Assembly (NCBI GenBank): GCA_900315675.1 | Contig: OMZY01000001.1 | Location: 310,001 to 374,000, forward strand | DNA from: an uncultured Eubacteriales bacterium | GTDB taxonomy: Bacteria > Bacillota > Clostridia > Christensenellales > Aristaeellaceae | Length of the DNA: 64,000 bases | Direction of reading: 5' to 3' | Shown here: one piece after another, positions 1 through 64,000 of the stretch | Layout: each line of letters opens with the position of its first letter | How positions within the stretch are numbered: position 1 is the first letter of the stretch | The notes under the pieces: model-generated | Seen by the model: the letters and a program-made list of their open reading frames with translations, nothing else | Database searches by the model: none | What the model was told of the DNA's origin: nothing | Made by a program: the position numbers and the translations under genes

Positions 1-2
1 CT

Positions 3-263
3 GTCATGAAGAGAATGTGCGGGATGGTGGAAGCCCGCGCCAATGTGATCGGATATGTACAGCGCGGTGCAGAACCAACAGCCCGAGACAGTGCTTTTGC
101 CTTTGAAGCAGGCAATCTTGCGGTGCGGCTGCTGCGCGACGGTATCAGCAATCAGGTAATCGGTATGCAGAAAGGTAAGGTTTTCTATATGCCGATTGAA
201 AAGGCACTCAAGAAAGAACGCTATTTCAACCGCCCGCTTTTCGATCTGGTGAATTCGCTGTAA
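3..263 (+). CDS. pfkA: ATP-dependent 6-phosphofructokinase, C-terminal fragment (cut by window edge)
   Basis: This is the last ~86 codons of a reading frame that enters from the left edge. The segment VEARANVIGYVQRGAEPTA matches the C-terminal part of bacterial ATP-dependent phosphofructokinase (the T-R-x-T-x-L-G-H-x-Q-R-G-G-x-P-T-x-x-D block that helps bind fructose-6-phosphate), and the following helix and short C-terminal tail are as expected. The enzyme phosphorylates fructose-6-phosphate to fructose-1,6-bisphosphate in glycolysis in the cytoplasm. The upstream three quarters, including the ATP-binding glycine motif, lie outside the window, so intactness cannot be judged. The PPi-dependent form is not excluded from this fragment, because the diagnostic residues are upstream. 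Confidence 0.85.
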   Translation, partial: VMKRMCGMVEARANVIGYVQRGAEPTARDSAFAFEAGNLAVRLLRDGISNQVIGMQKGKVFYMPIEKALKKERYFNRPLFDLVNSL

Positions 264-272
264 TGAACAGAG

Positions 273-300
273 AATAAAGAAATAAAGAAATAAAGAAATA
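273..300. repeat. AT-rich octamer tandem repeat upstream of the infC promoter
   Basis: Three copies of the 8-bp unit AATAAAGA plus a half unit lie directly 5' of the -35 box at 305. Their position would suit an UP-element-like contact for RNA polymerase, but this is inference; it may be a simple slippage repeat. Confidence 0.5.
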
Positions 301-304
301 CTGC

Positions 305-334
305 TTGACAGGGATCATACGGCTGTGGTATGAT
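305..334 (+). promoter_or_regulatory. Consensus sigma-A promoter of the infC operon, lying within a perfect dyad
   Basis: TTGACA (305-310), an 18-bp spacer and TATGAT (329-334) give a near-consensus promoter with a predicted start near 341-343, about 135 nt before infC. The same bases form an inverted repeat: ACAGGGATCATAC (308-320) and its exact complement at 328-340, 13 bp with a 7-nt loop. Transcribed from pfkA this dyad could fold as a terminator (it is followed only by TGTTTG, a weak T-run). As DNA it could be an operator covering both -35 and -10. Confidence 0.75.
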
Positions 335-429
335 CCCTGTTGTTTGAAAGCAGAGGCTTGCCCGTCTCTCACCTTGTGCGGCTCACACTGCCGGGTTATG
401 GCACTTTTCCGATCAGGAAATGATGATTC

Positions 430-464
430 ATGAGCGACGGGTCAACAGCCCGCCGCTCATTTTT
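430..464 (+). terminator. Leader attenuator in front of infC (L20/IF3-leader type)
   Basis: ATGAGCG/CGCTCAT closes a stem continued by CGGG/CCCG around a short loop (430-460). It is followed at once by TTTT and then, within 3 nt, by the AGGAGG of infC. An intrinsic terminator placed this tightly between the promoter at 305-334 and the first gene is the layout of the L20-controlled infC-rpmI-rplT leader known in Bacillus. In that system L20 binding to the leader favours termination. The upstream leader (343-429) probably holds the L20-binding and antiterminator structure; I could not fold it fully by eye. Confidence 0.7.
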
Positions 465-475
465 GTAGGAGGTGC

Positions 476-1057
476 ATGGACATCGCAACCGAACTGATGA
501 TCAATGAGGAAATCCGCGACAGAGAGGTTCGCCTGATCGATGAAAACGGTGAACAGCTCGGCGTCATGACCACACAGCAGGCACTGCAGCTTGCGGAAGA
601 ACGGGGACTTGATCTTGCCAAGATTCAGCCGTCTGCGGTTCCGCCTGTATGCAAACTGCTGGATTATGACAAGTACCGCTACGAACAGGCAAAGCGGGAG
701 CGGGAGAACCGGAAAAATCAGCGCGTTGTCGATATCAAGGAAGTGCAGCTGTCTGCCACCATCGAAGAAAACGATGTGAACACAAAGGCAAAGATGGCTA
801 TCCGCTTCCTGGAAAACGGCGATAAGGTCAAAGTATCCATTCGCTTCCGCGGCCGCCAGATCACCCACAGTGAAATCGGCCTGAAAGTCATGCAGGATTT
901 CACTGAACGGTGCAAGGATGTCAGCATGGTGGAACGCCGCCCGCTGCTGGATGGCCGGAACATGATCATGATCCTTGCTCCCAAAGCCGTAAAGGCTTCC
1001 TTTGCCGAAAGAAAGGCAAAGAGGGAGAATGCCGTCTCGAAAGAGACGAAGGAGTAA
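476..1057 (+). CDS. infC: Translation initiation factor IF-3
   Basis: IF-3 binds the 30S subunit, keeps it from joining 50S prematurely and proofreads initiator tRNA and start codon. The 193-residue product has the expected N-domain (INEEIRDREVRLID, then LAEERGLDLAKIQP and the VCKLLDYDKYRYEQ linker entry) and C-domain (IKEVQLSATIEENDVNTK, GDKVKVSIRFRGRQ). It starts the infC-rpmI-rplT operon. AGGAGG (467-472) lies only 3 nt from ATG 476, which is tight. An in-frame ATC at 482 has 9-nt spacing, and infC genes often use rare AUU/AUA/AUC starts for autoregulation, so the true start could be codon 3. Length and domain order are normal for the family. Confidence 0.95.
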   Translation: MDIATELMINEEIRDREVRLIDENGEQLGVMTTQQALQLAEERGLDLAKIQPSAVPPVCKLLDYDKYRYEQAKRERENRKNQRVVDIKEVQLSATIEENDVNTKAKMAIRFLENGDKVKVSIRFRGRQITHSEIGLKVMQDFTERCKDVSMVERRPLLDGRNMIMILAPKAVKASFAERKAKRENAVSKETKE

Positions 1058-1081
1058 ACCGTTGGAAGGAGGACAAAACCA

Positions 1082-1282
1082 ATGCCCAAACAAAAGTCCC
1101 ATCGCGGAGCTGCCAAACGCTTTTCCTTTACCAAATCCGGTATCGTAAGGCATAAGCAGATGAACGCCAACCATCAGGTGCGTCTGAAGACCACCAAGCG
1201 TACCCGCCACCTGCGGAATGCCGGTGTTGTTGACAACGCTGCTGAAGCCCGGACCATTCACAAGTTACTGCCTTACAAATAA
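1082..1282 (+). CDS. rpmI: 50S ribosomal protein L35
   Basis: A 66-residue, strongly basic protein beginning MPKQKSHRGAAKRF, with the HLRNAGVVD block and a C-terminal HKLLPYK typical of bL35. It is a small late-assembling component of the large ribosomal subunit. It lies 24 nt after infC, with AAGGAGGAC upstream as ribosome binding site, and 30 nt before rplT. The gene trio is controlled as one unit by the leader at 430-464. Nothing unusual is seen. Confidence 0.95.
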   Translation: MPKQKSHRGAAKRFSFTKSGIVRHKQMNANHQVRLKTTKRTRHLRNAGVVDNAAEARTIHKLLPYK

Positions 1283-1312
1283 GCCAATTCACCGGCAAGG
1301 AGGAAAACAAAC

Positions 1313-1660
1313 ATGGCACGCATTAAGAGGGCCCTTAACGCCCATAAGAGTCGCCGCAAGGTTATGAAGCTGGCGAAAGGCTACTGGGGAGCGAAATCCA
1401 AGCAGTACCGCGCCGCTAAAGAACAGGTTGCCCGCAGCCTGCGTTACGCGTTCATCGGACGTAAGCTCCGCAAACGTGATTTCCGCCGTCTGTGGATCAC
1501 CCGTATCAACGCTGCTGCCCGTCTGAACGGCATGAGCTATTCCACGTTCATCAATGGTCTGAAGAAGCAGAACATCGAAGTGAACCGCAAGATGCTCGCT
1601 GATCTGGCTGTGAACGATGCAGCCGGTTTCGCCAAGCTCGTTGAAATCGCAAAGAAGTAA
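1313..1660 (+). CDS. rplT: 50S ribosomal protein L20
   Basis: The 115-residue basic protein has the family's long N-terminal helix ([27 protein letters not shown]), the central [49 protein letters not shown] segment and a short C-terminal globular part. bL20 is needed early in 50S assembly by binding 23S rRNA. In Firmicutes it also represses its own operon by binding the infC leader mRNA, which fits the attenuator seen before infC. The ribosome binding site is AAGGAGG and a strong terminator follows 12 nt after the stop. Confidence 0.96.
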
Positions 1661-1672
1661 TAACAGACAGAT

Positions 1673-1710
1673 AAAGCCGCCTGATTGAATTAAATCAAGC
1701 GGCTTTTCTT
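1673..1710 (+). terminator. Terminator of infC-rpmI-rplT
   Basis: AAAGCCGC (1673-1680) pairs with GCGGCTTT (1699-1706), extended inside by TGATT/AATCA, and is followed by TCTTTT. It closes the ribosomal operon. Confidence 0.9.
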
Positions 1711-1750
1711 TTACCATTGTGAATTATGTTCTCAAAGGAGATCAGAAAGA

Positions 1751-2191
1751 ATGCCTCTTCACATCCGGAAAATGCGCAAAAATGATTTGGAACCGATGTA
1801 CCAGCTGCTGTCTGATCCGGCTGTTATGAAATATCTGGAACCACCATTTACAAAAGAAAAGACAGAATCATTTCTGAACACCTGCGGTCTGACGACCAAT
1901 CCCAGGATTTACGCAGTTGATAATGAAGAAGGATTTGCCGGTTATGTAATTTTCCATGAATATGATGAGGACAGCCTGGAAATCGGCTGGGTATTGTTTC
2001 CCCGATACTGGGGACAGGGTTATGCGTCTGAACTGACAAGGCAATTGATTGAAAAAAGCCTGCAGACAAAGAAAACCCTTATTATTGAATGCGATCCGGA
2101 ACAGACTGTTTCAGGTCATATTGCCGAAAAATACGGATTTATATATCAAGGCAGAAAAAACGGACTGGATATATACAGACGAGATGCATAA
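1751..2191 (+). CDS. GNAT-family N-acetyltransferase (RimJ/RimL-like)
   Basis: The 146-residue protein has the GNAT fold layout: beta-1 LHIRKMRKNDLEPMYQLLSDPAVMKYL, then the acetyl-CoA-binding strand and loop IGWVLFPRYWGQGYASELTRQLIEKSL, where RYWGQGYA is the pyrophosphate-binding Q/RxxGxG/A motif, then a final YGF (EKYGFIYQGR) strand. Such enzymes transfer acetyl from acetyl-CoA to an amine; the substrate cannot be read from the sequence. AAAGGAG precedes ATG 1751 at good spacing. It appears monocistronic. Its TAA abuts the stop codon of the opposing phosphatase gene with no base between them. Confidence 0.85.
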   Translation: MPLHIRKMRKNDLEPMYQLLSDPAVMKYLEPPFTKEKTESFLNTCGLTTNPRIYAVDNEEGFAGYVIFHEYDEDSLEIGWVLFPRYWGQGYASELTRQLIEKSLQTKKTLIIECDPEQTVSGHIAEKYGFIYQGRKNGLDIYRRDA

Positions 2192-2941
2192 TTAAAGAGT
2201 ACCGTTTACAGCAGGATCTGTTGAATCAATTCCTGTATAGCACTCCGGAAACAAGCCGGCAGTGCTTCTTTTTTCGCCCGCAGATTCCAGGTGTGTCAGA
2301 TCTCCAAGCTTTGTCATACGGAAGGAGACTTCGCTCCGGATGCGTTCCTCCGTTACAATTTCTGTTATTGAGGAAGGGAGGGTCAGCGTACGGTGCCAGA
2401 GAACCATGGGAGAGATATCTGTCAGATAGCCAAGCACAGCCATTGAAATACCAAAATGGCAGAAAAGGGCAATGGTGAAGTCACTGTTGTTTTCGCAGCG
2501 CCAGACAGGCCCGTCCTTAACATACCCGTATTTTCCCAGGAGAGCATCCACACCGTCTGTGGTCTGTTTCCATACTTCCCGGACATTTCCGCCGGAAAAA
2601 ACGGAAGCATCGCACCAGGTTTCAATATTCGTAACTCCGGGAAAATCAGTCCAGACACGCGGTTTGACATCCCAGGAGACAATGCGGCGGATTCCGGTTT
2701 CAGGGTCGGGATAGGAACCGTTAAACTCACGCAGCCAGGGAAGGATCTCGGCCTCTCTGCCCAGCTTGTTCAGCGTATATGCGGCTGTATCCCTGGCTCT
2801 GCCCAGAGGCGACATATAAAAATCACGGATATCATAGCGAATCAGCCGTCTGCTGAGCAGTTCAGCCTCAATGCGGCCTTTGGGCGTGAGAGAATCAATA
2901 GTATAATCAGGTTCGGCATGACGAATCAGGAGAATACGCAA
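2192..2941 (-). CDS. Histidine phosphatase superfamily protein (phosphoglycerate-mutase-like)
   Basis: The frame contains the catalytic RHAEP (RHG-type motif) right at the N-terminus (LRILLIRHAEPDYT), a typical SPLGRARDTAAYTL second motif and the second catalytic histidine in FCHFGIS. The fold phosphorylates the first histidine during hydrolysis of phosphate esters; the substrate is unknown. I place the start at TTG 2941, because RILLIRHAE is the normal first beta strand and AGGAAGG lies ~12 nt upstream; an ATG at 3055 would add 38 unconserved residues. The C-terminal ~30 residues look unconserved. It is convergent with, and directly abuts, the GNAT gene. Confidence 0.8.
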   Translation of the reverse strand: MRILLIRHAEPDYTIDSLTPKGRIEAELLSRRLIRYDIRDFYMSPLGRARDTAAYTLNKLGREAEILPWLREFNGSYPDPETGIRRIVSWDVKPRVWTDFPGVTNIETWCDASVFSGGNVREVWKQTTDGVDALLGKYGYVKDGPVWRCENNSDFTIALFCHFGISMAVLGYLTDISPMVLWHRTLTLPSSITEIVTEERIRSEVSFRMTKLGDLTHLESAGEKRSTAGLFPECYTGIDSTDPAVNGTL

Positions 2942-3048
2942 GCAAAAACACAACCTTCCTGTGCAGAGGATTTTGTCCCGGATATTGTACCGGTTTGCGG
3001 CTTTCAGTTCAAGAGCAGGATAAATGCAGAGCTGAACAAGGATTAGTA

Positions 3049-3078
3049 TTGACAATACAGCACAACGGGAATTATATT
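3049..3078 (+). promoter_or_regulatory. Promoter of the PG-binding serine hydrolase gene
   Basis: TTGACA (3049-3054), 18-bp spacer, TATATT (3073-3078). It lies ~55 nt before the chosen ATG. Confidence 0.7.
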
Positions 3079-3132
3079 AAATATAGTTAAAAATATATTA
3101 CAAATCCTGCTATATTCTTGGAGGACAGGTTC

Positions 3133-4551
3133 ATGTTGAGGAGAGTAACAGCATTTCTGCTGGTACTGATACTGATTGTATCATGTATCGGTCTGTCCCA
3201 TGCAGCTTCTGTCAGGACTCTGAAGAAAGGGTCACGCGGAGACGCTGTCAAAACACTGCAGACAGCGCTTAAGGATAAGGGCTTCTACGGCGGTAAAATT
3301 GACGGAATTTACGGCAAAAAAACAGTCAGCGCCGTGAAAGCATACCAGAGGAAAAACGGACTGAAAGCAGACGGTGTGGCAGGTCCGAAAACTCTCGGAA
3401 AGCTGTACGAGAAAACAGAAACGGGCACAGAACAGACTGCGGAAGCAAGTGTTCCGGAAGCTCCTACGCCGGTACAGCCACAAGCAGAAACCACTGATGA
3501 GGCTGTGACATATCTGGATTCACTGATTGCCAGGAGCGGGGCGTCTTCCGGCACGGTGCTTCTGTCCAAAAACGGGGAAGTATTTCTTTCCTGGTCATTC
3601 GGCGGAGTGGATGAAAACACATGCTTCCGGATTGCTTCCATCACCAAATGGGTTACAGCAATCGGACTGATGACCCTGTACGATCAGGGAAAACTTGATC
3701 TGGATAAGGATATCAGCGCTTATCTGGGGTTCCCTGTCAGAAATCCTGCGTTCCCGAATACGCCTGTTACAGCAAGAATGCTGATGACCCATACATCATC
3801 CCTGTCATCTGACGCGGCAAATTACCATCCGGACTGGAACCGAATCGGTAAAAAAGGATATGATCCGATTTTTAATGAATCCATCGAACCCGGAACCCAA
3901 TATGCCTACGCGGACTATAACGGCGGTCTTTTCGGCAGCCTGATTGAAGCTATATCGGGACAAAGCGTGCAGAATTATATGAACCAGAAGGTATTCGCGC
4001 CGCTTGGGTTGACTGCGGCTTATTCACCCAGGTTCCTTCCGGCAGGGACAGCAGCAAGGGACCTTCTGAATCCGAACGGGAAGATACAGATTTCAGTTCA
4101 GAAGGATCGGAACCGGGCGTATAACAATAAAGCTGATCCCAAAGCCAACAACGGATATACTGTCGGAAAACTCTATATCAATGCTGCCTCGCTGACAAAG
4201 CTGGCAAGGATGATGCTCAACGGGGGAGAACTGAACGGGGTCAGAATCCTGAATGCTGAAACGGTCAGACTGATGGAATCGGAACAGAAAGGTCTGGCGG
4301 AAAGCCGGTATGGACTGAGTACAGTCCGTCTTCAGCAGTTTGACAGGGGCACCTGGTACGGGCATCAGGGAAGATACAGCGGCTTGACCTCGAATATATA
4401 TTATCAGCGGGAGACGGGAATTACCATGGCGCTGATCCTGAATGGATATGAACCGCAGCTGACGGATAACATTGTACAGCCTGCCTTCAGTATCCTGACC
4501 AATATGGAGAGAATCGAAGAAATCCGTACGAGAGAAAAGTCCGGGACATGA
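3133..4551 (+). CDS. Secreted peptidoglycan-binding serine hydrolase (beta-lactamase/DD-peptidase fold)
   Basis: This is an exported two-domain protein. Residues ~1-25 form a signal peptide (MLRRVTAFLLVLILIVSCIG). Residues ~30-95 are a PG_binding_1 domain (LKKGSRGDAVKTLQTALKDKGFY...GIYGKKTVSAVKAYQRKNGLKADGVAGPKTL). A Pro/Glu/Thr linker follows, then a class C beta-lactamase-type domain with SITK (SxxK nucleophile motif), YADYN (YxN-like) and HQG (KTG-equivalent). It probably hydrolyses amide or ester bonds in wall peptides or small esters while docked on peptidoglycan; resistance activity cannot be inferred. ATG 3133 is chosen because GGAGG sits 8 nt upstream; an upstream TTG at 3118 overlaps that site. 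It has its own promoter. Confidence 0.85.
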   Translation: MLRRVTAFLLVLILIVSCIGLSHAASVRTLKKGSRGDAVKTLQTALKDKGFYGGKIDGIYGKKTVSAVKAYQRKNGLKADGVAGPKTLGKLYEKTETGTEQTAEASVPEAPTPVQPQAETTDEAVTYLDSLIARSGASSGTVLLSKNGEVFLSWSFGGVDENTCFRIASITKWVTAIGLMTLYDQGKLDLDKDISAYLGFPVRNPAFPNTPVTARMLMTHTSSLSSDAANYHPDWNRIGKKGYDPIFNESIEPGTQYAYADYNGGLFGSLIEAISGQSVQNYMNQKVFAPLGLTAAYSPRFLPAGTAARDLLNPNGKIQISVQKDRNRAYNNKADPKANNGYTVGKLYINAASLTKLARMMLNGGELNGVRILNAETVRLMESEQKGLAESRYGLSTVRLQQFDRGTWYGHQGRYSGLTSNIYYQRETGITMALILNGYEPQLTDNIVQPAFSILTNMERIEEIRTREKSGT

Positions 4552-4634
4552 CAGGCATGTTCATGACACTGCCGGATATTCCGGGAGAGGGTACAGAGGA
4601 TGTTGCGCTTTCCTGAAATGTCCGGTCTTTTTTT
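4541..4634 (+). terminator. Probable branched terminator after the serine hydrolase gene
   Basis: CCGGGACAT near the gene end pairs imperfectly with ATGTCCGG (4618-4625), enclosing a smaller CCGGA/TCCGG hairpin, and is followed by seven T. The wide loop makes this uncertain. Confidence 0.45.
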
Positions 4635-4644
4635 GTCCAACAAC

Positions 4645-4674
4645 TTGCATAAAAGGAGCAGAAACATATATAAT
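4645..4674 (+). promoter_or_regulatory. Possible promoter of the 222-residue membrane protein gene
   Basis: A perfect TATAAT (4669-4674) lies 18 bp after TTGCAT, a poor -35. The stretch 4552-4788 holds no gene; only this candidate and the preceding terminator are recognised there. Confidence 0.45.
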
Positions 4675-4788
4675 TCAGTCAGAGAAAAAATCTGACGTCT
4701 ATACAGGATTTCAGGATTATCGGACGGAACAGCCTTTCAGGAAGCAGTTATCATGAGACATAAAATACAGTAAAAAGGAGGAGAGAAC

Positions 4789-5457
4789 ATGTTCAGATTC
4801 TGGGGAGACGGATCTCAGGAAGCGATGAATCTGGTTCAGTCCATCCGGGTCAGGAGTACCGATCATTTTAACTGGACATTCATTTTTATACTTTCTGTTG
4901 TGTTTTATGTTTACTGGTCGGAAATCCGTAAAAAGAATACGGAAGCGGTTTGTGCCGGTCTGGCTCTGTACGGGGTTCACTGGCTGTACGAAATCTGCAA
5001 TGCGGTGATCGGAAAGCTGACGGGTTATCCGCTGTGGTCAGTTAGTAATGAATCCACAACGTTTATTCTCCTGATCGGCGTATGCTGGGAACTGTCCATG
5101 ATGTTCTCCATCGCCGGAATGATTTCATTCAAAATGCTGCCTGAAGACAGGACAAAGCGTTTTTTCGCCAGGAACGGGAAAGGCGGAATATCCTGCAAGC
5201 TCGTCGTTGCCCTGGAAATGGCACTTCTTTTTGCACTGGTGGAATCCTTCCTGGCCGGCACAAGCAATCATTCGTTTATCTGGGTATACAGATGGTGGGG
5301 TGTGATACCAGTGTTCATCACAACCTATATCCCGTTTTTTATCGCAAGCAATTATGTGCCTGATCTTGAACCAAAAAAGCGTACCCGCTTCCTATGCTGT
5401 CTGTGGGCACTGGTTGCACTGCTGCTGGTGATTCTGATTCCCATGGGAGTTATATAG
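4789..5457 (+). CDS. Multi-pass membrane protein of unknown function
   Basis: I do not recognise the family. The 222-residue product has about six hydrophobic segments: ~28-44 (FNWTFIFILSVVFYVYW), ~52-68, ~88-112 (TTFILLIGVCWELSMMFSIAGMISF), ~140-155 (LVVALEMALLFALVESF), ~165-185 (YRWWGVIPVFITTYIPFFIA) and ~203-220 at the C-terminus, separated by short polar loops. It looks like a small integral membrane protein without a catalytic motif I can name. AAAAGGAGGAGAG precedes ATG 4789. The next gene (SRAP) starts 15 nt after its stop, so the two may be co-transcribed, but no functional link is evident. Confidence 0.75.
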   Translation: MFRFWGDGSQEAMNLVQSIRVRSTDHFNWTFIFILSVVFYVYWSEIRKKNTEAVCAGLALYGVHWLYEICNAVIGKLTGYPLWSVSNESTTFILLIGVCWELSMMFSIAGMISFKMLPEDRTKRFFARNGKGGISCKLVVALEMALLFALVESFLAGTSNHSFIWVYRWWGVIPVFITTYIPFFIASNYVPDLEPKKRTRFLCCLWALVALLLVILIPMGVI

Positions 5458-5472
5458 GAAGGTTGAGAGGAT

Positions 5473-6096
5473 ATGTGCGGACGGTATGTGATTGCGCCGC
5501 CGGATGAAGAAATCCTGAGAATGATCCGGGAAATCAACCGGACAAAGCTTGCTGAGATGTTCAGGGAAATCAATCAGCCGCCGATTACCGGTGCAGGGGA
5601 GATTCTCCCGTCATCGGTTGTACCCGTCATTGCCACCAGCCGGACCGGAGAACAAAAAGTTTTTCCGATGAAATGGGGATTCCGGCAAACAGGAGCTGAC
5701 GGGAAGCGGGGAAAGCTGCTGATCAACGCCAGGGCTGAAACGGCTTCTGAGAAACCAACGTTCAGGGAAGCATGGCAGAAACACCGCTGCGTTATTCCTG
5801 CATCCTGGTATTGCGAATGGGAGCATGATGAGAAAAACAGACCGGGGCAGAAATATGCCATCAGGCCAACCGAAGAAGGTCCTGTATGGCTGGCCGGATT
5901 GTACCGTACAGAGGACAGGCTGCCGGCTTTCGTGATACTGACCAGACCTGCGGATGACAGCCTTGCATGGATGCATGACAGGATGCCGGTTATGTTTACG
6001 GAAGAGCACGCAAAACAATGGATCTGTCCGGAAGCAAATCCGGACGCGGTGATCCGGGAATGCCTGACACGGACCAGGTGGGAACATGCAGGATAA
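5473..6096 (+). CDS. SRAP-domain protein (HMCES/YedK-like abasic-site shield)
   Basis: SRAP proteins bind abasic sites in single-stranded DNA and form a covalent thiazolidine link through the cysteine exposed when the initiator Met is removed. The protein starts MCGRY, so Cys2 is present and the start is certain. The family's other active-site residues are visible: Asn and Arg in INARAET (~75-81), Glu in WYCEWE (~111-115), and His in WMHDRMPV (~168-173). Length (207) is typical. The gene follows the membrane protein by 15 nt and has AGGAAGGTTGAGAGG upstream. It is likely part of DNA damage tolerance; no LexA box was recognised nearby. Confidence 0.9.
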   Translation: MCGRYVIAPPDEEILRMIREINRTKLAEMFREINQPPITGAGEILPSSVVPVIATSRTGEQKVFPMKWGFRQTGADGKRGKLLINARAETASEKPTFREAWQKHRCVIPASWYCEWEHDEKNRPGQKYAIRPTEEGPVWLAGLYRTEDRLPAFVILTRPADDSLAWMHDRMPVMFTEEHAKQWICPEANPDAVIRECLTRTRWEHAG

Positions 6097-6129
6097 AAGA
6101 AAACTGCCGGAAACCGGAGTGAACAAACT

Positions 6130-6273
6130 ATGCCATGGTACTGGATACTGATCATCCTTTCAGCCATTATCGGTCCGTTCGAGGCGATGCATGCACTGAA
6201 CAAAGCCAGGAGGAACCGGGAAGAGGCAGAAAGGAATAGACAGGAAGCAGAGGAAAACAGGAGCGCAGAGTGA
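6130..6273 (+). CDS. 47-residue membrane microprotein with charged helical tail
   Basis: A short open frame, MPWYWILIILSAIIGPFEA followed by ~27 residues rich in Glu, Arg, Asn and Gln (RRNREEAERNRQEAEENR), reads as one transmembrane or amphipathic segment plus a highly charged helix. GGAG lies 10 nt upstream of the ATG. Its TGA stop overlaps the GTG start of the GIY-YIG gene (GTGA at 6270-6273), which suggests real translation and coupling. No family is recognised and the function is unknown. The clean coding pattern between two tightly packed genes is the main support. Confidence 0.6.
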   Translation: MPWYWILIILSAIIGPFEAMHALNKARRNREEAERNRQEAEENRSAE

Positions 6274-6533
6274 ATTATGTATATATTCTGCGGTGCGGCG
6301 ATAACAGTCTTTACTGCGGATGGACAACAAACCTGGAAGCGCGGATTGTGAAGCATAACGCGGGTCTTGGGGCCAAGTACACGAGGTCAAGACTGCCGGT
6401 GGAGCTGGTTTATTTTGAAATGTATGAAGACAGGCACACGGCTCTCAGCCGGGAGTGGCATCTGAAACAGATGAACCGGGAAGAAAAACTGAGACTGATC
6501 AGGGACGGGAAAAAGACGGGTGAATCCACCTGA
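6270..6533 (+). CDS. GIY-YIG superfamily small nuclease-like protein (UPF0213 type)
   Basis: The 87-residue protein opens NYVYILRCGDNSLYCGWT, which fits the GIY-YIG signature (Y-V-Y ... L-Y-x-G), continues LEARIVKHNAGLGAKYTRSRLPVELVYFE with the conserved Arg and Tyr, and has the Glu-containing helix REWHLKQMNREEKLRLI. This is the YhbQ/YazA-like single-domain branch, for which nuclease activity is plausible and biological role poorly defined. Translation starts at GTG 6270, coupled to the preceding microprotein by a 4-nt overlap. The gene lies downstream of the SRAP gene, another DNA-transaction protein. Confidence 0.85.
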   Translation: MNYVYILRCGDNSLYCGWTTNLEARIVKHNAGLGAKYTRSRLPVELVYFEMYEDRHTALSREWHLKQMNREEKLRLIRDGKKTGEST

Positions 6534-6570
6534 GGGAAATCAGGAAAGTCAGGAAGGGAGGCGGTACGAA

Positions 6571-7074
6571 ATGACAGACATTATTTCCTATCGCCTTACT
6601 GCAAACGGGACATGGGGATATGCCTATTATCAGGACGAAAAACTGATCGGAAAAACAAGCGGTCAGATCAGCACATCTTCTCCTGTCAGAGTGGAAGGAG
6701 AGGATACTGAATGGTACAGTTCGTTCAATATAGACACAGAAATCATCCCGGGGGTCAGCAGAAGGGTTAAGGATAACCGAACGGGAGAAGAACTGTACAG
6801 GATTATCTTCTGGAGACCCGGCCTGTATGAGATTGTGGCCCGGACAGATACCGGCGGCTGGTCAATGACGGTTGAGGAAAGAAACGGGATGTACTTTTTC
6901 GGACGTGCCGGAATGCCCGTTTCCGCCATTACAGAAAGGATTATCGAAACAGACTGGATTCCGCTTGCCGGTATGCAGATTGAACCGGTGTTCAGAACAC
7001 GTTTTTTTGAGCAGGAGGACAGTCCGGGTTTCCTGATGATGGTGCTTTCCTTCCCGGCAATGAAAATGATCTGA
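6571..7074 (+). CDS. Hypothetical beta-rich protein
   Basis: I do not recognise the family. ATG 6571 is chosen because GGGAGG lies 9-15 nt upstream; the frame is open further up but lacks a ribosome binding site. The 167-residue product has no signal peptide or membrane segment and alternates short beta-like stretches (ELYRIIFWRPGLYEIVARTD, GWSMTVEERNGMYFFGRAG). It ends in a hydrophobic tail (GFLMMVLSFPAMKMI). The pattern of short strands with RVKDNRTGEELYRI is faintly like the LURP-one/tubby-type fold of the next gene, but this is a guess. It follows the GIY-YIG gene by 37 nt and is closed by a terminator at 7127. Confidence 0.6.
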   Translation: MTDIISYRLTANGTWGYAYYQDEKLIGKTSGQISTSSPVRVEGEDTEWYSSFNIDTEIIPGVSRRVKDNRTGEELYRIIFWRPGLYEIVARTDTGGWSMTVEERNGMYFFGRAGMPVSAITERIIETDWIPLAGMQIEPVFRTRFFEQEDSPGFLMMVLSFPAMKMI

Positions 7075-7126
7075 TCCGGCATAAAGGGGGTCCGGAGGGA
7101 CAATTCCGGGGAAGACAGAAGAAAGT

Positions 7127-7165
7127 ATCTGCCGTTATCCATTCAGGATAGCGGCAGATTTATGT
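7127..7165 (+). terminator. Terminator after the hypothetical beta-rich gene
   Basis: ATCTGCCG-T-TATCC (7127-7140) pairs with GGATA-G-CGGCAGAT (7146-7159), followed by TTTATG. The stem is strong and the T-run is short. Confidence 0.7.
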
Positions 7166-7237
7166 GTTGAATGATCTTTATTTTCGGTGCAGAACGGTAT
7201 ATGATACATCATAGAATCAAACAGGAGGATGAACAGT

Positions 7238-7846
7238 ATGGGCGTTTTCTCCAAATATCACCGTTTTCGGGAGGCCGGTGAAGAAGCGAATGTGAACAAT
7301 GTGGAGCGTTTTGGCAACCCGGCTTTTTCCCTGTTTACAACAACGAAAGTGTTTTCACTTCATCATCATATCGAGATTACGGATGATCAGGGGAAAATGA
7401 TTTATGAAGCCAACACTAAATTCCCCTCAATTCATGACAAAACAGATATTACAGACGCAGAGGGAAGGCATGTGGCCCATATGGAACGCAAGCTTCTGAC
7501 CCTGCATGAAAGACATTTTGTCACTATGGCGGACGGTACCCGATTTGAGTTGTCCAATGAAATCATGCATATCATCAAAGACATTACCAATATTGAAGGC
7601 CTCGGATGGCAGATGAGGGGAAATATTGCCGGATTGAATTTTGAACTGTATGACGAACAGGGAGACATTATTGCCGTTATCAGCCAGAAAATGTTTTCCC
7701 TGCATGATAAATACTGTGCTGATATATACCGTCCGGAATACCAGAATCAGATCGTTGCCATTCTGGTGACATTGCAGCATATGATCAAAGACCGTGAATC
7801 CGCCGCGTCCGGTTCCTCCGGCAGTTCCTCTTCTTCCGGACAATAA
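7238..7846 (+). CDS. LURP-one-related (YxjI-like) family protein
   Basis: The protein shows the family's repeated beta-hairpin pattern: KVFSLHHHIEITDDQGKMIYEANTKF, then HDKTDITDAEGRHVAHMERKLLTLHERHFVTMADGTRFEL, then NFELYDEQGDIIAVISQKMFSLHDKYCADIY. Each unit has an x-D-x-x-G turn. The fold is a tubby/scramblase-like 12-stranded barrel; bacterial members have no settled function. AGGAGG abuts an upstream in-frame ATG (7229), so the ATG at 7238 with 9-nt spacing is preferred. The C-terminus is a low-complexity Ser/Gly tail (SAASGSSGSSSSSGQ), unusual for a short cytoplasmic protein. The gene appears monocistronic. Confidence 0.75.
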   Translation: MGVFSKYHRFREAGEEANVNNVERFGNPAFSLFTTTKVFSLHHHIEITDDQGKMIYEANTKFPSIHDKTDITDAEGRHVAHMERKLLTLHERHFVTMADGTRFELSNEIMHIIKDITNIEGLGWQMRGNIAGLNFELYDEQGDIIAVISQKMFSLHDKYCADIYRPEYQNQIVAILVTLQHMIKDRESAASGSSGSSSSSGQ

Positions 7847-7874
7847 ATGAGAAAACAGGATCAGGAGAAAAAGC

Positions 7875-7904
7875 TTGACAGCAGGTATCCCGACGATTTA
7901 TGAT
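7875..7904 (+). promoter_or_regulatory. Promoter of the GH8-GH120 operon
   Basis: TTGACA (7875-7880), 18-bp spacer, TATGAT (7899-7904), 33 bp upstream of the GH8 ATG. No cre-like or clear operator palindrome was recognised around it. Confidence 0.7.
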
Positions 7905-7936
7905 GAACAAAAAAGTACGTACAACCGGAGGATCTG

Positions 7937-9067
7937 ATGAAGACAGGCGCCTTTCATACCAATGTATATCCCAATTACCTGGCGGAAGCGGGAATATCTG
8001 ACGAAGAAGCCAGGAGTATGGTAAATAAGGCCTTTGAAACAATCTTTTTTGATGAAAAAGAAAACTTCTGCCATCATACTGACGAGGACGCCTGGTGCAT
8101 GGTGGATACCGGCAATATTGACGCACGCACAGAGGGCATGAGCTATGGCATGATGATGTGCGTGCAGATGGACCGGAAGGATATTTTTGATAAGCTTTGG
8201 ACATTTTCAGAACGGTATATGCTGATGAAGGAAGGCCCGAATCAGGGATACTTTCGTTGGTCCGTGCATATTGACGGAACTTCCAACTCCAACGGACCGG
8301 CTCCGGACGGAGAAGAGTACTATGCGATGGCCCTGTTTATGGCTGCCGCACGCTGGGGAGACGGCGAAGGGAGATTCAACTATACAGCCCGGGCCCGTGA
8401 CATCCTGCGGCATGCCGTTCATCAGCATGAAATGGTTCCGGACGGACAGCCGATGTGGGAACCGAAAAACACCTATATCCGTTTTGTGCCCGGAATGACG
8501 ATTTCCGATCCTAGTTACCATCTGCCTCATTTTTATGAACTGTTCGCGCTGAAGGCGTATGAGCAGGACAGACCCTTCTGGAAAAAGGCGGCGGAGGAAA
8601 GCCGGAGATATATAACACTGTCTGCCCATCCTGTTACGGGACTGAGTCCTGAATACGCGGATTATGACGGCAAGACAGTCCTGCTGTTCGGAAAACCCTG
8701 GGTTTATTATTCAGACGCTTACCGTGTGGCGGAAAATATTGCACTGGATCATATCTGGTTCGGGAACAATCCGGAACTGGAACTGATTGAAACGCATATT
8801 CAGGATTTCTTTGCCAGCCAGGATATGAATAACCTGCAGGCCTATGAACTGGACGGAACGGCCCAGAACGAACCGGCCATGCATCCCACGGCTATCCGTG
8901 CGGTGCTGGGTGCTGCTTCCGCCGCCAGCCATTCGGAAAGCAGGGTAAGATTCCTGAAAGAATTTGCCGGACTTCCCATGCGAAAAGGCGTGAGACGTTA
9001 CTATGACAACTGCCTGTATTTCTTCTGCCTGCTGATGCTGACAGGCAATTACAGAATTTATCTTTGA
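7937..9067 (+). CDS. GH8 reducing-end xylose-releasing exo-oligoxylanase
   Basis: The 376-residue protein has the GH8 signature around the general acid, TEGMSYGMMMCVQM (Glu66). It also has SNGPAPDGEEYYAMAL with Asp124 at the position of the family's second catalytic carboxylate, and a late WVYYSDAYRVAENIALD block. Length, lack of a signal peptide and close agreement with the Rex-type layout point to an intracellular enzyme that trims xylose from the reducing end of xylo-oligosaccharides rather than an endoglucanase. GGAGG precedes ATG 7937. It is followed 11 nt later by GH120 beta-xylosidase. Together they would convert imported xylo-oligomers to xylose. No transporter or regulator lies beside them. 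Confidence 0.88.
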   Translation: MKTGAFHTNVYPNYLAEAGISDEEARSMVNKAFETIFFDEKENFCHHTDEDAWCMVDTGNIDARTEGMSYGMMMCVQMDRKDIFDKLWTFSERYMLMKEGPNQGYFRWSVHIDGTSNSNGPAPDGEEYYAMALFMAAARWGDGEGRFNYTARARDILRHAVHQHEMVPDGQPMWEPKNTYIRFVPGMTISDPSYHLPHFYELFALKAYEQDRPFWKKAAEESRRYITLSAHPVTGLSPEYADYDGKTVLLFGKPWVYYSDAYRVAENIALDHIWFGNNPELELIETHIQDFFASQDMNNLQAYELDGTAQNEPAMHPTAIRAVLGAASAASHSESRVRFLKEFAGLPMRKGVRRYYDNCLYFFCLLMLTGNYRIYL

Positions 9068-9078
9068 GGAGGTTTCCC

Positions 9079-11070
9079 ATGATCTATTATGTCAACATTC
9101 AGGCTTCCAGAGAAGGAGACGGCTCCAGGGAAAGACCCTTCAGGTTCATTAACGAAGCGGCAAAAGTCGCTATGCCAGGCGATGAGGTTGTTGTTGCTCC
9201 CGGGGTGTACAGGGAGTATGTAAACCCTGTGCACGCCGGAACAGAAGACGCCCGGATCACATACCGGAGTGAGAAACCTCTGGCAGCTGTGATTACCGGA
9301 GCGGAACTTCTGACCGGATGGAAAAAAGTGAAAGGAACAACCTGGACGGCACGAGTGGATAACGGTGTGTTCGGAACTTTCAATCCGTACATCGAAAAAG
9401 TGGAAGGCGACTGGTATTTTTCACCGATTGTCCGTCATACGGGTGCAGTTTTCCTGAATGACCTGATGATGTATGAATGCAGCTCCCTGGAGGAATGCGA
9501 AGCCGGAAAGCCGGATCCTCATGCGTGGACACAGGAGGAAGCCAAATATCTCTGGTATACGGAGCAGGACGGCAATGAAACGGTGCTGTATGCCAATTTC
9601 CATGGAAAAGATCCGAACAAGCAGAAGGTTGAAATCAGCGTCAGGCGGAATTGCTTCATGCCTGATCAGACCGGCATCGGATATATCACAGTAAGAGGAT
9701 TTACGATCACCAAGGCGGCCACTACCTGGGCACCTCCTGCAGCCTATCAGGACGGCATGATCGGTCCGCACTGGTCCAGAGGCTGGATTATCGAGGACTG
9801 CGAAGTGAGCAACAGCCGCTGCTGCGGTATTTCCCTCGGCAAATATCTGGATCCCGAAAACGACATGTACTTCTTCCATAAGAAGGTCAAGAGCCCGACC
9901 CAGATGGAACGTGACGCAGTCTGCCGGGGACAGTATCACGGCTGGCTGAAGGAAAAGGTGGGCGGACATATTATTCGCCGCTGCAATGTCCATCATTGCG
10001 AGCAGACCGGTATTGTCGGCCGGATGGGCGGTGTATTTTCCACGATCGAAGACTGCCATATCCATCATATCTGCAACAGCCAGCAGCTGGGCGGTGCTGA
10101 GACCGCGGGAATTAAACTGCATGCCGCTATCGATGTGACGATTCGCAGAAATCATATTCACAACTGTATTATGGGCGTCTGGCTCGACTGGGAAGCCCAG
10201 GGCGCACGTATCAGTCAGAATCTGATGCATGACAACTGCCGGCCTGAAGGACGTGAACAGGCACGCGGAGCGATGTTCTCCACGGATATCTTCATCGAAG
10301 TCGGACACGGACCGACGCTGATCGATAATAACATTCTGCTGAGTCCGGTGAGCATCACCATTCCTTCCGAGGGAATTGCCTGTGTGCACAATCTGGTGCT
10401 GGGCGGGTTCAGCCTGATTAACAGCGGCGTTGACAGCGTCGTAAACGGACAGAGAGAACCCCGATACACGCCTTATCATATCCGTCACAGGACAGAAGTC
10501 GCTGGCTTTATGACCATTCTGCACGGAGATGACAGAATTTATAACAATCTGTTTATACAGGCTTATCCGGTGACGGACAAGGAACGGAAGCCCACGGACG
10601 CTGAGTATCAGGTTGTCGGCACTGCTCCCTTCGATATTTTCCCGACCTATGAAGAATGGTATGCACCTTTTATCCCCGGAACAAAACCGGATATGGGCGC
10701 ACTGGCCAAGGTTCACTTCGGTCATCTGCCGGTATGGGTGGAAGGCAACGCCTACTTCAACGGTGCGACAGTCTGCAAACACGAGAAGCACAAGCTGTCT
10801 GACAAGCGTTCCAAGGTCACTGTCATACTGGAGGAAAAAGACGGGAAGTACAGCCTGAAAACCAATGTTTACAGCAAACTGAAGGATTTCACAGACGGAA
10901 TTATCTGTACCGAAACGCTGGGACAGGCCTTTGAACCGGAACAGCGGTTTGAAAATCCGGACGGAACGGATATTATCTTTAACAAAGACTATTTCGGCAA
11001 TCACAGGGGTACGAAGACCATCCCGGGACCTTTTGCCAGTGCGGAAGACGCGGAAAAGATCCTGTACTGA
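9079..11070 (+). CDS. GH120 beta-xylosidase
   Basis: The protein is 663 residues with a right-handed parallel beta-helix. It begins with the carbohydrate-enzyme pattern YYVNIQASREGDGSRERPFRFINEAAKVAMPGDEVVVAPGVYREYV, has an inserted beta-sandwich-like region (~70-190) and then successive helix turns (IIEDCEVSNSRCCGISL, IIRRCNVHHCEQTGI, TIEDCHIHHICNSQ, TIRRNHIHNCIMGVWLDWE). This architecture matches Thermoanaerobacterium XylC-type GH120, a retaining enzyme acting on xylobiose and short xylo-oligomers. Acidic residues in VWLDWE and TDIFIEVGHGP fall where the catalytic pair is expected (inference). There is no signal peptide, so it is cytoplasmic like its GH8 neighbour. ATG 9079 is preceded by AGGAGG at 6-nt spacing. 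Confidence 0.87.
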   Translation: MIYYVNIQASREGDGSRERPFRFINEAAKVAMPGDEVVVAPGVYREYVNPVHAGTEDARITYRSEKPLAAVITGAELLTGWKKVKGTTWTARVDNGVFGTFNPYIEKVEGDWYFSPIVRHTGAVFLNDLMMYECSSLEECEAGKPDPHAWTQEEAKYLWYTEQDGNETVLYANFHGKDPNKQKVEISVRRNCFMPDQTGIGYITVRGFTITKAATTWAPPAAYQDGMIGPHWSRGWIIEDCEVSNSRCCGISLGKYLDPENDMYFFHKKVKSPTQMERDAVCRGQYHGWLKEKVGGHIIRRCNVHHCEQTGIVGRMGGVFSTIEDCHIHHICNSQQLGGAETAGIKLHAAIDVTIRRNHIHNCIMGVWLDWEAQGARISQNLMHDNCRPEGREQARGAMFSTDIFIEVGHGPTLIDNNILLSPVSITIPSEGIACVHNLVLGGFSLINSGVDSVVNGQREPRYTPYHIRHRTEVAGFMTILHGDDRIYNNLFIQAYPVTDKERKPTDAEYQVVGTAPFDIFPTYEEWYAPFIPGTKPDMGALAKVHFGHLPVWVEGNAYFNGATVCKHEKHKLSDKRSKVTVILEEKDGKYSLKTNVYSKLKDFTDGIICTETLGQAFEPEQRFENPDGTDIIFNKDYFGNHRGTKTIPGPFASAEDAEKILY

Positions 11071-11088
11071 GGAAGCAGTAATAAACAG

Positions 11089-11120
11089 AAGGAGCTCCCG
11101 CCTGAACGGGGGCTCCTTTC
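11089..11120 (+). terminator. Terminator of the GH8-GH120 operon
   Basis: AAGGAGC-T-CCCG (11089-11100) pairs with CGGG-G-GCTCCTT (11107-11118), followed by T. It lies just after the GH120 stop. Confidence 0.75.
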
Positions 11121-11130
11121 ATATGAACAA

Positions 11131-11163
11131 AAAGGTCTTGTGAAATGTGTTCACAAGACCTTT
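11131..11163 (-). terminator. Original chromosomal terminator of the tRNA-Arg gene, displaced to the far left of the element pile-up
   Basis: A perfect 14-bp stem (AAAGGTCTTGTGAA with its complement at 11150-11163, 5-nt loop) lies directly beyond the encoded CCA of the tRNA fragment at 11163. On the minus strand it is followed by TTG. By integration geometry this should be the terminator that served the tRNA-Arg gene before any element entered. Confidence 0.65.
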
Positions 11164-11200
11164 GGTATGCCCGGCAGGATTCGAACCTGTGACCTTCAGA
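11163..11200 (-). repeat. Left attachment site of element 1: displaced 3' half of tRNA-Arg
   Basis: These 38 bp are identical to 24816-24853 of the intact tRNA-Arg gene (T arm, acceptor 3' strand and CCA). To the right the similarity continues imperfectly: the anticodon-loop segment reads as TCG instead of CCG. The sequence right of the core therefore came from element 1's own attachment site and not from this tRNA gene. There is no 5' half, so this is not a functional tRNA. Confidence 0.85.
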
Positions 11201-11238
11201 TTCGAAGACAGTATGGAGGAAACTGGAAAGGGCAGGAA

Positions 11239-11529
11239 TTATAAAACTTTGCGGCGGTTTGCGGTTGTCTGCTGACTCCCGTTTGACTCCCGCACAGGGC
11301 TGTTCATGGCGTTGATGCTCTTTATGGCGGAGCGGATCCGGAGGTCTGACACATGGTCGTAGATCCGGAGAATCATCTTTTCATCGGCATGTCCCATCCA
11401 GCGGATGGCGAGCTTCATATCCACGCCGGCGTCCCGGAGCATAACGCAGAAGGAACGGCGGAGATCGTGCGGGCGGACGGTCCATTGCTTCCAGTCCATG
11501 AAGCGGAGGGCGTTCGCTTCCTCCTTTTA
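11239..11529 (-). pseudogene. Truncated tyrosine integrase of element 1 (C-terminal stump)
   Basis: The frame reads EEANALRFMDWKQWTVRPHDLRRSFCVMLRDAGVD, then IRWMGHADEKMILRIYDH and a short tail. It therefore holds the tyrosine-recombinase HxxR box, the second His (GHADEKM) and the nucleophile Tyr, but lacks the N-terminal arm-binding and core-binding domains and the first catalytic Arg. Reading upstream, the integrase frame ends in a stop at 11527-11529, where sequence belonging to the opposing phage gene begins. This stump sits beside the left attachment site, as an integrase gene of this prophage should. The 5' two thirds were lost in the deletion that also truncated the giant gene. Confidence 0.85.
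11272..11292. repeat. Element 1 arm-type repeat, left copy
   Basis: GACTCCCG-TTT-GACTCCCG, two 8-bp units on an 11-bp period. The copy at 16651-16671 is identical and in the same orientation. Here it overlaps the 3' end of the integrase stump, 72 bp inside the attachment core. The position fits an integrase arm-binding site. Confidence 0.75.
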
Positions 11530-11594
11530 CCCTGGGCAAGGAGGCGCTGGCCAGCTTTATTGCACGCAGCGCCGGAGCCGAAGGCAGCGAAGAA

Positions 11595-14500
11595 GTGGCC
11601 AGCGATCTGCTGAACACAGTATTGGATAGTGTGCTGAGCAGGATCTATGACCATGAGACAGAGATTGAACAGCGGTACAATGAACTGATTGCATCCGGCA
11701 TGAGCGATCGGCAGGCGTGGCAGCAGGCCCTGAAAGAAAAAATGGAAGAAACGGGCTGGAGCTTCCTTGGCGGCGCTTTGAGCGGCGGACTGATGGCCGG
11801 CGGACGCGTTGTTACGAACCTGTCGAACCAAAGCCGGACAGGGAAACAGGCCAGGACAAACGGCGGAGCAAAACAGCTGTATGACATGGCCATGAATATG
11901 GGCGAAGACACGAACAGCAGGCAGCTGGCCAGTAAGATTCAGCTGACGGAAGAAGGCGAGATTCAGGCCAAAAACTATGAGATCGGCCGGCTGGCGCAGG
12001 CGCTGATGAGCGAAACCGGAGACCAGTATAATAAAACGGTCAGGGGAACCGTTGAAAAGGACATCAAAGAAAAACTGAATGCAGCCGGGATATACCGGAA
12101 CGCTGACGAATACGCAAAGATCATTGCCGACTCGATGACGGGTGACGGCAAGATGAGCGCCAGGAGTAAGAGGACGCTTGCGAAGGACGCAAGGGCTATT
12201 GAAGTCTGGAAAAAATACAATATGCCCGGAGAGTACGCTGACAACCTGAACAGCAGGATCCGTGAGGCCACAAAGGCAGAAACAGCCGCGCAGAAGAGCG
12301 TGGCGGAGGCTGTGACCGGCCGGAAGATCCGGAGCTATGAAGGCGGAATCAACCTGGCGGGCTTTGACGAGATCCGGGAGGCGGAGCGTAACGGCGCGAA
12401 GCGGACCGGCGGAAAGCGGGAAGTGCTGATCAACGGTCAGTTTGCGAAGCTGGACAGCGTGCGGGTGGTCAAGGAAGGCGACAGCTGGAAGCTGAAGCTG
12501 AGCGTGAACGGAAAGGACGTTAACGCAAGCGACCTGCAGGCGACGGACTACGGCACGGCGCAGATCATCCGGAACGCGGCTGTCATGCCGGAATTTTACG
12601 GCGAGCGGTTTACAAACCAGATGCTGGAAGCACAGGAGAAGGGCAGGCTGAAGAGCGACAACATCCTGGACGATCTGCAGGAAGCGGGCATGGTCCGGCT
12701 GGCGGGCTATGCCGGCATTGCCATGCCGCAGACGAAGCTGGACAGGCAGCTGGCCGGTGAGATCTGGGCGGAGAGCCTGAAGGAGCACGCGGAGAACCGG
12801 AAGGCCCAGGTGGCAGGCGCGAACCGGAAGGAAAGCGGCACGGTGAGCTTTGACGGGGATGACTACGGAACAGAAGCATACAACAAAAAGGTAAGCAAGC
12901 TGGACGGCGAGACCCGGGCCAAGCTGGACTATGTAGCCGGGATCGCGCAGCGGGCCGGTGTGGATGCGCGCTTTACGGATCTGAGCAAGACAGACACGAC
13001 CACCTACGGCTGGGAAAACAAGAAGGGCATCGGGATCAACATCGGCGGCCTGAATTACGGCACGATCGAGGGCAAGAGCACGCCGACGGGCAAGCATGAT
13101 ATCGTTGTTACCTTCGGCCATGAGCTGACACACTGGCTGCAGCGGAACAGCCTGGCCGGGTATAACCGGCTGGAGCAGTACATCATGAATCAGTTTGCCC
13201 AGCAGCGGGGACTGAAAGGCCTCCGGCAGCGGCTGGACTATTTCATGACCCAGGAAGGCCTGAGCCTGGAGGACGCCATGAGCGAGGTTGTGGCCAACGG
13301 CAGCGACCAGATCCTGGCCGACGAGCAGGTGGCGCAGCATATCCAGCAGACGGACGGGAAGCTGTACACCCAGATCAAGAACTTTGTACAGAACCTTGTC
13401 GACCGGATGAAGAAGGCGATCACCGGTACCAGCATGCAGGACAGCATGAGCAGGGACGCCCGGGTGATCATGGCCAACGGCATCAACGACCTGCGGAAGC
13501 GCTGGATGGGTGCCTGGGATGAAGCACTCAGCCGGGCGGGGCAGGAAACAATGGGAGAGCAGGTGGAGGGCCAGACAGAGCAGACGGAAAAGTACAGCAA
13601 ACATGAATTTGATGGACATGATTACATCCTGATTGAGGAACCGGCATTTAGTGGAAGAACTGATGTTACACAGGAAGAAATACGAGAATATCTCAAAGAT
13701 AATATTGGTGATTACTATACCATTATTGAGAGCGGGCAAAAGGTAATGATCACCAAGCAGACAACGAAGGAGTACGCATTCTCCGGAAACACAAGAAGCA
13801 TAAAAAGAAACAATCTTGATGCGTATGCAGGAAAAGCCAATGCAGCATCTGGAATTGATGAAATTGTAGAAATTGCAAGCAATAGAAGACACGAGAAACC
13901 AAACCACAAAAATGCAGCGAGAGCCAAATATGGTGCTTACAGATACGATACTGTGTTTGCTGTAAAAGTAAACGATGCGTACAAAGCATATGACGCTGAG
14001 CTAATAATTCTGAATTATGAAAATGGAAATAAGGAATTATACGATCTTGTCATTACAAAAGAAGATACCGCTCTTGAGCAACACCTGTTGGTTAAGGCGA
14101 GACACTCAAGAGCGGTACCCTCTACAGGTACTATAGCACATAATGAGAAAAATGACAAGAAGATGAGCAAGGCAGAGACAAAAAACAATGAAGGCGCTCC
14201 GGGAAGCTCCATGGTCGATGACATAGACAACATGGAACAGGCCGTTACACCTTCGACACAAAGTATAAATGACATCGATGAGACTGTCAAGCTGGACCGT
14301 GAATACGAAGAGGCGGTAGAGCGCGGAGATATCAAAACGGCCACGGACATGCTGATGGACAAGCTCAGAAACACACAGGGCGTTATTCCATTTATGGCAC
14401 CTGAGTGGGACGCGGGTGAAAACAGGGAGATTGCCAAGGCACTGAAGACAGGCGATCCAGAAGCAATCGAAACAGCAGCGGAGAAAATGAGCCGGTATGT

Positions 14501-16325
14501 ACCGGATAATGCGGTGCTGATCCCGATGCCCGGACGCAGCGGGAAACTGACGGAGGATTCCTGGACAGTAAAGCTGGCAAACGCCATCGGAGAGAGAACG
14601 GGACGCCCGGTAGTGCTTGCGCTGGAAGGAGCGGAACGCGGAAGCAGGCACGAGGCAAAGGCGATCGGAGAGCTGGGTGCAAGCCAGGAAGAACTGGGCT
14701 TCCATCAGGTTGAGGAGATCCCGGAAGGAACCTTCCCGATATTTGTGGATAATATCGTAGGGAAAGGAGTAACAGCTGACGCGGCAAGAGAAGCCATGGG
14801 CGGAGGAATGACGCTGGCCTATACAAAGTCACTGAGATCTCCGGGAATAGAAGGACTGAAGAATGCGGTTGTTACATACGAAACAAAGAGCAAAGGCGGC
14901 GGACTGATTCCGCTGAGCGAGCGGTTCAATGTCAGTAAACGGGATGTGAGGTATTCCCGGGCGGAGGAAGCCCTGGACGCAGGCGTATGGATGGCGAACC
15001 TGACACCCAGCGCGGTGCAGACAGAGGATGAGCGCGTCCTGATGCAGGCCTACAAGGATAAGCGGATCAGTATCAGCCTGTGCCTGAAGCGGCAGATCGA
15101 CTACAAGGCGAAGATCCGGGAGCTGGAGAGCAAGGAGAGCCTGACCGGAGAACAGCGGACGGAACTTGAAAACCTGCAGGATAAACTGGAGAAACAGCAG
15201 GAACGGATGGCGCAGCTGGAAAAAGAGATGCAGCAGATCACCAGCAGCGAAGGCTATGCCGGCATGATGTACCGGTACAACATGGTGCTGAAGGACTTTG
15301 TACAGGGCCGGACCAGCGAGCAGGTGCGGGACACCGTGGAAGCCATGCTGAACGAAGTGAAGGCCGCACAGGAGCAGATCACCAGGCAGGCTGAGGAACT
15401 GAAGAACCTGGAACAGACGCAGGCAGTCAAGGCCATGAAGAGCTTTATGGGCAAGACGAGCCTGGGACAGCAGGCATCGATGCTCCGGAAACAGTACAAC
15501 AGCACGATGAACAAGGCGGAGGTCGAAGACAGACTGGCTGCCATGGCCCTGAAGCTGGCCAGCGGGCAGGACATCCAGACGGATGCTGAAGCGCTGGCGG
15601 CCGACCTGGTGGACAAGATCCGCGGGATCCGGAGCGAGAACCTGGAGAGCCTGCGGGGCATGACGCTGAACATCGGCGAAAGCCTGAGAAACGAGCTGAA
15701 GGCCGAGAACAGCAGCATGAAGGAGATCCGCGGGGCGATCTACGGCAGCGGCCTGGTGATCAAAGCGGAAGGAAACAGCCGGCTGACGGAACAGTGGAAC
15801 GAGCTCCGGGAGAATAACAAGGCCCTGCCGGACATCGACGGCATGGCGGAGATTGACGCCCTGCACACGATCGTTGACTTCATCAGCGGAGAGCTGCAGG
15901 CAAGCCGCGGATCCGAACAGTACAACGTGAACATGGAAGAAGCGACGGCGATCTGCTACGGCGCGGCGGCCAGCGTGACAACGTACCTGGTAAAGGATCC
16001 GGCAGCGAGAAAGCAGATCACCGAGCTGATGACCCAGATTAAGGATCTGAGCAGGAAAACCGGCAACATCGCGGAGGGCATGGATCAGCTGAGCGAGAAG
16101 ATGCAGGAGGTTGTGAAGGCCGGCTATAAGGCAGCGGACTGGACGAGCATCCTGCAGAACGACGTGCATACCGCGATTGACTATTACAACAAAGTAGCCA
16201 GGCAGGCAGCCCAGGAAGAAAAGGCGCAGGTGAAAAAGAACCTGATCGAGCAGCTGAGGAGCGAGAACGCCCGGAAGCTGTACGAGCAGCAGGACAAATA
16301 CGAAGAACTGATCAAAAATGTTTGA
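11595..16325 (+). CDS. Giant polyvalent phage protein, 5'-truncated (zincin motif, nuclease-like and phosphoribosyltransferase-like modules, coiled coil)
   Basis: An open frame of 1576 residues from GTG 11595. The coding pattern runs on upstream to about 11532 (GKEALASFIARSAGAEGSEEV), so the true N-terminus is missing and this is the 3' part of a still larger gene. Visible modules: a metallopeptidase-like HELTHW at ~residue 508; a low-GC block (~670-850, 13.6-14.15 kb) with KYSKHEF...NRRHEKPNHKNAARAKYGAYRYD, resembling the toxin/nuclease-like large-polyvalent-protein domains; a phosphoribosyltransferase-like block (~930-1095, VLIPMPGRSG...FPIFVDNIVGKGVTADAA); and a long coiled coil (~1155-1290). 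Such proteins occur in tailed phages and are thought to be injected with DNA or to act in the head. Its start, expression and function in this remnant are doubtful. Confidence 0.7.
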   Translation: MASDLLNTVLDSVLSRIYDHETEIEQRYNELIASGMSDRQAWQQALKEKMEETGWSFLGGALSGGLMAGGRVVTNLSNQSRTGKQARTNGGAKQLYDMAMNMGEDTNSRQLASKIQLTEEGEIQAKNYEIGRLAQALMSETGDQYNKTVRGTVEKDIKEKLNAAGIYRNADEYAKIIADSMTGDGKMSARSKRTLAKDARAIEVWKKYNMPGEYADNLNSRIREATKAETAAQKSVAEAVTGRKIRSYEGGINLAGFDEIREAERNGAKRTGGKREVLINGQFAKLDSVRVVKEGDSWKLKLSVNGKDVNASDLQATDYGTAQIIRNAAVMPEFYGERFTNQMLEAQEKGRLKSDNILDDLQEAGMVRLAGYAGIAMPQTKLDRQLAGEIWAESLKEHAENRKAQVAGANRKESGTVSFDGDDYGTEAYNKKVSKLDGETRAKLDYVAGIAQRAGVDARFTDLSKTDTTTYGWENKKGIGINIGGLNYGTIEGKSTPTGKHDIVVTFGHELTHWLQRNSLAGYNRLEQYIMNQFAQQRGLKGLRQRLDYFMTQEGLSLEDAMSEVVANGSDQILADEQVAQHIQQTDGKLYTQIKNFVQNLVDRMKKAITGTSMQDSMSRDARVIMANGINDLRKRWMGAWDEALSRAGQETMGEQVEGQTEQTEKYSKHEFDGHDYILIEEPAFSGRTDVTQEEIREYLKDNIGDYYTIIESGQKVMITKQTTKEYAFSGNTRSIKRNNLDAYAGKANAASGIDEIVEIASNRRHEKPNHKNAARAKYGAYRYDTVFAVKVNDAYKAYDAELIILNYENGNKELYDLVITKEDTALEQHLLVKARHSRAVPSTGTIAHNEKNDKKMSKAETKNNEGAPGSSMVDDIDNMEQAVTPSTQSINDIDETVKLDREYEEAVERGDIKTATDMLMDKLRNTQGVIPFMAPEWDAGENREIAKALKTGDPEAIETAAEKMSRYVPDNAVLIPMPGRSGKLTEDSWTVKLANAIGERTGRPVVLALEGAERGSRHEAKAIGELGASQEELGFHQVEEIPEGTFPIFVDNIVGKGVTADAAREAMGGGMTLAYTKSLRSPGIEGLKNAVVTYETKSKGGGLIPLSERFNVSKRDVRYSRAEEALDAGVWMANLTPSAVQTEDERVLMQAYKDKRISISLCLKRQIDYKAKIRELESKESLTGEQRTELENLQDKLEKQQERMAQLEKEMQQITSSEGYAGMMYRYNMVLKDFVQGRTSEQVRDTVEAMLNEVKAAQEQITRQAEELKNLEQTQAVKAMKSFMGKTSLGQQASMLRKQYNSTMNKAEVEDRLAAMALKLASGQDIQTDAEALAADLVDKIRGIRSENLESLRGMTLNIGESLRNELKAENSSMKEIRGAIYGSGLVIKAEGNSRLTEQWNELRENNKALPDIDGMAEIDALHTIVDFISGELQASRGSEQYNVNMEEATAICYGAAASVTTYLVKDPAARKQITELMTQIKDLSRKTGNIAEGMDQLSEKMQEVVKAGYKAADWTSILQNDVHTAIDYYNKVARQAAQEEKAQVKKNLIEQLRSENARKLYEQQDKYEELIKNV

Positions 16326-16620
16326 AGGCATTTGTGAAGTCCTCCGGATGGAAATGGAGAAGCTGGACGAAAAGTACGCAAGCGGCAATATCCCGCTTAC
16401 GGACAAAGATCTGGGTGATATCGACAAGATTGCTCATGCGCTGAAGAGCATCGAGACCTACAGCGCGATGAAAGGGAGCAGCGAATACGGCAACCGGGAC
16501 GGCGGAAGCTATGCCCGGGGTCAGAGCCGGACAAGCGGCAGGTACATCAACCGTGACGGAGAAAGCTATGGCTACGATCCATACCATGGCGAACCTGAAC
16601 GGATGGACAGGCGGCATTAA
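16318..16620 (+). CDS. Small phage protein of element 1 remnant
   Basis: The 100-residue product begins MFEGICEVLRMEMEKLDEKYASGNIPLTDKDLGDIDKIAHALKSIETY and ends in a Gly/Ser/Arg/Tyr-rich tail (GNRDGGSYARGQSRTSGRY...). The N-terminal helical part with DIDKIAHALKSIET recalls small proteins encoded among the structural genes of Clostridia and Bacilli phages; its function is not known. The ATG overlaps the end of the giant gene by 8 nt, so it is translationally coupled. A terminator follows at 16625, ending the surviving phage transcript. Confidence 0.7.
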   Translation: MFEGICEVLRMEMEKLDEKYASGNIPLTDKDLGDIDKIAHALKSIETYSAMKGSSEYGNRDGGSYARGQSRTSGRYINRDGESYGYDPYHGEPERMDRRH

Positions 16621-16624
16621 CCGC

Positions 16625-16650
16625 AAGGGAGGCATAAAGCCTCCCTTTTT
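16625..16650 (+). terminator. Terminator ending the element 1 late transcript
   Basis: AAGGGAGGC, loop ATAAA, GCCTCCCTT, then T: a 9-bp perfect stem with a T-run, 4 nt after the stop codon. Confidence 0.92.
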
Positions 16651-16671
16651 CTGACTCCCGTTTGACTCCCG
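16651..16671. repeat. Element 1 arm-type repeat, right copy
   Basis: Exact 21-bp copy of 11272-11292 in the same orientation, 108 bp inside the right attachment core. The pairing of the two copies at both ends shows element 1 spans 11163-16821. Confidence 0.8.
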
Positions 16672-16735
16672 TTTTGATGTTATTTTATGCTTTTTATGCG
16701 TTTTATGAACAATTTATAAGTAAAAAATTAAGACA

Positions 16736-16774
16736 TAAAAAATCCGCAAGCCTTTGATTCACAAGGACTTGCGG
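16736..16774 (-). terminator. Element-borne replacement terminator at the middle tRNA fragment
   Basis: On the minus strand CCGCAAG and AAGG pair with CCTT and CTTGCGG, followed by ATTTTTTA. It lies just beyond the tRNA 3' end at 16779 and shares the CTTGTGAATCAA loop sequence with the terminator at 24776-24811. It probably arrived with element 1 to terminate the tRNA-Arg transcript. Confidence 0.75.
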
Positions 16775-16778
16775 TATG

Positions 16779-16821
16779 TATGCCCGGCAGGATTCGAACC
16801 TGTGACCTTCAGAGTCGGAGT
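16779..16821 (-). repeat. Junction attachment site between elements 1 and 2 (tRNA-Arg 3' half)
   Basis: These 43 bp are identical to 24819-24861 in the intact tRNA gene, including the CCG anticodon loop. They mark the right end of element 1 and the left end of element 2. This copy continues ATACAT instead of ATACCA after the acceptor strand, so it lacks an encoded CCA. No tRNA 5' half is present. Confidence 0.88.
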
Positions 16822-16842
16822 ATTGGACAAGGGAAAAAGTAT

Positions 16843-17011
16843 CCTGTTGTAACCTGTTGTAAGTTGTTGTATTTTCAACACTTTGAAGGTAAATAGCTTG
16901 TTGTAAGTTGTTGTAAGTTATCGTATGTTTTGATAAATTTCTTTACACTTTTCTTTACACTTTTTAATTCTGCCGATTTATTGATAAATAAGGTGTTGTA
17001 GCTTGTTGTAA
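16843..17011. repeat. Phased 10-bp direct repeats (K-T-T-G-T-T-G-T-A-A type) near attL of element 2
   Basis: Eight near-identical decamers in three clusters: 16843-16872 (three units, CCTGTTGTAA twice then GTTGTTGTAT), 16898-16927 (CTTGTTGTAA, GTTGTTGTAA, GTTATCGTAT) and 16992-17011 (GGTGTTGTAG, CTTGTTGTAA). The 10-bp phase puts all units on one face of the DNA, as for arm-type integrase or excisionase sites. The whole gene-free stretch 16672-17138 consists of the terminator at 16736, the junction attachment site, these repeats, the arm pair at 16941 and the integrase terminator. Confidence 0.75.
16941..16964. repeat. Element 2 arm-type repeat pair, left copy
   Basis: CTTTACACTTTT twice in perfect tandem (12-bp period), 120 bp inside the attachment core. 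A matching pair lies at 24727-24751 near the other end, same orientation. Confidence 0.75.
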
Positions 17012-17079
17012 TGCCTTTTTTCGTGTTAAAAATACGTGTATTTTTTAGTATATTGTCATATCCTGCCTATAAATGGCAT

Positions 17080-17106
17080 AGAAAAAGGACGGTCATAAAC
17101 CGCCCT
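17080..17106 (-). terminator. Terminator of the element 2 integrase transcript
   Basis: On the minus strand GGGCGGT, loop TTATG, ACCGTCC (one G-U pair), then TTTTTC. It lies 33 nt beyond the integrase stop. Confidence 0.75.
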
Positions 17107-17138
17107 ATTTTGCTTTGTAGCTGTGAGGATGATAATTA

Positions 17139-18350
17139 TCATTCGCCCATTGCTAAAGCCTTTGCAAGCCTATCTGATGCCGATTTAAGCGCATCTGCAT
17201 TAGTGCCACAGTAATAGTTTAATGTTGTATCGGGTTTTGAATGCCCAAGTATACGCTGTACTTCAACTATAGTTGATTGATTTGCAAGCAATAATGTTGC
17301 ACAGGTATGACGGAGATCATGCGGACTGACCATGCGGAGATTATGCGACTTATTGAACCTTGCAAGCCATTGGGTGATGCTGTCCGGTCTGATAGGCTGA
17401 TAAGGATCAATAGGACTGCCAAAGATGAAAGCTGAAGGCATCAGAATTGATCCATACTGTTCAGCCTGGTCTTTCTGCCAAGCTTTCAAAAGGCCTTTTA
17501 ACATAGGATCAATGGGAATGACTCTATCAGAATTTAATGATTTAGTTTCTTTGACATAGTTTTTTCTATCTGTTTCCTTGTTGTTAATCACATCACGGCA
17601 GACGGTCAGAGTATTGCTGTTGAAGTCGATATCCTGCCATTTTAATCCTGCTAATTCGCCCCTACGTAAACCGCACCGAATCAGAACGTTCATAGCTGAT
17701 TTCCAATACATAGAAGCATCAGAATTTAAGCAGGACAGAAACAGTTTAGCTTCATCCTCTGTCAAGAAATCTACTTCTTTACGTTCCTTCTTAACGGGAG
17801 TTATAAAACGCATAGGATTCTTTTCAATCATGCCATGCTTATCGGCAAAGTTAAAGGCCACAGTAAGCACCTTTCTGAACTGATTGACATATGTAGCTGA
17901 ATACGTGCGATTCTGACCGTTTTTGCCCCTTTTATACGTTTCCTTGGTTAAATCTACAAGATAGGTTTCAATGTCGATAGAACGGATGCTATCAAGCTTT
18001 TTATGACCAAAGCGAGAAACCAATTTATCACATATGTCTTTGTAAAAACCAACTGTTGAAGGGGAATGCTTGCTATTGGAAACAAACACAGGAATAAACT
18101 GTTCTTCAATGAAGTACTTGAAGGTGAAACGCTGATCCGGAACATTACCCTTTTTAACTTCAGTTTCCCATACATCAGCTTCAGTCTGCATTTTCTTCAA
18201 AGCCTTGGCAGGAGTCATCCCCACAGGAGCTTTTACGGTCTTTGTGACCATCTTTTCCTTACCTGTGTTTTCATCAATGCCACAGTAAGTGAAGAAACGA
18301 TAACTGATGATCTGACCGTCCTTGTTATAGTTCGGTTTAACGTGTGCCAT
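17139..18350 (-). CDS. int: Tyrosine integrase of element 2
   Basis: A site-specific recombinase expected to integrate and excise element 2 at the tRNA-Arg 3' end. Domains in order: an N-terminal arm-binding part with VKPNYNKDGQIISYRFFTYCGIDENTGK (~1-50), a SAM-like core-binding domain (~70-180, FKYFIEEQFIPVF...RKVLTVAFNFA), and the catalytic domain with Arg in RCGLRRGELAGLKW, HDLRHTCATLLL (HxxR), LGHSKPDTTLNYY (second His and nucleophile Tyr). The set is complete, so it is probably active. ATG 18350 has GGGGG 9 nt upstream and overlaps the 3' end of the repressor gene by 14 nt, so repressor and integrase form one leftward transcript. It is clearly more AT-rich than the flanking chromosome. 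Confidence 0.93.
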   Translation of the reverse strand: MAHVKPNYNKDGQIISYRFFTYCGIDENTGKEKMVTKTVKAPVGMTPAKALKKMQTEADVWETEVKKGNVPDQRFTFKYFIEEQFIPVFVSNSKHSPSTVGFYKDICDKLVSRFGHKKLDSIRSIDIETYLVDLTKETYKRGKNGQNRTYSATYVNQFRKVLTVAFNFADKHGMIEKNPMRFITPVKKERKEVDFLTEDEAKLFLSCLNSDASMYWKSAMNVLIRCGLRRGELAGLKWQDIDFNSNTLTVCRDVINNKETDRKNYVKETKSLNSDRVIPIDPMLKGLLKAWQKDQAEQYGSILMPSAFIFGSPIDPYQPIRPDSITQWLARFNKSHNLRMVSPHDLRHTCATLLLANQSTIVEVQRILGHSKPDTTLNYYCGTNADALKSASDRLAKALAMGE

Positions 18351-18945
18351 TGTTCCAAACCCCCATTCTAACTTTATCAATTGCCTTGTTCATACAGTTC
18401 TTTGCATCCTCTGCATGGAGTCTTGCTATTTCCAAGAAAACACCTTGATACTTATCCAAGTCACCGCCATTCAATACGTGCAGGATGTTGAGCCTGTGAA
18501 CGAATTTAGCAAGGTTATCTTCTGTTGTGCCTTGTGAGTCATTCAACAGAATGATGATAGTACATAACAGTTCATTGATAGCTTCTTGGAATTCTGCCTT
18601 TTCAATAAGTTGACTAACAGGGTTAGGAATCTCTTTATCCTCACAGGTTTTATTTATTCTTTTCAGAACCCGTATAGCTTCAGAGGACAAACCTGTTTTT
18701 TCTTCAATAATTTTTTCAACAGGTTCAGTTTTGCCATTAACTAAATAGTCCAGAGTGACACCAAAGTAATTTGCAAGTCTGGAAGTTATCAACAGGGAAG
18801 GTTCACTTTTGCCAATTTCAAAATTCGAATAAACAGCATTTGAAACACCAACTTTATTAGCAATGGTTTCCTGCAAGGCATCACCACGGAGCAGTTTTAA
18901 ACGTTCGCCAATGTTGGATTTTTCTTTCCTCTGTCCTTTTTTCAT
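18337..18945 (-). CDS. XRE-family master repressor of element 2
   Basis: The 202-residue protein has an N-terminal helix-turn-helix (~10-70: IGERLKLLRGDALQETIANKVGVSNAVYSNFEIGKSEPSLLITSRLANYFGVTLDYLVNG), a linker with TGLSSEAIRVLKRIN as often seen in repressors of Firmicute phages and islands, and a helical C-terminal half that probably dimerises. There is no LexA-type serine protease domain, so induction by RecA self-cleavage is not expected. In satellites such as SaPIs the equivalent repressor is lifted by a helper-phage protein, and that is a plausible analogy here. The gene is divergent from the rightward genes; AAAGGAG lies 12 nt upstream. The operators should lie in 18946-19094. Confidence 0.85.
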   Translation of the reverse strand: MKKGQRKEKSNIGERLKLLRGDALQETIANKVGVSNAVYSNFEIGKSEPSLLITSRLANYFGVTLDYLVNGKTEPVEKIIEEKTGLSSEAIRVLKRINKTCEDKEIPNPVSQLIEKAEFQEAINELLCTIIILLNDSQGTTEDNLAKFVHRLNILHVLNGGDLDKYQGVFLEIARLHAEDAKNCMNKAIDKVRMGVWNNGTR

Positions 18946-19032
18946 TTCAGCATCGTTCTCCTTTCATAAATGACCCCAAGGACAGTATATATAAAAATGA
19001 AAACAAAATCAATACTATTATGAATAACAAGT

Positions 19033-19060
19033 TTGAAAAAATAAACAAAATTAGTATCAT
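19033..19060 (+). promoter_or_regulatory. Rightward promoter of element 2
   Basis: TTGAAA (19033-19038), 16-bp spacer, TATCAT (19055-19060), 35 nt before the first rightward ATG. The divergent gap is very AT-rich. ATACTATTATGA upstream and TTAGTATCATAA over the -10 look like related half-inverted motifs that the repressor could read. Confidence 0.5.
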
Positions 19061-19094
19061 AAAATTAGATCAGACGAAAGGAGATGATAAAGAT

Positions 19095-19286
19095 ATGTCT
19101 GACAGGATGGATGATGCTATTAAGAAAGCACGTTCCGCATACCTACGTGAGTGGAGAAAGAATAATCCCAATAAAACGAAAGAATACACAAAACGTTATT
19201 GGGAAAAACGTGCTATGCGTGAGCAGATGCAAGAAAAGGAGATGAGAGTAAATGCAGGAGATAACAAAGCGGTTTCTAACAATTGA
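19095..19286 (+). CDS. Small basic protein of element 2 (REWRKNNP...YWEKRA type)
   Basis: The 63-residue protein is highly charged: MSDRMDDAIKKARSAYLREWRKNNPNKTKEYTKRYWEKRAMREQ. This arginine/lysine-rich helical pattern is common in small proteins beside phage and island repressors, but I know of no tested function; nucleic-acid binding is plausible. ATG 19095 is chosen over an upstream in-frame ATG at 19020 because AAAGGAGATG sits just before it and the promoter at 19033-19060 lies downstream of 19020. Its 3' end overlaps the excisionase-like gene by 35 nt. Confidence 0.75.
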   Translation: MSDRMDDAIKKARSAYLREWRKNNPNKTKEYTKRYWEKRAMREQMQEKEMRVNAGDNKAVSNN

Positions 19287-19449
19287 AGAAACAGCAGAGC
19301 AGACCGGATTGTCTGTGTATTATCTCCGGCAAGGTATCCGTAATGGATACATTCCGCACATTAAGTGCGGAAACAAAAGCATGATTAACTATGCAAAGCT
19401 GATTGAGTTTTTAGACTCTGAATCAGTTAATGGCAATTGCCAAGAATAA
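19252..19449 (+). CDS. Excisionase/AlpA-like DNA-binding protein
   Basis: The 65-residue product reads FLTIEETAEQTGLSVYYLRQGIRNGYIPHIKCGNKSMINYAKLIEFLDS, the winged MerR-like helix-turn-helix of the DNA-binding excisionase family (IEETAEQTG, YYLRQGI, IPHIKCGNKSMINYAKL). Such proteins bend DNA at attachment arms to steer the integrase toward excision, and AlpA-like ones also activate transcription. The phased 10-bp repeats at 16843-17011 are candidate targets. AAAGGAGATGAGAG lies upstream. The gene overlaps the small basic protein gene, so the two are coupled. No other excisionase candidate is present in the element. Confidence 0.85.
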   Translation: MQEITKRFLTIEETAEQTGLSVYYLRQGIRNGYIPHIKCGNKSMINYAKLIEFLDSESVNGNCQE

Positions 19450-19453
19450 AAAA

Positions 19454-19558
19454 CCTGCCGTATTTGAAACCTTTTACAAGGCTTGCTTAACGGCAGGAAG
19501 GGGGTTTAGTCCATATGGGTTAACCACCATACTTATTATAGCATATAAGCCTTGTAAA
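19454..19558. promoter_or_regulatory. Nested inverted repeats between the excisionase-like gene and the 299-residue gene
   Basis: CCTGCCGT (19454-19461) pairs with ACGGCAGG (19490-19497). Within that loop, TTTACAAGGCTT (19473-19484) is the exact complement of AAGCCTTGTAAA (19547-19558). If RNA, the two stems are geometrically exclusive or form a pseudoknot, which would suit an attenuator deciding read-through into the replication genes. If DNA, the 12-bp dyad is a protein-binding site. Neither stem has a clear T-run. Confidence 0.55.
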
Positions 19559-19593
19559 CCAAAGAAAATCAAAGCATAAAGGAGCGTAATACA

Positions 19594-20493
19594 ATGATGA
19601 ATTATTTTGAACTTACAGCTAAACAGAAAGAAATTTACCAGTCAATTGCAAAGGGAATAACAGTAAAACCAGGATCATCGGCAGAGTCCATCAGAAGCAT
19701 TGTTCGCTTTGGTTTTATCTTGGATCAGAAGTCAAAAAGTGAGAAACAAAGAAAGATAGCAGAAAACAATGATACTTTATCAAAAAGGCTTGCTGATGAA
19801 GCGAATACAGTTCTGATGCAGGAAATGAGACAGCACACTTCAGATACGAAAATGGTTATTAAAAGAAGGACGGCTGAATTGTTCAAGGCGAAAAGAGATG
19901 CAGTAACAGAATATGTTAAAAGGATGCCTTCCGACGATTTAAACCGAAAATTGCAGTATATTCAAAACTATGGTTCTTCCTTTGACAAGGAATTATGGGA
20001 AATATTCATTACTGATCCGGAGATAGTATCGAATTACCTTGCTTGTAAAATCGTTGAGAAAATAGCTGATGAAAACGGTGTTGAATTCTCATCAGCACCT
20101 AAATTGAGCAAAATTCTGGAAAAGATTTCTGACCTTGAAGAAATGGTAGACAGTGCGATAAATCGTATTGATGATGAACACGATATTATCCTTGGCTCAC
20201 TCATATCTGAATCTCCGGACAGTCCTGTTTCCAAGCTGATAAATGAAATTGATACTGATCTTGCGACGATTATTCCTGCACCACAAAAGACAATCATGAA
20301 AAGGCTGAAGGATGCAGAGAAGCACGCATATGATGTAAGTGATTTCCGGACATCCGCACGTATCAAAATCTTCTTGGAGAATCACGGGAATACATTATCA
20401 ACACCGGAAGAAATCAAAGAAGATTTGCTGAAAGAAGCAGAAGATCTTGTTACACAGGGGATGAATGCAAAAAAGGGTGAGAACAATGCATGA
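19594..20493 (+). CDS. Element 2 protein of unknown function preceding the primase
   Basis: I do not recognise the 299-residue product. It is soluble, without signal peptide or membrane segment, and predicted to be mostly alpha-helical. An opening LTAKQKEIYQSIAKGITVKPGSSAESIRSIVRFGFILDQK could be a small DNA-binding unit. The middle is a charged helical region (KRLADEANTVLMQEMRQHTSDTKMVIKRRTAELFKAKRDAVTEYV). The latter half contains short acidic helices (DLEEMVDSAINRIDDEHDI). AAAGGAG precedes ATG 19594. The stop lies 8 nt inside the primase gene, so it is coupled to the replication module; an accessory replication or helper-interaction role is only inference. Confidence 0.65.
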   Translation: MMNYFELTAKQKEIYQSIAKGITVKPGSSAESIRSIVRFGFILDQKSKSEKQRKIAENNDTLSKRLADEANTVLMQEMRQHTSDTKMVIKRRTAELFKAKRDAVTEYVKRMPSDDLNRKLQYIQNYGSSFDKELWEIFITDPEIVSNYLACKIVEKIADENGVEFSSAPKLSKILEKISDLEEMVDSAINRIDDEHDIILGSLISESPDSPVSKLINEIDTDLATIIPAPQKTIMKRLKDAEKHAYDVSDFRTSARIKIFLENHGNTLSTPEEIKEDLLKEAEDLVTQGMNAKKGENNA

Positions 20494-21391
20494 TCTGTAT
20501 ATCCCACAGGCACTGAAAACCATGTCTAATTGGTGTGCTTGGAGATTAGAGCAGAGAAAGGATCAGACAACAAAAGTGCCTTACCAAACAAACGGTAAAC
20601 GGGCATCATCAACAGACCGGAATACATGGTCAACGTTTGATCTGATTTCAGAATTGCTTGCACGTGATGACCAATTCAAAGGATATGGTTTCATGCTTTC
20701 TGACGGTATTGTGTTTGTGGATGTAGATCATTGTATTGCTGATGATGGCACATTGGACAAACGGGGAGCAGACATTTTGTCTGCCTTCCCCTTGTCCTTT
20801 GCAGAGATCAGTCAAAGCGGTAAAGGTCTACACATCCTCACACGGGGTAGCATTCCAAGAAACTTTCACAATCAGAAGCAAGGTGTTGAAATGTATTCAT
20901 ATGCACGTTTCTGTGCGATTACAGGAAAGGCCGTGCAAGCGTATGAACCCACACAGGAACAGGATGGAATAGACTACGTATTCAACAAATATAGTACCCG
21001 TACCGGAAACGGCATCAGTACCTATTCTGTGCCATTACAAACGGGCATCAGTACCTTTTCGGATAGATGGGTTATTGCTCATGCTATGAACATAGCAGGA
21101 CAAAAAGGAAGAAACTTCCGTACCTTGTTTTCCGGAGATATATCTGAATATGGTTCACAGTCTGAAGCTGATTCTGCCTTGTGTACGTTGCTTGCATTCT
21201 GGTGTGACCGTGACCAGGGACAGATGGACAGGATATTCAGACAATCCGGTTTGTACCGAAAAAAGTGGGAAAGGGAAGATTACAGAACCCGTACCCTAAA
21301 CCATGCTTGCGAACATATACCGGAATCAATATCTGAATATCAAAGACGGATGAACAGAGAGAAGGCGAGGGCTATTGCTGAAGAACGATAA
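20486..21391 (+). CDS. Archaeo-eukaryotic-type primase-polymerase of element 2
   Basis: This 301-residue protein begins LYIPQALKTMSNWCAWRLEQRKDQTTKVPYQTNGKRASSTDRNTWSTFD, the usual N-terminus of phage and plasmid prim-pol proteins (NrS-1-like). It has the catalytic acidic pair in GIVFVDVDHC and the later SGKGLHILTRG and EMYSYARFCAITG blocks, equivalent to the family's conserved His/Arg region. It should make primers for replication of the excised element. ATG 20486 is preceded by GGGTGAG; a further in-frame start at 20465 is weaker. It overlaps both neighbours (8 nt and 17 nt), so primase and helicase are separate polypeptides made from one coupled unit, as in many satellites. Confidence 0.85.
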   Translation: MHDLYIPQALKTMSNWCAWRLEQRKDQTTKVPYQTNGKRASSTDRNTWSTFDLISELLARDDQFKGYGFMLSDGIVFVDVDHCIADDGTLDKRGADILSAFPLSFAEISQSGKGLHILTRGSIPRNFHNQKQGVEMYSYARFCAITGKAVQAYEPTQEQDGIDYVFNKYSTRTGNGISTYSVPLQTGISTFSDRWVIAHAMNIAGQKGRNFRTLFSGDISEYGSQSEADSALCTLLAFWCDRDQGQMDRIFRQSGLYRKKWEREDYRTRTLNHACEHIPESISEYQRRMNREKARAIAEER

Positions 21392-22802
21392 AGTCACACA
21401 GGAGAACGTGTATAAACGGATTAGTTCACTTTCTCCTTTAGACAAAGCAGAATACAGGCAATATGACGGTATAGCGTTTGCACGGCTGTTCTCTGATTGC
21501 TTTGGTACAATCCTACGATACAATGTTACATCAAAGTGTTATATGGCATATGATGGCACAAAATGGGTACAGGATACGGAGAGCATGATAGCAGACAACT
21601 ATTCAAAGATGTTTGCCCGTGCACTTGCCCGTTATGCGTATGAAAGGGAAGATGCACCAAAGGATTTTGTTCGTATTGTGCAAGGATACGGGGATTATAA
21701 CAAAAGACGGATTCTGACCATTGATGCACGGTCATTCAATCCGATAAATCAGAATGATTTAGACAATCACCCGTATTTGCTGAACTGTCAGAACGGTATT
21801 CTTGATTTGACTAACATGAAGCTTTTACCGCATGATTCAAAGCTTTTACTATCAAAGCAAGCACTATTCAGCTATGATCCATCCGCACAGAGTCAGCTAT
21901 TTATAAGGTTTGTGGATGAGATAATGCAAAGTGATTACGAAAAGATCACTTATATACAAACACTTTTAGGTAGTTCCTTGCTTGGTGAAAACACGGCAGA
22001 AGAATTCTATATGTTATACGGCAGTACAACAAGGAACGGTAAAAGCACTCTGTTGGGTACGATTGAATACTTGTTAGGTGACTATGCTTGTAGTATCAAT
22101 CCGGAATCATTGGCACAGGTAAAGGAAGCTAATGGCCGGAATGCATCCGGAGATATTGCAAGGCTTGACGGTATAAGGTTTCTGCATTGTACAGAACCGC
22201 CAAAGCGTATGAAGCTCAATGTTGAGCTAATAAAGAAGATGACAGGCGGTGATGTGATAACCGCACGGCATCTGTATGAAAGGGATTTCAGCTTCATTCC
22301 GGTCTTTAATCTGTTCGTTAATACGAATTATCTGCCCGTTGTCCTTGATAATTCACTGTTCACAAGTGGACGGGTTAAGATCATAACGTTTGACCGTCAT
22401 TTTGAACCGAATGAACAGGATACAAGGCTGAAGATGAAATTACGGTCATCGGATAATCTTTCCGGTATTGCTAATTGGCTATTGGCAGGATTAAAGCTGT
22501 TCCATGAACAGCATGATAGGTTTATTGTTCCAGAGTCCGTAATACGTGCGACTGCTGATTATATGGAGAAGTCCGACAAGCTAAAAACCTTCCTGTCAGA
22601 CTACATGACGGAAGATCCGAAAGGCTGTGTTACGGCAAAGTCCGTCTATGATGCATACGCACAGTGGTGTAAAGAGAACGGATACGGGGTAGAAAATAAA
22701 CGTAACTTCATGGATGATTTACGGAGTAAAAATCTACTATCCGAATACGGGACCGTGGGCGGTAAAACAATGCATAATGTTATTACCGGATATTCGTTTT
22801 AG
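21375..22802 (+). CDS. D5-like/SF3 replicative helicase of element 2
   Basis: The 475-residue protein carries an N-terminal D5-N-like region (IADNYSKMFARALARYA...FNPINQNDLDNHPYLLNCQNGILDL) and the P4-family helicase core with Walker A GSTTRNGKST (~215-224), Walker B-type DIARLDGIRFLHCTEPPK, and the sensor region FIPVFNLFVNTNYLPVV. A winged-helix-like C-terminus follows (DYMTEDPKGCVTAKSVYDAYAQWCKENGYG). Such proteins melt the origin and unwind DNA for phages and satellites. Translation starts at TTG 21375 inside the primase gene. Directly downstream lies a symmetric iteron block (22823-22919) that may be its binding site. Confidence 0.9.
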   Translation: MLKNDKVTQENVYKRISSLSPLDKAEYRQYDGIAFARLFSDCFGTILRYNVTSKCYMAYDGTKWVQDTESMIADNYSKMFARALARYAYEREDAPKDFVRIVQGYGDYNKRRILTIDARSFNPINQNDLDNHPYLLNCQNGILDLTNMKLLPHDSKLLLSKQALFSYDPSAQSQLFIRFVDEIMQSDYEKITYIQTLLGSSLLGENTAEEFYMLYGSTTRNGKSTLLGTIEYLLGDYACSINPESLAQVKEANGRNASGDIARLDGIRFLHCTEPPKRMKLNVELIKKMTGGDVITARHLYERDFSFIPVFNLFVNTNYLPVVLDNSLFTSGRVKIITFDRHFEPNEQDTRLKMKLRSSDNLSGIANWLLAGLKLFHEQHDRFIVPESVIRATADYMEKSDKLKTFLSDYMTEDPKGCVTAKSVYDAYAQWCKENGYGVENKRNFMDDLRSKNLLSEYGTVGGKTMHNVITGYSF

Positions 22803-22822
22803 CTAAACCCTTATATTTCAAG

Positions 22823-22919
22823 CGGTTTTGACGGTGTTGTGCATTTTGTGCAAAACCGGAGTAAAGTCCCTATAAGAGCTATTTAAAAAACTTTACTCTG
22901 AAAATGCACATTTTGCACA
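22823..22919. other. Candidate replication origin of element 2 (symmetric iterons around an AT-rich core)
   Basis: Two TGTGCA hexamers on a 9-bp period (22838-22843, 22847-22852) face two TGCACA hexamers on the same 9-bp period (22905-22910, 22914-22919). Between them lie a 9-bp inverted repeat, GAGTAAAGT (22859-22867) and ACTTTACTC (22890-22898), and an AT-rich middle with ATTTAAAAAAC. CGGTTTTG/CAAAACCG (22823-22830, 22851-22858) frames the left pair. This lies between the helicase and terminase genes, the position of the origin in SaPI-type islands. Function is inferred from layout only. Confidence 0.65.
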
Positions 22920-22942
22920 GTTCACAGAAAGGAGTGTTATAA

Positions 22943-23497
22943 ATGGCAGGAAGAAAACCGAAAAATGAACCTATGACGAAAGAGGAAATGATAGAAGCAG
23001 GACAGCAGAACAAGGGAACAAGGATCTATAAGGCACAGTCAAAAGAAGTGACTGACAAAGCAATACGGCAATCAATAAGCAATGCTATTGCCGATGTTAA
23101 ACGCTTTGATGGACGGCAGAAAATACAGCTTGAAGATACGAAAGCAGTCAAGGCAATTGCTGAAAACTACCTTGAATCCTGTGCGGTTAATGCCTGTTTC
23201 CCGTCAATGACAGGGTTAGCTATGGCACTTGGACACACAAGGACAAACCTGTACATCTATATGCAGAAAAAGCAGGATGATGAAACAGCTATCTTCCTTA
23301 CACAGTTTCATGATCTGTTAGCTGATATTCTGTCAGAAAATGCTTTGAAAGGGAATGCGAATAACATTACTGCAATCTTTGTTTTGAAAGCATTATACGG
23401 TTATAAGGATACACAGACATTTGAACTTGTACAGGGTACACCTTTCACAGAAGCAACGGCTGATGACCTTGTGCAACGTGCAGAACTGCTTGATTGA
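22943..23497 (+). CDS. Terminase small subunit-like protein (gp3/DNA-packaging type)
   Basis: The 184-residue product has a basic N-terminus (MAGRKPKNEP) and the core AIAENYLESCAVNACFPSMTGLAMALGHTRTNLYIYMQKKQDDETAIFLTQFHDLLADILSENALKGNANNITAIFVLKALYGYKDTQ. That order (target DNA-binding HTH with TGLA..LG, a helical middle, then a FxLK..YGYKD end) is characteristic of the gp3-like DNA-packaging/small terminase family. Small terminases recognise the packaging site and hand DNA to a large terminase. No large subunit is present here, as in satellites that redirect a helper phage's packaging motor. AAAGGAGTG precedes ATG 22943. Confidence 0.8.
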   Translation: MAGRKPKNEPMTKEEMIEAGQQNKGTRIYKAQSKEVTDKAIRQSISNAIADVKRFDGRQKIQLEDTKAVKAIAENYLESCAVNACFPSMTGLAMALGHTRTNLYIYMQKKQDDETAIFLTQFHDLLADILSENALKGNANNITAIFVLKALYGYKDTQTFELVQGTPFTEATADDLVQRAELLD

Positions 23498-23504
23498 CCA
23501 AAGT

Positions 23505-23540
23505 AAAAAAGTGGTGGAAATCATCCACCACTTTGTTTAT
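23505..23540. terminator. Bidirectional terminator between terminase-like and secreted-protein genes
   Basis: AAAGTGGTGGA (23508-23518) and TCCACCACTTT (23524-23534) form a perfect 11-bp stem. T-rich sequence follows on the plus strand and an A-rich stretch precedes it, so it can act in both directions between the two convergent genes. Confidence 0.85.
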
Positions 23541-24004
23541 TTAAATCCAAGATCCGGTTTTCCTGTATATGGAGTAAAAATAACAGCACCACCGAGATAA
23601 AGATACCATCCATCTTTCATATCAAGATCAATAAATTCAGGATTTGATTCTCCGAAAGCACTAAAGCCGGGGGAAGAGAGCTTCAGAAAAGCTGACTGTG
23701 AGCCATAACCAGGAATTGTGCCTGTTTCATCTAGTGTATCAAAGTAATAGACATTAAAAATTTCATGTTGTTCGGCAACAGTACGGAGTGACCAATGACC
23801 TGCCGGAATATCAACACCAATCTGATACGTTCCGGCAGGAACAGTAACTTCCTGCCATTCTTCGCATTGCCACATGGCAAGATTGATTTTGTTCTTTAAT
23901 TCAACTAGTTCATCAAATGACATACCAGACAGATCAACATCAGAAGCAAACGCTGAACCTATCAGTAATAAGCAGATCAATAGACAGGCAATGAGTTTTT
24001 TCAT
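23537..24004 (-). CDS. Secreted small protein, cargo of element 2
   Basis: ATG 24004 (AGGGGGG upstream) starts a 155-residue protein with a clear signal peptide, MKKLIACLLICLLLIGSAFA, then SDVDLSGMSFDELVELKNKINLAMWQCEEWQEV. A repeated-looking beta segment follows, VTVPAGTYQIGVDIPAGHWSLRTV, similar to small exported proteins frequent in Clostridia, whose function I cannot name. There is no lipobox Cys at the cleavage site, so it is probably released or loosely wall-bound. It is transcribed opposite to the replication genes at the element's right end, the usual place for accessory genes in islands, so it may alter the host surface or phage adsorption (inference). Confidence 0.75.
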   Translation of the reverse strand: MKKLIACLLICLLLIGSAFASDVDLSGMSFDELVELKNKINLAMWQCEEWQEVTVPAGTYQIGVDIPAGHWSLRTVAEQHEIFNVYYFDTLDETGTIPGYGSQSAFLKLSSPGFSAFGESNPEFIDLDMKDGWYLYLGGAVIFTPYTGKPDLGFK

Positions 24005-24068
24005 TATATCCCCCCTATACATCTTTTTTTCATTTTAATAGTTATATAAAAGATTGACAAGTCTTGTA

Positions 24069-24263
24069 TTACAATGTGACAACACGTTCTTTATCTTTTG
24101 CCCTTGTACCAAGAGCAAAACCATAGCTGAATGCTGTCGTAATGGCATTGTATCGGTTTTCATCTATCATAAGACGGTATAATTCATCAAAACTAATATC
24201 ATAGGCTGTTGGTATCTTACCAACGGTCTTTTTTGCTGTCTGTTCCATATTACGCTTTGCCAT
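24069..24263 (-). CDS. Small hypothetical protein, cargo of element 2
   Basis: ATG 24263 is preceded by AAAGGGG with 8-nt spacing. The 64-residue product reads MAKRNMEQTAKKTVGKIPT, then YDISFDELYRLMIDENRYNAITTAFSYGFALGTRAKDKER. It is soluble and basic at the N-terminus. I do not recognise a characterised family; the helical FDELYRLM...AFSYGFALGTRA pattern recalls small ORFs on plasmids and integrative elements. It lies 65 nt upstream of the secreted-protein gene on the same strand and could share its transcript. The gene-free stretch to its right (24264-24726) is AT-rich; I see only the short palindrome CCCCAAGGGG near 24526 and no gene. Confidence 0.6.
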   Translation of the reverse strand: MAKRNMEQTAKKTVGKIPTAYDISFDELYRLMIDENRYNAITTAFSYGFALGTRAKDKERVVTL

Positions 24264-24726
24264 ATGTATAACCCCTTTCATCTTTGATAATTCATGCTAT
24301 CACGGATCATCAGCCTATAACCGCCTATTTAAATTAGTTCACATTTGAAACCGCACAAGCCTTATCAGATAAAGGCATGGACAGAAAGCAGAAATGGTCT
24401 TTTTAGCTTTTGAAACACTATTGAAATATAAATCAGACAGGCACTCTAATTAGAATAGAGCAAACGAAAAAGGCTTTTGTTTTTTGAATTTATTTACAGG
24501 ACTAACCTTGTGTGACAGGGTGATTCGTATATCCCCAAGGGGTATGCTTTGACCATGACAGATAGCATAAAAGCATACATATCATAGTAAATGATGCATT
24601 GATAGATGATATTCAGATCATTGTTTCAAGGTGAAATGATAGTCTTATTCGCTTTACCTAAAATAAAAACAGACTACCAGAGTCAGACAGGGAATAGGGG
24701 TATATTTTGAACGTTTTTCAGCAAAA

Positions 24727-24751
24727 CTTTACACTTTCTCTTTACACTTTT
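24727..24751. repeat. Element 2 arm-type repeat pair, right copy
   Basis: CTTTACACTTTCT then CTTTACACTTTT, the same unit and orientation as 16941-16964, 68 bp inside the right attachment core. It marks the element's other end. Confidence 0.75.
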
Positions 24752-24775
24752 GAAAAGTGCTGCAAAGACAGAAAA

Positions 24776-24811
24776 AAATAAAACCCTGTGAGTATTGATT
24801 CACAAGGGTTT
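24776..24811 (-). terminator. Current terminator of tRNA-Arg, supplied by element 2
   Basis: On the minus strand AAACCCTTGTGA pairs with TCACAGGGTTT, followed by TATTTTTTT. It shares the CTTGTGAATCAA loop core with the terminator at 16736-16774. Confidence 0.85.
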
Positions 24812-24815
24812 GAGG

Positions 24816-24892
24816 TGGTATGCCCGGCAGGATTCGAACCTGTGACCTTCAGAGTCGGAGTCTGACACTCTATCCAACTGAGCTACGGGCAC
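24816..24892 (-). tRNA. tRNA-Arg (anticodon CCG), integration target of the element pile-up
   Basis: The full cloverleaf is visible on the minus strand: acceptor GTGCCCG with CGGGCAT (first pair G-U), D arm GCTCAGTTGGATAGAGT, anticodon stem TCAGA/TCTGA around loop CTCCGAC (anticodon CCG, reading CGG), T arm with GGTTCGAATCC, discriminator A and encoded CCA. The 3' half (24819-24861) is repeated at 16779 and mostly at 11163. Element integration has kept the gene functional in sequence, with its 3' end and terminator now provided by element 2. Confidence 0.95.
24819..24861 (-). repeat. Right attachment site of element 2, inside tRNA-Arg
   Basis: 43-bp direct repeat with 16779-16821, covering the acceptor 3' strand, T arm and anticodon loop. 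The crossover must lie within this segment. Confidence 0.88.
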
Positions 24893-24968
24893 TCAACGGG
24901 AGCTATTTTATCCTTTTCGGGCAAGATTGTCAAGGTGTAAGGATGGCAGAATTCTGCGGGCTCCCCAC

Positions 24969-25007
24969 AAAAAAGCATCCGCTGGAACCGGACGAATCCG
25001 CGGATGC
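24969..25007 (-). terminator. Terminator of the thioesterase operon
   Basis: On the minus strand GCATCCGC (from 25007) pairs with GCGGATGC (24982-24975) and is followed by TTTTTTG, 12 nt after the thioesterase stop. Confidence 0.8.
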
Positions 25008-25019
25008 ATAAAATGAACG

Positions 25020-25754
25020 TCAGTTCCGGGCCCGAAGCGTGCCGCCGATCTCGAAAGCGACCGTATCACCGACTTTTCCAGAAAGCCGGTATTCATTACC
25101 TTTCAGAATCCGGTGAAGCGTAACAACATGACCGGGAAGCACTTCGTGATTATAATTGAGAATAATATGTTCCGGCTCATATTCGGTCATCAGATCAATG
25201 CCAAGCGTGTTGCAGAGCCAGTCGGCATACCGGGTATTGTTGACATGTCCGTTCACATCAAGGTCTGTATAAACGGGACGGTACTCACTGACGAATTCAT
25301 CCCCCTGCAGATTGCCGACTGTGGCCGGCAGATTCATAGGAACGGATAAATCCTTATTATCCGGAATCAGTTTGCCGACATCTCCCGGAGGAAGCATGCG
25401 CCGGGTCGTAACGTCCAGGAGGAGCCAGAGGGTTCCGGCTTTACCGATCATTTCGCCGCGGGCGTCGGTGAAAACATAATAACGGGGAAAGAAGCAGATC
25501 CGGGTAGGCGTAGGAAACGTATGAACCGTGATCTGTTCTCCAGCTGCGGGATAACGGTCCATATGAACTTCACAGCGCGCTATAACCCAGACCATGTTTT
25601 TCCTGATCAGTTCATCCCTGCCGCATCCAAGGAGAATGCTGTGGGCTCCTGCTGTATCCTGCATTGTTTCCAGAATGGCGCTGGGCCGCCATTTTTCATT
25701 CAGGTCACAGTCACGGGGACGGAGCGTAAAAGTCTCATCATAAGTGTTTACCAT
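25020..25754 (-). CDS. Acyl-ACP thioesterase (FatA/FatB family)
   Basis: The 244-residue protein is a tandem hot-dog thioesterase. The first hot-dog holds YDETFTLRPRDCDLNEKWRPSAILETMQDTAGAHS, and the second holds the active-site block YTDLDVNGHVNNTRYADWLCN with the family's Asn and His. It hydrolyses acyl-ACP to free fatty acid and ACP in the cytoplasm, probably adjusting membrane lipid or exporting fatty acids. It is the last gene of a leftward trio; its ATG lies 2 nt after the stop codon of the DUF1643 gene, so translation is coupled, with GGAGG inside the end of that gene. Length and motifs are normal. Confidence 0.88.
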   Translation of the reverse strand: MVNTYDETFTLRPRDCDLNEKWRPSAILETMQDTAGAHSILLGCGRDELIRKNMVWVIARCEVHMDRYPAAGEQITVHTFPTPTRICFFPRYYVFTDARGEMIGKAGTLWLLLDVTTRRMLPPGDVGKLIPDNKDLSVPMNLPATVGNLQGDEFVSEYRPVYTDLDVNGHVNNTRYADWLCNTLGIDLMTEYEPEHIILNYNHEVLPGHVVTLHRILKGNEYRLSGKVGDTVAFEIGGTLRARN

Positions 25755-25756
25755 AT

Positions 25757-26386
25757 TTACCTCCTGAATCGCTCTTCAAGCGTATGAAGATAATCAGTCA
25801 GATCATCAAAAGGATCAAGAGGAGCGTCTTTTTTCAGATACAGGGGATGGTGAGGGTGACCGGCTTTGCTGCGCGGACCGGCGGTAAACCACCGCGCGCC
25901 GCAGCGCCGGCCTATCTCAGCCATGTCCAGCACACAGCCGGGAAGATAGGGACGCTTCTCAATAATGGCTCCCCATGCAGCCCAGAGATCAGGGGCGGAA
26001 GAGAAACGGCTCAAAAGCCAGGAGAAGGCTTTCATATTTTCTTTGTGAAGAACCGGATTCAAATTCCGTTCCATATCATCAGGATCGGTGGCACGCTGGG
26101 CATATACATTAAACATGATGAATGAATCATAGCCATTATGCAGAGCAATGCGCTCAGCCGATTTCAGCGTGTTATCCAGACGATCCGGGACTGCAGTTGA
26201 AGGATTAATACCGATACAGATCAGGGGACACTGGCCGCGGGTGCCGAGAAGATACCGGTATTCACTGTAATGGTCCGGTACATACAGCCAGCGGCTGCGA
26301 TCAAAATTATCTGCCGTCGGAATGAGCGCTTCCTCAAAAGGAAGTACCCCGGCGTGTGCAGTGTCAGAAGAAGGAATGTGACGCAT
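25757..26386 (-). CDS. DUF1643 family protein
   Basis: The 209-residue protein has the DUF1643 pattern: YRYLLGTRGQCPLICIGINPSTAVPDRLDNTLKSAERIALHNGYDSFIMFNVYAQRATDPDDM, followed by the conserved WAAWG and the ARWFTAGPRSKAGHPHHPLYL region. The NPSTA and NVYAQRATDP motifs define the family, whose reaction is unknown. The ATG lies 1 nt after the stop of the F420-ligase-like gene without a purine-rich ribosome binding site, so it probably depends on translational coupling. Being sandwiched between a ligase-like enzyme and an acyl-ACP thioesterase does not reveal its job. Confidence 0.8.
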   Translation of the reverse strand: MRHIPSSDTAHAGVLPFEEALIPTADNFDRSRWLYVPDHYSEYRYLLGTRGQCPLICIGINPSTAVPDRLDNTLKSAERIALHNGYDSFIMFNVYAQRATDPDDMERNLNPVLHKENMKAFSWLLSRFSSAPDLWAAWGAIIEKRPYLPGCVLDMAEIGRRCGARWFTAGPRSKAGHPHHPLYLKKDAPLDPFDDLTDYLHTLEERFRR

Positions 26387-26387
26387 A

Positions 26388-27134
26388 TCAGGAAAGGGGC
26401 CGTATGAGAATCAGGGGAGTAAGCTCATCACCCTGACCGGAAGGATTGTCCGCCATAGCATCCTGTATTTCTTCATCAGTCAGCGGGAAATCAGTGCATT
26501 TACCGAGCTGATTCTGGTCAATATCATTGGCATCCATCAGAACAACAGGGATGCCGGTGTCTTTTTCGAGCTGATTGCACAGTTCCACAGGATTCGGCGG
26601 GTTGATCAGTGCAAGTTCCTTATAACGGTCAAAACTGGAACGGAAATAAAAACCATCTATTCCCGCCACACCTTTTCCACAGATTTTGTAAAACAGACCA
26701 TGAACGCCGAAAGGACGTGTTACGGCGCTGACCACGGCGGCAAAAAGAACCCGGGGCAGTCCGCACATATCAATGACAAGCTGCAGTTTGTAGGGTTCGT
26801 GCATACCGACACCGGTTTCATTGATGCCGGCAAAAGGAGCCAGTTTTTTGGCCCAGAAGCCGGGGTGGACTTCTTCCTTTGTCCGGACATTCTTCGTGCA
26901 CATAGCCATTACTTTGGCTCCGAAGGAAAGGACATCACCGTCCTGGGCAAGGGGGAGAACATACCTGCGGACCAGTTCCGCCTGATCTTCCCCAACTTCA
27001 ACAAAATGGGTCTGTATGGCAAAACGATCATACCGGCGCCCGTTTTTTCCGGTGAGGGTTCCGCGGTCAAAAAAGACAATACCGTCCTTCTCGCGGCGCT
27101 GATCTTCCATGTTCCTGGATGGAATGATGCCCAT
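26388..27134 (-). CDS. F420-0:gamma-glutamyl ligase-like protein (CofE fold)
   Basis: The 248-residue product matches the CofE/F420_ligase family in a short Clostridia-type version: RYDRFAIQTHFVEVGEDQAELVRRYVLPLAQDGDVLSFGAKVMAMC, then VRTKEEVHPGFWAKKLAPFAG, and the late VVLMDANDIDQNQLG. CofE adds glutamates to coenzyme F420. Clostridia homologues often lack other F420 genes, so the real substrate may differ and no claim of F420 synthesis is made. ATG 27134 has GGAGGTG 7 nt upstream; an upstream in-frame ATG (27164) coincides with the predicted transcription start and is unlikely. It is the first gene of the leftward trio. Confidence 0.75.
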   Translation of the reverse strand: MGIIPSRNMEDQRREKDGIVFFDRGTLTGKNGRRYDRFAIQTHFVEVGEDQAELVRRYVLPLAQDGDVLSFGAKVMAMCTKNVRTKEEVHPGFWAKKLAPFAGINETGVGMHEPYKLQLVIDMCGLPRVLFAAVVSAVTRPFGVHGLFYKICGKGVAGIDGFYFRSSFDRYKELALINPPNPVELCNQLEKDTGIPVVLMDANDIDQNQLGKCTDFPLTDEEIQDAMADNPSGQGDELTPLILIRPLS

Positions 27135-27170
27135 GATGCGACACCTCCGAAGCTTTTTATACATGAATGT

Positions 27171-27199
27171 ATTATAGTTACATACTAATTGTATGTCAA
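27171..27199 (-). promoter_or_regulatory. Consensus promoter with palindromic operator in the spacer (F420-ligase-like operon)
   Basis: On the minus strand TTGACA (27199-27194), exactly 17 bp, TATAAT (27176-27171). The spacer contains the inverted repeat ACATAC-AATTA-GTATGT, so a dimeric repressor could bind between -35 and -10 and block RNA polymerase. A related GCATAC half-site lies at 27207-27212 on the plus strand. Confidence 0.8.
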
Positions 27200-27220
27200 T
27201 GCGGATGCATACAATATATG

Positions 27221-27249
27221 TTGTGTTTTGAATATGGTTAGAGTATAAT
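27221..27249 (+). promoter_or_regulatory. Probable promoter of the GT2-GtrA gene
   Basis: TATAAT (27244-27249) lies 17 bp after TTGTGT (27221-27226, weak). It is divergent from the promoter at 27171-27199, with only ~20 bp between the -35 boxes, so both could share an operator. Confidence 0.55.
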
Positions 27250-27330
27250 TAAACAGATTTGGTAATGTGGGCGGTCAGACGGTCTGCGGAACAGAACGTC
27301 TGCCACATGCCGGATCCGATAAGAGAGAGG

Positions 27331-28443
27331 ATGAAAACACAGATGGAAAAGCACGCGGCGGAACAGGCAGTAATCCTGATCCCCTCCCTGGAACCGGACG
27401 AGCGGCTGCCGGAATATATTCAGAAGCTGAAAGACGGCGGATTTGCGCATATTGTTGTGGTGGATGACGGATCCGGAGAAGCATATCAGCCGATTTTTGA
27501 CGAAGTCGGGGCAGTAGAAGATACGGTTGTTCTACGGCATGAGGTGAACAGGGGAAAGGGTGTAGCGCTGAAAACCGGATACCGCTATATCATGGAAAAC
27601 CTGAAGGACATAACCGGCGTCATAACTGCCGATGCAGACGGACAGCATACTGTGGCTGACTGCCTGAAACTTGCCGAGGAACTTTCAAAGGGAAAACGGG
27701 CGCTTTACCTTGGAAGCCGGGATTTCAACCTTGAATGTATTCCGCCGAAGAGCCGCAGCGGAAATAAAATCACATCCGCGGTTTTTAAACTGCTTTACGG
27801 TCAGTACCTGCCCGATACCCAGACCGGGCTGAGGGCTTTCCGGAAAGAAGAACTTGCCTTCATGGCCGAAGTGGAGGGAGAACGGTACGAATATGAGATG
27901 AAGGTTCTGATTGCCTGTTCACGGGCGCGGATTCCGATGATTCCGGTGACCATAGAAACGATCTACGAAAACAATAACGAAGGCACTCATTTCCATCCGG
28001 TCCGTGACAGCTGGCGGATCTATAAAGTGATTCTGGGAAGCTTCTTCAAGTTCATGAGCGTGTCCCTGATCTGTTTCGTGATAGATCAGATTCTCGCCCT
28101 GATTCTGCGCAAGTGGATTCTGCCGGCAGCGGGTCTTGTACGGGGCAGTATGATGAACCTTCAGGTCAGCGGATATGGCGCGCGGCTTGTGAGTTCTGTG
28201 ATCAACTTTATGATGAACAAGAAGCTGGTCTTCCAGATGAAAGGGAAGGCCGGGAAACCCGCTGTGCGATACACACTGCTCTGTGTTGCCATCATTACTG
28301 TTTCCAATGCCGGCGTATGGGCACTCGGTCAGATCGGAATGGCTGACTGGCTTGCAAAAATACTGATGGACACAATGTTGTATTTCCTGAGCTACAGAGT
28401 TCAGGAACGATGGGTTTTCAAGGGGGACGAAGCTCATGAGTGA
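27331..28443 (+). CDS. GT2 glycosyltransferase fused to GtrA-like membrane domain
   Basis: Residues ~1-230 form a dolichol-phosphate-mannose-synthase-like GT2 domain: AVILIPSLEPDERLPEYI, HIVVVDDGSGEAYQPIFD, GKGVALKTGYRYIM, ITADADGQHTVADC (DxD-type metal site) and the DTQTGLRAFRKEEL block. Residues ~235-365 form a four-helix GtrA-like domain (FFKFMSVSLICFVIDQILALIL, VSSVINFMMNKKLVFQ, TLLCVAIITVSNAGVWAL, LDTMLYFLSYRVQERWVF). It probably charges a lipid carrier with a sugar and flips it for wall glycan decoration. The start is uncertain: GAGAGAGG touches ATG 27331 and is 12 nt from ATG 27343. The next gene overlaps its end by 8 nt. Confidence 0.82.
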   Translation: MKTQMEKHAAEQAVILIPSLEPDERLPEYIQKLKDGGFAHIVVVDDGSGEAYQPIFDEVGAVEDTVVLRHEVNRGKGVALKTGYRYIMENLKDITGVITADADGQHTVADCLKLAEELSKGKRALYLGSRDFNLECIPPKSRSGNKITSAVFKLLYGQYLPDTQTGLRAFRKEELAFMAEVEGERYEYEMKVLIACSRARIPMIPVTIETIYENNNEGTHFHPVRDSWRIYKVILGSFFKFMSVSLICFVIDQILALILRKWILPAAGLVRGSMMNLQVSGYGARLVSSVINFMMNKKLVFQMKGKAGKPAVRYTLLCVAIITVSNAGVWALGQIGMADWLAKILMDTMLYFLSYRVQERWVFKGDEAHE

Positions 28444-29179
28444 AAAACTCTTTGAGATTTTCGGGATTACCTTTACAGTAACCTACGTATATGCGATCCT
28501 GTCTGCGGTTGTTCTGCTGCTGTTTATGACCTGGTGGCTGCTGAACAGAAAAAAAAGAACCGGCAAGCCTGTGTTTGCCGGACAGGTGATGAACGGAATC
28601 GGATTCGGCCTGCTGCCTGCGCTTGCTCTGCTGAAATCCTTTCAGGATCTTTCCTACGGAAAAGGGGCTGAAGTGATCGATCCGCTTCCACAGGTAAGCT
28701 GGCTATGCCAGGAAGGATGCTACAGGCCGATGAGAATTGAAGCGGCAGCGGCGCTCTTCCTGTTTTTGCTGCTGTGTCTGTGGCTGATTTTCCGAAAAGA
28801 AGAATTTCCGGATAACGGAGATCTTCTGATGATTGCAGTCTGCCTGTGGTCAGTGATCCGCCTCGGGACAGAAGATTTCCGACGCGAACCGCATCTCCTT
28901 TTTCACTGCACATCCTCGGCCACCGTAATCCTGTGTCTGGTGATCTGGACTGTCAGAAGAATCAGAATCTGTCGTATGCCGCTGCGTACCATTGCGGATC
29001 TCACGGCTGTAACAGCCTGTGTTGCGGTAAATATCCTGACAACGGTCCGCGTTCTGTCCGCGGGCAGCGATATTGCCGATTTCGCGGTAAAAATGGGCAG
29101 CGCATTACTGGCAATGATCCTGACGCTGATCGCGGGCAGCGATGTACGGAAAATGAAGTCCAGAGAGAATCAGGCCTGA
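28436..29179 (+). CDS. Multi-pass membrane protein, weakly Lgt-like
   Basis: The ATG overlaps the GT2-GtrA stop. The 247-residue product has about seven hydrophobic segments (VTYVYAILSAVVLLLFMTWWLL, VMNGIGFGLLPALALL, RIEAAAALFLFLLLCLWLIF, LLMIAVCLWSVIRLG, ATVILCLVIWTV, DLTAVTACVAVNILTTV, MGSALLAMILTLIAGS). The order of helices, the VIRLGTEDFRRE turn after the fifth segment and the LCQEGCYRP loop faintly recall the diacylglyceryl transferase Lgt topology, but the Lgt catalytic signatures are absent. Function is unknown; the coupling to the glycosyltransferase hints at an envelope role. It ends 10 bp inside the opposing GNAT gene. Confidence 0.6.
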   Translation: MSEKLFEIFGITFTVTYVYAILSAVVLLLFMTWWLLNRKKRTGKPVFAGQVMNGIGFGLLPALALLKSFQDLSYGKGAEVIDPLPQVSWLCQEGCYRPMRIEAAAALFLFLLLCLWLIFRKEEFPDNGDLLMIAVCLWSVIRLGTEDFRREPHLLFHCTSSATVILCLVIWTVRRIRICRMPLRTIADLTAVTACVAVNILTTVRVLSAGSDIADFAVKMGSALLAMILTLIAGSDVRKMKSRENQA

Positions 29180-29625
29180 TGACGATTGGGGCAGTTTTTC
29201 TTCGGACAGCGGCTGCAGGTATCCAGATCAATCCGGTCGCCGGCGATCATCATTTCCACATCCGAATCATCTGCTGCATGGGTTTCGGACAGTCCCAGGC
29301 GGGAAAAGAATCCTGTCAGAGAACGGGGACAGCGGAGCCGGACCTCCCTGGCTGAATGGCTTTGGGCTTTATACAGAAGCAGACGGAGAACCAGATCGCC
29401 CAGGTGTTTCCCGCGGTGTGATTCCAGTACGGCAATATCGCCCAGCCAGAAGCTGCCGTTGCTCCACCAGATCCGTCCGGTCGCCACGGGAACGGAATCT
29501 TCAAAGACAAGCACATTCCAGCTTTCCGGATCGAGCGAATCGGTGTCAAAGCCCAACACCGCCCTGCGGACAGATACCGCGGCGGTCAGATCATCTCCGG
29601 GGGGGAACCATTTGCCCTGAATCAT
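29170..29625 (-). CDS. GNAT acetyltransferase with C-terminal cysteine cluster
   Basis: A 151-residue single-domain GNAT protein: VPVATGRIWWSNGSFWLGDIAVLESHRGKHLGDLVLRLLLYKA contains the acetyl-CoA-binding HRGKHLG (R/QxxGxG/A) motif, followed by the LTGFFSRLGLSE strand. The C-terminus is unusual: IDLDTCSRCPKKNCPNRHQA, a Cys-x2-Cys-x4-Cys-x3-His pattern that could bind zinc, not normal for simple GNATs. Substrate is unknown. The gene converges on the preceding membrane protein gene with a 10-bp overlap of the coding ends. A purine-rich AAGGAGAAG precedes its ATG. Confidence 0.78.
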   Translation of the reverse strand: MIQGKWFPPGDDLTAAVSVRRAVLGFDTDSLDPESWNVLVFEDSVPVATGRIWWSNGSFWLGDIAVLESHRGKHLGDLVLRLLLYKAQSHSAREVRLRCPRSLTGFFSRLGLSETHAADDSDVEMMIAGDRIDLDTCSRCPKKNCPNRHQA

Positions 29626-29671
29626 AAAGCTTCTCCTTACATTATTTCAATCATCTGAATGAGGGATCATT

Positions 29672-29890
29672 ATGGACAAGAAAAAGATCGAAAGAATCAA
29701 CGAACTGGCCAGAAAGAAAAAGGCCTCCGGTCTGACCGAGGCGGAAACCGCAGAACAGGCGGATCTCCGGCGTGAGTATCTTGCGGAATACCGGGAAAAC
29801 ATGAAAGCCATGCTGGACAACCTGATCATCCAGGAACAGGACGGAACCCGGCATGCCCTGAAACAAAAGGATAATCCACCTGTTCAATGA
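29672..29890 (+). CDS. DUF896 (YnzC-like) protein
   Basis: The 72-residue protein MDKKKIERINELARKKKASGLTEAETAEQADLRREYLAEYRENMKAML is a clear DUF896 member: a helical hairpin with the KIxRINELARKKKxxGLTxxExxEQxxLRxEYL signature. In Bacillus ynzC lies in the SOS-induced yneA operon, but no cell-division or SOS gene is beside it here. AGGGATCATT precedes ATG 29672 as a weak ribosome binding site. It is followed by a separate promoter at 29917, so it is probably monocistronic. Confidence 0.88.
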   Translation: MDKKKIERINELARKKKASGLTEAETAEQADLRREYLAEYRENMKAMLDNLIIQEQDGTRHALKQKDNPPVQ

Positions 29891-29916
29891 TAAGGCCGCG
29901 ACAGAGGAAAGTCAAC

Positions 29917-29945
29917 TTGTCAAAGAAAACAGGTTTGGGTATAAT
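29917..29945 (+). promoter_or_regulatory. Promoter of the DUF1292 gene and downstream envelope genes
   Basis: TTGTCA (29917-29922), 17-bp spacer, TATAAT (29940-29945), 57 nt before the ATG. Confidence 0.8.
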
Positions 29946-30002
29946 AATATGCTGTTTACAGCATGTCCACTCTATGAAAACAACGAAAGGCAGGATAGGA
30001 AA

Positions 30003-30317
30003 ATGAACGAAAATGAAATGAACAATATGGAAGAGGATATTATCGTTTTTGAAGACGAGGACGGCAACGAATACAATTATTCCGTAGTCGATTATATGTT
30101 CTATAACGGAGAGGAATATGCCCTGCTGGTCGAAACATCGGAAGAAGCGTCTGAAGACGGACAGCAGGAGTGCATTATCTGCAAAATCGTTGCGGAGCAG
30201 GATGAGGACGGCGAGGAATCCGAAAGCTTTGAACTCGTGGAAGATGAAAGTCTCGGGCAGAAGCTGGTAGAGATTTTCAACACAAAAATGGCAGAAGACG
30301 GAGAAGAGGAAGAATAA
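30003..30317 (+). CDS. DUF1292 family acidic protein
   Basis: ATG 30003 (AGGATAGGAAA upstream) starts a 104-residue, very acidic protein: DIIVFEDEDGNEYNYSVVDYMFYNGEEYALLVETSE, then QECIICKIVAEQDEDGEESESFELVEDESLGQKLVEIFN. The order (I-V-F-x-D-E-D-G-N-E, x-Y-N-G-E-E-Y-A-L-L, then an I-C-K-I-V strand) is the DUF1292 pattern found widely in Clostridia and Bacilli, often near ruvX or mltG. The function is not established. The start is set by the promoter at 29917 and the ribosome binding site; an upstream ATG at 29949 falls at the expected transcription start. It precedes the phosphodiester glycosidase gene by 1 nt. Confidence 0.85.
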   Translation: MNENEMNNMEEDIIVFEDEDGNEYNYSVVDYMFYNGEEYALLVETSEEASEDGQQECIICKIVAEQDEDGEESESFELVEDESLGQKLVEIFNTKMAEDGEEEE

Positions 30318-30318
30318 G

Positions 30319-31368
30319 ATGAAAATGCCGTTAAGGATACTGCTGATTCTGCTTTGCGCAATTCTGATTATTGCGATTCCGTTTACTGTATCCTCTCCGA
30401 ACCTTCTCAATGACGTCAAGATGGAACTGATGAATGAGGGCGGGGAAGAAATCGATTTCGGGAAACTGTTCTTCTCCTATGCCAGAGCTGAGGAAGAAGT
30501 TGAGGAAGAAGCGCTGGATGAGGACGGGCATAATGACGGTTCGTTTGAAGCTCATCCGGAATGGAAGCTTCCTATGGATTTCACTGTTCCGCCTGCTCCG
30601 GATGCTGCATTGTATACTGAAGACAGCTATGAGGATGAAACAATCAGTGTGAAACTGGAGCATCAGGAAATGGATGATGGCACCAAAATGCACGTCGCCT
30701 ATATCCGGATTGCGGACCCTTCACAGCTGCGCACCGGTGTGGCCAATCCTGAAAAGCCTGCTTCCACGCGGACAAAAACAGTCAGGTCAATGGCCCGAAA
30801 CTACAATGCCGTAATTGCTCTGAACGGGGATAACTACACAGATAATCCAAAGAAGACAACATTTGAATACCGGATGACAACAAAAATCCGGAGCAATTCA
30901 AACAAGCTCAAAGATATCCTGATTATTGACGATCTGGGGGATTTTCATCTCTTCGTCCAATCCCAGGGAATCAAGGAATACCCGGAAATCATGAAAAAGG
31001 AAGGCCGTAAGCTGATCAATGCTTTCACCTTCGGGCCCGCACTCGTGAAAGACGGTAAACTGCTGGAACTGGATGAGGATTACGGATACAATCCCAACGG
31101 ACGTGAACCCCGCACCGCTATCGGACAGATGGGGCCGCTGAGTTATGTAATGGTTCTTATTGAAGCGAAGGACCGTTCCGGCAAAACCGGATTTTCCCAG
31201 GGAAAGCTTGCTGAATTCATGTACAACCTGGGATGCGTACAGGCATTCAATCTGGATGGCGGAAACAGCGCGGAAATGGTTTTCGGTGAACAGGTGATCA
31301 AAGGACAGCCCGGCGGTGATGAACGTACCCTGAGCGATATTATTTATTTCGCTACTATGCAACCATAA
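30319..31368 (+). CDS. Phosphodiester glycosidase family protein (NAGPA-like), membrane-anchored or secreted
   Basis: An N-terminal hydrophobic segment (ILLILLCAILIIAIPFTV) acts as signal peptide or anchor. A variable acidic linker follows (EEEVEEEALDEDG). The catalytic domain runs from ~110 and shows VAYIRIADPSQLRTG, NAVIALNGDNYTD, the INAFTFGPALVKDGK block, EPRTAIGQMG and CVQAFNLDGGNSAEMVF, the hallmark of the NAGPA/phosphodiester glycosidase domain also found in exopolysaccharide proteins. Such domains cleave sugar-1-phosphodiesters, so a role in trimming wall or capsule phosphodiesters outside the membrane is likely. The gene is 1 nt after the DUF1292 gene and probably in the same transcript. 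Confidence 0.85.
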   Translation: MKMPLRILLILLCAILIIAIPFTVSSPNLLNDVKMELMNEGGEEIDFGKLFFSYARAEEEVEEEALDEDGHNDGSFEAHPEWKLPMDFTVPPAPDAALYTEDSYEDETISVKLEHQEMDDGTKMHVAYIRIADPSQLRTGVANPEKPASTRTKTVRSMARNYNAVIALNGDNYTDNPKKTTFEYRMTTKIRSNSNKLKDILIIDDLGDFHLFVQSQGIKEYPEIMKKEGRKLINAFTFGPALVKDGKLLELDEDYGYNPNGREPRTAIGQMGPLSYVMVLIEAKDRSGKTGFSQGKLAEFMYNLGCVQAFNLDGGNSAEMVFGEQVIKGQPGGDERTLSDIIYFATMQP

Positions 31369-31449
31369 CGGAATGAACTGGCAGCATACTTTCCGGAATG
31401 AAAAACGGAAAGTATGTTTCCTTATTCAGCACAGAAAGGTTATGACGGA

Positions 31450-32400
31450 ATGAATCTGATTGAAGAAGCCGTAATTATTGAAGTATTGGGAATACGGATG
31501 TATGCTTTCGGCGCCTGCGTTGCCCTGGGCGTACTGTTTGCCGTTATTTCCCTGTGTGTTACAGGCCGCCATCTTTCCTTTAAAAAAGGGACCGCCCTTC
31601 TGACTGCCGTTATCTCCATTCTTTCGGGAATCCTGTGCTCCAGGGTGGCCTTCTGTATGCTGAACAAGGAACTCGGCCATATGACGCCCCTTTCCTTCTG
31701 GCCGCAGGTGAGCGGGGGAGGATGGAGTATGTTCGGCCTGATCGGAGGCGTTCTGATCGGCGGATATATCAGCGCCAGGATCATGAAGGAAGATACAGGG
31801 AAAGTGCTGGATGCTGTCAGCCTTTCAGTACTTCCGATGATCGCTGCGGAACGGATGGGCGAAAGCCGTATTGAGGATTTTGATATCAGCAGGCCGCTGG
31901 ACAGTGCTTTCCTGAAGGATAGTTTTCTGGCAGTAGGGGGAGACGAACCATGCCTTGCGACCTATTATATTGCAGCGGCCGTTGCTGTCCTTCTGTTTAT
32001 TATTCTGGCGGTATGCATGTCACACAGAGAACGGTCAGGAAATATCGCCAATGCTTTCCTCCTTCTTTTCGGAGCTGCTTCCATCATCACGGAAAGTCTG
32101 CGCTATGATCGTTTCCTGAGTGTGTCTTTTGTCGGATTGCAACAGATTGCAGCAGCCCTTACACTCGCGGCAGGCGTTGTGTTTGCGATTGTAAGGGGAG
32201 ACAGGAAACCTGCCCTTTGGACAGCAGCGGCGGTCAGCCTTGTGCTGATGGTCGGCGCTGTCATCGGACTCGAATTTGCCCTGGACAGAACCACATGGAA
32301 TAAGATCCTTATTTATGTTGCAATGGTTCTGATTGTTGCCATTCCGGTCATACTTGGGATGAAGCTGCTCAAAACACATAACAATAAAAAGGCAGAGTGA
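31450..32400 (+). CDS. Lgt-like (prolipoprotein diacylglyceryl transferase family) membrane protein, degenerate signature
   Basis: A 316-residue membrane protein with about eight helices. The order agrees with Lgt: an N-terminal periplasmic-facing start with a first helix (IRMYAFGACVALGVLFAVISL), a glycine-rich GGGWSMFGLIGGVLIGGYISARIMK matching the Lgt GG...HGGLIGG segment, then AERMGESRIEDF near the GRxGNFxNxE position and ESLRYDRFL near the late Arg. The catalytic His and the full GRxGNF motif are altered, so normal lipoprotein lipidation is doubtful and it may be a neofunctionalised paralogue. ATG 31450 has AAAGG 10 nt upstream. It is followed 3 nt later by a PlsC-like gene, another lipid enzyme. 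Confidence 0.7.
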   Translation: MNLIEEAVIIEVLGIRMYAFGACVALGVLFAVISLCVTGRHLSFKKGTALLTAVISILSGILCSRVAFCMLNKELGHMTPLSFWPQVSGGGWSMFGLIGGVLIGGYISARIMKEDTGKVLDAVSLSVLPMIAAERMGESRIEDFDISRPLDSAFLKDSFLAVGGDEPCLATYYIAAAVAVLLFIILAVCMSHRERSGNIANAFLLLFGAASIITESLRYDRFLSVSFVGLQQIAAALTLAAGVVFAIVRGDRKPALWTAAAVSLVLMVGAVIGLEFALDRTTWNKILIYVAMVLIVAIPVILGMKLLKTHNNKKAE

Positions 32401-32403
32401 ATT

Positions 32404-33150
32404 ATGACGATCGACAGTGCTGACATCCTGATTCAGAAAAAACCCGGGAAGAAAGAGAAACTGGTTACGAAAGTTGTAGTCGGTATTCTACGGCCCTTTA
32501 ACCGTCATAAAATGGTTCATCTTGACCATATCAGACAGGACCGTGACAATCCTCTGGTTTTTCTCGGAAATCATGCGGAAATCTACGGTCCGATTGCCAG
32601 CGCACTGTGTTTTCCTGTACCGGTCCGTTTCTGGGTGATTTCCCATATGATGGGCCGGCCGCGGGATGTCAGGGTATATCTGTACGAAAATACTTTCAGC
32701 AAGAAGACATTTCTGCCTGTATTCATACGTAAAATGCTGGCCGTGCTGATGGGATGGCTGAGTGCGAATGTCATGTGCGGACTGAACTCCATTCCGGTTT
32801 ACCGTGATTCACCGATGAAACTCAGAATGACACTCCGGAAAAGTGTAGAAGCGCTTGAAAACGGTGATAATCTGATGATTTTCCCGGAACATCCTGACGG
32901 GAAGTATGTAAAAGGCAGCGTCAGTGAGTTTTCACCCGGTTTTCTGATGCTGGCGGAAGCCTGGTGGAAGAAAACAGGCAAAAAGCTTCGCATCCTGCCT
33001 GTTTTCGCAAACAGGACGGAACGTACTTTCACCTTCGGAGAAGAAATCTGCTATGAACCTGCAAACGGATTTGCCGCTGAGCAGGAACGCATTCTGAAGG
33101 ATGCCAGGAATCAGATGCTCCGTATGGCCGGAGAAGACACAGAGGAATAA
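32404..33150 (+). CDS. PlsC-like acyltransferase with altered HX4D motif
   Basis: The 248-residue protein resembles 1-acylglycerol-3-phosphate acyltransferases: PLVFLGNHAEIYGPIASAL occupies motif I, GLNSIPVYRDS motif II, NLMIFPEHPDGKYVKG motif III (normally FPEGTRS) and RILPVFANRTE motif IV. However, motif I reads HAEIYG, so the catalytic Asp of HX4D is a Gly, and motif III carries His-Pro-Asp-Gly. It may be inactive, use another substrate, or be a distinct lineage. A hydrophobic stretch (~98-120) could be membrane-associated. It follows the Lgt-like gene by 3 nt, suggesting a shared lipid or lipoprotein role. Confidence 0.72.
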   Translation: MTIDSADILIQKKPGKKEKLVTKVVVGILRPFNRHKMVHLDHIRQDRDNPLVFLGNHAEIYGPIASALCFPVPVRFWVISHMMGRPRDVRVYLYENTFSKKTFLPVFIRKMLAVLMGWLSANVMCGLNSIPVYRDSPMKLRMTLRKSVEALENGDNLMIFPEHPDGKYVKGSVSEFSPGFLMLAEAWWKKTGKKLRILPVFANRTERTFTFGEEICYEPANGFAAEQERILKDARNQMLRMAGEDTEE

Positions 33151-33182
33151 ACCGGAGCCAAACCGGGAAAGGAGCACGTAAA

Positions 33183-33788
33183 ATGAAGAGACTGGCGGCA
33201 TCAATCCTGACAGCTCTGATAATTGCCGTTCTGACCGTATCAGCCGGAGCGGAAACAATGACCGATATGCGAAGCTGGTTCAGCATTCCTACGGCAACTC
33301 CGGCACCGGACGCTTTCCGATTCAGGGACGGAATCCGCTGGGGGATGAATCCGCAGCAGGTCAAAGCTCTGGAAACAGAGCAGATGTCGGAACGAAGCGC
33401 ACAAAACTGGTCCATTATGCTGACAGACGCAAAAGTCAGCGTGAGCCGGTTCAGCGCTGATCTCGTGTTTATGTTCAGAGACAACTGCCTGCTGATGATT
33501 CTATACGAATTTACAGGAAAACCTTCCGCGGATGATTTCATTTATCTGTCCGGAGCACTATGTTCCCTGTACGGAGAGAAAGCTTCTGCTGAACCCCGGA
33601 AAATCAAAGCTCTGATGGACGCAATCAACCCGGAAAAATATGAAACAAAGAATATCAAAGACGCAGAAGGATGGATGACAGCCGACGGTACCACCATTTA
33701 TCTGTACCGATATTCTCCGGAAGCTTTTGCAGTTATGTATGTTTCACCAGTGATCGGAAGCAGGATTTACCAGACAAACGGACTGTGA
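33183..33788 (+). CDS. Secreted protein of unknown function
   Basis: The N-terminus MKRLAASILTALIIAVLTVSAGAETM is a signal peptide with an AXA-type cleavage site. The remaining ~175 residues read FRFRDGIRWGMNPQQVKALE, then ADLVFMFRDNCLLMILYEF and two short mixed alpha/beta parts. The FxDGxxWGM...V segment occurs in many small exported proteins of Clostridia, possibly a repeat-type binding domain, but I cannot assign a function. AAAGGAG precedes the ATG. It ends the 30-33.8 kb gene run; its stop codon lies within a 9-10 bp inverted repeat (33780-33801) that may act as a weak terminator. Confidence 0.7.
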   Translation: MKRLAASILTALIIAVLTVSAGAETMTDMRSWFSIPTATPAPDAFRFRDGIRWGMNPQQVKALETEQMSERSAQNWSIMLTDAKVSVSRFSADLVFMFRDNCLLMILYEFTGKPSADDFIYLSGALCSLYGEKASAEPRKIKALMDAINPEKYETKNIKDAEGWMTADGTTIYLYRYSPEAFAVMYVSPVIGSRIYQTNGL

Positions 33789-33849
33789 CATTTCACAGTC
33801 CGTTCACATTTCCACACAAAGAATTCACTGAAAACAGGCATGGAAAGTA

Positions 33850-33878
33850 TTGACAAAGAAAAGGCATGGTGATACATT
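33850..33878 (+). promoter_or_regulatory. Promoter of hrcA-grpE-dnaK-dnaJ
   Basis: TTGACA (33850-33855), 17-bp spacer, TACATT (33873-33878). The expected start (~33885) places CIRCE at the very 5' end of the mRNA. Confidence 0.85.
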
Positions 33879-33888
33879 ATGCCTGTGG

Positions 33889-33915
33889 TTAGCACTCGAA
33901 AGAGGTGAGTGCTAA
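33889..33915 (+). promoter_or_regulatory. CIRCE operator (HrcA binding site)
   Basis: A perfect TTAGCACTC, 9-bp spacer, GAGTGCTAA. HrcA dimers bind here and repress the operon; heat shock titrates the GroE system that keeps HrcA folded, and so relieves repression. Only this copy was seen in the window. Confidence 0.97.
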
Positions 33916-33940
33916 CAACCCGCAGAAAGGAGGCGGTCAG

Positions 33941-34993
33941 ATGCAGATGGACGATCGCAAAAGACGGATTTTACGCGCGATCATAGACGATTATATTCTG
34001 ACCGGCATTCCGGTCGGATCCCGTACGATCAGCAAAAAGTACGAGACGGGCTTGTCTTCTGCCACTATCCGGAATGAGATGAGCGATCTGGAGGAACTCG
34101 GCTTTCTCGATCAGCCGCATGTTTCCGCCGGGCGGGTTCCGTCAGCAAAGGCTTACAGACTTTATGTGGATTCCCTGCTGCAGGACGGCGTGATTCCGGA
34201 TGACAGCGCGGAAAGCGTTCTCAGCCATTTTTCCGGACGTATCCATCAGATGGAGGATGTCATTGATCATGCAGCACGTGTGCTTTCCAGCCTGACGCAG
34301 TATACTGCTGTGGTGCTGTCGCCGAAGGGAATGGAGCCGCGGCTTCAGACCATTCAGCTGGTTCCGGTTTCCATCGGCAGCGCACTGGTGGTGATCGTAA
34401 CGGATCAGGGGGTTATCCGGGACAGCGTCATTCATATCAGTCCCGAGATGAGCGATGATACACTCTATGCCATCTCCAGAACCCTGACAAACGAACTGCG
34501 CGGATGTACGCTGAGTGACGCCTGCAAAGTGCTTCCCGATTTGCTGCGACGCATGGAGGGCAATGATGAGATTCTCCGCGGACTGTACGGCTATTTTGCC
34601 GAGGGACAGCAGGCAACCAGAAACCCGCATGTGGCCGTGGGCGGCACAAGCAATATGCTGAGTTATCCTGAATACAGCGACGTTGACAAAGCGAGAAGTT
34701 TCCTCAGCTTGATGGAAACGCGGGACAAACTGGCTGAGATTGTCCGCGGAAACGGAGAACTTGCTTTTACAGTCCGAATCGGTCCGGAAACGGGCGTACC
34801 CGAAATGGCAGACTGCTCCATTGTTACCGCCACCTATTCCACACGGGGCGGACAGCAGGGAACCATCGGTGTGATCGGACCGACAAGAATGAGATATTCA
34901 AGGGTGATTTCCATTCTGAATATGATGGGACATCAGCTGACGGATATGTTTAACGGTGAGGATGAGGATCATCCTTCCCGAAATCAGGAATGA
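33941..34993 (+). CDS. hrcA: Heat-inducible transcription repressor HrcA
   Basis: ATG 33941 follows AAAGGAGG with 7-nt spacing. The 350-residue protein has the N-terminal winged helix (RRILRAIIDDYILTGIPVGSRTISKKYETGLSSATIRNEMSDLEELGFLDQPHVSAGRVPSAKAYRLYVD), the GAF-like dimerisation domain and a C-terminal FTVRIGPETGVPEMADCSIVTATYS...GTIGVIGPTRMRYSRVISILNMMG. It represses its own operon through the CIRCE just upstream. The order hrcA-grpE-dnaK-dnaJ is the class I heat-shock operon of Firmicutes. The stop overlaps a possible upstream grpE start (ATGA). Confidence 0.96.
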   Translation: MQMDDRKRRILRAIIDDYILTGIPVGSRTISKKYETGLSSATIRNEMSDLEELGFLDQPHVSAGRVPSAKAYRLYVDSLLQDGVIPDDSAESVLSHFSGRIHQMEDVIDHAARVLSSLTQYTAVVLSPKGMEPRLQTIQLVPVSIGSALVVIVTDQGVIRDSVIHISPEMSDDTLYAISRTLTNELRGCTLSDACKVLPDLLRRMEGNDEILRGLYGYFAEGQQATRNPHVAVGGTSNMLSYPEYSDVDKARSFLSLMETRDKLAEIVRGNGELAFTVRIGPETGVPEMADCSIVTATYSTRGGQQGTIGVIGPTRMRYSRVISILNMMGHQLTDMFNGEDEDHPSRNQE

Positions 34994-35004
34994 AAGGCGA
35001 AAGT

Positions 35005-37466
<2,462 letters not shown>

Positions 37467-37499
37467 AACAGACAGCGAAGCAAATAAGTTATCCGGCAG

Positions 37500-37535
37500 G
37501 CAAGCCCGCCCCCGAAAAGAGGGTGGGCTTGCTTT
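37500..37535 (+). terminator. Intercistronic hairpin between dnaK and dnaJ
   Basis: GCAAGCCC-G-CC (37500-37510) pairs with GG-T-GGGCTTGC (37522-37532), followed by TTTG. It could partly terminate or stabilise the dnaK message, lowering dnaJ relative to dnaK. Confidence 0.65.
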
Positions 37536-37558
37536 GAGGAAGAAGGTGAGATGGCTTT

Positions 37559-38677
37559 ATGGCGAATAAGCGGGATTATTATGAGGTGCTCGGAGTCGGA
37601 AAAAACGCGACTGACGACGAGATCAAACGTGCTTATCGGAAAAAAGCCAAGGAATGTCATCCGGATCTGCATCCGGATGATAAGGAAGCGGTGGAACGCT
37701 TCAAGGAACTGAATGAAGCCAATGAAGTACTGAGCGATCCGCAAAAACGGGCACGGTATGACCAGTACGGATTTGATGAACCGACGGCCGGTATGGGCGG
37801 TGGAGGTAATCCTTTTGCCGGCGGTTTTGATTTCGGTATGGGAGATATCTTTGACCAGCTGTTTAACGGCGGCATGGGCAGAAGCTCGCGCAATCAGGGC
37901 CCGGTTCAGGGAAATGACCTGCGGTACGAACTCAGAATCACATTCGAAGAGGCCGCCAAGGGCTGTGAAAAGAGTTTTGAAATCTACCGGAATGAGCTGT
38001 GCGAAACCTGCAAGGGAAGCGGAGCCAAGCCGGGCACAAGTCCCGTAACCTGCACTACCTGTAAAGGAACAGGCCAGATCAGACAGAGCGGCGGATGGAT
38101 GACAACTGTCAGAACCTGTCCTACATGCGGCGGAAGCGGCAAGATGATCAAGGAAAAGTGCGGATCATGCGGCGGAACGGGCAGAGTCAGGAAAAAGCGT
38201 ACAGTGACCGTGAAAGTACCTGCCGGCATTGATCACGGCCAGACGATTATTATGAATGCCCAGGGAGAACCCGGATTACGCGGGGGACCCAACGGTGATC
38301 TTTATATCGTTGTCAGCGTGAAGCCCCATAACCTGTTTAAACGCGACGGATATAATCTGATGCTGGATTTCCCGGTCAGTTTTGCCACAGCAGCTCTGGG
38401 CGGAGACGTACAGGTTCCCACCCTGAACGGACCGGTTAAATACCGTATTCCCGAAGGAACGCAGCCCGGCACGGAATTCAGAATCAAAGGAGCAGGTATT
38501 CAGCAGCTTCGGGGAAGCGGAAAAGGCGACCTGATTCTGCGCGTAAAAGTTGAAATTCCCAGAAGACTGACGAACAAGCAGAAAGACCTGCTGCGTGAAT
38601 TTGACGCTACAACGGGAGACCGGGAATATGAAAACAGGAAAAGCTTCATGGACCGGGTCAAGGAACTTTTCCAGTAA
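37559..38677 (+). CDS. dnaJ: Chaperone protein DnaJ
   Basis: The 372-residue class A J-protein has: J domain (~1-70, RDYYEVLGVGKNATDDEIKRAYRKKAKECHPDLHPDD with HPD); Gly/Phe region (GMGGGGNPFAGGFDFGMGD); four CxxCxGxG zinc repeats (CETCKGSG, CTTCKGTG, CPTCGGSG, CGSCGGTG); and C-terminal substrate-binding beta domains (DLYIVVSVKPHNLFKRDGYNLMLDFPVSFATAALGG). It delivers clients to DnaK and stimulates its ATPase. It closes the heat-shock operon, separated from dnaK by a hairpin; AAGGTGAG precedes ATG 37559. All zinc cysteines are present. Confidence 0.97.
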   Translation: MANKRDYYEVLGVGKNATDDEIKRAYRKKAKECHPDLHPDDKEAVERFKELNEANEVLSDPQKRARYDQYGFDEPTAGMGGGGNPFAGGFDFGMGDIFDQLFNGGMGRSSRNQGPVQGNDLRYELRITFEEAAKGCEKSFEIYRNELCETCKGSGAKPGTSPVTCTTCKGTGQIRQSGGWMTTVRTCPTCGGSGKMIKEKCGSCGGTGRVRKKRTVTVKVPAGIDHGQTIIMNAQGEPGLRGGPNGDLYIVVSVKPHNLFKRDGYNLMLDFPVSFATAALGGDVQVPTLNGPVKYRIPEGTQPGTEFRIKGAGIQQLRGSGKGDLILRVKVEIPRRLTNKQKDLLREFDATTGDREYENRKSFMDRVKELFQ

Positions 38678-38691
38678 AGAGAATAATAAAT

Positions 38692-38730
38692 GCTGAAAAG
38701 CGGGTCCTGCGGGACCCGCTTTTCTTCAGC
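38692..38730 (+). terminator. Terminator of the heat-shock operon
   Basis: AAAAGCGGGTCC, loop TGC, GGGACCCGCTTTT, then CTT; flanking GCTGAA/TTCAGC extends the stem. A very strong intrinsic terminator. Confidence 0.95.
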
Positions 38731-38759
38731 TTGACGGAGCAGAAGGGGATCTGTAAAAT
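38731..38759 (+). promoter_or_regulatory. Promoter of the VanZ-like gene
   Basis: TTGACG (38731-38736), 17-bp spacer, TAAAAT (38754-38759), immediately after the dnaJ terminator. Confidence 0.65.
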
Positions 38760-38789
38760 ATACCCGTGTATTGAAAGGACGGTCTGGGA

Positions 38790-39302
38790 ATGAAGCAAAC
38801 CGGATGGCAAAAAAGCTGGGTCAGGATTCTGACTACACTGCTTACTGCCGCTGTAATGATTATGATTTTTACCTTTTCAACGGAAGATGCAGAGCACTCT
38901 GACAGGACAAGCGGACTGATTTCCAGACAGGTTCTGTCGATCATTCATCCGGAATATGAACAACTGGCGGAGACTGAACAGAAGAAACTGTACGACGATA
39001 TTCAGCATGCGGTCCGAAAATGCGCACATTTTACGGAATACGCCCTGCTGGGACTGATGATCCGTCTGTGTCTGGAAAGCTGGTTTGGACACAGGGTAAA
39101 AAAGAGCAGCAGCCTTTCGCTGGCCGGTTTATGCATGGGAATATTATATGCCTGTTCGGACGAGTTTCATCAGCTGATGATTGAGGGCCGAAGCGGACAG
39201 TGGACAGATGTTGCTGTAGACGGAAGCGGTGCCCTGCTCGGGATTCTGCTCGGAACGGTTCTGATAAAATGTATTCGTCGGAAGTATACAGGCATGGAAT
39301 AA
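38790..39302 (+). CDS. VanZ-like family membrane protein
   Basis: A 170-residue protein with four membrane helices and the VanZ-like signatures: MIMIFTFSTEDAEHSDRTSG after helix 1, VRKCAHFTEYALLGLMIRLCLES spanning helix 2, LYACSDEFHQLMIEGRSGQWTDVAVDGSGALLGILLG in helices 3-4. VanZ itself confers low-level teicoplanin resistance, but most family members are of unknown function; the conserved SDEFHQ...GRSGQWTDV motif is intact. It has its own promoter and is followed 22 nt later by a small membrane protein gene. Confidence 0.9.
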   Translation: MKQTGWQKSWVRILTTLLTAAVMIMIFTFSTEDAEHSDRTSGLISRQVLSIIHPEYEQLAETEQKKLYDDIQHAVRKCAHFTEYALLGLMIRLCLESWFGHRVKKSSSLSLAGLCMGILYACSDEFHQLMIEGRSGQWTDVAVDGSGALLGILLGTVLIKCIRRKYTGME

Positions 39303-39324
39303 CGGGAAGATGAGGAGACAGAGA

Positions 39325-39633
39325 ATGGCCTATTTTAAAAGCAATGAGCCTTATCCGGAGGATTCCTACCCTGCGGAGGAAAATGAAAACGAAGAAGAAT
39401 ATGATGACGGATTCGATGAGCTTAATGATGAGGCGGAACCTGAACTGTCCGAGGATGAACGTCAGGAGATCCGTAAATCCAGACTTCGTGTTGCGGCAGG
39501 CGCAGGAAATCTTGTGGCTGTTATCGGCGGAGCACTGCTTATTCTGCTTCTGCTGACCATGATTTTCAGTATGTATTTTTTTGTTGTCAATGATATGGGC
39601 AGAAGCTTTTCTCTGTTCAGCACAAACTTCTGA
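39325..39633 (+). CDS. Small single-pass membrane protein with acidic cytoplasmic tail
   Basis: ATG 39325 follows GAGGAG. The 102-residue product has ~60 acidic residues-rich positions at the N-terminus (SNEPYPEDSYPAEENENEEEYDDGFDELNDEAEPELSEDE), a basic RQEIRKSRLR patch, then one hydrophobic segment (AGNLVAVIGGALLILLLLTMIFSMYFFVV) near the C-terminus and a short outer tail. The positive-inside rule puts the acidic tail in the cytoplasm. I do not recognise a family. It may be co-transcribed with the VanZ-like gene, and the cysteine desulfurase gene begins 54 nt downstream. Confidence 0.7.
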   Translation: MAYFKSNEPYPEDSYPAEENENEEEYDDGFDELNDEAEPELSEDERQEIRKSRLRVAAGAGNLVAVIGGALLILLLLTMIFSMYFFVVNDMGRSFSLFSTNF

Positions 39634-39687
39634 CACTGCTTATTTCGCATCACAAACAGGTGTTATGGAAACAGGAGAAACCGATTT

Positions 39688-40845
39688 ATGATGAACAGAA
39701 TCTATCTGGACCATGCAGCGACAACGCCTGTCAGCGAGTCTGTGCTTTCGGAGATGATGCCGTTTTTCAGAAGCTGCTGGGGAAATGCTTCCGCGGTCTA
39801 TGCAACAGGCAGAGAAGCGCGCAAAGCGATCGAAAAAGCCCGTAAACAGGTGGCGGAAGCCATCGGGGCTGAACCGCGTGAAATTCTTTTTACAGGAGGC
39901 GGCAGCGAGAGTGACAATCTTGCCCTGAAGGGAACGGCCTTTGCCCTGCAGGAGAAAGGAAAACATATAATCACCTCAGCGATTGAGCATCCTGCTGTGC
40001 TGAATACCTGCCGATGGCTTGAAAAGCATGGTTTTGAGGTCACCTATATTATGCCTGAATCCACCGGCCTTATTGATCCCGCAAAAGTCAGGACATGTAT
40101 CCGTGACGACACAATCCTGATCAGCATGATGGCGGCCAATAACGAAATCGGCACATTAGAACCTGTGGCTGAGGTCGGGGCAATCGCGAAGGAAAGGAAT
40201 ATTCTGTTTCATACTGACGCTGTACAGGCTGTGGGTGCTGTACCGGTTAATGTTCAGGAATGGAACGCTGATCTGTTGAGCATCAGTGCTCATAAATTTT
40301 ACGGACCGAAGGGAACCGGAGCGCTCTATGTCCGCCGGGGAACACGGATTGACAGCCTGATTCACGGCGGAGAACAGGAACGCGGACTGCGAGCGGGGAC
40401 GGAAAACGTTCCTGCGATTGTAGGATTGGGAAAAGCGATCGAGAACGCAAACAGAGACCTGGATATAAATGCGGCTCAGACAGCACTTCTGCGTGACCGT
40501 CTGATCAGCGGGATTATGAAGGAGATCCCGGGCGCAAGACTGAACGGAACGATAGCCGGCCGTCTGCCGAATAACTGCAATATCAGCTTTGAAGGAATCG
40601 ACGGGGAAGCGCTGCTGCTGAGACTGGATCTTGCGGGAATAGCTGCGTCGAGCGGAAGTGCCTGTACTGCAGGGAACCAGGAAGTCAGTCATGTGCTGAA
40701 AGCGATCGGGCTGACAGAGAATGAAGCAAAGGGAAGCCTGAGACTGACGACAGGCACCGGAAACACGGAAAAGGAAATGGATGAAGCGGTCCATGCCATC
40801 AGTGAAATCGTGAAAGATCTTCGCACCCTCTATCACGGACGATGA
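39688..40845 (+). CDS. Cysteine desulfurase (NifS/IscS-like)
   Basis: A 385-residue fold-type I PLP enzyme that takes sulfur from cysteine as a persulfide for Fe-S clusters or tRNA thiolation. The sequence shows RIYLDHAATTPVSESV, FTGGGSESDNLALKG, TSAIEHPAVL, the PLP lysine in SISAHKFYGPKGTGALY, ERGLRAGTENVPAIVG, and the persulfide Cys in SSGSACTAG within a longer loop, which puts it nearer IscS/NifS than SufS. Usual partners (mnmA, iscU, iscR, thiI) are not adjacent: a membrane protein gene precedes it and a TRAP transporter follows after a terminator. Start ATG 39688; an ATG one codon later is equally possible. Confidence 0.93.
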   Translation: MMNRIYLDHAATTPVSESVLSEMMPFFRSCWGNASAVYATGREARKAIEKARKQVAEAIGAEPREILFTGGGSESDNLALKGTAFALQEKGKHIITSAIEHPAVLNTCRWLEKHGFEVTYIMPESTGLIDPAKVRTCIRDDTILISMMAANNEIGTLEPVAEVGAIAKERNILFHTDAVQAVGAVPVNVQEWNADLLSISAHKFYGPKGTGALYVRRGTRIDSLIHGGEQERGLRAGTENVPAIVGLGKAIENANRDLDINAAQTALLRDRLISGIMKEIPGARLNGTIAGRLPNNCNISFEGIDGEALLLRLDLAGIAASSGSACTAGNQEVSHVLKAIGLTENEAKGSLRLTTGTGNTEKEMDEAVHAISEIVKDLRTLYHGR

Positions 40846-40881
40846 AAACGAAAAACACCAAAAAGACATAAGGAACCTTTG

Positions 40882-40915
40882 AAACTGTTGTATCATATAT
40901 ACAACAGTTTTATTT
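40882..40915 (+). terminator. Terminator of the cysteine desulfurase gene
   Basis: AAACTGTTGTAT (40882-40893) and ATACAACAGTTT (40899-40910) form a 12-bp perfect stem followed by TATTT. Confidence 0.88.
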
Positions 40916-40940
40916 CTGACTGACTGGAGGATTGAATTCG

Positions 40941-41882
40941 ATGAAAAAACTGATTGCGCTTCTGATGAGCCTTGTGATGCTGTTTGCTGCCGCTGCCGCA
41001 CTTGCGGACGGCCTTACATTTACCACCGGCGGAACCGCAGGAACCTATTACGGATACGGCAATGTGCTGGCACAGTATGTTGCGGGCAATTCAGACGTGG
41101 ACATGACAGCTGTGGCCGGCAATGGCTCTGCTGACAATATTGACAAGCTTGACATGCAGGTCGCTCAGCTTGGCTTTGTACAGAATGACGTTGCATATTA
41201 TGCCTATAACGGCATCCGCATTTATGAAGGAGATCCCGTGACCTCCTTTACGGCTATTGCGGCATTGTATACGGAAACAGTACAGCTTATTACCTGCAAC
41301 CCTGACATCAAGAGTGTTGCTGATCTGAAGGGAAAGAATGTATCCATCGGTTCACAGGGATCCGGTGTTTATTTCAACGCTATGGATTTCCTTGCAGCCT
41401 ACGATCTGACAGAAAATGATATTACGCCTACCTATCAGAGTTTCGCAGATTCCGCTGAAGCCCTGAAAGACGGAAAAATCGACGCCGCGTTTGTTGTCGC
41501 CGGTGCTCCGACCCCTGCCGTAACCGATCTGGCCACGAGTAAGGATACCTATCTGGTTTCCCTGGATGATGAGCATGTGGCGAAACTCCAGGAGATTTCC
41601 GGAGCTTATACAAAGAGCATCATTCCCGCCGGTACCTATGCCAAGCAGGATGAGGATGTTGTTACTGTGGGTGTAAAGGCTACCATTATTGCAAATGAAC
41701 AGGTATCTGAAGAAGAAGCTTATACGATTGTCAAAACAATCTTTGAAGGCAAGGACAGCATTGCACACGACAAGGCCAAGGATCTTGACCTTGAATACGC
41801 ATCTGTCTGCGGCATTCCTTATCACGCAGGCGCTGCAAAGTATTTCGCGGAGCAGGGAATTAACGTCGAAACTGCTGAATAA
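40941..41882 (+). CDS. TAXI-family TRAP transporter substrate-binding protein
   Basis: The 313-residue protein begins with a signal peptide (MKKLIALLMSLVMLFAAAAALA), then DGLTFTTGGTAGTYYGYGNVLAQYV, the TAXI signature G-T-x-x-G-x-Y-Y. Further family blocks are IDKLDMQVAQLGFVQNDVAYYAYNG, LKGKNVSIGSQGSGVYFNAMDFL and ALKDGKIDAAFVVAGAPTPAV. TAXI proteins feed TRAP permeases, often with glutamate, 2-oxoglutarate or other small anions; the ligand is not deducible here. ATG 40941 has GGAGG 10 nt upstream. There is no lipobox, but a membrane-anchored form is possible. A terminator separates it from the permease gene, which fits making more binding protein than permease. Confidence 0.92.
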   Translation: MKKLIALLMSLVMLFAAAAALADGLTFTTGGTAGTYYGYGNVLAQYVAGNSDVDMTAVAGNGSADNIDKLDMQVAQLGFVQNDVAYYAYNGIRIYEGDPVTSFTAIAALYTETVQLITCNPDIKSVADLKGKNVSIGSQGSGVYFNAMDFLAAYDLTENDITPTYQSFADSAEALKDGKIDAAFVVAGAPTPAVTDLATSKDTYLVSLDDEHVAKLQEISGAYTKSIIPAGTYAKQDEDVVTVGVKATIIANEQVSEEEAYTIVKTIFEGKDSIAHDKAKDLDLEYASVCGIPYHAGAAKYFAEQGINVETAE

Positions 41883-41892
41883 AAGTACGATC

Positions 41893-41938
41893 CGGGAATC
41901 CGTCTCCATGCGGAGTACGGATTCCCGTTTTCTTTTTT
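41893..41938 (+). terminator. Intercistronic terminator between TRAP binding protein and permease
   Basis: CGGGAATCCGT-CTCC (41893-41907) pairs with GGAG-T-ACGGATTCCCG (41912-41927), then TTTTCTTTTTT. A full intrinsic terminator placed inside what should be one operon. Confidence 0.85.
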
Positions 41939-41961
41939 ATTTTATTTGAGGAGAATGCTCT

Positions 41962-44004
41962 GTGAACAGAAAAAAACATAACATGATCCCTGAAGCTGAT
42001 GCTGAAACACAGAAAACAGCAGCGGATCTTGACGTGATCATGCGGAAGTATGACAGGGAAAGCAACGTCCGGATCTGGGAAGGAAAACCAAAGATTTTTG
42101 TGGGAATAATCCTGGCTGCCTTTTCGCTGTACTGCATGTATGTTACGCTTTTTGCCAATATGCTTGATCAGGTACGGCTGAGCTCTTTCCTGGGACTGGT
42201 GGTCATCATGGGTTATCTGACTTATCCTGCCAAAAAAGGCCACGTGAAAGTCAACCGTATGCCCTGGTACGATATCCTGTTAATGATCCTGGGAGCAGCT
42301 GCATTTTTTTATTATACTTTCAGAGCTCCGAGCCTGATGGTGACACGGATTAAAACAAAACTCAATGATCCTGTGTATATTATCGCAGGAATTGTCGGGA
42401 TTCTCGTGTTATGCGAGCTTTGCCGCCGCAGCGTCGGTCTTCCGATTCTTTGCGTTGCCGGCATTTTCCTTGGTTATACCATTTATTTCTATGTCAAAGA
42501 CGGAAAACTGCTTGCCAATGTGGTTCATGAACTGTTCTACAATGAGAACGGACTTCTTTCCACCCCTGTGAATGTATGTTCCAAATATATAGTCGTATTT
42601 ATCATATTCGGTGCATTCCTGGAAAAAACAGGCATTTCCGAATTCTTCATTGCACTGGCTAACGGGCTTACAGGCAGGTTTGCCGGCGGTCCGGCTAAAG
42701 TGGCGGTTATTTCTTCCGCACTGTGCGGAATGGTATCAGGTTCCTCCGTCGGAAATACGGTAACCACAGGATCCATTACCATCCCGATGATGAAAAAGAC
42801 CGGATATGATAAAAACTTTTCGGGAGCTGTTGAAGCCGCTGCATCGACCGGCGGACAGATCATGCCGCCGATTATGGGCGCTGCCGCATTTCTGATGGCA
42901 GATTATCTGGGCGTGCCCTATTCTGACATTATTGTACGAGCTATTCTTCCTGCGTGCCTGTACTTTCTGGGGGTTTTCCTTTCAGTACATCTGGAAGCCA
43001 AAAGACTGGGCCTAAAAGGACTCAGCAAGGAACAGCTTCCGAGGATCAGGGAACTGATGAAGGAAAGCTATCTGCTCCTTCCCTTGGCTATCCTGATTTA
43101 TCTCGTATGTTCGAATACCAAAACCATGCAGTTCTCAGCTGCTGTTTCCATTCTGGCTACCATAGCTGTCGGAATTATCAGCAATATCCACAGGAATATA
43201 AGACACGGAAAACCGCTGGAAACAGGTGAGGGGACGCATAACCAGCGCTTCCGGACAGTCAATGTTTTTGAAGCGTTGGAAAACGGCGGCCGCAGCTGTA
43301 TATCGGTTGCTGTTGCCTGCGGTGTAGCCGGACTGATCTGCGGCTGTCTGACAGTGACGGGACTTGCTTCAACGGTAATCAATGCCATCGTTACAATTTC
43401 TCAGGGAAAACTGTTTCTCGGTCTGCTTCTGACCATGATCTGCTGTATTATTCTGGGTATGGGTCTTCCGACAACAGCGACCTACTGTATCATGGCTTCC
43501 ACATGTGCGCCGATTCTTTTTAAGATGAACGTACCGCTGATTGCAGCTCATTTCTTTGTATTTTATTACGGTATTGTCGCTGATATCACACCGCCGGTGG
43601 CACTTGCAGCGTATGCCGGATCGGCCATTTCCGGGGGTAGCCCCATGAAGACCGGCGTGAATGCGACGAGGCTGGCTATTGCCGGATTTATCATTCCGTT
43701 TATTTTCGCCATGAGTCCCGACATGCTGCTGATCAATACGACCTGGTATGAGGTTGCGCTGATCACAATCACATCGATTATCGGCATGTACGGCGTCACG
43801 TTCGGCCTGAGCGGTTTCAGCGCATATGAAAGCCATGGAGGAAACAGAACAATCGGTATTTTCCTTCGAATTATATCGATCGCCGGAGGTCTGCTGCTGA
43901 TTTATCCGGGTGTTCTTACCGACGTTATCGGTGTTGTGCTGGTCGGCGGCGTGTTGGTCTGGAGAAAAATGACATCACCTAAAGAACCGTTTCTGAATGC
44001 CTGA
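41962..44004 (+). CDS. TRAP transporter fused permease (DctQM, 4TM-12TM type)
   Basis: A 680-residue membrane protein. The N-terminal ~45-residue cytoplasmic tail is followed by a DctQ-like four-helix part (~45-165) and a DctM-like large subunit (~200-620) with the family's GAFLEKTGISEFFIALANGLTGRFAGGPAKVAVISSALCGMVSGSSVGNTVTTGSITIPMMKKTGY and EAAASTGGQIMPPIMGAAAFLMADYLGVPY. Such permeases import the ligand of a TAXI protein with a sodium gradient. Translation starts at GTG 41962 with GAGGAG upstream. The partner gene lies 79 nt before. A clean terminator follows the stop. Confidence 0.95.
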   Translation: MNRKKHNMIPEADAETQKTAADLDVIMRKYDRESNVRIWEGKPKIFVGIILAAFSLYCMYVTLFANMLDQVRLSSFLGLVVIMGYLTYPAKKGHVKVNRMPWYDILLMILGAAAFFYYTFRAPSLMVTRIKTKLNDPVYIIAGIVGILVLCELCRRSVGLPILCVAGIFLGYTIYFYVKDGKLLANVVHELFYNENGLLSTPVNVCSKYIVVFIIFGAFLEKTGISEFFIALANGLTGRFAGGPAKVAVISSALCGMVSGSSVGNTVTTGSITIPMMKKTGYDKNFSGAVEAAASTGGQIMPPIMGAAAFLMADYLGVPYSDIIVRAILPACLYFLGVFLSVHLEAKRLGLKGLSKEQLPRIRELMKESYLLLPLAILIYLVCSNTKTMQFSAAVSILATIAVGIISNIHRNIRHGKPLETGEGTHNQRFRTVNVFEALENGGRSCISVAVACGVAGLICGCLTVTGLASTVINAIVTISQGKLFLGLLLTMICCIILGMGLPTTATYCIMASTCAPILFKMNVPLIAAHFFVFYYGIVADITPPVALAAYAGSAISGGSPMKTGVNATRLAIAGFIIPFIFAMSPDMLLINTTWYEVALITITSIIGMYGVTFGLSGFSAYESHGGNRTIGIFLRIISIAGGLLLIYPGVLTDVIGVVLVGGVLVWRKMTSPKEPFLNA

Positions 44005-44022
44005 CAACCCTTGTGAATTCAT

Positions 44023-44053
44023 ATACCGCGCCTGAAAAGCGCGGTATTTTTTG
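44023..44053 (+). terminator. Terminator of the TRAP permease gene
   Basis: ATACCGCGC (44023-44031) and GCGCGGTAT (44039-44047) followed by TTTTTTG. Confidence 0.93.
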
Positions 44054-44054
44054 C

Positions 44055-44083
44055 TTGTCACGACATAGTGAAAAAGATATAAT
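44055..44083 (+). promoter_or_regulatory. Promoter of the priA housekeeping run
   Basis: TTGTCA (44055-44060), 17-bp spacer, TATAAT (44078-44083). The start at about 44090 lies after the ATG at 44086, which rules that codon out and supports GTG 44122 for priA. Confidence 0.85.
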
Positions 44084-44121
44084 AAATGATGGTATATTTT
44101 ACCCGTGAAGGAGGGAAAAGG

Positions 44122-46359
44122 GTGTTTTGTCAGGTGATCATCGACATCGTTCACGAGAACGTGGCAAGCCCTTTTACCTACAGGATTCCTGAAGGAATGA
44201 TTCTTGAACCCGGCCAGAGAGTCAGCGTACCTTTCGGCAGAATGCGGAAGGAAGGCATCGTACTCCAGCTGACGGATGAATGCACAATTGATTCCTCCAG
44301 GATCAGAAATGTCATCAGTCCTCTGGAAGACTATGCCGCCATTCCCCCCGAACTGATCTCACTGGCTGAACAGATGGCCCGGGACGCACACTGCCCGCTT
44401 GCAGAAACACTACGACTGATGCTCCCTGCCCAGATGAGGGGCGGAAGAATTCATGTCAAGACCGAACGAACCGCAAAACTGGTCATTACAAAGGACGAAG
44501 CGCTGGATGCAGCGGACCGGGAAAAACGCAGCCCCAAGAGAGCTGAACTGCTTCGAATTCTTTCGGACGGCGCTGTTCATACGGTAAAAGATCTTTCTGC
44601 TGCCGTAAAAGATCCGGGATCAGCATTGAAAAAACTGGCGGAAGACGGGATGATACAGCTGGCAGACGAGGAATGCCTCCGTATACCCGGCAGTGCATAT
44701 GAACAGCCGGAAGACCCGGGATTTACGCTGACGGCAGGACAGGAAGAAGCACTGGAGGAAATCCTGCCATGCCTGCGCGGAAAGGGCGGAAAATTCCTGC
44801 TTCACGGCGTGACAGGCAGCGGAAAGACTGAGGTTTTCATGGCCGCGGTCAGACAGGTGCTCAGACTTGGGAAAAGCGCCATTATCCTGGTGCCCGAAAT
44901 TGCATTAACCCCGCAGATGGTTTCCTGGTTCAGGGGCAGATTCGGGCAGGTTGCGGCAGTTATTCACTCAAGACTGAGTCCGGGAGAACGATTTGATGAA
45001 TGGCGCCGGATCAGAAGGGGCGAAGCCCGGGTTGTCATAGGTGCACGCAGCGCTGTTTTCTCACCGGTCCGGAATCTCGGACTGATTGTGGTGGACGAGG
45101 AGCATGAAAGCACTTATTTCAGCGACCATCATCCGAGATATGACGCGCGTGAAGTCGCGGGTGCCAGGTGCGAGCAGGAGAATGCCACACTGATCCTTGC
45201 AAGCGCAACACCGAGTATACTGAGTTTTGCGCGTGCCAGACGCGGAGACTATATGCTGCTTGAAATGCCCAGACGCGTCAAAGACCGCCCGCTTCCGGAA
45301 GTTGAAATCGTCGACATGCGTGAAGAGCTGGAAAACGGCAACCGCACGGTACTGAGCGGAAAGCTGAGAAAAGCACTGAAAGACTGTATCAGGCACGGAG
45401 AACAGGCGATGCTGCTTATGAACCGGCGCGGATACAACTCCTTTGTCAGCTGCCGCAGCTGCGGATATGTGGTGAAATGCCCGAACTGCGATGTCAGTAT
45501 GACCTATCACATGGCAGAAACAGACGGACTGCTTCAATGCCATTACTGCGGACATACCATGCAGCCTCCGGCTGTATGCCCGGAATGCGGCGGAAAATAC
45601 ATTCGATATTTCGGCGCGGGTACCCAGAAGGTGGAGGAGGAAATCCGCAAATTTCTTCCCGGCACCAGAACTGTCAGGATGGATTATGATACCACCGGCG
45701 GAAAAGACGGTCACGGAAAAATCCTGGAAGAATTCCGCAGCGGACGGGCCAGCATCCTGATCGGTACGCAGATGATTGCCAAAGGTCTCGATTTTCCGGC
45801 AGTCACACTAGTGGGTGTGATTGCCGCGGATATGACGCTGAACCTGCCGGATTACCGGAGCAGGGAACGTACATTCCAGCTGCTGACGCAAGTTGCCGGC
45901 AGAGCAGGGCGCGGTGAAAAACCAGGAAGGGTAATCATTCAGACATACAAGCCGGAGGATCCTGTCATCGGATATGCTGCCGGGCAGGATTACAGATCCT
46001 TTTTTGAAGATGAATTCAGAAGAAGGAGACATGGTCTGTATCCGCCGTTTACCCTTCTGGCAAGATTCCTGGTGGAAAGCGTCTCGGAAGAAAAAGCCGC
46101 AGCCACAGCAGATGACCTTGAAAGACAGACAAGAAATCTGATCGGGGCACATCCTGAATGGTCTAAAAAACTCCTGCTGCTTTCAAACGATACACCCGGC
46201 GTGAAGGTACTGCGAGGTAAAAACCGCAGACAAGTGCTGATGAAACTGCTGGTCAGCCGGGAAGCTGACGAAATGATTGCCGCGATGACTGAACTGTCCA
46301 GAGAACCCTATGACAATACAGAAGTATGGTTTGAAGTGAATCCGACGTCCATGATCTGA
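44122..46359 (+). CDS. priA: Primosomal protein N' (replication restart helicase PriA)
   Basis: The 745-residue protein has an N-terminal 3'-DNA-binding domain (ASPFTYRIPEGMILEPGQRVSVPFG), a winged helix, SF2 helicase motifs (GVTGSGKTEVF Walker A, VVDEEHESTYFSDH Walker B, LASATPS), the zinc-binding insertion with four Cys pairs (CRSCGYVVKCPNC, CHYCGHTMQPPAVCPECGG) and the GTQMIAKGLDFPAVTLVG and GRAGR blocks. It reloads the replisome at stalled forks. GTG 44122 is chosen for AAGGAGG at 7-nt spacing and the promoter position. It leads the priA-def-fmt-rsmB-rlmN series. Confidence 0.96.
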   Translation: MFCQVIIDIVHENVASPFTYRIPEGMILEPGQRVSVPFGRMRKEGIVLQLTDECTIDSSRIRNVISPLEDYAAIPPELISLAEQMARDAHCPLAETLRLMLPAQMRGGRIHVKTERTAKLVITKDEALDAADREKRSPKRAELLRILSDGAVHTVKDLSAAVKDPGSALKKLAEDGMIQLADEECLRIPGSAYEQPEDPGFTLTAGQEEALEEILPCLRGKGGKFLLHGVTGSGKTEVFMAAVRQVLRLGKSAIILVPEIALTPQMVSWFRGRFGQVAAVIHSRLSPGERFDEWRRIRRGEARVVIGARSAVFSPVRNLGLIVVDEEHESTYFSDHHPRYDAREVAGARCEQENATLILASATPSILSFARARRGDYMLLEMPRRVKDRPLPEVEIVDMREELENGNRTVLSGKLRKALKDCIRHGEQAMLLMNRRGYNSFVSCRSCGYVVKCPNCDVSMTYHMAETDGLLQCHYCGHTMQPPAVCPECGGKYIRYFGAGTQKVEEEIRKFLPGTRTVRMDYDTTGGKDGHGKILEEFRSGRASILIGTQMIAKGLDFPAVTLVGVIAADMTLNLPDYRSRERTFQLLTQVAGRAGRGEKPGRVIIQTYKPEDPVIGYAAGQDYRSFFEDEFRRRRHGLYPPFTLLARFLVESVSEEKAAATADDLERQTRNLIGAHPEWSKKLLLLSNDTPGVKVLRGKNRRQVLMKLLVSREADEMIAAMTELSREPYDNTEVWFEVNPTSMI

Positions 46360-46426
46360 GGGACGAAAATCATACCGTAAATCGTTAAATAATATATTTA
46401 TATTTTTTGAAAGGCTGAGAAAAAAG

Positions 46427-46927
46427 ATGGCAATACGGAAAATCGTCACAATCGGAGATGAAACGCTGCGGAAACACTGCAAGCCGCAGGAGAAATTTGA
46501 TAAACGTCTCTCCACACTTCTGAAGGACATGGCAGAAACAATGTACAAAGCAGAAGGCGTAGGACTCGCCGCGCCGCAGGTCGGTATCCTGCGCCGGATT
46601 GCTGTAGTTGATATCACAGAGGATCACAGCGGTCTGCTGGAACTGGTGAATCCCGAAATCACAGAGAAGGATGGAGAACAGACAGGCCGCGAGGGATGCC
46701 TGAGCATACCCGGAAGGCAGGGCGTAGTAACCAGGCCGATGAAAATCAAAGTCCGTTTCCAGGATCAAAACGGAGACTATTATGAGCTTGAGACAGAAGG
46801 CTTTGAAGCACGGGCAATCTGTCATGAACTCGATCACCTGGACGGAACGCTGTATATTGATGTGATGGACAGAGAACTGACAGAGGAAGAAATAAAGGGA
46901 CATATTCCGGAGGATGACCAGCAGTGA
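46427..46927 (+). CDS. def: Peptide deformylase
   Basis: A 166-residue metalloenzyme that removes the formyl group from new proteins. Its three motifs are GVGLAAPQVG (~45-54), EGCLSIPG (~88-95, Cys metal ligand) and HELDHLDG (~128-135, HExxH-type metal site, with Glu as catalytic base). Length is typical of type 1 enzymes, although the ICHELDHLDGTLYID run with a short C-terminal helix is Firmicute-like. It lies 67 nt after priA. Its stop overlaps the fmt GTG (GTGA), so making and removing the formyl mark are translationally linked. Confidence 0.96.
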   Translation: MAIRKIVTIGDETLRKHCKPQEKFDKRLSTLLKDMAETMYKAEGVGLAAPQVGILRRIAVVDITEDHSGLLELVNPEITEKDGEQTGREGCLSIPGRQGVVTRPMKIKVRFQDQNGDYYELETEGFEARAICHELDHLDGTLYIDVMDRELTEEEIKGHIPEDDQQ

Positions 46928-47859
46928 GAATAGTATTTATGGGGACGCCGGAATTTGCAGTCGCGCCGCTGAAGGAACTGATCCGAAACGGATATGAGAT
47001 TGCCGGTGTTTTCACACAGCCGGACAGGCCCAAAGGCAGAGGGAAAAAGCCTGCACCAAGTCCGGTGAAGATCGCAGCGGAGAAAGCAGGCATTCCTGTG
47101 TTTCAGCCTGAACGCATCAGGAAAACCGGGATTGAGGATCTGCGGAATCTGAAACCGGATCTTTGTATAACCGCAGCATTCGGACAAATTCTGAGCCAGG
47201 AAATTCTGGATATTCCGCCTATGGGGAACATTAATGTTCATGCTTCACTGCTGCCGAAACACCGGGGCGCAGCTCCTATTGCCTACGCAATTATGAACGG
47301 CGACCGGCAGGCAGGAGTAACAACCATGTTTATGGATGCGGGCATCGATACGGGAGATATGCTGCTTCAGGAAAGTACGGATATCGGGGAAAGTGAAACC
47401 TGCGGAGAACTGACAGAACGGCTCAGCCGGATCGGAGCAGATCTGCTGATCCGTACAATCAGACAGCTGGAAACGGGAAACCTGGAAAGAATACCCCAGA
47501 ATCAAGAAGAAATGACTTATGATCCTATGCTTGACAAACAGATGGGGATCATTGATTTTACCCTTGACTGCAATCTGGTGCGCGGAAGAATCAACGGTCT
47601 GAATCCCTGGCCGTGCGTAAGCGTTCCGATACAGGGGGAAAGACTGAAACTGCTGCGGGCTGTAAACTGCGGAGGAGCCGGTGATCCCGGAACCGTCATA
47701 TCCTCGGATCCTAAAACCGGACTGGTCATTGCCTGCGGACAGGGTGCTGTCAAAGTGCTGGAAGTTCAGGCTCCCGGAGGAAAACGCATGAAGGCTGAAG
47801 ATTATCTGCGGGGACATGGCATTCCTGCCGGAACTATACTGAAAGAGGACGTGCAATGA
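46924..47859 (+). CDS. fmt: Methionyl-tRNA formyltransferase
   Basis: The 311-residue enzyme formylates initiator Met-tRNA using 10-formyltetrahydrofolate. The sequence shows RIVFMGTPEFAVAPLKEL, the QPDRPKGRGKK loop, NINVHASLLPKHRGAAPIAYAIMNGDRQAGVTTMFMDAGIDTGDMLLQ (catalytic Asn, His and Asp in the HASLLPKHRG/DTGD blocks) and a C-terminal tRNA-binding domain (~205-311, INGLNPWPCVSVP, GGKRMKAEDYLRGH). GTG start overlaps the def stop by 3 nt. It is followed by rsmB with an ATGA overlap. Motifs are complete. Confidence 0.96.
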   Translation: MRIVFMGTPEFAVAPLKELIRNGYEIAGVFTQPDRPKGRGKKPAPSPVKIAAEKAGIPVFQPERIRKTGIEDLRNLKPDLCITAAFGQILSQEILDIPPMGNINVHASLLPKHRGAAPIAYAIMNGDRQAGVTTMFMDAGIDTGDMLLQESTDIGESETCGELTERLSRIGADLLIRTIRQLETGNLERIPQNQEEMTYDPMLDKQMGIIDFTLDCNLVRGRINGLNPWPCVSVPIQGERLKLLRAVNCGGAGDPGTVISSDPKTGLVIACGQGAVKVLEVQAPGGKRMKAEDYLRGHGIPAGTILKEDVQ

Positions 47860-49211
47860 AGGAACAGAAAACAATGGAAGGCCTGACAGCCCGCAGGATT
47901 GCGCTCAAAGTTATCCGGAAAGTTACGGAAGACGGTGCCTATGCCGCACTGGCGCTTGACGGGGAACTGAAAGGATGCGGACTCGGAAATGCCGACAGGA
48001 GGCTGGTGTCCAGACTGACCTACGATACGCTGGATCACCTGATTTATCTGGATTGGGCACTCGGACAGGTAATGGCCAAACCGGATACGGATATCAAGCT
48101 GATTAATATTCTGCGTCTCGGTGCATGTCAGATCCTGCTGGAAGACCGGATTCCGGAAAGCGCTGCGACCAATCTGTGCGTGCAGTTATGTGCCGAACTC
48201 GGAATGCCGGGACTGAAAGGCGTGTGTAATGGTATTCTGAGGAATCTTATCCGAAAAAAAGAGGAACTGAAGCTGCCTGATCCTGAAACAGAGCCGGCGA
48301 AAGCTGCTTCCATCCGGTACAGCGTGCCGGAGTGGATCTGGAAACGGCTGAAAGAGGACTATGGGGAAGAAGCGGATAAAATCCTTTCGTACCGTAATAA
48401 CGATGAAGGATGGACGCTGCGTCCAAACCTGACCAGGCTGGATGACACCGGTTTTGAACAGCTGCTGAACAGGAAAGTCTGGAAGAAGGACAAATCTGAA
48501 ATACCGCATGCATGGAAGATTACCGGCGCAATGGATATTTCCAGAGACGCGGATTATCTGGCAGGCAATTATTCCATCCAGAGCGGCGGCAGTATGCTGG
48601 CCTGTATGGCTGTTGGAGTCAAACGGGGACAACAGGTGCTGGACTGCTGCGCGGCACCAGGAGGAAAAACCTGTTATCTGGCTGAAATGATGGGAGGAAC
48701 AGGACGCATACAGGCATGGGACGTTCATGAGCACCGGGTGTCGCTGATTGAGGCACAGGCAAAACGACTTGGCCTTGAAAATATCCGGCCGATGGTACGG
48801 GACGCGTGCAAGCCCAGAGAAGATCTGAACAGATCGATGGATGCTGTTCTGCTGGACGCGCCTTGCTCCGGAACCGGCTTTATGGCACAGAAACCGGATA
48901 TCAAAATAAGGCTGACGGAAGAAAGTGTCAATGAACTGACAGAACTGCAGGAACGGTTGCTGAACACGGTGTCTGCCTATGTGAAACCGGGCGGTATCTT
49001 TGTTTACTCCACCTGCTCCATCCTGAAAGATGAAAACGAACGGCAGGCCGAACGTTTCCTGCAGCGGCATCCGGAGTTTGAAGAAATCGAATTGCCGCAG
49101 GTGATACCGGAAAAATACCGAAGAACGGGGAAACGGGGCCTTCAGCTGCTTGAGCACCGGGACGGAATCGAAGGTTTCTATCTGATCAGAATGAGGAGGA
49201 AAGATGACTGA
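47856..49211 (+). CDS. rsmB: 16S rRNA (cytosine-967-C5)-methyltransferase RsmB
   Basis: The 451-residue protein joins an N-terminal NusB-like RNA-binding domain (~8-140, ARRIALKVIRKVTEDGAYAALALDGELKG...INILRLGACQILLEDRIPESAATNLCVQL) to a Rossmann methyltransferase (~230-445) with the SAM motif VLDCCAAPGGKTCYLAEMM, the DAPCSGTG motif IV Cys, and YSTCSI with the catalytic motif VI Cys. It makes m5C967 in the small subunit rRNA. The start overlaps the end of fmt (ATGA). The stop lies 8 nt inside rlmN. Synteny fmt-rsmB-rlmN supports the name. Confidence 0.95.
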   Translation: MKEQKTMEGLTARRIALKVIRKVTEDGAYAALALDGELKGCGLGNADRRLVSRLTYDTLDHLIYLDWALGQVMAKPDTDIKLINILRLGACQILLEDRIPESAATNLCVQLCAELGMPGLKGVCNGILRNLIRKKEELKLPDPETEPAKAASIRYSVPEWIWKRLKEDYGEEADKILSYRNNDEGWTLRPNLTRLDDTGFEQLLNRKVWKKDKSEIPHAWKITGAMDISRDADYLAGNYSIQSGGSMLACMAVGVKRGQQVLDCCAAPGGKTCYLAEMMGGTGRIQAWDVHEHRVSLIEAQAKRLGLENIRPMVRDACKPREDLNRSMDAVLLDAPCSGTGFMAQKPDIKIRLTEESVNELTELQERLLNTVSAYVKPGGIFVYSTCSILKDENERQAERFLQRHPEFEEIELPQVIPEKYRRTGKRGLQLLEHRDGIEGFYLIRMRRKDD

Positions 49212-50247
49212 ACTGACAGGCATGACCTGCGGGGAAATAACGGCCTGGATCAGGGAACAGGGATATCCTGCTTTCAGGGGCAAACAGATCTTTCGATGGA
49301 TTCATCAGGGCGCTGATTTCAGTGAAATGACCAATCTTCCTGAAACAATGAGAGAGAAGCTGAAACAGGAAGCTGTGGCCCAACCGGTAAGAATCCGTCT
49401 TGAACGAAAGAGCCCGCTGGACGGTACCGTTAAATTCCTTTATGAGCTGCTGGACGGAAACTGTGTGGAAGGCGTACTGATGAGGTACAAATACGGCGTG
49501 AGCCTGTGCATTTCCACGCAGGTAGGATGCCGGATGGGATGCAGATTCTGTGCATCCACACTGGAAGGCAGAGTCAGGGACCTGACTTCCGGAGAAATGC
49601 TGGGCGAGATACTTTGCGCAAACAGGTATCTGGCTTCTGAAAATGTCAGGGTCAGCCATGTGGTCCTTATGGGAAGCGGCGAACCGCTGGACAATTATGA
49701 TCATGTGATCCGCTTTTTGCGGCTTCTGAAGGAAGAGGACGGTATCCGGCTGAGCCTGCGGAATGTATCCCTGTCCACCTGCGGTATTGTGCCGAAAATG
49801 TATGCCCTCGCCGATGAAAATCTGCCTGTGACTCTGTGCGTTTCGCTGCATGCTCCCAACGATGAAATCCGTCGGGAGACAATGCCCATTGCTTATACAT
49901 GGTCCATCCGCGAAATCCTGGATGCCTGCAGGAATTATATCCGTAAAACCGGAAGACGCGTCATATTCGAATATGCGTTGTCTGACGGGGTCAATGCCGG
50001 CGAGGAGCAGGCAAGGGAACTGGCATCAATTCTCAGAGGAATGCAATGCCATGTGAATCTGATTCCGCTGAATACAGTGGAAGAGCGCAACATGAAAGGG
50101 ATTACCGAGGATAAAGTCCGAAGATTCCTTCAAATTCTGCAGGAAAACAATATTTCAGCCACCCGGCGACGGGAAATGGGCGATGATATTGAAGGCGCAT
50201 GCGGTCAGCTGCGCAGGAAGACGATAAACAGCTCAAAGGGAGAGTAA
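49204..50247 (+). CDS. rlmN: Dual-specificity rRNA/tRNA adenine-C2 methyltransferase RlmN
   Basis: A 347-residue radical SAM enzyme that methylates C2 of A2503 in 23S rRNA and A37 in some tRNAs. The CxxxCxxC cluster motif is CRMGCRFCAS; the N-terminal HhH-like part (FRGKQIFRWIHQGADFSEMTNLP), the MGSGEPLDNYDHV SAM-binding loop and the conserved C-terminal Cys in GDDIEGACGQLR (methyl-carrying residue) are present. It starts inside rsmB (8-nt overlap) with GAGGAGGAAAG as ribosome binding site and ends 6 nt before the PP2C phosphatase gene. Confidence 0.96.
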   Translation: MTELTGMTCGEITAWIREQGYPAFRGKQIFRWIHQGADFSEMTNLPETMREKLKQEAVAQPVRIRLERKSPLDGTVKFLYELLDGNCVEGVLMRYKYGVSLCISTQVGCRMGCRFCASTLEGRVRDLTSGEMLGEILCANRYLASENVRVSHVVLMGSGEPLDNYDHVIRFLRLLKEEDGIRLSLRNVSLSTCGIVPKMYALADENLPVTLCVSLHAPNDEIRRETMPIAYTWSIREILDACRNYIRKTGRRVIFEYALSDGVNAGEEQARELASILRGMQCHVNLIPLNTVEERNMKGITEDKVRRFLQILQENNISATRRREMGDDIEGACGQLRRKTINSSKGE

Positions 50248-50253
50248 GAACAG

Positions 50254-51195
50254 ATGCGCAAGTTCAACCTGAAGGGAACTGTCATTCAACGGATGCGGGG
50301 GATCGAAAGAGAAGAGCCCCGGACTGTTGAGAATGTAAAAACACAGATTGAGGAGACCCCTGTGATGTCTGTTGATTTCACGGAAGAACAGGGCGTATTC
50401 GCCTGCGCATGGCGGACAGATGTGGGCAGACTGCGGAAAAACAATCAGGATGCAGTGATTCTCGGAAACGGACTGGCCGGTGTGGCGGACGGTATGGGAG
50501 GGCATAAAGGCGGAGAAATAGCTTCCGCCGGACTGCGGGACGGGCTGCTGCGCGAAACAAAGGACAGCAAGCCCGGCAAGGAGAAGCTTGTTGAAGCTGT
50601 ACAGAAAGTCAACCGGGAATTGTGGGAGCAGCAGGAAGGCAACTCTTCACTCTCCGGCATGGGAACCACGTTGACGGTTCTGTGGCCCACAGAAAACGAA
50701 ATGCTGATCGGACAGGTAGGCGACAGCCGTGCATATCTGCTTCGTGACAATGTACTTACGCAGATTACAAACGACCACTCCATGGTAGCCGACATGGTCC
50801 GAAAAGGCGTACTTACAGAGGAACAGGCAGCCTGTCATCCGATGCGCAATTATATTACACGGGCAGTCGGTACTGAAGCCAATATAGAGATAGATCTTTA
50901 TACCCATAACAGAAGGAGAGGAGATCGCTGGCTCATTTGTTCAGACGGTCTTCATGGGATGATCAGCACCGAAGAACTGATTAGCTTTATGGCAGACGAG
51001 GATCTGGAAAAGGCTGCGGACAGACTGCTGCAGGCTGCACTGGGTAACGGTGGTAAGGATAATATTTCCCTTGTGCTGATACAGGATGAAACGGAACGCG
51101 AGTTTACTGATACAGAGCCGGAAGAACAGGATGCAGCGAACACCGCTGAACAGAGCGCTGAAGGAGAAACCTCAGAGGAGGTGAATCCGCAGTGA
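50254..51195 (+). CDS. prpC: PP2C-family serine/threonine phosphatase (PrpC/Stp-like)
   Basis: The 313-residue protein has an extra ~45-residue N-terminal tail, then a PP2C domain: WRTDVGRLRKNNQDAV, GLAGVADGMGGHKGGEIAS (metal-binding Asp/Gly), GMGTTLTVLW, QVGDSRAYLLRD, ITNDHSMV, WLICSDGLHGMIS and GGKDNISLVLI. A Glu/Asp/Thr-rich C-terminal tail follows. It removes phosphates placed by the PASTA kinase, encoded immediately downstream with a GTGA overlap. The tail and N-terminal extension are longer than in Bacillus PrpC. Start ATG 50254 lies 6 nt after rlmN, preceded by GGGAGAG. Confidence 0.93.
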   Translation: MRKFNLKGTVIQRMRGIEREEPRTVENVKTQIEETPVMSVDFTEEQGVFACAWRTDVGRLRKNNQDAVILGNGLAGVADGMGGHKGGEIASAGLRDGLLRETKDSKPGKEKLVEAVQKVNRELWEQQEGNSSLSGMGTTLTVLWPTENEMLIGQVGDSRAYLLRDNVLTQITNDHSMVADMVRKGVLTEEQAACHPMRNYITRAVGTEANIEIDLYTHNRRRGDRWLICSDGLHGMISTEELISFMADEDLEKAADRLLQAALGNGGKDNISLVLIQDETEREFTDTEPEEQDAANTAEQSAEGETSEEVNPQ

Positions 51196-53078
51196 AAGAG
51201 AAAATACTTGCCAACAGATACCGGCTTACAGAACAGATCGGAATGGGCGGTATGGCTATTGTATACCGCGCGGTGGATCTTCGGACAGGACATAATGTTG
51301 CTGTAAAGGTTCTGCGTCCGGAATATAACGAAGACAGTGAATTTATCGGGCGGTTCCAGCGCGAAGCCGAAGCCGCAAGCAAAATGACCCACCATAATAT
51401 AGTGAATCTGCTGGATGTCGGTATGGACGGTGACAACCGGTATCTGGTGATGGAATATGTACAGGGGAAAACGCTGAAAAGCGTTATACAGGAAAGAGGC
51501 AAACTGAATCCTGCCCTGGCCGGACAGATTGCGATCCGTATTCTGAGCGCCCTTGAACATGCACACCGTAACGGTATTGTGCACCGTGATATCAAACCGC
51601 AGAATATCCTGGTTCACGCGGACGGTCACATCAAAGTTGCGGATTTCGGTATCGCCCGGATTGCCAACAGTTCCACGCTGACAAAAGGCGATAACGTTAT
51701 GGGCTCTGTTCATTATTTTTCGCCCGAACAGGCGCGGGGTGAGGGTGCCAATGCCACCAGCGACATTTATTCCACGGGCATTGTTCTGTATGAAATGCTG
51801 ACAGGACGGGTGCCCTATGACGGAGACAATCCTGTGGCGGTGGCCATGCAGCATCTGCATGCGACCCCGGTTCCGATACAGAACCTGGCGCCGGATGTTC
51901 CGCCTGCGCTTGTACGGGTATGTATGAAAGCCATAGAAAAAAATCCTGCGCTGAGATATCAGACTGCGCGTGATATGGCTGCAGATATCCGGCTGGCTCT
52001 CGAAAACAGGTCGGAAAGACAGCCTCTTCCCGCCAAGGAGTTTGAAGTACAGCAGCCCAGACCTCAGATTAAGGAAGAAAACAACAAAACCAACGCTGAT
52101 ACGGGGAAAAACCGGATTGGCAACGGAAAAAACAGAAAGATACGTACAGTAATCACTACCGTGGTGATCGGCCTGATTCTGGCAGCAGGATTGTATTTCG
52201 GAGTTTCCGCTGTTTTCCATCGGGTTGTTTCAACCGTCACCGTCCCGTTTGTTGTCGGAATGGACGTAAAGGAAGCGGAAGAAGCGCTTACGCGGGAAGG
52301 ACTTACATTTACCAAGATTTATTTCACTACAAACGAGGTTCAGTCCAATATTGTATTTATGCAGAATCCTGAAGCCCAGGTGACAAAGCAAAAGGGAGAC
52401 AATGTCATCCTTTCAGTGTCAAGCGGACCGGCACAGATGGAAATGCCGGAACTGCGGGGAATGAATCAGGAAGACGCAAAGAATTACTTTAAAGAACTGA
52501 ATATGATTCCGACCGTCGTAAGAAAACCAAATGGAGACTATCCCGTGGATACTGTTGCCCAGCAGGAACCTGCCGCCAATGAAAAAATCAGCAAGGATAC
52601 AGCTATCACACTCACTGTCAGCGGCGGCAGAGCCACTACTCCGAAACTGACGAATCTGACCCTTTCCGAGGCTGAAGAATTGCTGAAACAAACCGGACTG
52701 AGAATGAATCCGGTGCTGAATGTTGTCGATACACGCAATGTCAGGGAACATGGCAAAATTTCAGCCCAGAATCCGGCAGAAGACACGGAACTTATGCTGA
52801 ACGACGAAGTGTCAGTCAGTGTTTACAGATATCTTTCAGACGCATCCAGAAAAGAGATAACAATTCAGCTGAAGGAAACCGATGAAGAAATCAAAGTCCG
52901 TGTGACGCTGCGCCCTGAGGGATCCGATGTTGAGTATGAGGCATATGAACATACTTATCCGGCTGATCTGGAAAGACAGCAGACAATCACGGTGAACCTG
53001 CCCGATGAAAGAACATATACTTGTACGGTTTATCAAAACGGCGAGCCTCAGGAACCCATTGTAATCGGACGGGAATGA
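51192..53078 (+). CDS. prkC: PASTA-domain serine/threonine protein kinase (PrkC/Stk1-like)
   Basis: The 628-residue membrane kinase has a cytoplasmic kinase domain (~10-270) with IGMGGMAIVYRA glycine loop, VAVKVL lysine, HRDIKPQNIL catalytic loop, DFG and the SPEQARG activation segment. A juxtamembrane basic linker follows, then one transmembrane helix (~318-340, VITTVVIGLILAAGLYFGV), three extracellular PASTA repeats (~345-410, 411-475, 476-545, e.g. VPFVVGMDVKEAEEAL) and a ~80-residue C-terminal beta domain. PASTA repeats sense muropeptides or lipid II, coupling wall status to phosphorylation, including of the ribosome-assembly GTPase RsgA type. GTG 51192 overlaps the phosphatase stop. Confidence 0.95.
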   Translation: MKEKILANRYRLTEQIGMGGMAIVYRAVDLRTGHNVAVKVLRPEYNEDSEFIGRFQREAEAASKMTHHNIVNLLDVGMDGDNRYLVMEYVQGKTLKSVIQERGKLNPALAGQIAIRILSALEHAHRNGIVHRDIKPQNILVHADGHIKVADFGIARIANSSTLTKGDNVMGSVHYFSPEQARGEGANATSDIYSTGIVLYEMLTGRVPYDGDNPVAVAMQHLHATPVPIQNLAPDVPPALVRVCMKAIEKNPALRYQTARDMAADIRLALENRSERQPLPAKEFEVQQPRPQIKEENNKTNADTGKNRIGNGKNRKIRTVITTVVIGLILAAGLYFGVSAVFHRVVSTVTVPFVVGMDVKEAEEALTREGLTFTKIYFTTNEVQSNIVFMQNPEAQVTKQKGDNVILSVSSGPAQMEMPELRGMNQEDAKNYFKELNMIPTVVRKPNGDYPVDTVAQQEPAANEKISKDTAITLTVSGGRATTPKLTNLTLSEAEELLKQTGLRMNPVLNVVDTRNVREHGKISAQNPAEDTELMLNDEVSVSVYRYLSDASRKEITIQLKETDEEIKVRVTLRPEGSDVEYEAYEHTYPADLERQQTITVNLPDERTYTCTVYQNGEPQEPIVIGRE

Positions 53079-53110
53079 AGATGAACAGAAGCAGTACAAA
53101 GGAAGCGGAA

Positions 53111-54007
53111 ATGGCTGAAGCACCTTTCAAACAGGGTACGCTGATCCGGGGAATCGGCAGCTTTTATACAGTAAGGGACAGCAATCATCAGGAATATACG
53201 CTTCGCTGCAAGAAAAAATTCAGGCGGGACGGCATATCGCCGCTGGTCGGCGATGAAGTGCTTTTTCAGCCCGGCAAGGGAGAAGAGCACGGGTGGGTGG
53301 AAGAGATTCTTCCGAGAAAAACAGAGTGTCTCAGGCCGCCGGTTGCCAATGTCACAAAACTGGTGATTGTGATCGCACCTGTTCCCGAACCGGATCTGCT
53401 GCTTGTTGACCGGCAGATATCGCGGGCTTTTGCACAGGGAATGGAAGTTGTGCTGGTTGTGAACAAATGCGACTTAAGTATGGAAACCGCTGAAAGGATC
53501 AAAAGGGAATACCGTTTCACCGGGATACCGGTTATTCCGATCAGCGCAAAAAACGGAACGGGCATCGAACAGCTGCGGAAAGCTTTGACAGGCCCGCATC
53601 TGTGCTGTTTTTCCGGACAGAGCGGTGCCGGCAAGAGTACTACGCTGAACACACTGCTCGACCTGAATCTGGAAACAGGTAATATTTCCGAAAAGATCTC
53701 CAGAGGGAAAAACACCACAAGGCATACCGAACTGATAGAGAAAAACGGAATCCGTGTAATGGATACCGCCGGCTTCAATCTTCTGGAAGCCGAAAACGCG
53801 CTTGAACCAGGCAGCCTGAAAGAAAGATACCCGGAATTTGCTTCCTACGAAGGGAAATGCAGGTTCAGAGAGTGCCTGCATGACAGGGAACCGGGCTGTG
53901 CTGTGACACAGGCGGCAGAACAGGGAAAAATCAGCAGGGAAAGACTGGAACGATACAGAGAACTTCTTGCGGAAGCAAGGGAAGCATGGAGGGACAGGTA
54001 TGATTAA
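53111..54007 (+). CDS. rsgA: Small ribosomal subunit biogenesis GTPase RsgA
   Basis: A circularly permuted GTPase (298 residues): N-terminal OB fold (GTLIRGIGSFYTVRD...PLVGDEVLF), G4 VVNKCD, G5 SAKNG, then G1 GQSGAGKST (~169-177), G2 RHT, G3 DTAGF, and a C-terminal zinc finger (CRFRECLHDREPGC). It checks late 30S assembly. ATG 53111 with AAAGGAAG upstream fits the usual MxxGxI start; ATG 53075, overlapping the kinase stop, would add 12 residues. Adjacent placement to the PASTA kinase is conserved in Firmicutes, where it is a known kinase target. Confidence 0.94.
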   Translation: MAEAPFKQGTLIRGIGSFYTVRDSNHQEYTLRCKKKFRRDGISPLVGDEVLFQPGKGEEHGWVEEILPRKTECLRPPVANVTKLVIVIAPVPEPDLLLVDRQISRAFAQGMEVVLVVNKCDLSMETAERIKREYRFTGIPVIPISAKNGTGIEQLRKALTGPHLCCFSGQSGAGKSTTLNTLLDLNLETGNISEKISRGKNTTRHTELIEKNGIRVMDTAGFNLLEAENALEPGSLKERYPEFASYEGKCRFRECLHDREPGCAVTQAAEQGKISRERLERYRELLAEAREAWRDRYD

Positions 54008-54647
54008 AATCGCACCGAGTATCCTGGCAGCAGATCCGCTGAATCTGGAGAAAGATATCAGAGTGGCTGAGAAAGCGGGATGCGACTGGATCCATGTGGA
54101 TATCATGGACGCCCATTTTGTGCCGAATCTTGCGTATTCAGTCGATACGGTACGCAGGCTCAGAGAGATTACCTCCCTGCCGCTGGATGTCCATTTAATG
54201 ATGGATCATCCCGAAACACTGCTGGACGCATTCCTCGACGCTGGAGCTTCCTGCCTGACCATTCATGCAGAGATTGATTCTGATATTCCCGGAATGCTTG
54301 ATAAAATCAGACAACGTGGACGGATGGCAGGAATAGCGCTGAAACCCAATTCCCCCCTGACACTGCTTGAACCAATTATTGAACAGGCAGATCTTGTTCT
54401 GATGATGACTGTAGAACCCGGATTCGGCGGGCAAAAACTGGACGCACGGGTCATCGGAAAAATCCGGAGTCTGAAAGATTCCGGGTATGCCGGGGAAATC
54501 GAGGCGGATGGAGGAATCCGGGAAGATAATATTGAGATGCTGGCTGCAAACGGACTTTCTGTGGCCGTGATGGGTACCGCATTATTCAGAAACAGCGATA
54601 TGGCGGCCTGTATCGAACGAATCCATCAGATGCCGGCAGGACAATAA
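54000..54647 (+). CDS. rpe: Ribulose-phosphate 3-epimerase
   Basis: A 215-residue TIM barrel that interconverts ribulose-5-phosphate and xylulose-5-phosphate in the pentose phosphate pathway. The sequence shows KIAPSILAADPLNLEKDI, the metal-binding HVDIMDAHFVPNLAYS, VHLMMDHPE, ALKPNSPL, MMTVEPGFGGQ and IEADGGIREDN. ATG 54000 lies 8 nt inside rsgA with GGAGGG just before; rsgA-rpe is the usual Firmicute order. It would also use xylulose-5-phosphate from xylose released by the GH8-GH120 pair elsewhere in the window (inference). All catalytic residues (Asp, His, Asp) are present. Confidence 0.95.
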   Translation: MIKIAPSILAADPLNLEKDIRVAEKAGCDWIHVDIMDAHFVPNLAYSVDTVRRLREITSLPLDVHLMMDHPETLLDAFLDAGASCLTIHAEIDSDIPGMLDKIRQRGRMAGIALKPNSPLTLLEPIIEQADLVLMMTVEPGFGGQKLDARVIGKIRSLKDSGYAGEIEADGGIREDNIEMLAANGLSVAVMGTALFRNSDMAACIERIHQMPAGQ

Positions 54648-54668
54648 CAGAACGGCGGAACAAACAAA

Positions 54669-56021
54669 ATGATCAAAACAGATACCATTGCTGCGATTGC
54701 CACTGCGCCCGGTATGGGAGGCATCGGCATAATACGCATGAGCGGACCGGAAGCACCGGAAATCCTGATGCGGGTTTTTAAACCGGCTGGAGCCGGTTCG
54801 GAAGCACCTGAATCTCATAAAATGGTTTACGGAAAACTTATTGACGGAGATCGGACGCTGGACGAGTGCATGGCTGTTCTTATGCGCGCCCCGAGAAGCT
54901 ATACCCGTGAAGACGTTGCAGAAATACAGCTTCATGGCGGAAACTATGTCATTCATAAAGCCCTTGAATTATGCCTGAAGGAAGGCGCGAGGCTTGCTGA
55001 AGCAGGGGAGTTTACACGCAGGGCGTTCCTGAACGGACGTGTGGATCTAAGCCGGGCTGAGGCGGTTATGGATATGATTTCTGCCCGCGGGGAGCAGGAG
55101 CATAAAGCAGCGGTCAGACAAATGAACGGCGGTGCAGCATCATTCGTCAGGACTTTTTCGGAGCAATTGTATGGATTACAGGCCGGTCTGGCAGCCTGCA
55201 TTGACTATCCGGAAGAGATCACGGATGAAGAAGGCGCAGGGACACTGCAGGAAGGCCTGGATAAGCTTATATGCGGTCTTGAGGCAGCTATGGATGAACA
55301 TGCTTCCAGACTGATTTATCAGGGGCTGCATGTGGCACTGATCGGCCGGCCGAATGTCGGAAAAAGCAGCCTGCTGAATGCGCTGCTTGGTGAAGACCGT
55401 GCCATTGTAACGGATATTCCAGGCACAACAAGGGATACAGTGCAAGGAGAAATGATGCTGAACGGTTTCCGTGTACAGCTGACGGATACCGCCGGAATCC
55501 GTGAAACCATGGATCCGGTGGAGAAAATCGGTGTTGAACGCAGCGTCAAAGCAAGACGGGAAGCAGACGCTTCCCTGCTGATTATTGATGGATCAGCACC
55601 GCTTAACGAGGACGACAGGTCGCTCCTCCTCAGTTTTACGGGAGAAGGGGCAGTTGTGATCAACAAGACAGATCTTCCGCAGAAAGTGACGGAGGATGCT
55701 GTCAGCAGGATCAGGCCTGATATTCAATGCATGACTGTATCGGCACTTGATACGGAAAGCCTTCAGCCTCTGCGGAACTATCTGTCCGGCTTTGTTTCCG
55801 TTTCAGATCAGCAGGCCATCACACAACCCAGACATCTTGCTGCTGTGAAACGCGCTTTGTTTCATCTGAAGGAAGCGAGGCGGACAATCGAGCTGTTTAC
55901 TCCGGATGTGGCTGCTACCGATCTGCAGGCAGCCCAGGAAGCATTGAGCGAAATTACCGGAGACCGTGCGGATGAAAAACTGCTTGACCGGGTTTTTTCA
56001 CAATTCTGCGTCGGAAAATGA
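54669..56021 (+). CDS. mnmE: tRNA modification GTPase MnmE
   Basis: The 450-residue protein has the N-terminal folate-binding domain (DTIAAIATAPGMGGIGIIRMSGPEA), a helical domain, the inserted G domain (LIGRPNVGKSSLLNALLGEDRAIVTDIPGTTRDTV, then DTAGIRE and NKTD) and the C-terminal CVGK that holds the catalytic Cys. With MnmG it makes cmnm5U34 in tRNA. Usually mnmE sits next to mnmG and rsmG near the origin; here mnmG is absent, and an alcohol dehydrogenase, radC and a DUF218 gene separate mnmE from rsmG. It starts 21 nt after rpe. Confidence 0.96.
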   Translation: MIKTDTIAAIATAPGMGGIGIIRMSGPEAPEILMRVFKPAGAGSEAPESHKMVYGKLIDGDRTLDECMAVLMRAPRSYTREDVAEIQLHGGNYVIHKALELCLKEGARLAEAGEFTRRAFLNGRVDLSRAEAVMDMISARGEQEHKAAVRQMNGGAASFVRTFSEQLYGLQAGLAACIDYPEEITDEEGAGTLQEGLDKLICGLEAAMDEHASRLIYQGLHVALIGRPNVGKSSLLNALLGEDRAIVTDIPGTTRDTVQGEMMLNGFRVQLTDTAGIRETMDPVEKIGVERSVKARREADASLLIIDGSAPLNEDDRSLLLSFTGEGAVVINKTDLPQKVTEDAVSRIRPDIQCMTVSALDTESLQPLRNYLSGFVSVSDQQAITQPRHLAAVKRALFHLKEARRTIELFTPDVAATDLQAAQEALSEITGDRADEKLLDRVFSQFCVGK

Positions 56022-56040
56022 CGATGCCTGAGGAGGAACT

Positions 56041-57180
56041 ATGAGCAATTATCAGAAAGTTATCCGGGGGAGAGACAGCCTTGGTAAACTTCGGGAGATG
56101 GCGGACAAAACCGGTATCCGGAAACCAATGATCATCGGAACGGAACCGCTGATCGGTACGCTCATGAAAAAAAATCCCTGGCTGCTTTCTGCGTCCGTAT
56201 TTTCTGATTTCCACGCCAATCCGGATCTGGCCGATACCAAGGCCGGTGCGGCACTGTATATGAAGGCAAACTGTGACGGGCTGATTTCTGTCGGCGGCGG
56301 TTCCAGCATCGATACCGCCAAGACCATCAAAGCCCGTCTGGATACAGCTGATGAGGAAGCCGTCATTGGAAGCAAACTGGAAGGCAGGATTCAATGCCCT
56401 CATATTGCGATTCCGGGAACAGCAGGGACCGGTTCAGAAGCCACGCAGACGGCTGTGATGTATGTGAATGGCAGGAAAGTGAGTCTGAACCATATTTCTC
56501 TTCGTCCGGACGGGGTAATACTGGATGCCTCCCTGCTGGATTCACTGCCGTTATACCACAAGAAATCCTGTGCGCTGGACGCGCTTTCACAGGGAATTGA
56601 AAGCTACTGGAGTATCAGTTCTACCGACGACAGCAAAGTGCATGCTTTTCTGGCTATTATCGGGGTGCTGGACAATCTGAAAGCATACCTGGCCGGAGAT
56701 CCCCACGCAGCAGAAGAAATGCTTGACGCAAGCTATCAGAGCGGCAAAGCCATCCAGATAACCCGCACAACAGCGGCGCATGCCATGTCTTACATGCTGA
56801 CCAAAAAACTGGGCCTGGCTCACGGACATGCCTGTATGATTACCCTGCCAGTTCTGTGGGAAATGATGCAGGACAGGGAAGAAATGCAGGAAGTGCTGAA
56901 AGACCTGAGTGCCAAAATGCGTCTGGGGGACGTCCGGATGGGACCTAAACTGCTGAAAGGTATCCTGTATGATCTTGAAATGGAGATTCCTCCTGTACCG
57001 GATGAAGGAATTCTGGAGGAACTGGCCTGTTCAGTCAATACAGAGCGGCTGAATAATCATCCGGTGAAGATGAACGGAGCGGAAATAAAACAAGCCTACC
57101 GCAGGGCGATGACGCCTCTCAGGGAAAACGAAAAACAGGCCTGCCTCGATATTTGGAGATATTACGGGAGGGAATCGTAA
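56041..57180 (+). CDS. Iron-containing alcohol dehydrogenase family protein
   Basis: A 379-residue group III dehydrogenase. The NAD(P)-binding part has DGLISVGGGSSIDTAKTI (~85-102) and PGTAGTGSEAT. The metal-binding part has CALDALSQGIESYWS (Asp ligand), TRTTAAHAMSYMLT and GLAHGHACMITLP (His ligands). The length and the absence of an aldehyde dehydrogenase domain exclude AdhE. Phosphonoacetaldehyde-reductase-like and lactaldehyde-reductase-like enzymes share this pattern, so the substrate is open. AGGAGG precedes ATG 56041. Its TAA overlaps the radC ATG by one base (TAATG), linking it to a DNA-repair-type gene with no clear metabolic partner. Confidence 0.9.
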   Translation: MSNYQKVIRGRDSLGKLREMADKTGIRKPMIIGTEPLIGTLMKKNPWLLSASVFSDFHANPDLADTKAGAALYMKANCDGLISVGGGSSIDTAKTIKARLDTADEEAVIGSKLEGRIQCPHIAIPGTAGTGSEATQTAVMYVNGRKVSLNHISLRPDGVILDASLLDSLPLYHKKSCALDALSQGIESYWSISSTDDSKVHAFLAIIGVLDNLKAYLAGDPHAAEEMLDASYQSGKAIQITRTTAAHAMSYMLTKKLGLAHGHACMITLPVLWEMMQDREEMQEVLKDLSAKMRLGDVRMGPKLLKGILYDLEMEIPPVPDEGILEELACSVNTERLNNHPVKMNGAEIKQAYRRAMTPLRENEKQACLDIWRYYGRES

Positions 57181-57881
57181 TGGAAGACAGCATCCATGCC
57201 GGACACCGCGAACGGATGAGGGAACGCTTTATTCATGATAAAGGGTTTGAAAACTTTGAAGACCATCAGATTCTTGAACTGCTTCTGTTTTATTCCAAAA
57301 CCAGAGGAGACACAAATCCGCTAGCCCATGAGCTGCTGGACCAGTTCGGAAGTCTGAAAGGTGTTCTGGAAGCCAGGCCGGAACAGCTGATGCAGGTAAA
57401 GGGAATCGGTGAACAGCAGGCAACCCTGATCAGTATGGTTGTACCGCTGACAAGAGTATGGCACAGATGCGCGATGACTGAACCGCAAAAAATCAGCAAC
57501 AGCAGGGAAGCAGAGAATTACTGTCTCTCCATTCTGGCGGGCGAACGCACAGAACGCTTTTATGTTATTTCCCTGAATGCCAAATGCAACGTACTTGGAC
57601 GGAGAAAGATCTCGGAAGGATCACTCAGTGAAGTTTCCGCCTATCCCCGGATGGTGATGGAAACAGCGCTGAACTACAATGCGCACAGTGTTCTTCTGTG
57701 TCATAATCATCCAGGCGGAACCTGCGCACCCTCGCCTGAGGACATTTCTTCCACGATTCAGCTTCAGAGACTTCTGAACGGTGTGGGAATTCTTGTGCTG
57801 GACCATATTATTGTTGCCGGAGACAGAACATACAGCATGATTCAGCACGGAGACATTGATTACAGGATCAAGGGCAGGTAA
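57180..57881 (+). CDS. radC: RadC family JAB-domain protein
   Basis: The 233-residue protein has an N-terminal helix-hairpin-helix part (GHRERMRERFIHDKGFENFEDHQILELLLFYS, VKGIGEQQATLI) and the JAB1/MPN-type metallo domain ending HNHPGGTCAPSPED (His-x-His...Asp zinc site) with MVMETALNYNAHSVLLC before it. RadC-like proteins are widespread; the original claim of a DNA-repair role has not held up, and the biochemical activity is uncertain. ATG 57180 (GGGAGGG upstream) is preferred over an in-frame upstream start at 57153 that would overlap the dehydrogenase gene more. The chromosomal, operon-embedded setting argues against the mobile-element RadC type. Confidence 0.92.
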   Translation: MEDSIHAGHRERMRERFIHDKGFENFEDHQILELLLFYSKTRGDTNPLAHELLDQFGSLKGVLEARPEQLMQVKGIGEQQATLISMVVPLTRVWHRCAMTEPQKISNSREAENYCLSILAGERTERFYVISLNAKCNVLGRRKISEGSLSEVSAYPRMVMETALNYNAHSVLLCHNHPGGTCAPSPEDISSTIQLQRLLNGVGILVLDHIIVAGDRTYSMIQHGDIDYRIKGR

Positions 57882-57884
57882 AAC

Positions 57885-58517
57885 ATGAAAAAAAACAGGA
57901 AACATTTATTCCCCCGTTCTGTCAGAATTATCCTTTGGTTATGTATACTGGCGGCAGTTGCTTACGCAGGTATGATCGGTTATGTCTGTTACAACGAAAG
58001 GGGGGTACAGACCGCTGTGACGGAAAATGACAGTTACGACGCCATTATAGTGCTCGGAGCACAGGTAAAAAAGGACGGTACCCCCAATGTACAGCTCAGC
58101 TGGCGTCTGGACGCAGCATATGACGCATACCGGCTGAAAACTGTTCCCGTAGTTGTATGCGGCGCACAGGGGAAGGATGAACCTGTGGCTGAAGCGCAAG
58201 CTATGAAACAGTATCTGACAGACAGGGGAATTCCGGAACAGGACATTATGACGGATCCCGCATCCTTCAATACAAGCCAGAACCTGAAAAATGCTGCGGA
58301 ACTGCTGAAGAACAGAACTGATATTCATAAAGTTCTGATTGTAACAAGCGACTACCATGTTCCGCGGTCACTTGCACTGGCCAGAGATCTCGGATTTGAA
58401 GCAATCGGACTGGGCAGTCCGTGCAAGCCTGAATACTGGATCAAAAATCATGCAAGGGAAGCGCTTTCCTGGTGCAAATACTGGGGAGTAAAATACCTGC
58501 ATCTTCCACTGGAGTGA
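57885..58517 (+). CDS. DUF218/SanA-like membrane-anchored protein
   Basis: The 210-residue protein starts with a basic tail and one membrane helix (~13-35, VRIILWLCILAAVAYAGMIGYVCY), then an outer DUF218 domain: YDAIIVLGAQVKKDGTPNVQLSWRLDAAYDAYRL, VVVCGAQGKDEPVAEAQAMKQYLTDRGIPEQDIMTDPASFNTSQNLKNAAELL, VLIVTSDYHVPRSLALARDLGFEAIG. SanA/ElyC-type proteins affect envelope permeability and lipid-carrier use, but the reaction is unknown. It begins 3 nt after radC and ends 4 nt before rsmG, so it is in the same transcript. Confidence 0.9.
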   Translation: MKKNRKHLFPRSVRIILWLCILAAVAYAGMIGYVCYNERGVQTAVTENDSYDAIIVLGAQVKKDGTPNVQLSWRLDAAYDAYRLKTVPVVVCGAQGKDEPVAEAQAMKQYLTDRGIPEQDIMTDPASFNTSQNLKNAAELLKNRTDIHKVLIVTSDYHVPRSLALARDLGFEAIGLGSPCKPEYWIKNHAREALSWCKYWGVKYLHLPLE

Positions 58518-58521
58518 CGGG

Positions 58522-59241
58522 ATGAAAAATACAGAAATAGAAAAACGGCTTGAGCAGAACAGGATTCCGTTTGACAAGGAACTTCCTGAAAAACTGGAGA
58601 TCTATCTTGCACTGCTGCAGGAATGGAACAGCAGAATGGATCTCACTGCCGTAACGGACGATGAGGAAACCATAGACAAGCATTTTGTTGACAGCCTCAT
58701 TGTGATGAAAACGGATCTGATCGGCAGGGAAGCAAAGCTGATTGATGTAGGTACAGGAGCCGGTTTTCCGGGGATGGTTCTTGCAATGGCATGTCCGGCT
58801 ATGAAAGTGACGCTGCTGGATTCCCAGCAGAAGAGATTATCCTTTCTTCAGGCTGTGGCTGAGAAAGCGGAAGTTAAAAACGTTACTCTGATTCATGCCA
58901 GAGCGGAAGACGGTGCCCGAAAGGCTGAATTGAGGGAAAAATTTGACGTTGCGGCAGCACGTGCGCTTGCACCAATGAACATACTGTGTGAATATCTGCT
59001 TCCTTACGTTTCCGTGGAAGGCTGTGCGCTCTGCTGGAAAGGTCCTGCACTGAAAAACGAGCTTGAAAGCGGAAGAAAAGCGGCTCATTTGCTGGGCGGA
59101 CGCATGGAGATGCCTGTATCCTATGCAGTGTATGGACGTGAGTGGGAACATATGATTCTTCCGGTCCGAAAAATCCAGCATACCGCTGCTGTTTATCCGA
59201 GAAAAGCCGGTATTCCGAAAAGCAAACCACTGGGAATCTGA
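58522..59241 (+). CDS. rsmG: 16S rRNA (guanine-527-N7)-methyltransferase RsmG
   Basis: A 239-residue SAM-dependent methyltransferase that makes m7G527 in 16S rRNA. The sequence shows LEIYLALLQEWNSRMDLTAVTDDEETIDKHFVDSL, the SAM loop KLIDVGTGAGFPGMVLAMACP, VTLLDSQQKRLSFLQ, FDVAAARALAPMNILCEYLLPYV and the C-terminal lysine-rich RKAGIPKSKPLG. It ends the 44-59 kb plus-strand run. There is no obvious terminator before the tRNA-Leu promoter, so some read-through into the tRNA is possible. Its usual neighbour mnmG is not here. Confidence 0.95.
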   Translation: MKNTEIEKRLEQNRIPFDKELPEKLEIYLALLQEWNSRMDLTAVTDDEETIDKHFVDSLIVMKTDLIGREAKLIDVGTGAGFPGMVLAMACPAMKVTLLDSQQKRLSFLQAVAEKAEVKNVTLIHARAEDGARKAELREKFDVAAARALAPMNILCEYLLPYVSVEGCALCWKGPALKNELESGRKAAHLLGGRMEMPVSYAVYGREWEHMILPVRKIQHTAAVYPRKAGIPKSKPLGI

Positions 59242-59256
59242 AATCCGCCCAGGCGC

Positions 59257-59286
59257 TTGACGCTTTTTTCATCTGAATGGTATACT
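59257..59286 (+). promoter_or_regulatory. Promoter of tRNA-Leu
   Basis: TTGACG (59257-59262), 18-bp spacer, TATACT (59281-59286), ten bases before the mature 5' end. Confidence 0.75.
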
Positions 59287-59295
59287 ATGCACAAT

Positions 59296-59377
59296 GCGGT
59301 TGTGGTGGAATGGCAGACACCGGGGACTTAAAATCCCCTGCCCATAAAGCGTGCGGGTTCGAGTCCCGCCAACCGCA
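59296..59377 (+). tRNA. tRNA-Leu (anticodon TAA)
   Basis: A class II tRNA with acceptor GCGGTTG/CAACCGC, D arm, anticodon stem GGGGA/TCCCC around CTTAAAA (anticodon TAA, reading UUA and UUG), a variable arm (TGCCCATAAAGCGT) and T arm GCGGGTTCGAGTCCCGC. CCA is not encoded. It stands alone with its own promoter and terminator; its 3' end is intact with no attachment repeat nearby. Confidence 0.96.
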
Positions 59378-59378
59378 C

Positions 59379-59412
59379 AAAAAACGACGTATTTTATACG
59401 TCGTTTTTTGTG
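59379..59412 (+). terminator. Terminator of tRNA-Leu
   Basis: AAAACGACGTAT and ATACGTCGTTTT form a 12-bp stem with a 3-nt loop and a T-run, 2 nt after the tRNA end. Confidence 0.93.
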
Positions 59413-59458
59413 CACCTGAAATATCAGGTACGAAGGGCTCAGGGTTTGCAGTGGATAA

Positions 59459-61882
59459 TCAGGGCTGCACCTGGTCCGAACCGTTCCGGATAAAACTGAA
59501 TTCAAGGACGTTCAGCGTGCCTACATTCGGATGGACCCATCCGGTTTTTCCGTTCTCCAGCAGGATCTGATACCAGCCGTTGGAGGAAACATCAAGAATT
59601 TCATATTCCTTAGAAGCTCTTGCATGCCCGATGACCCGGGAAGAAAATGCCGGATTTTTATGGACGTTCGGACTGTCAGTATCCCGGATCCGGAAACGTT
59701 TGATGACCGATATATCCCCGTCTTCAGACAAGGAGAGGGAAGTGCCTGAGGAAGCTGCAAATGTGCTGATAAACAGATTCTGCAATTCATCGATACGCTT
59801 TTCATACTCATTCAGCTGTTCCTTCAGAGCGATGTTCTCATCAGAAAGCGCAGCAGCATCCGCAGACGCATCCTGAGAAACGGTATCGGATACGGATTCG
59901 GATAAAACTGCAGACCGCTGTTCCGCTTCCGCAAGGGAAGCCTGGAGAGAAATCAGTTCATTTTCCCTGTCGGAGAGACTGGCTTCCAGATTTTTGATCT
60001 TTTCCTCACGGACGGCCAGATCGGAATTCAGCATTTCGACCTGCTGCGTTAAGGCGGTAAGATCTGATTCCTGGGTGCTGATCTGAGATTCTTTATCCGA
60101 CAAAGCGGCGCTGAGGGATTCTGCTGCCGAATCTTTTTCAGAAATCAATGCCTGCAGAGTTTCCAGCTGACCGCTCATTTCAGCGAGATTATCATTGAGC
60201 GTCTGGATCTGAGATTCTTTTTCTTCATTGCCGGCCGAAAGGGAAAAGATCAGAAGTGCTTTTTCTTCGTTTTCCGATTTCAGGGTTTTAAGCTCTTCCT
60301 CCAGACTCCGCACATCAGACGGAAGCACATTTTCCTGTTTTCCGTCAGTATCCGGTGAAAGAGATTCCGCATCTGATTCATGAGTGGATGATAATGACTG
60401 CAGTGCTTTGATCTGTTCATTTTTTTCTGACAGTTCGTCATTGAGAGAACGAATCTGAGCGTCCTTTTCGTCAATGCCGGCATTAAGCGTGAAAATCATC
60501 AGCGATTTATTATCATTGTCCGCTTTCAGATTCTTTATTTCCTCATCCCTGGCCTGAATCTCCTTACTGAGAGCCTCGGAATCCACGGAATCCGTCCCGT
60601 GGTCAGGAATACTCTGCGCTTCACCGTCAGAATTGTCAGGTGCAGAGACCGGAGCAGTCACTTCGTTTTCGCCTGTGAATACGGCTGCGGAAGCAGAGAG
60701 CTCTGCAATACGGGTATCCTTTTCAGCCAGTTTCTCCGTCAGTTCCTGAATCAGTAGATCTTTTCCGGCTGCCTCTGTTTCCAGCGCCTGCATTGCAGTT
60801 TCCTTTTCCTTGCCGACAGTGGTCAGCGTTTCAAGACCGGAACGGATATCTGCCATTTGTGTATTCAGCGATTCAATTTCCTGGTTCTTCTCCGACAGAT
60901 CGGCATTCAGGGATTCTATCAGAGAGGATTTTTCCTGAAGAGAAGTTTCAAGCGCTGTAACCGAGGATTTTAATTCCTCGTTTTCATTTGTGAGCGTATC
61001 GGCACCTGCCTGTTTTTCGGCGAGGTCATTTTCAAGATTCTTAATACGAAGTTCACCGGAAGCAATGCCGGCATTGAGAGATTCAAGAAGCGAAGCTTTT
61101 TCCGCCAACTCTGATTCCAGCTGGCTGATTCTTGTATCTTTTTCTTCTATTGATGAAGTGAGCGATTCCATTCCGGAAGATTTTTCTGTAATAGCATTAT
61201 CCAGTTCGTTTATTCTTTTTTCTTTATCGGAGATTTCCCTGCTGATGGAATCAAGCTGCGATGCTTTTTCATCAAGAGCCGTCTGCAGTTCAATGATCAG
61301 GGTTTCTTTCTCATCTGTTTCGGCTGTCAGGGAAAGAATATCAGCTTTTTTTTCAGTTACTTCATCACTGAGTGCGCTGATCTGCATATCCTTTTCGGAA
61401 AGATCAGCATTCAGCGAATCAATCAGAGCAGCTTTTTCATCTGAATCATCTGTCAGTTTTTTTATTTCTGCAGCCTGTTCAGCCTGCAGTGCAGTCAGGG
61501 TTTCGATCTGCTCATTCAGACCGGCTGTCTGTACAGTGTATTGATCCAGCTGCTCCTGTACGTCGGAAAGGTCATTTTTATACTGTGCAATCTGCAGATC
61601 CTTATCTGTTATCTGAGCGTTGATCTGAACAGTTTCATTTTCAAGAGCCTGAATCCGAGTCTCACGGTCTTCCAGATCTGTCTTCAGACTTTGCAATTCA
61701 GTATCGCGAAGGGAAAGCCTGGAATCGAGCTCCTTCATATTCTGTACATGAAGCTCAGCGTCAGCAGAAAGCATCTCTATCTTCCGGTTTTTATCCTGAT
61801 TGTTTGTGATATAAAGAATACAGAAAACCAAAGCAAGGACGGACAGCATGGCAATCAGTATATAATGAAACCCTCTCTTCAT
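59459..61882 (-). CDS. Membrane-anchored giant coiled-coil protein with C-terminal SH3-type domain
   Basis: The 807-residue product has one N-terminal membrane helix (~6-27, YILIAMLSVLALVFCILYIT). About 650 residues of coiled coil follow, built from a recurring 28-42-residue unit (S-L-N-A-D-L-S-E-K-D/N-x-Q-I-x-x-L), with two non-helical breaks (~405-440 TGENEVTAPVSAPDNSDGEAQSIPDHGTDSVDSE, and ~500-520). The end is an SH3b-like domain (~730-795, FRIRDTDSPNVHKNPAFSSRVIGHARASKEYEILDVSSNGWYQILLENGKTGWVHPNVG). Outside-facing SH3b domains bind wall peptides, so it may span from membrane to wall as a ruler or tether (inference). GGGAGG precedes ATG 61882 within AACCTGCCCGGGAGGTT, a self-complementary stretch that could mask it. 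Confidence 0.82.
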   Translation of the reverse strand: MKRGFHYILIAMLSVLALVFCILYITNNQDKNRKIEMLSADAELHVQNMKELDSRLSLRDTELQSLKTDLEDRETRIQALENETVQINAQITDKDLQIAQYKNDLSDVQEQLDQYTVQTAGLNEQIETLTALQAEQAAEIKKLTDDSDEKAALIDSLNADLSEKDMQISALSDEVTEKKADILSLTAETDEKETLIIELQTALDEKASQLDSISREISDKEKRINELDNAITEKSSGMESLTSSIEEKDTRISQLESELAEKASLLESLNAGIASGELRIKNLENDLAEKQAGADTLTNENEELKSSVTALETSLQEKSSLIESLNADLSEKNQEIESLNTQMADIRSGLETLTTVGKEKETAMQALETEAAGKDLLIQELTEKLAEKDTRIAELSASAAVFTGENEVTAPVSAPDNSDGEAQSIPDHGTDSVDSEALSKEIQARDEEIKNLKADNDNKSLMIFTLNAGIDEKDAQIRSLNDELSEKNEQIKALQSLSSTHESDAESLSPDTDGKQENVLPSDVRSLEEELKTLKSENEEKALLIFSLSAGNEEKESQIQTLNDNLAEMSGQLETLQALISEKDSAAESLSAALSDKESQISTQESDLTALTQQVEMLNSDLAVREEKIKNLEASLSDRENELISLQASLAEAEQRSAVLSESVSDTVSQDASADAAALSDENIALKEQLNEYEKRIDELQNLFISTFAASSGTSLSLSEDGDISVIKRFRIRDTDSPNVHKNPAFSSRVIGHARASKEYEILDVSSNGWYQILLENGKTGWVHPNVGTLNVLEFSFIRNGSDQVQP

Positions 61883-61941
61883 AGAAACAACCTCCCGGGC
61901 AGGTTTATATATTCAGTATACGAGAGGAAACCAGTGTATAT

Positions 61942-61971
61942 ATTATCTCATAGGCACAGGAATAAAGTCAA
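61942..61971 (-). promoter_or_regulatory. Promoter of the coiled-coil SH3 gene
   Basis: On the minus strand TTGACT (61971-61966), 18-bp spacer, GATAAT (61947-61942). Confidence 0.6.
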
Positions 61972-62037
61972 ACAAAGAAGTATGGCAATAAATACCGGTT
62001 TGGGGGCAGCTGCCATATCAAACTACCATATCATGTA

Positions 62038-62066
62038 TTGACAATACAAAAATAAGACGTTATAAT
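62038..62066 (+). promoter_or_regulatory. Consensus promoter of glmM
   Basis: TTGACA (62038-62043), 17-bp spacer, TATAAT (62061-62066): full consensus, 60 nt before the ATG. Confidence 0.9.
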
Positions 62067-62126
62067 ACATCTGATTTTTAGGAAGATTCAGTTTTTGATA
62101 CATGTATCTGATTAAGGAGGAGAACA

Positions 62127-63491
62127 ATGGGTAAATATTTCGGAACGGATGGATTCCGCGGCAAAGCAGGCGTTGTCCTGACGGCGGAGCACGCATTCAA
62201 AACAGGACGTTATATCGGTTGGTATTATGGGAAAAAGCATCTTGATGACAAAGCCAGAATCGTTATCGGCAAGGATACCAGGCGCTCATCCTATATGTAT
62301 GAAAGCGCTCTGGCAGCAGGAATCACGTCATCCGGAGCGGATGCCTATCTGCTTCATGTTACGACAACACCCTGCGTAAGCTATATCACAAGAACCGAAG
62401 ATTTTGACTGCGGCGTAATGATTTCCGCAAGCCATAACGCCTTTTATGACAACGGCATCAAGCTGATGAACGGAAAAGGCGAAAAGATGGACGATGAACT
62501 GCAGGACGCAATCGAAGATTATATTGACGGAAAAACGGAAGAACTTCCTTTTGCAGCTGAGGACAAAATTGGATGTACGGTTGACTTCTATACAGGCAGA
62601 AACCGTTATATCGGATACCTGACCAACCTTGCCACACGTCCTTTCGAAGACCATAAAGTAGCACTGGATTGTTCCAACGGCAGCAGCTGGATGATCGGAC
62701 CGGCAGTGTTCAATGCGCTGGGTGCCAAAACCTATGTCATTCATAACAAGCCGGACGGACTGAATATTAACCGTAACTGCGGAAGCACCCACATTGAATC
62801 ACTGCAGGAATACGTGAAAGAGAACAAACTGGATGTTGGTTTTGCTTTTGACGGAGATGCGGACCGGTGCCTTGCGGTGGATGAGAACGGCAACGAGGTG
62901 AACGGCGACAAGATCATGTACATCTGCGCCAAGTATCTGAAAAGCAAAGGTCAGCTGCCGAGCAATACTGTTGTAACAACGATTATGAGTAATTTCGGAC
63001 TGTACAAAGCGCTGGATGCAGCCGGAATCAACTATGAAAAAACAGCAGTAGGCGACCGGTATGTATACGAGAATATGAAGGCCTACAATCACCTGATCGG
63101 CGGAGAGCAGAGCGGACATATTATATTCCGCAAGCATGCCCGGACCGGTGACGGACTGATTACCGCGATCATGCTGATGGAAGTGATGATTGACACTCAG
63201 CTGCCGCTGTCCGTGCTTGCCGAACCCTGTAAGATGTATCCGCAGGTTCTGAAAAACGTAGTGGTTGACGATAAGGACGGCACCCTGGCGGAACAGAAAG
63301 TGATGGATGCAGTGAATCACTGCACAGAACAGCTTGGAGATACAGGGCGTGTACTGCTGCGTAAAAGCGGTACGGAACCGGTGCTGCGCGTCATGAGTGA
63401 GGCGACGAGCATCGAAGAATGCGAAAAATATGTCGATTATATTATAGAATCAATGAAAGAAAGCGGACATCTGATCGAGGTGAAAAAGTAA
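62127..63491 (+). CDS. glmM: Phosphoglucosamine mutase
   Basis: A 454-residue member of the alpha-D-phosphohexomutase family that converts glucosamine-6-phosphate to glucosamine-1-phosphate for UDP-GlcNAc and peptidoglycan. Domains: GKYFGTDGFRGKAG at the start, the phosphoserine loop VMISASHNAFYDNGIKLM (~98-115), metal-binding FDGDADRC (~240-247), sugar-binding GGEQSGHIIF, and the phosphate-binding LRKSGTEPVLRVM near the end. These fit GlmM better than phosphomannomutase. AAGGAGGAG precedes ATG 62127. Its TAA overlaps the ATG of the downstream beta-helix gene (TAATG), which probably acts on the same sugar pathway. Confidence 0.93.
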   Translation: MGKYFGTDGFRGKAGVVLTAEHAFKTGRYIGWYYGKKHLDDKARIVIGKDTRRSSYMYESALAAGITSSGADAYLLHVTTTPCVSYITRTEDFDCGVMISASHNAFYDNGIKLMNGKGEKMDDELQDAIEDYIDGKTEELPFAAEDKIGCTVDFYTGRNRYIGYLTNLATRPFEDHKVALDCSNGSSWMIGPAVFNALGAKTYVIHNKPDGLNINRNCGSTHIESLQEYVKENKLDVGFAFDGDADRCLAVDENGNEVNGDKIMYICAKYLKSKGQLPSNTVVTTIMSNFGLYKALDAAGINYEKTAVGDRYVYENMKAYNHLIGGEQSGHIIFRKHARTGDGLITAIMLMEVMIDTQLPLSVLAEPCKMYPQVLKNVVVDDKDGTLAEQKVMDAVNHCTEQLGDTGRVLLRKSGTEPVLRVMSEATSIEECEKYVDYIIESMKESGHLIEVKK

Positions 63492-64000
63492 TGCTGAAAA
63501 CAAAAGATCTTTATGACCTGACACACACGCGGGCGGCGACTATTCTGGAAAACACAGAATATCCCTGGGAAGCTCTTGGGAAAATCAAGGAATTCATTAT
63601 AGAACTGGGTAAAACCCTGCCTGAGGATGAGTTTGAAGAGGTCAGTGAAAATGTCTGGATTGCCAGGGACGCCAAAATCTATCCGAACAACTATATCGGT
63701 GCACCTGCAATCATCGGACATGAAACAGAAGTACGCCCCGGAGCTTTTATCCGCGGGAGCGCGCTGGTTGGTGATCACTGTGTTGTGGGAAACAGCACTG
63801 AACTGAAAAATGTGATTCTTTTTGACAATGTGCAGGTTCCTCACTACAATTATGTCGGTGACAGTATTCTTGGTTACAAAAGTCATATGGGCGCCGGATC
63901 CATTACTTCCAACGTTAAAAGTGACAAGATGCTTGTGGTGGTACGGTGCGGAGATGAAAAGATTGAAACCGGCCTGAAGAAAATAGGCGCCATGCTGGGA
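63491..64000 (+). CDS. Left-handed beta-helix sugar-nucleotide acyltransferase-like protein (GlmU C-domain-like), cut by window edge
   Basis: Only the first 170 residues lie in the window. They read KTKDLYDLTHTRAATILENTEYPWEALGKIKEFIIELG, then hexapeptide-type turns: VWIARDAKIYPNNYIGAPAIIGHETEVRPGAFIRGSALVGDHCVVGNSTELKNVILFDNVQVPHYNYVGDSILGYKSHMGAGSITSNVKSD. The HYNYVGDS...GAG block is like the acetyltransferase active-site region of GlmU, without the N-terminal uridylyltransferase domain. Such stand-alone proteins are annotated as UDP-GlcNAc pyrophosphorylase-related. Coupling to glmM by a TAATG overlap supports a role in glucosamine-1-phosphate acetylation. The C-terminus is missing, so full length is unknown. 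Confidence 0.8.
   Translation, partial: MLKTKDLYDLTHTRAATILENTEYPWEALGKIKEFIIELGKTLPEDEFEEVSENVWIARDAKIYPNNYIGAPAIIGHETEVRPGAFIRGSALVGDHCVVGNSTELKNVILFDNVQVPHYNYVGDSILGYKSHMGAGSITSNVKSDKMLVVVRCGDEKIETGLKKIGAMLG

Follow-up and report, generated by a model that had tools for sequence, protein, structure and literature searches.

A probable PICI-like phage satellite with its own gp3-type terminase small subunit in a tRNA-Arg gene of an uncultured Clostridia bacterium

We describe an island of 8,040 bp which is very probably an integrated and apparently intact satellite resembling the phage-inducible chromosomal islands (PICIs) and whose own terminase small subunit (TerS) would redirect a helper phage of the gp3 type; its induction and packaging are what we infer. 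The island lies in a stretch of 64,000 nucleotides (the window) from an uncultured Clostridia bacterium. Detailed knowledge of phage satellites comes from rather few cultured bacteria, and it is plausible that the island represents an undescribed satellite family.

The island is bounded by a 44-nt direct repeat with 100% identity between its copies (16778..16821 and 24818..24861), the spacing of which equals the island length. Repeat comparison and tRNA calling placed the right copy within an intact tRNA-Arg(ccg) gene (24816..24892, minus strand). An island of about 8.1 kb in tRNA-Arg had been proposed in the first-pass annotation and is borne out, as are its bounding direct repeats, whose length was corrected from 43 bp to 44 nt. 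GC content of 1-kb windows from 17001 to 25000 is 36-42%, with the remaining ones at 42-60% and mostly above 47%. Candidate integrase arm sites were found by motif count at both ends on the plus strand, namely two CTTTACACTTTT repeats on the left (16941..16964) and two CTTTACACTTT(C/T) repeats on the right (24727..24751). Allowing up to one mismatch, these four are the only copies in the window, where 0.28 are expected, and none of 100 shuffles reaches four. Further, 29 loci of other genomes in the genus were compared with the window, and six of them (L083, L084, L087, L098, L102 and L109) show an empty site, the left flank (to about 11071) meeting the intact tRNA and the right flank within about 0.2 kb.

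The same tRNA site was used by the island and by an older neighbouring element. A third att core copy (11164..11200), overlooked together with its element in the first-pass annotation, forms the left border of a degraded tandem remnant of 5.6 kb (11164..16777) that extends to the island. This remnant holds a C-terminal integrase stump (11239-11499, minus strand; PF00589, 1e-7) abutted by a truncated ORF of 1576 aa (11595-16325, plus strand; phrog_22978, 2e-10). The stump shares 30% identity with the island integrase over 40 aa (E 0.002), and the remnant is too degraded for a prophage label, its ORF being phage-like.

All ten island genes were scanned against Pfam and PHROGs, and none is structural or encodes a large terminase; full family scans covered the window genes and selected genes of relatives. 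On the minus strand are a tyrosine integrase (413 aa, 17139..18380; PF00589, 5e-26) and an XRE-type repressor (202 aa, 18337..18945; HTH_3, 2e-8). Running in the plus direction are a small basic protein whose homologues adjoin helicases in other elements (88 aa, 19020..19286), an excisionase/AlpA-like protein (65 aa, 19252..19449; HTH_17, with TIGR01764 above cut-off), an orphan protein (299 aa, 19594..20493), a primase with an NrS-1-polymerase-type domain (308 aa, 20465..21391; NrS-1-type HBD 4e-23, PHROG primase 2e-76), a D5/P4-type helicase (475 aa, 21375..22802; D5_N 1e-19, with TIGR01613 above cut-off) and the gp3-type TerS (184 aa, 22943..23497; PF16677 6e-11, PHROG 606 4e-6). A putative secreted protein (161 aa, 23537..24022; phrog_23726, 4e-5) and an ORF of 70 aa (24069..24281) follow on the minus strand. 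The divergent layout described earlier was found with all named genes, and the reported absence of capsid, tail, large terminase and lysis genes agrees with these scans. As to the proposed secreted cargo, a signal-peptide-like start is visible by eye while the cargo role is only putative.

Directly before terS stands an inverted repeat (22838..22919; z -2.88; 0/200 shuffles), a candidate origin, TerS site or operator. In a comparison of ten elements it alone stands out, with 1 of 30 shuffles as good; a comparable repeat is absent from the other nine, which are matched in 4 to 30 of 30 shuffles. The repeat as a family trait was therefore rejected.

These genes suggest the following course of events. 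The XRE repressor would silence the island until a helper phage lifts repression, upon which integrase and excisionase would excise it at the 44-nt core. Replication would then fall to the primase and D5 helicase and may start at the inverted repeat, and TerS would bind island DNA and hand it over to the large terminase supplied by a helper of the gp3-terminase type, so that satellite DNA would fill the heads made by that helper. As possible cargo, the putative secreted protein may serve the host cell.

Against PF16677, the gp3 packaging family, TerS scores 42.8 bits with a curated cut-off of 29.4, which favors the original assignment as a gp3-type terminase small subunit over an unrelated transcription factor. 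Weak matches to structural families were also seen, one with PHROG 4866 scaffolding at E 0.018 and one, of sub-threshold score, with NCBIfam LAPAL at E 0.005. Small TerS proteins can look like regulators, and the protein might thus be a TerS-like regulator in an integrative element that is never packaged and moves by excision, conjugation or transformation only. Two islands of about 6.5 kb (L058 and L059) that share the window-type helicase and lack terS would fit such an element, though helicase and integrase are broken in L058. Against it stand the above-cut-off GP3_package match in Pfam, the PHROG terS match and a gene set of ten in which Pfam and PHROGs reveal neither a relaxase nor a conjugation gene, and we consider this explanation very unlikely. 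Profiles compared with solved structures gave nothing below E 0.03, the entry 2ao9 ('Phage protein') being a weak lead for TerS at E 0.15, and TerS predicted alone was unusable at a mean pLDDT of 42.7.

Turning from the single protein to its relatives, 300 genomes of the bacterial family yielded TerS homologues in nine other genomes. Seven are att-bounded islands of 7.8-13.6 kb (L019-L023, L025 and L026), one is a circular contig of 7,008 bp (L018) and one is likely a chance match (L024). Identity of the window TerS to the eight other island-type proteins is only 18-28% over the alignment. Replication genes differ among these eight elements, the compact plan of the window island recurs in islands at other tRNAs, and a 300-aa protein after TerS (p300) occurs in five of the eight; a close copy of the whole window island was not found. 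In seven of the same 300 genomes, eight loci carry a PF16677-type TerS adjoining a large terminase, all eight large terminases being confirmed by PHROG.

In a TerS tree, seven of the TerS from these eight loci (phage-type) split from 36 island-type TerS with a support of 100/99, the tree being unrooted and its rows having been found in different ways with partly biased sampling. The seven phage-type rows form one group, which a midpoint root places next to five of the island rows (91/78); a single clade of all island rows is thus not required. As the tree is unrooted and does not establish such a clade, we rate the satellite reading and the wider reading given below slightly lower, and a deleted prophage slightly higher, than we otherwise would. 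The island-TerS profile also matches, in one viral contig (L249), a TerS that adjoins a large terminase.

Of 80 relatives of the helicase in named genomes, 27 carry the island's TerS type downstream. They include a circular contig of 9,955 bp in which the integrase becomes complete only when read through the contig junction. The first-pass annotation had held that relatives joined to capsid and tail genes would point to a deleted prophage; no large terminase was found in these 27 or in the fetched stretches of the eight other TerS elements. The picture of relatives free of structural genes needs qualification, as a tape-measure protein is encoded by five of them and a head-tail adaptor is weakly matched in one circle. 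The host had been described as an uncultured-type Clostridium, which is only partly right; the relatives bear the names of Clostridia or Clostridiales MAGs.

These comparisons bear on a second explanation, in which a prophage has lost its structural half and kept early genes and terS, leaving a dying element that is no satellite. Early prophage genes do look alike, the helicase family being found in ordinary phages too with matches in 990 phage records, and a degraded element adjoins the island at the same site. However, both ends of the island show matching att copies and candidate arm sites, its compact plan is repeated by separate islands that sit at other tRNAs and differ in their replication genes, its TerS lies apart from that of phage-type loci in the same hosts, and relatives occur as circular forms. 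A deleted prophage is therefore highly improbable.

Among 50,697 phage records, TerS and the 299-aa protein were left unmatched (E 1e-3 and 1e-2), the TerS scan of genome contigs returned no relative, and scans of viral contigs gave none for TerS, the 299-aa protein, the L021 TerS or the L026 p300 and one for the helicase. An island-type TerS is encoded by two phage records from human faeces, MT837742 of 6.3 kb and MT836871 of 8.4 kb, and no large terminase was found in either. Work from Mexico on particles treated with DNase (PMC8361208, in excerpt) would fit as their source; they are not taken as proof of packaging, since no accession link was found in that excerpt.

No complete helper phage is recognisable in the island's own genome. 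One large terminase was detected there by phrog_2 and none by phrog_38, and it belongs to a short stretch of large terminase and portal followed by apparent host genes. The island TerS is the only gp3-type TerS above cut-off in this genome. The loci with gp3-type TerS and large terminase in the same 300 genomes indicate that helpers of a suitable class live in these hosts. The gp3-type prophage loci L134-L137, L140, L141 and L144 have a TerS of the same Pfam family as the window island but differ from it in the adjoining large terminase; L134 and L135 also have a portal, and L135 has a major head protein as well.

PICIs are characterized, in the excerpted text of PMC6092414, by integrase and repressor genes in one direction and xis-pri-rep (terS) in the other, an attachment site never occupied by prophages, a typical size of around 15 kb, genes that only such islands have, and phage-dependent induction, interference and packaging into particles. 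As far as this excerpt goes, the window island resembles the PICIs and SaPIs of Gram-positive cocci in its opposed int-repressor and xis-pri-rep-terS genes, its lack of structural and lytic genes and its cargo at the far end. It differs in its size of 8.0 kb (around 15 kb being a typical value, not a limit, and satellites spanning 7 to 20 kb in the excerpt of PMC13376191), in having no recognised capsid-size gene, perhaps in its gp3-type TerS, in a site common to another phage-like element and in its host from an uncultured Clostridia family. Capsid genes of its own, as in capsid-forming PICIs, are lacking among its ten genes (Pfam, PHROGs). Like PICMI as described in the excerpt of PMC10803314, it is small with no capsid-remodelling gene recognised, but it has a terS, of which no homologue is reported there for PICMI115. 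Some island relatives carry a tape-measure protein, as do the PLE satellites of Vibrio (PMC12987554, in excerpt), whereas the window island has none; this likeness is one of gene content.

Judged from their sequences, related elements occur in many gut Clostridia, among them the cultured commensals Parablautia muri D42-62 (L190) and Parablautia intestinalis D8-82 (L173). A wider reading, which we hold tentatively and with some doubt, is an undescribed Clostridia-wide satellite superfamily with a gp3-type TerS apart from that of co-resident phages, swapped replication modules and a 300-aa protein after TerS, whose tape-measure members would build chimeric tails on the helper. If true, terminase redirection would extend to gp3-type packaging, and relatives with a tape-measure gene would help to test chimeric tails as a general satellite trick. 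A compact satellite type across gut and rumen Clostridia, named isolates included, would offer a tractable system in commensals.

The 299-aa orphan may possibly be distant kin of the p300 family, as hinted at by profile comparison. Its assignment to that family was not accepted (hhalign E 0.13, probability 0.45%; with nine rows E 0.0016, probability 16%), nor was the weak resemblance of residues 253-293 to gop seen with PADLOC (E 0.0016), nor were Pfam matches that scored below cut-off. Predicted alone, the protein gave an unusable mean pLDDT of 43.8.

Two sister genomes, G255 and G271, have two att copies each, and no integrase or TerS match was seen among the first 22 ORFs listed of each stretch. 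Both copies in G255 lie at contig ends, and an unassembled insert between them is possible. In the window, each att copy has its own terminator-like hairpin as read by eye, the one adjoining the tRNA 3' end spanning 24785..24812.

The direct repeat, tRNA insertion and gene content proposed for the candidate island were all found. Its bounding repeats, annotated at first pass as 43 bp, are in fact 44 nt long and 100% identical (att core, 16778-16821 and 24818-24861; spacing 8,040 bp), and the right copy sits within a minus-strand tRNA-Arg(ccg) gene (24816-24892) that is intact. GC content is 36-42% per 1-kb window across 17001-25000, while most other windows exceed 47% (range 42-60%). The motif CTTTACACTTTT occurs four times in the 64 kb at up to one mismatch, two copies per island end (0.28 expected; 0 of 100 shuffles reached four), making these copies candidate integrase arm sites. 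The reported gene order was also recovered. Integrase and XRE repressor point leftward at the left end, followed by rightward genes for an 88-aa basic protein, an excisionase, a 299-aa orphan (19594-20493), primase, D5 helicase and the gp3-type terminase small subunit (TerS; 184 aa, 22943-23497, plus strand). A 161-aa protein, whose start resembles a signal peptide as judged by eye, and a 70-aa ORF lie leftward at the far end. Assignment of TerS held, with 42.8 bits for Pfam GP3_package (PF16677; cut-off 29.4) and an additional match to PHROG 606, terminase small subunit. The island sequence contains no structural genes and no tape-measure gene. Primase and helicase (20465-22802) are separate ORFs with a 17-nt overlap which PHROG 1829 covers as a single protein; they are likewise split in several relatives.

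We used the PICI definition in the introduction of PMC6092414 for comparison. The island shares the PICI gene layout and lack of structural genes but is about half the typical size, and a remnant element lies at the same tRNA, which blurs the comparison on att-site use. For these reasons, and because induction and packaging are only predicted, we call it PICI-like and do not file it as a PICI. As the text of PMC10803314 places PICIs in many Firmicutes, a PICI-like island in Clostridia is not by itself surprising. Searches of an open-licence library turned up no account of satellites from Lachnospiraceae or from this Clostridia family, which does not imply absence from print.

A third att core copy, missed by the first-pass annotation, was located at 11164-11200. 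It is followed by the C-terminal stump of an integrase (11239-11499; PF00589, E 1e-7) and, before the island, by a 1,576-aa ORF whose start seems cut off. Residues 2-178 of this ORF match phrog_22978 (E 2e-10), and one faecal phage record matches at 23% identity over 20% of the query. Judging from sequence, 11164-16777 seems to be a deleted element, arranged in tandem with the island at the same tRNA-Arg and carrying a phage-like ORF. A hairpin of distinct sequence, judged by eye, precedes every att copy; since each copy has its own, the elements may supply a new tRNA terminator. Across 45 genomes of the genus, the att core is present once in 35, twice in 2, three times only in the window's genome, and absent in 7. 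At 6 of 29 loci compared in other genomes, the left flank continues into the tRNA and right-flank sequence, both elements being absent; flanks at the remaining loci are different, partial or rearranged.

Among 300 genomes of the family, the window TerS matched in 10, its own included, and the surroundings of all nine others were fetched. Seven sit in islands bounded by tRNA repeats: in tRNA-Arg(acg) (L019, 9.6 kb; L025, 13.5 kb), tRNA-Thr (L020, 9.3 kb; L021, 9.6 kb), tRNA-Pro (L022, 9.5 kb; L023, 7.8 kb, 21-nt repeat) and tRNA-Arg(ccg) (L026, 13.6 kb). In case of L026, a third att copy of 26 nt lies 4.2 kb beyond, a tandem like that of the window; this locus (L026/L082; G032:C4, positions 39150, 52703 and 56933) represents a second genome with an island plus a further tandem element. 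The eighth, L018 (G265:C10), is a contig of 7,149 nt whose ends share a 141-nt repeat, equivalent to a 7,008-bp circle; it encodes a primase and an island-type TerS, gives a weak match to a head-tail adaptor and shows no integrase match. The ninth (L024; E 4e-4), also with no integrase match at the locus, is probably due to chance. No large terminase was detected at any of the nine by a profile built from six large terminases, five from these hosts and one from a viral contig; PHROG confirmed all six and three further landmark large terminases. Replication genes vary, with AAA_25 in L020, L023 and L025, VapE in L021, DUF927 in L022 and a homologue of it in L019, and primase in L026 and the window. 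After TerS, L019, L021, L022, L025 and L026 encode a recurrent protein of 295-349 aa (p300) with no accepted Pfam or PHROG match. Its profile found one additional genome among the 300 (G030, there beside TerS, helicase and integrase) and nothing in the window's genome, and the 299-aa orphan is not demonstrably p300.

An alignment of four helicases was also searched against genome contigs. The 80 relatives listed of 83 carry names mostly from Clostridia, with a few Bacilli and one Solobacterium. Island-type TerS, beside which no large terminase was found, lies within 2.5 kb downstream in 25 of the 64 with at least that much downstream sequence, and occurs in 27 of 80 overall. Single-protein queries plus profile detected a large terminase in 3 of 80, and the profile alone on all ORFs did so in 2 of 80; none was detected in the 27 carrying island-type TerS. 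Integrase was recognised in 20 of these 27, some contigs being short. Mapping of 23 of them revealed a conserved Lachnospiraceae type with integrase, repressor, small genes, primase-helicase, a 92-aa protein, HNH nuclease, TerS, small proteins, serine resolvase and sigma factor. Examples in Lachnospiraceae are a sigma factor of the sigma-70 type, an HNH nuclease right before TerS and a serine resolvase (L156:15816-16748, L160:11875-12120, L160:14816-15508). The 10,010-nt contig of the relative L170 (CANPZE010000075.1; Lachnospiraceae MAG Lapin-002__bin9) repeats 55 nt at its two ends and hence represents a 9,955-bp circle, and its 431-aa integrase is complete only across the junction. The strongest indication that elements of this kind excise comes from this circle, which does not show packaging. 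The same alignment found 46 viral contigs, five with a large-terminase match and two with TerS by the island profile: L228 has TerS and integrase with no large terminase found, and in L249 TerS adjoins a large terminase. Two viral contigs of ca. 9-11 kb, L230 (100-nt terminal repeat) and L004 (major head protein), combine a related helicase with portal-like genes and a large terminase, which PHROG confirmed for L004 alone. Such contigs may represent small phages or else capsid-forming satellites.

Searching the same 300 genomes with PF16677 yielded 23 loci in 22 genomes, 17 of these genomes being above cut-off. A large terminase adjoins TerS at eight loci in seven genomes (L134-L137, L140, L141, L144, L145); L134 and L135 also encode a portal, and L135 in addition a major head protein. 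Ten are island-type (window, G030, G032, G099, G112, G135, G211, G279, G280, G296), G279 having no integrase match within 20 kb; L139, L142, L143, L146 (fetched) and G190 (not fetched) were left unclassified. An unrooted tree separated 36 island-type from 7 phage-type TerS (support 100/99), L145 and pieces below 150 aa having been excluded beforehand, and placed the window TerS within a group of nine island-type TerS (99/99). Long branches meet in this tree, and its island rows were partly gathered with the island-TerS profile. Under midpoint rooting the phage-type TerS group beside five island rows (91/78), thus the island rows need not form one clade. At E 1e-8, that profile matched 4 of 391 genomes of the class, own included; island-type TerS is uncommon in the class at this threshold.

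The tRNA insertion, gene content, TerS family, lack of structural genes and circular relatives can be read directly from the sequences. The proposed cycle would begin with repression that is later lifted. Replication might then start from an origin near an inverted repeat at 22838-22919 (DNA fold z -2.88; 0 of 200 shuffles equally good), a feature found in none of nine other elements tested, and TerS would steer island DNA into helper heads. The natural helper candidate, we infer, is a gp3-type phage of the same bacterial family. Phage-type loci of the family carry two main large-terminase types, phrog_2 and phrog_38. The window's genome (assembly 95.7% complete) has one large terminase by phrog_2, none by phrog_38 and no second gp3-type TerS above cut-off. 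That single large terminase lies on another contig, adjoining a portal and then apparent host genes; a 138-aa ORF with no PHROG match occupies the usual TerS place.

Five TerS-carrying relatives encode a match to tape-measure PHROG 1535 near TerS (L025:6601-9351, L162:14749-18579, L165:13923-16484, L197:14435-17431, L218:13908-16868). It lies inside direct repeats together with an integrase in L025 and L162, and with no integrase recognised in L218. An ORF of 126-136 aa with no PHROG function shortly precedes the gene in L162, L165, L197 and L218, not in L025. According to PMC12987554, PLE satellites themselves supply the tape-measure protein of chimeric tails, and putative tmp genes are listed in a figure legend there for PLE-like elements as well as capsid-forming PICIs. 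Clostridia islands with a tape-measure gene would be a further group beside these.
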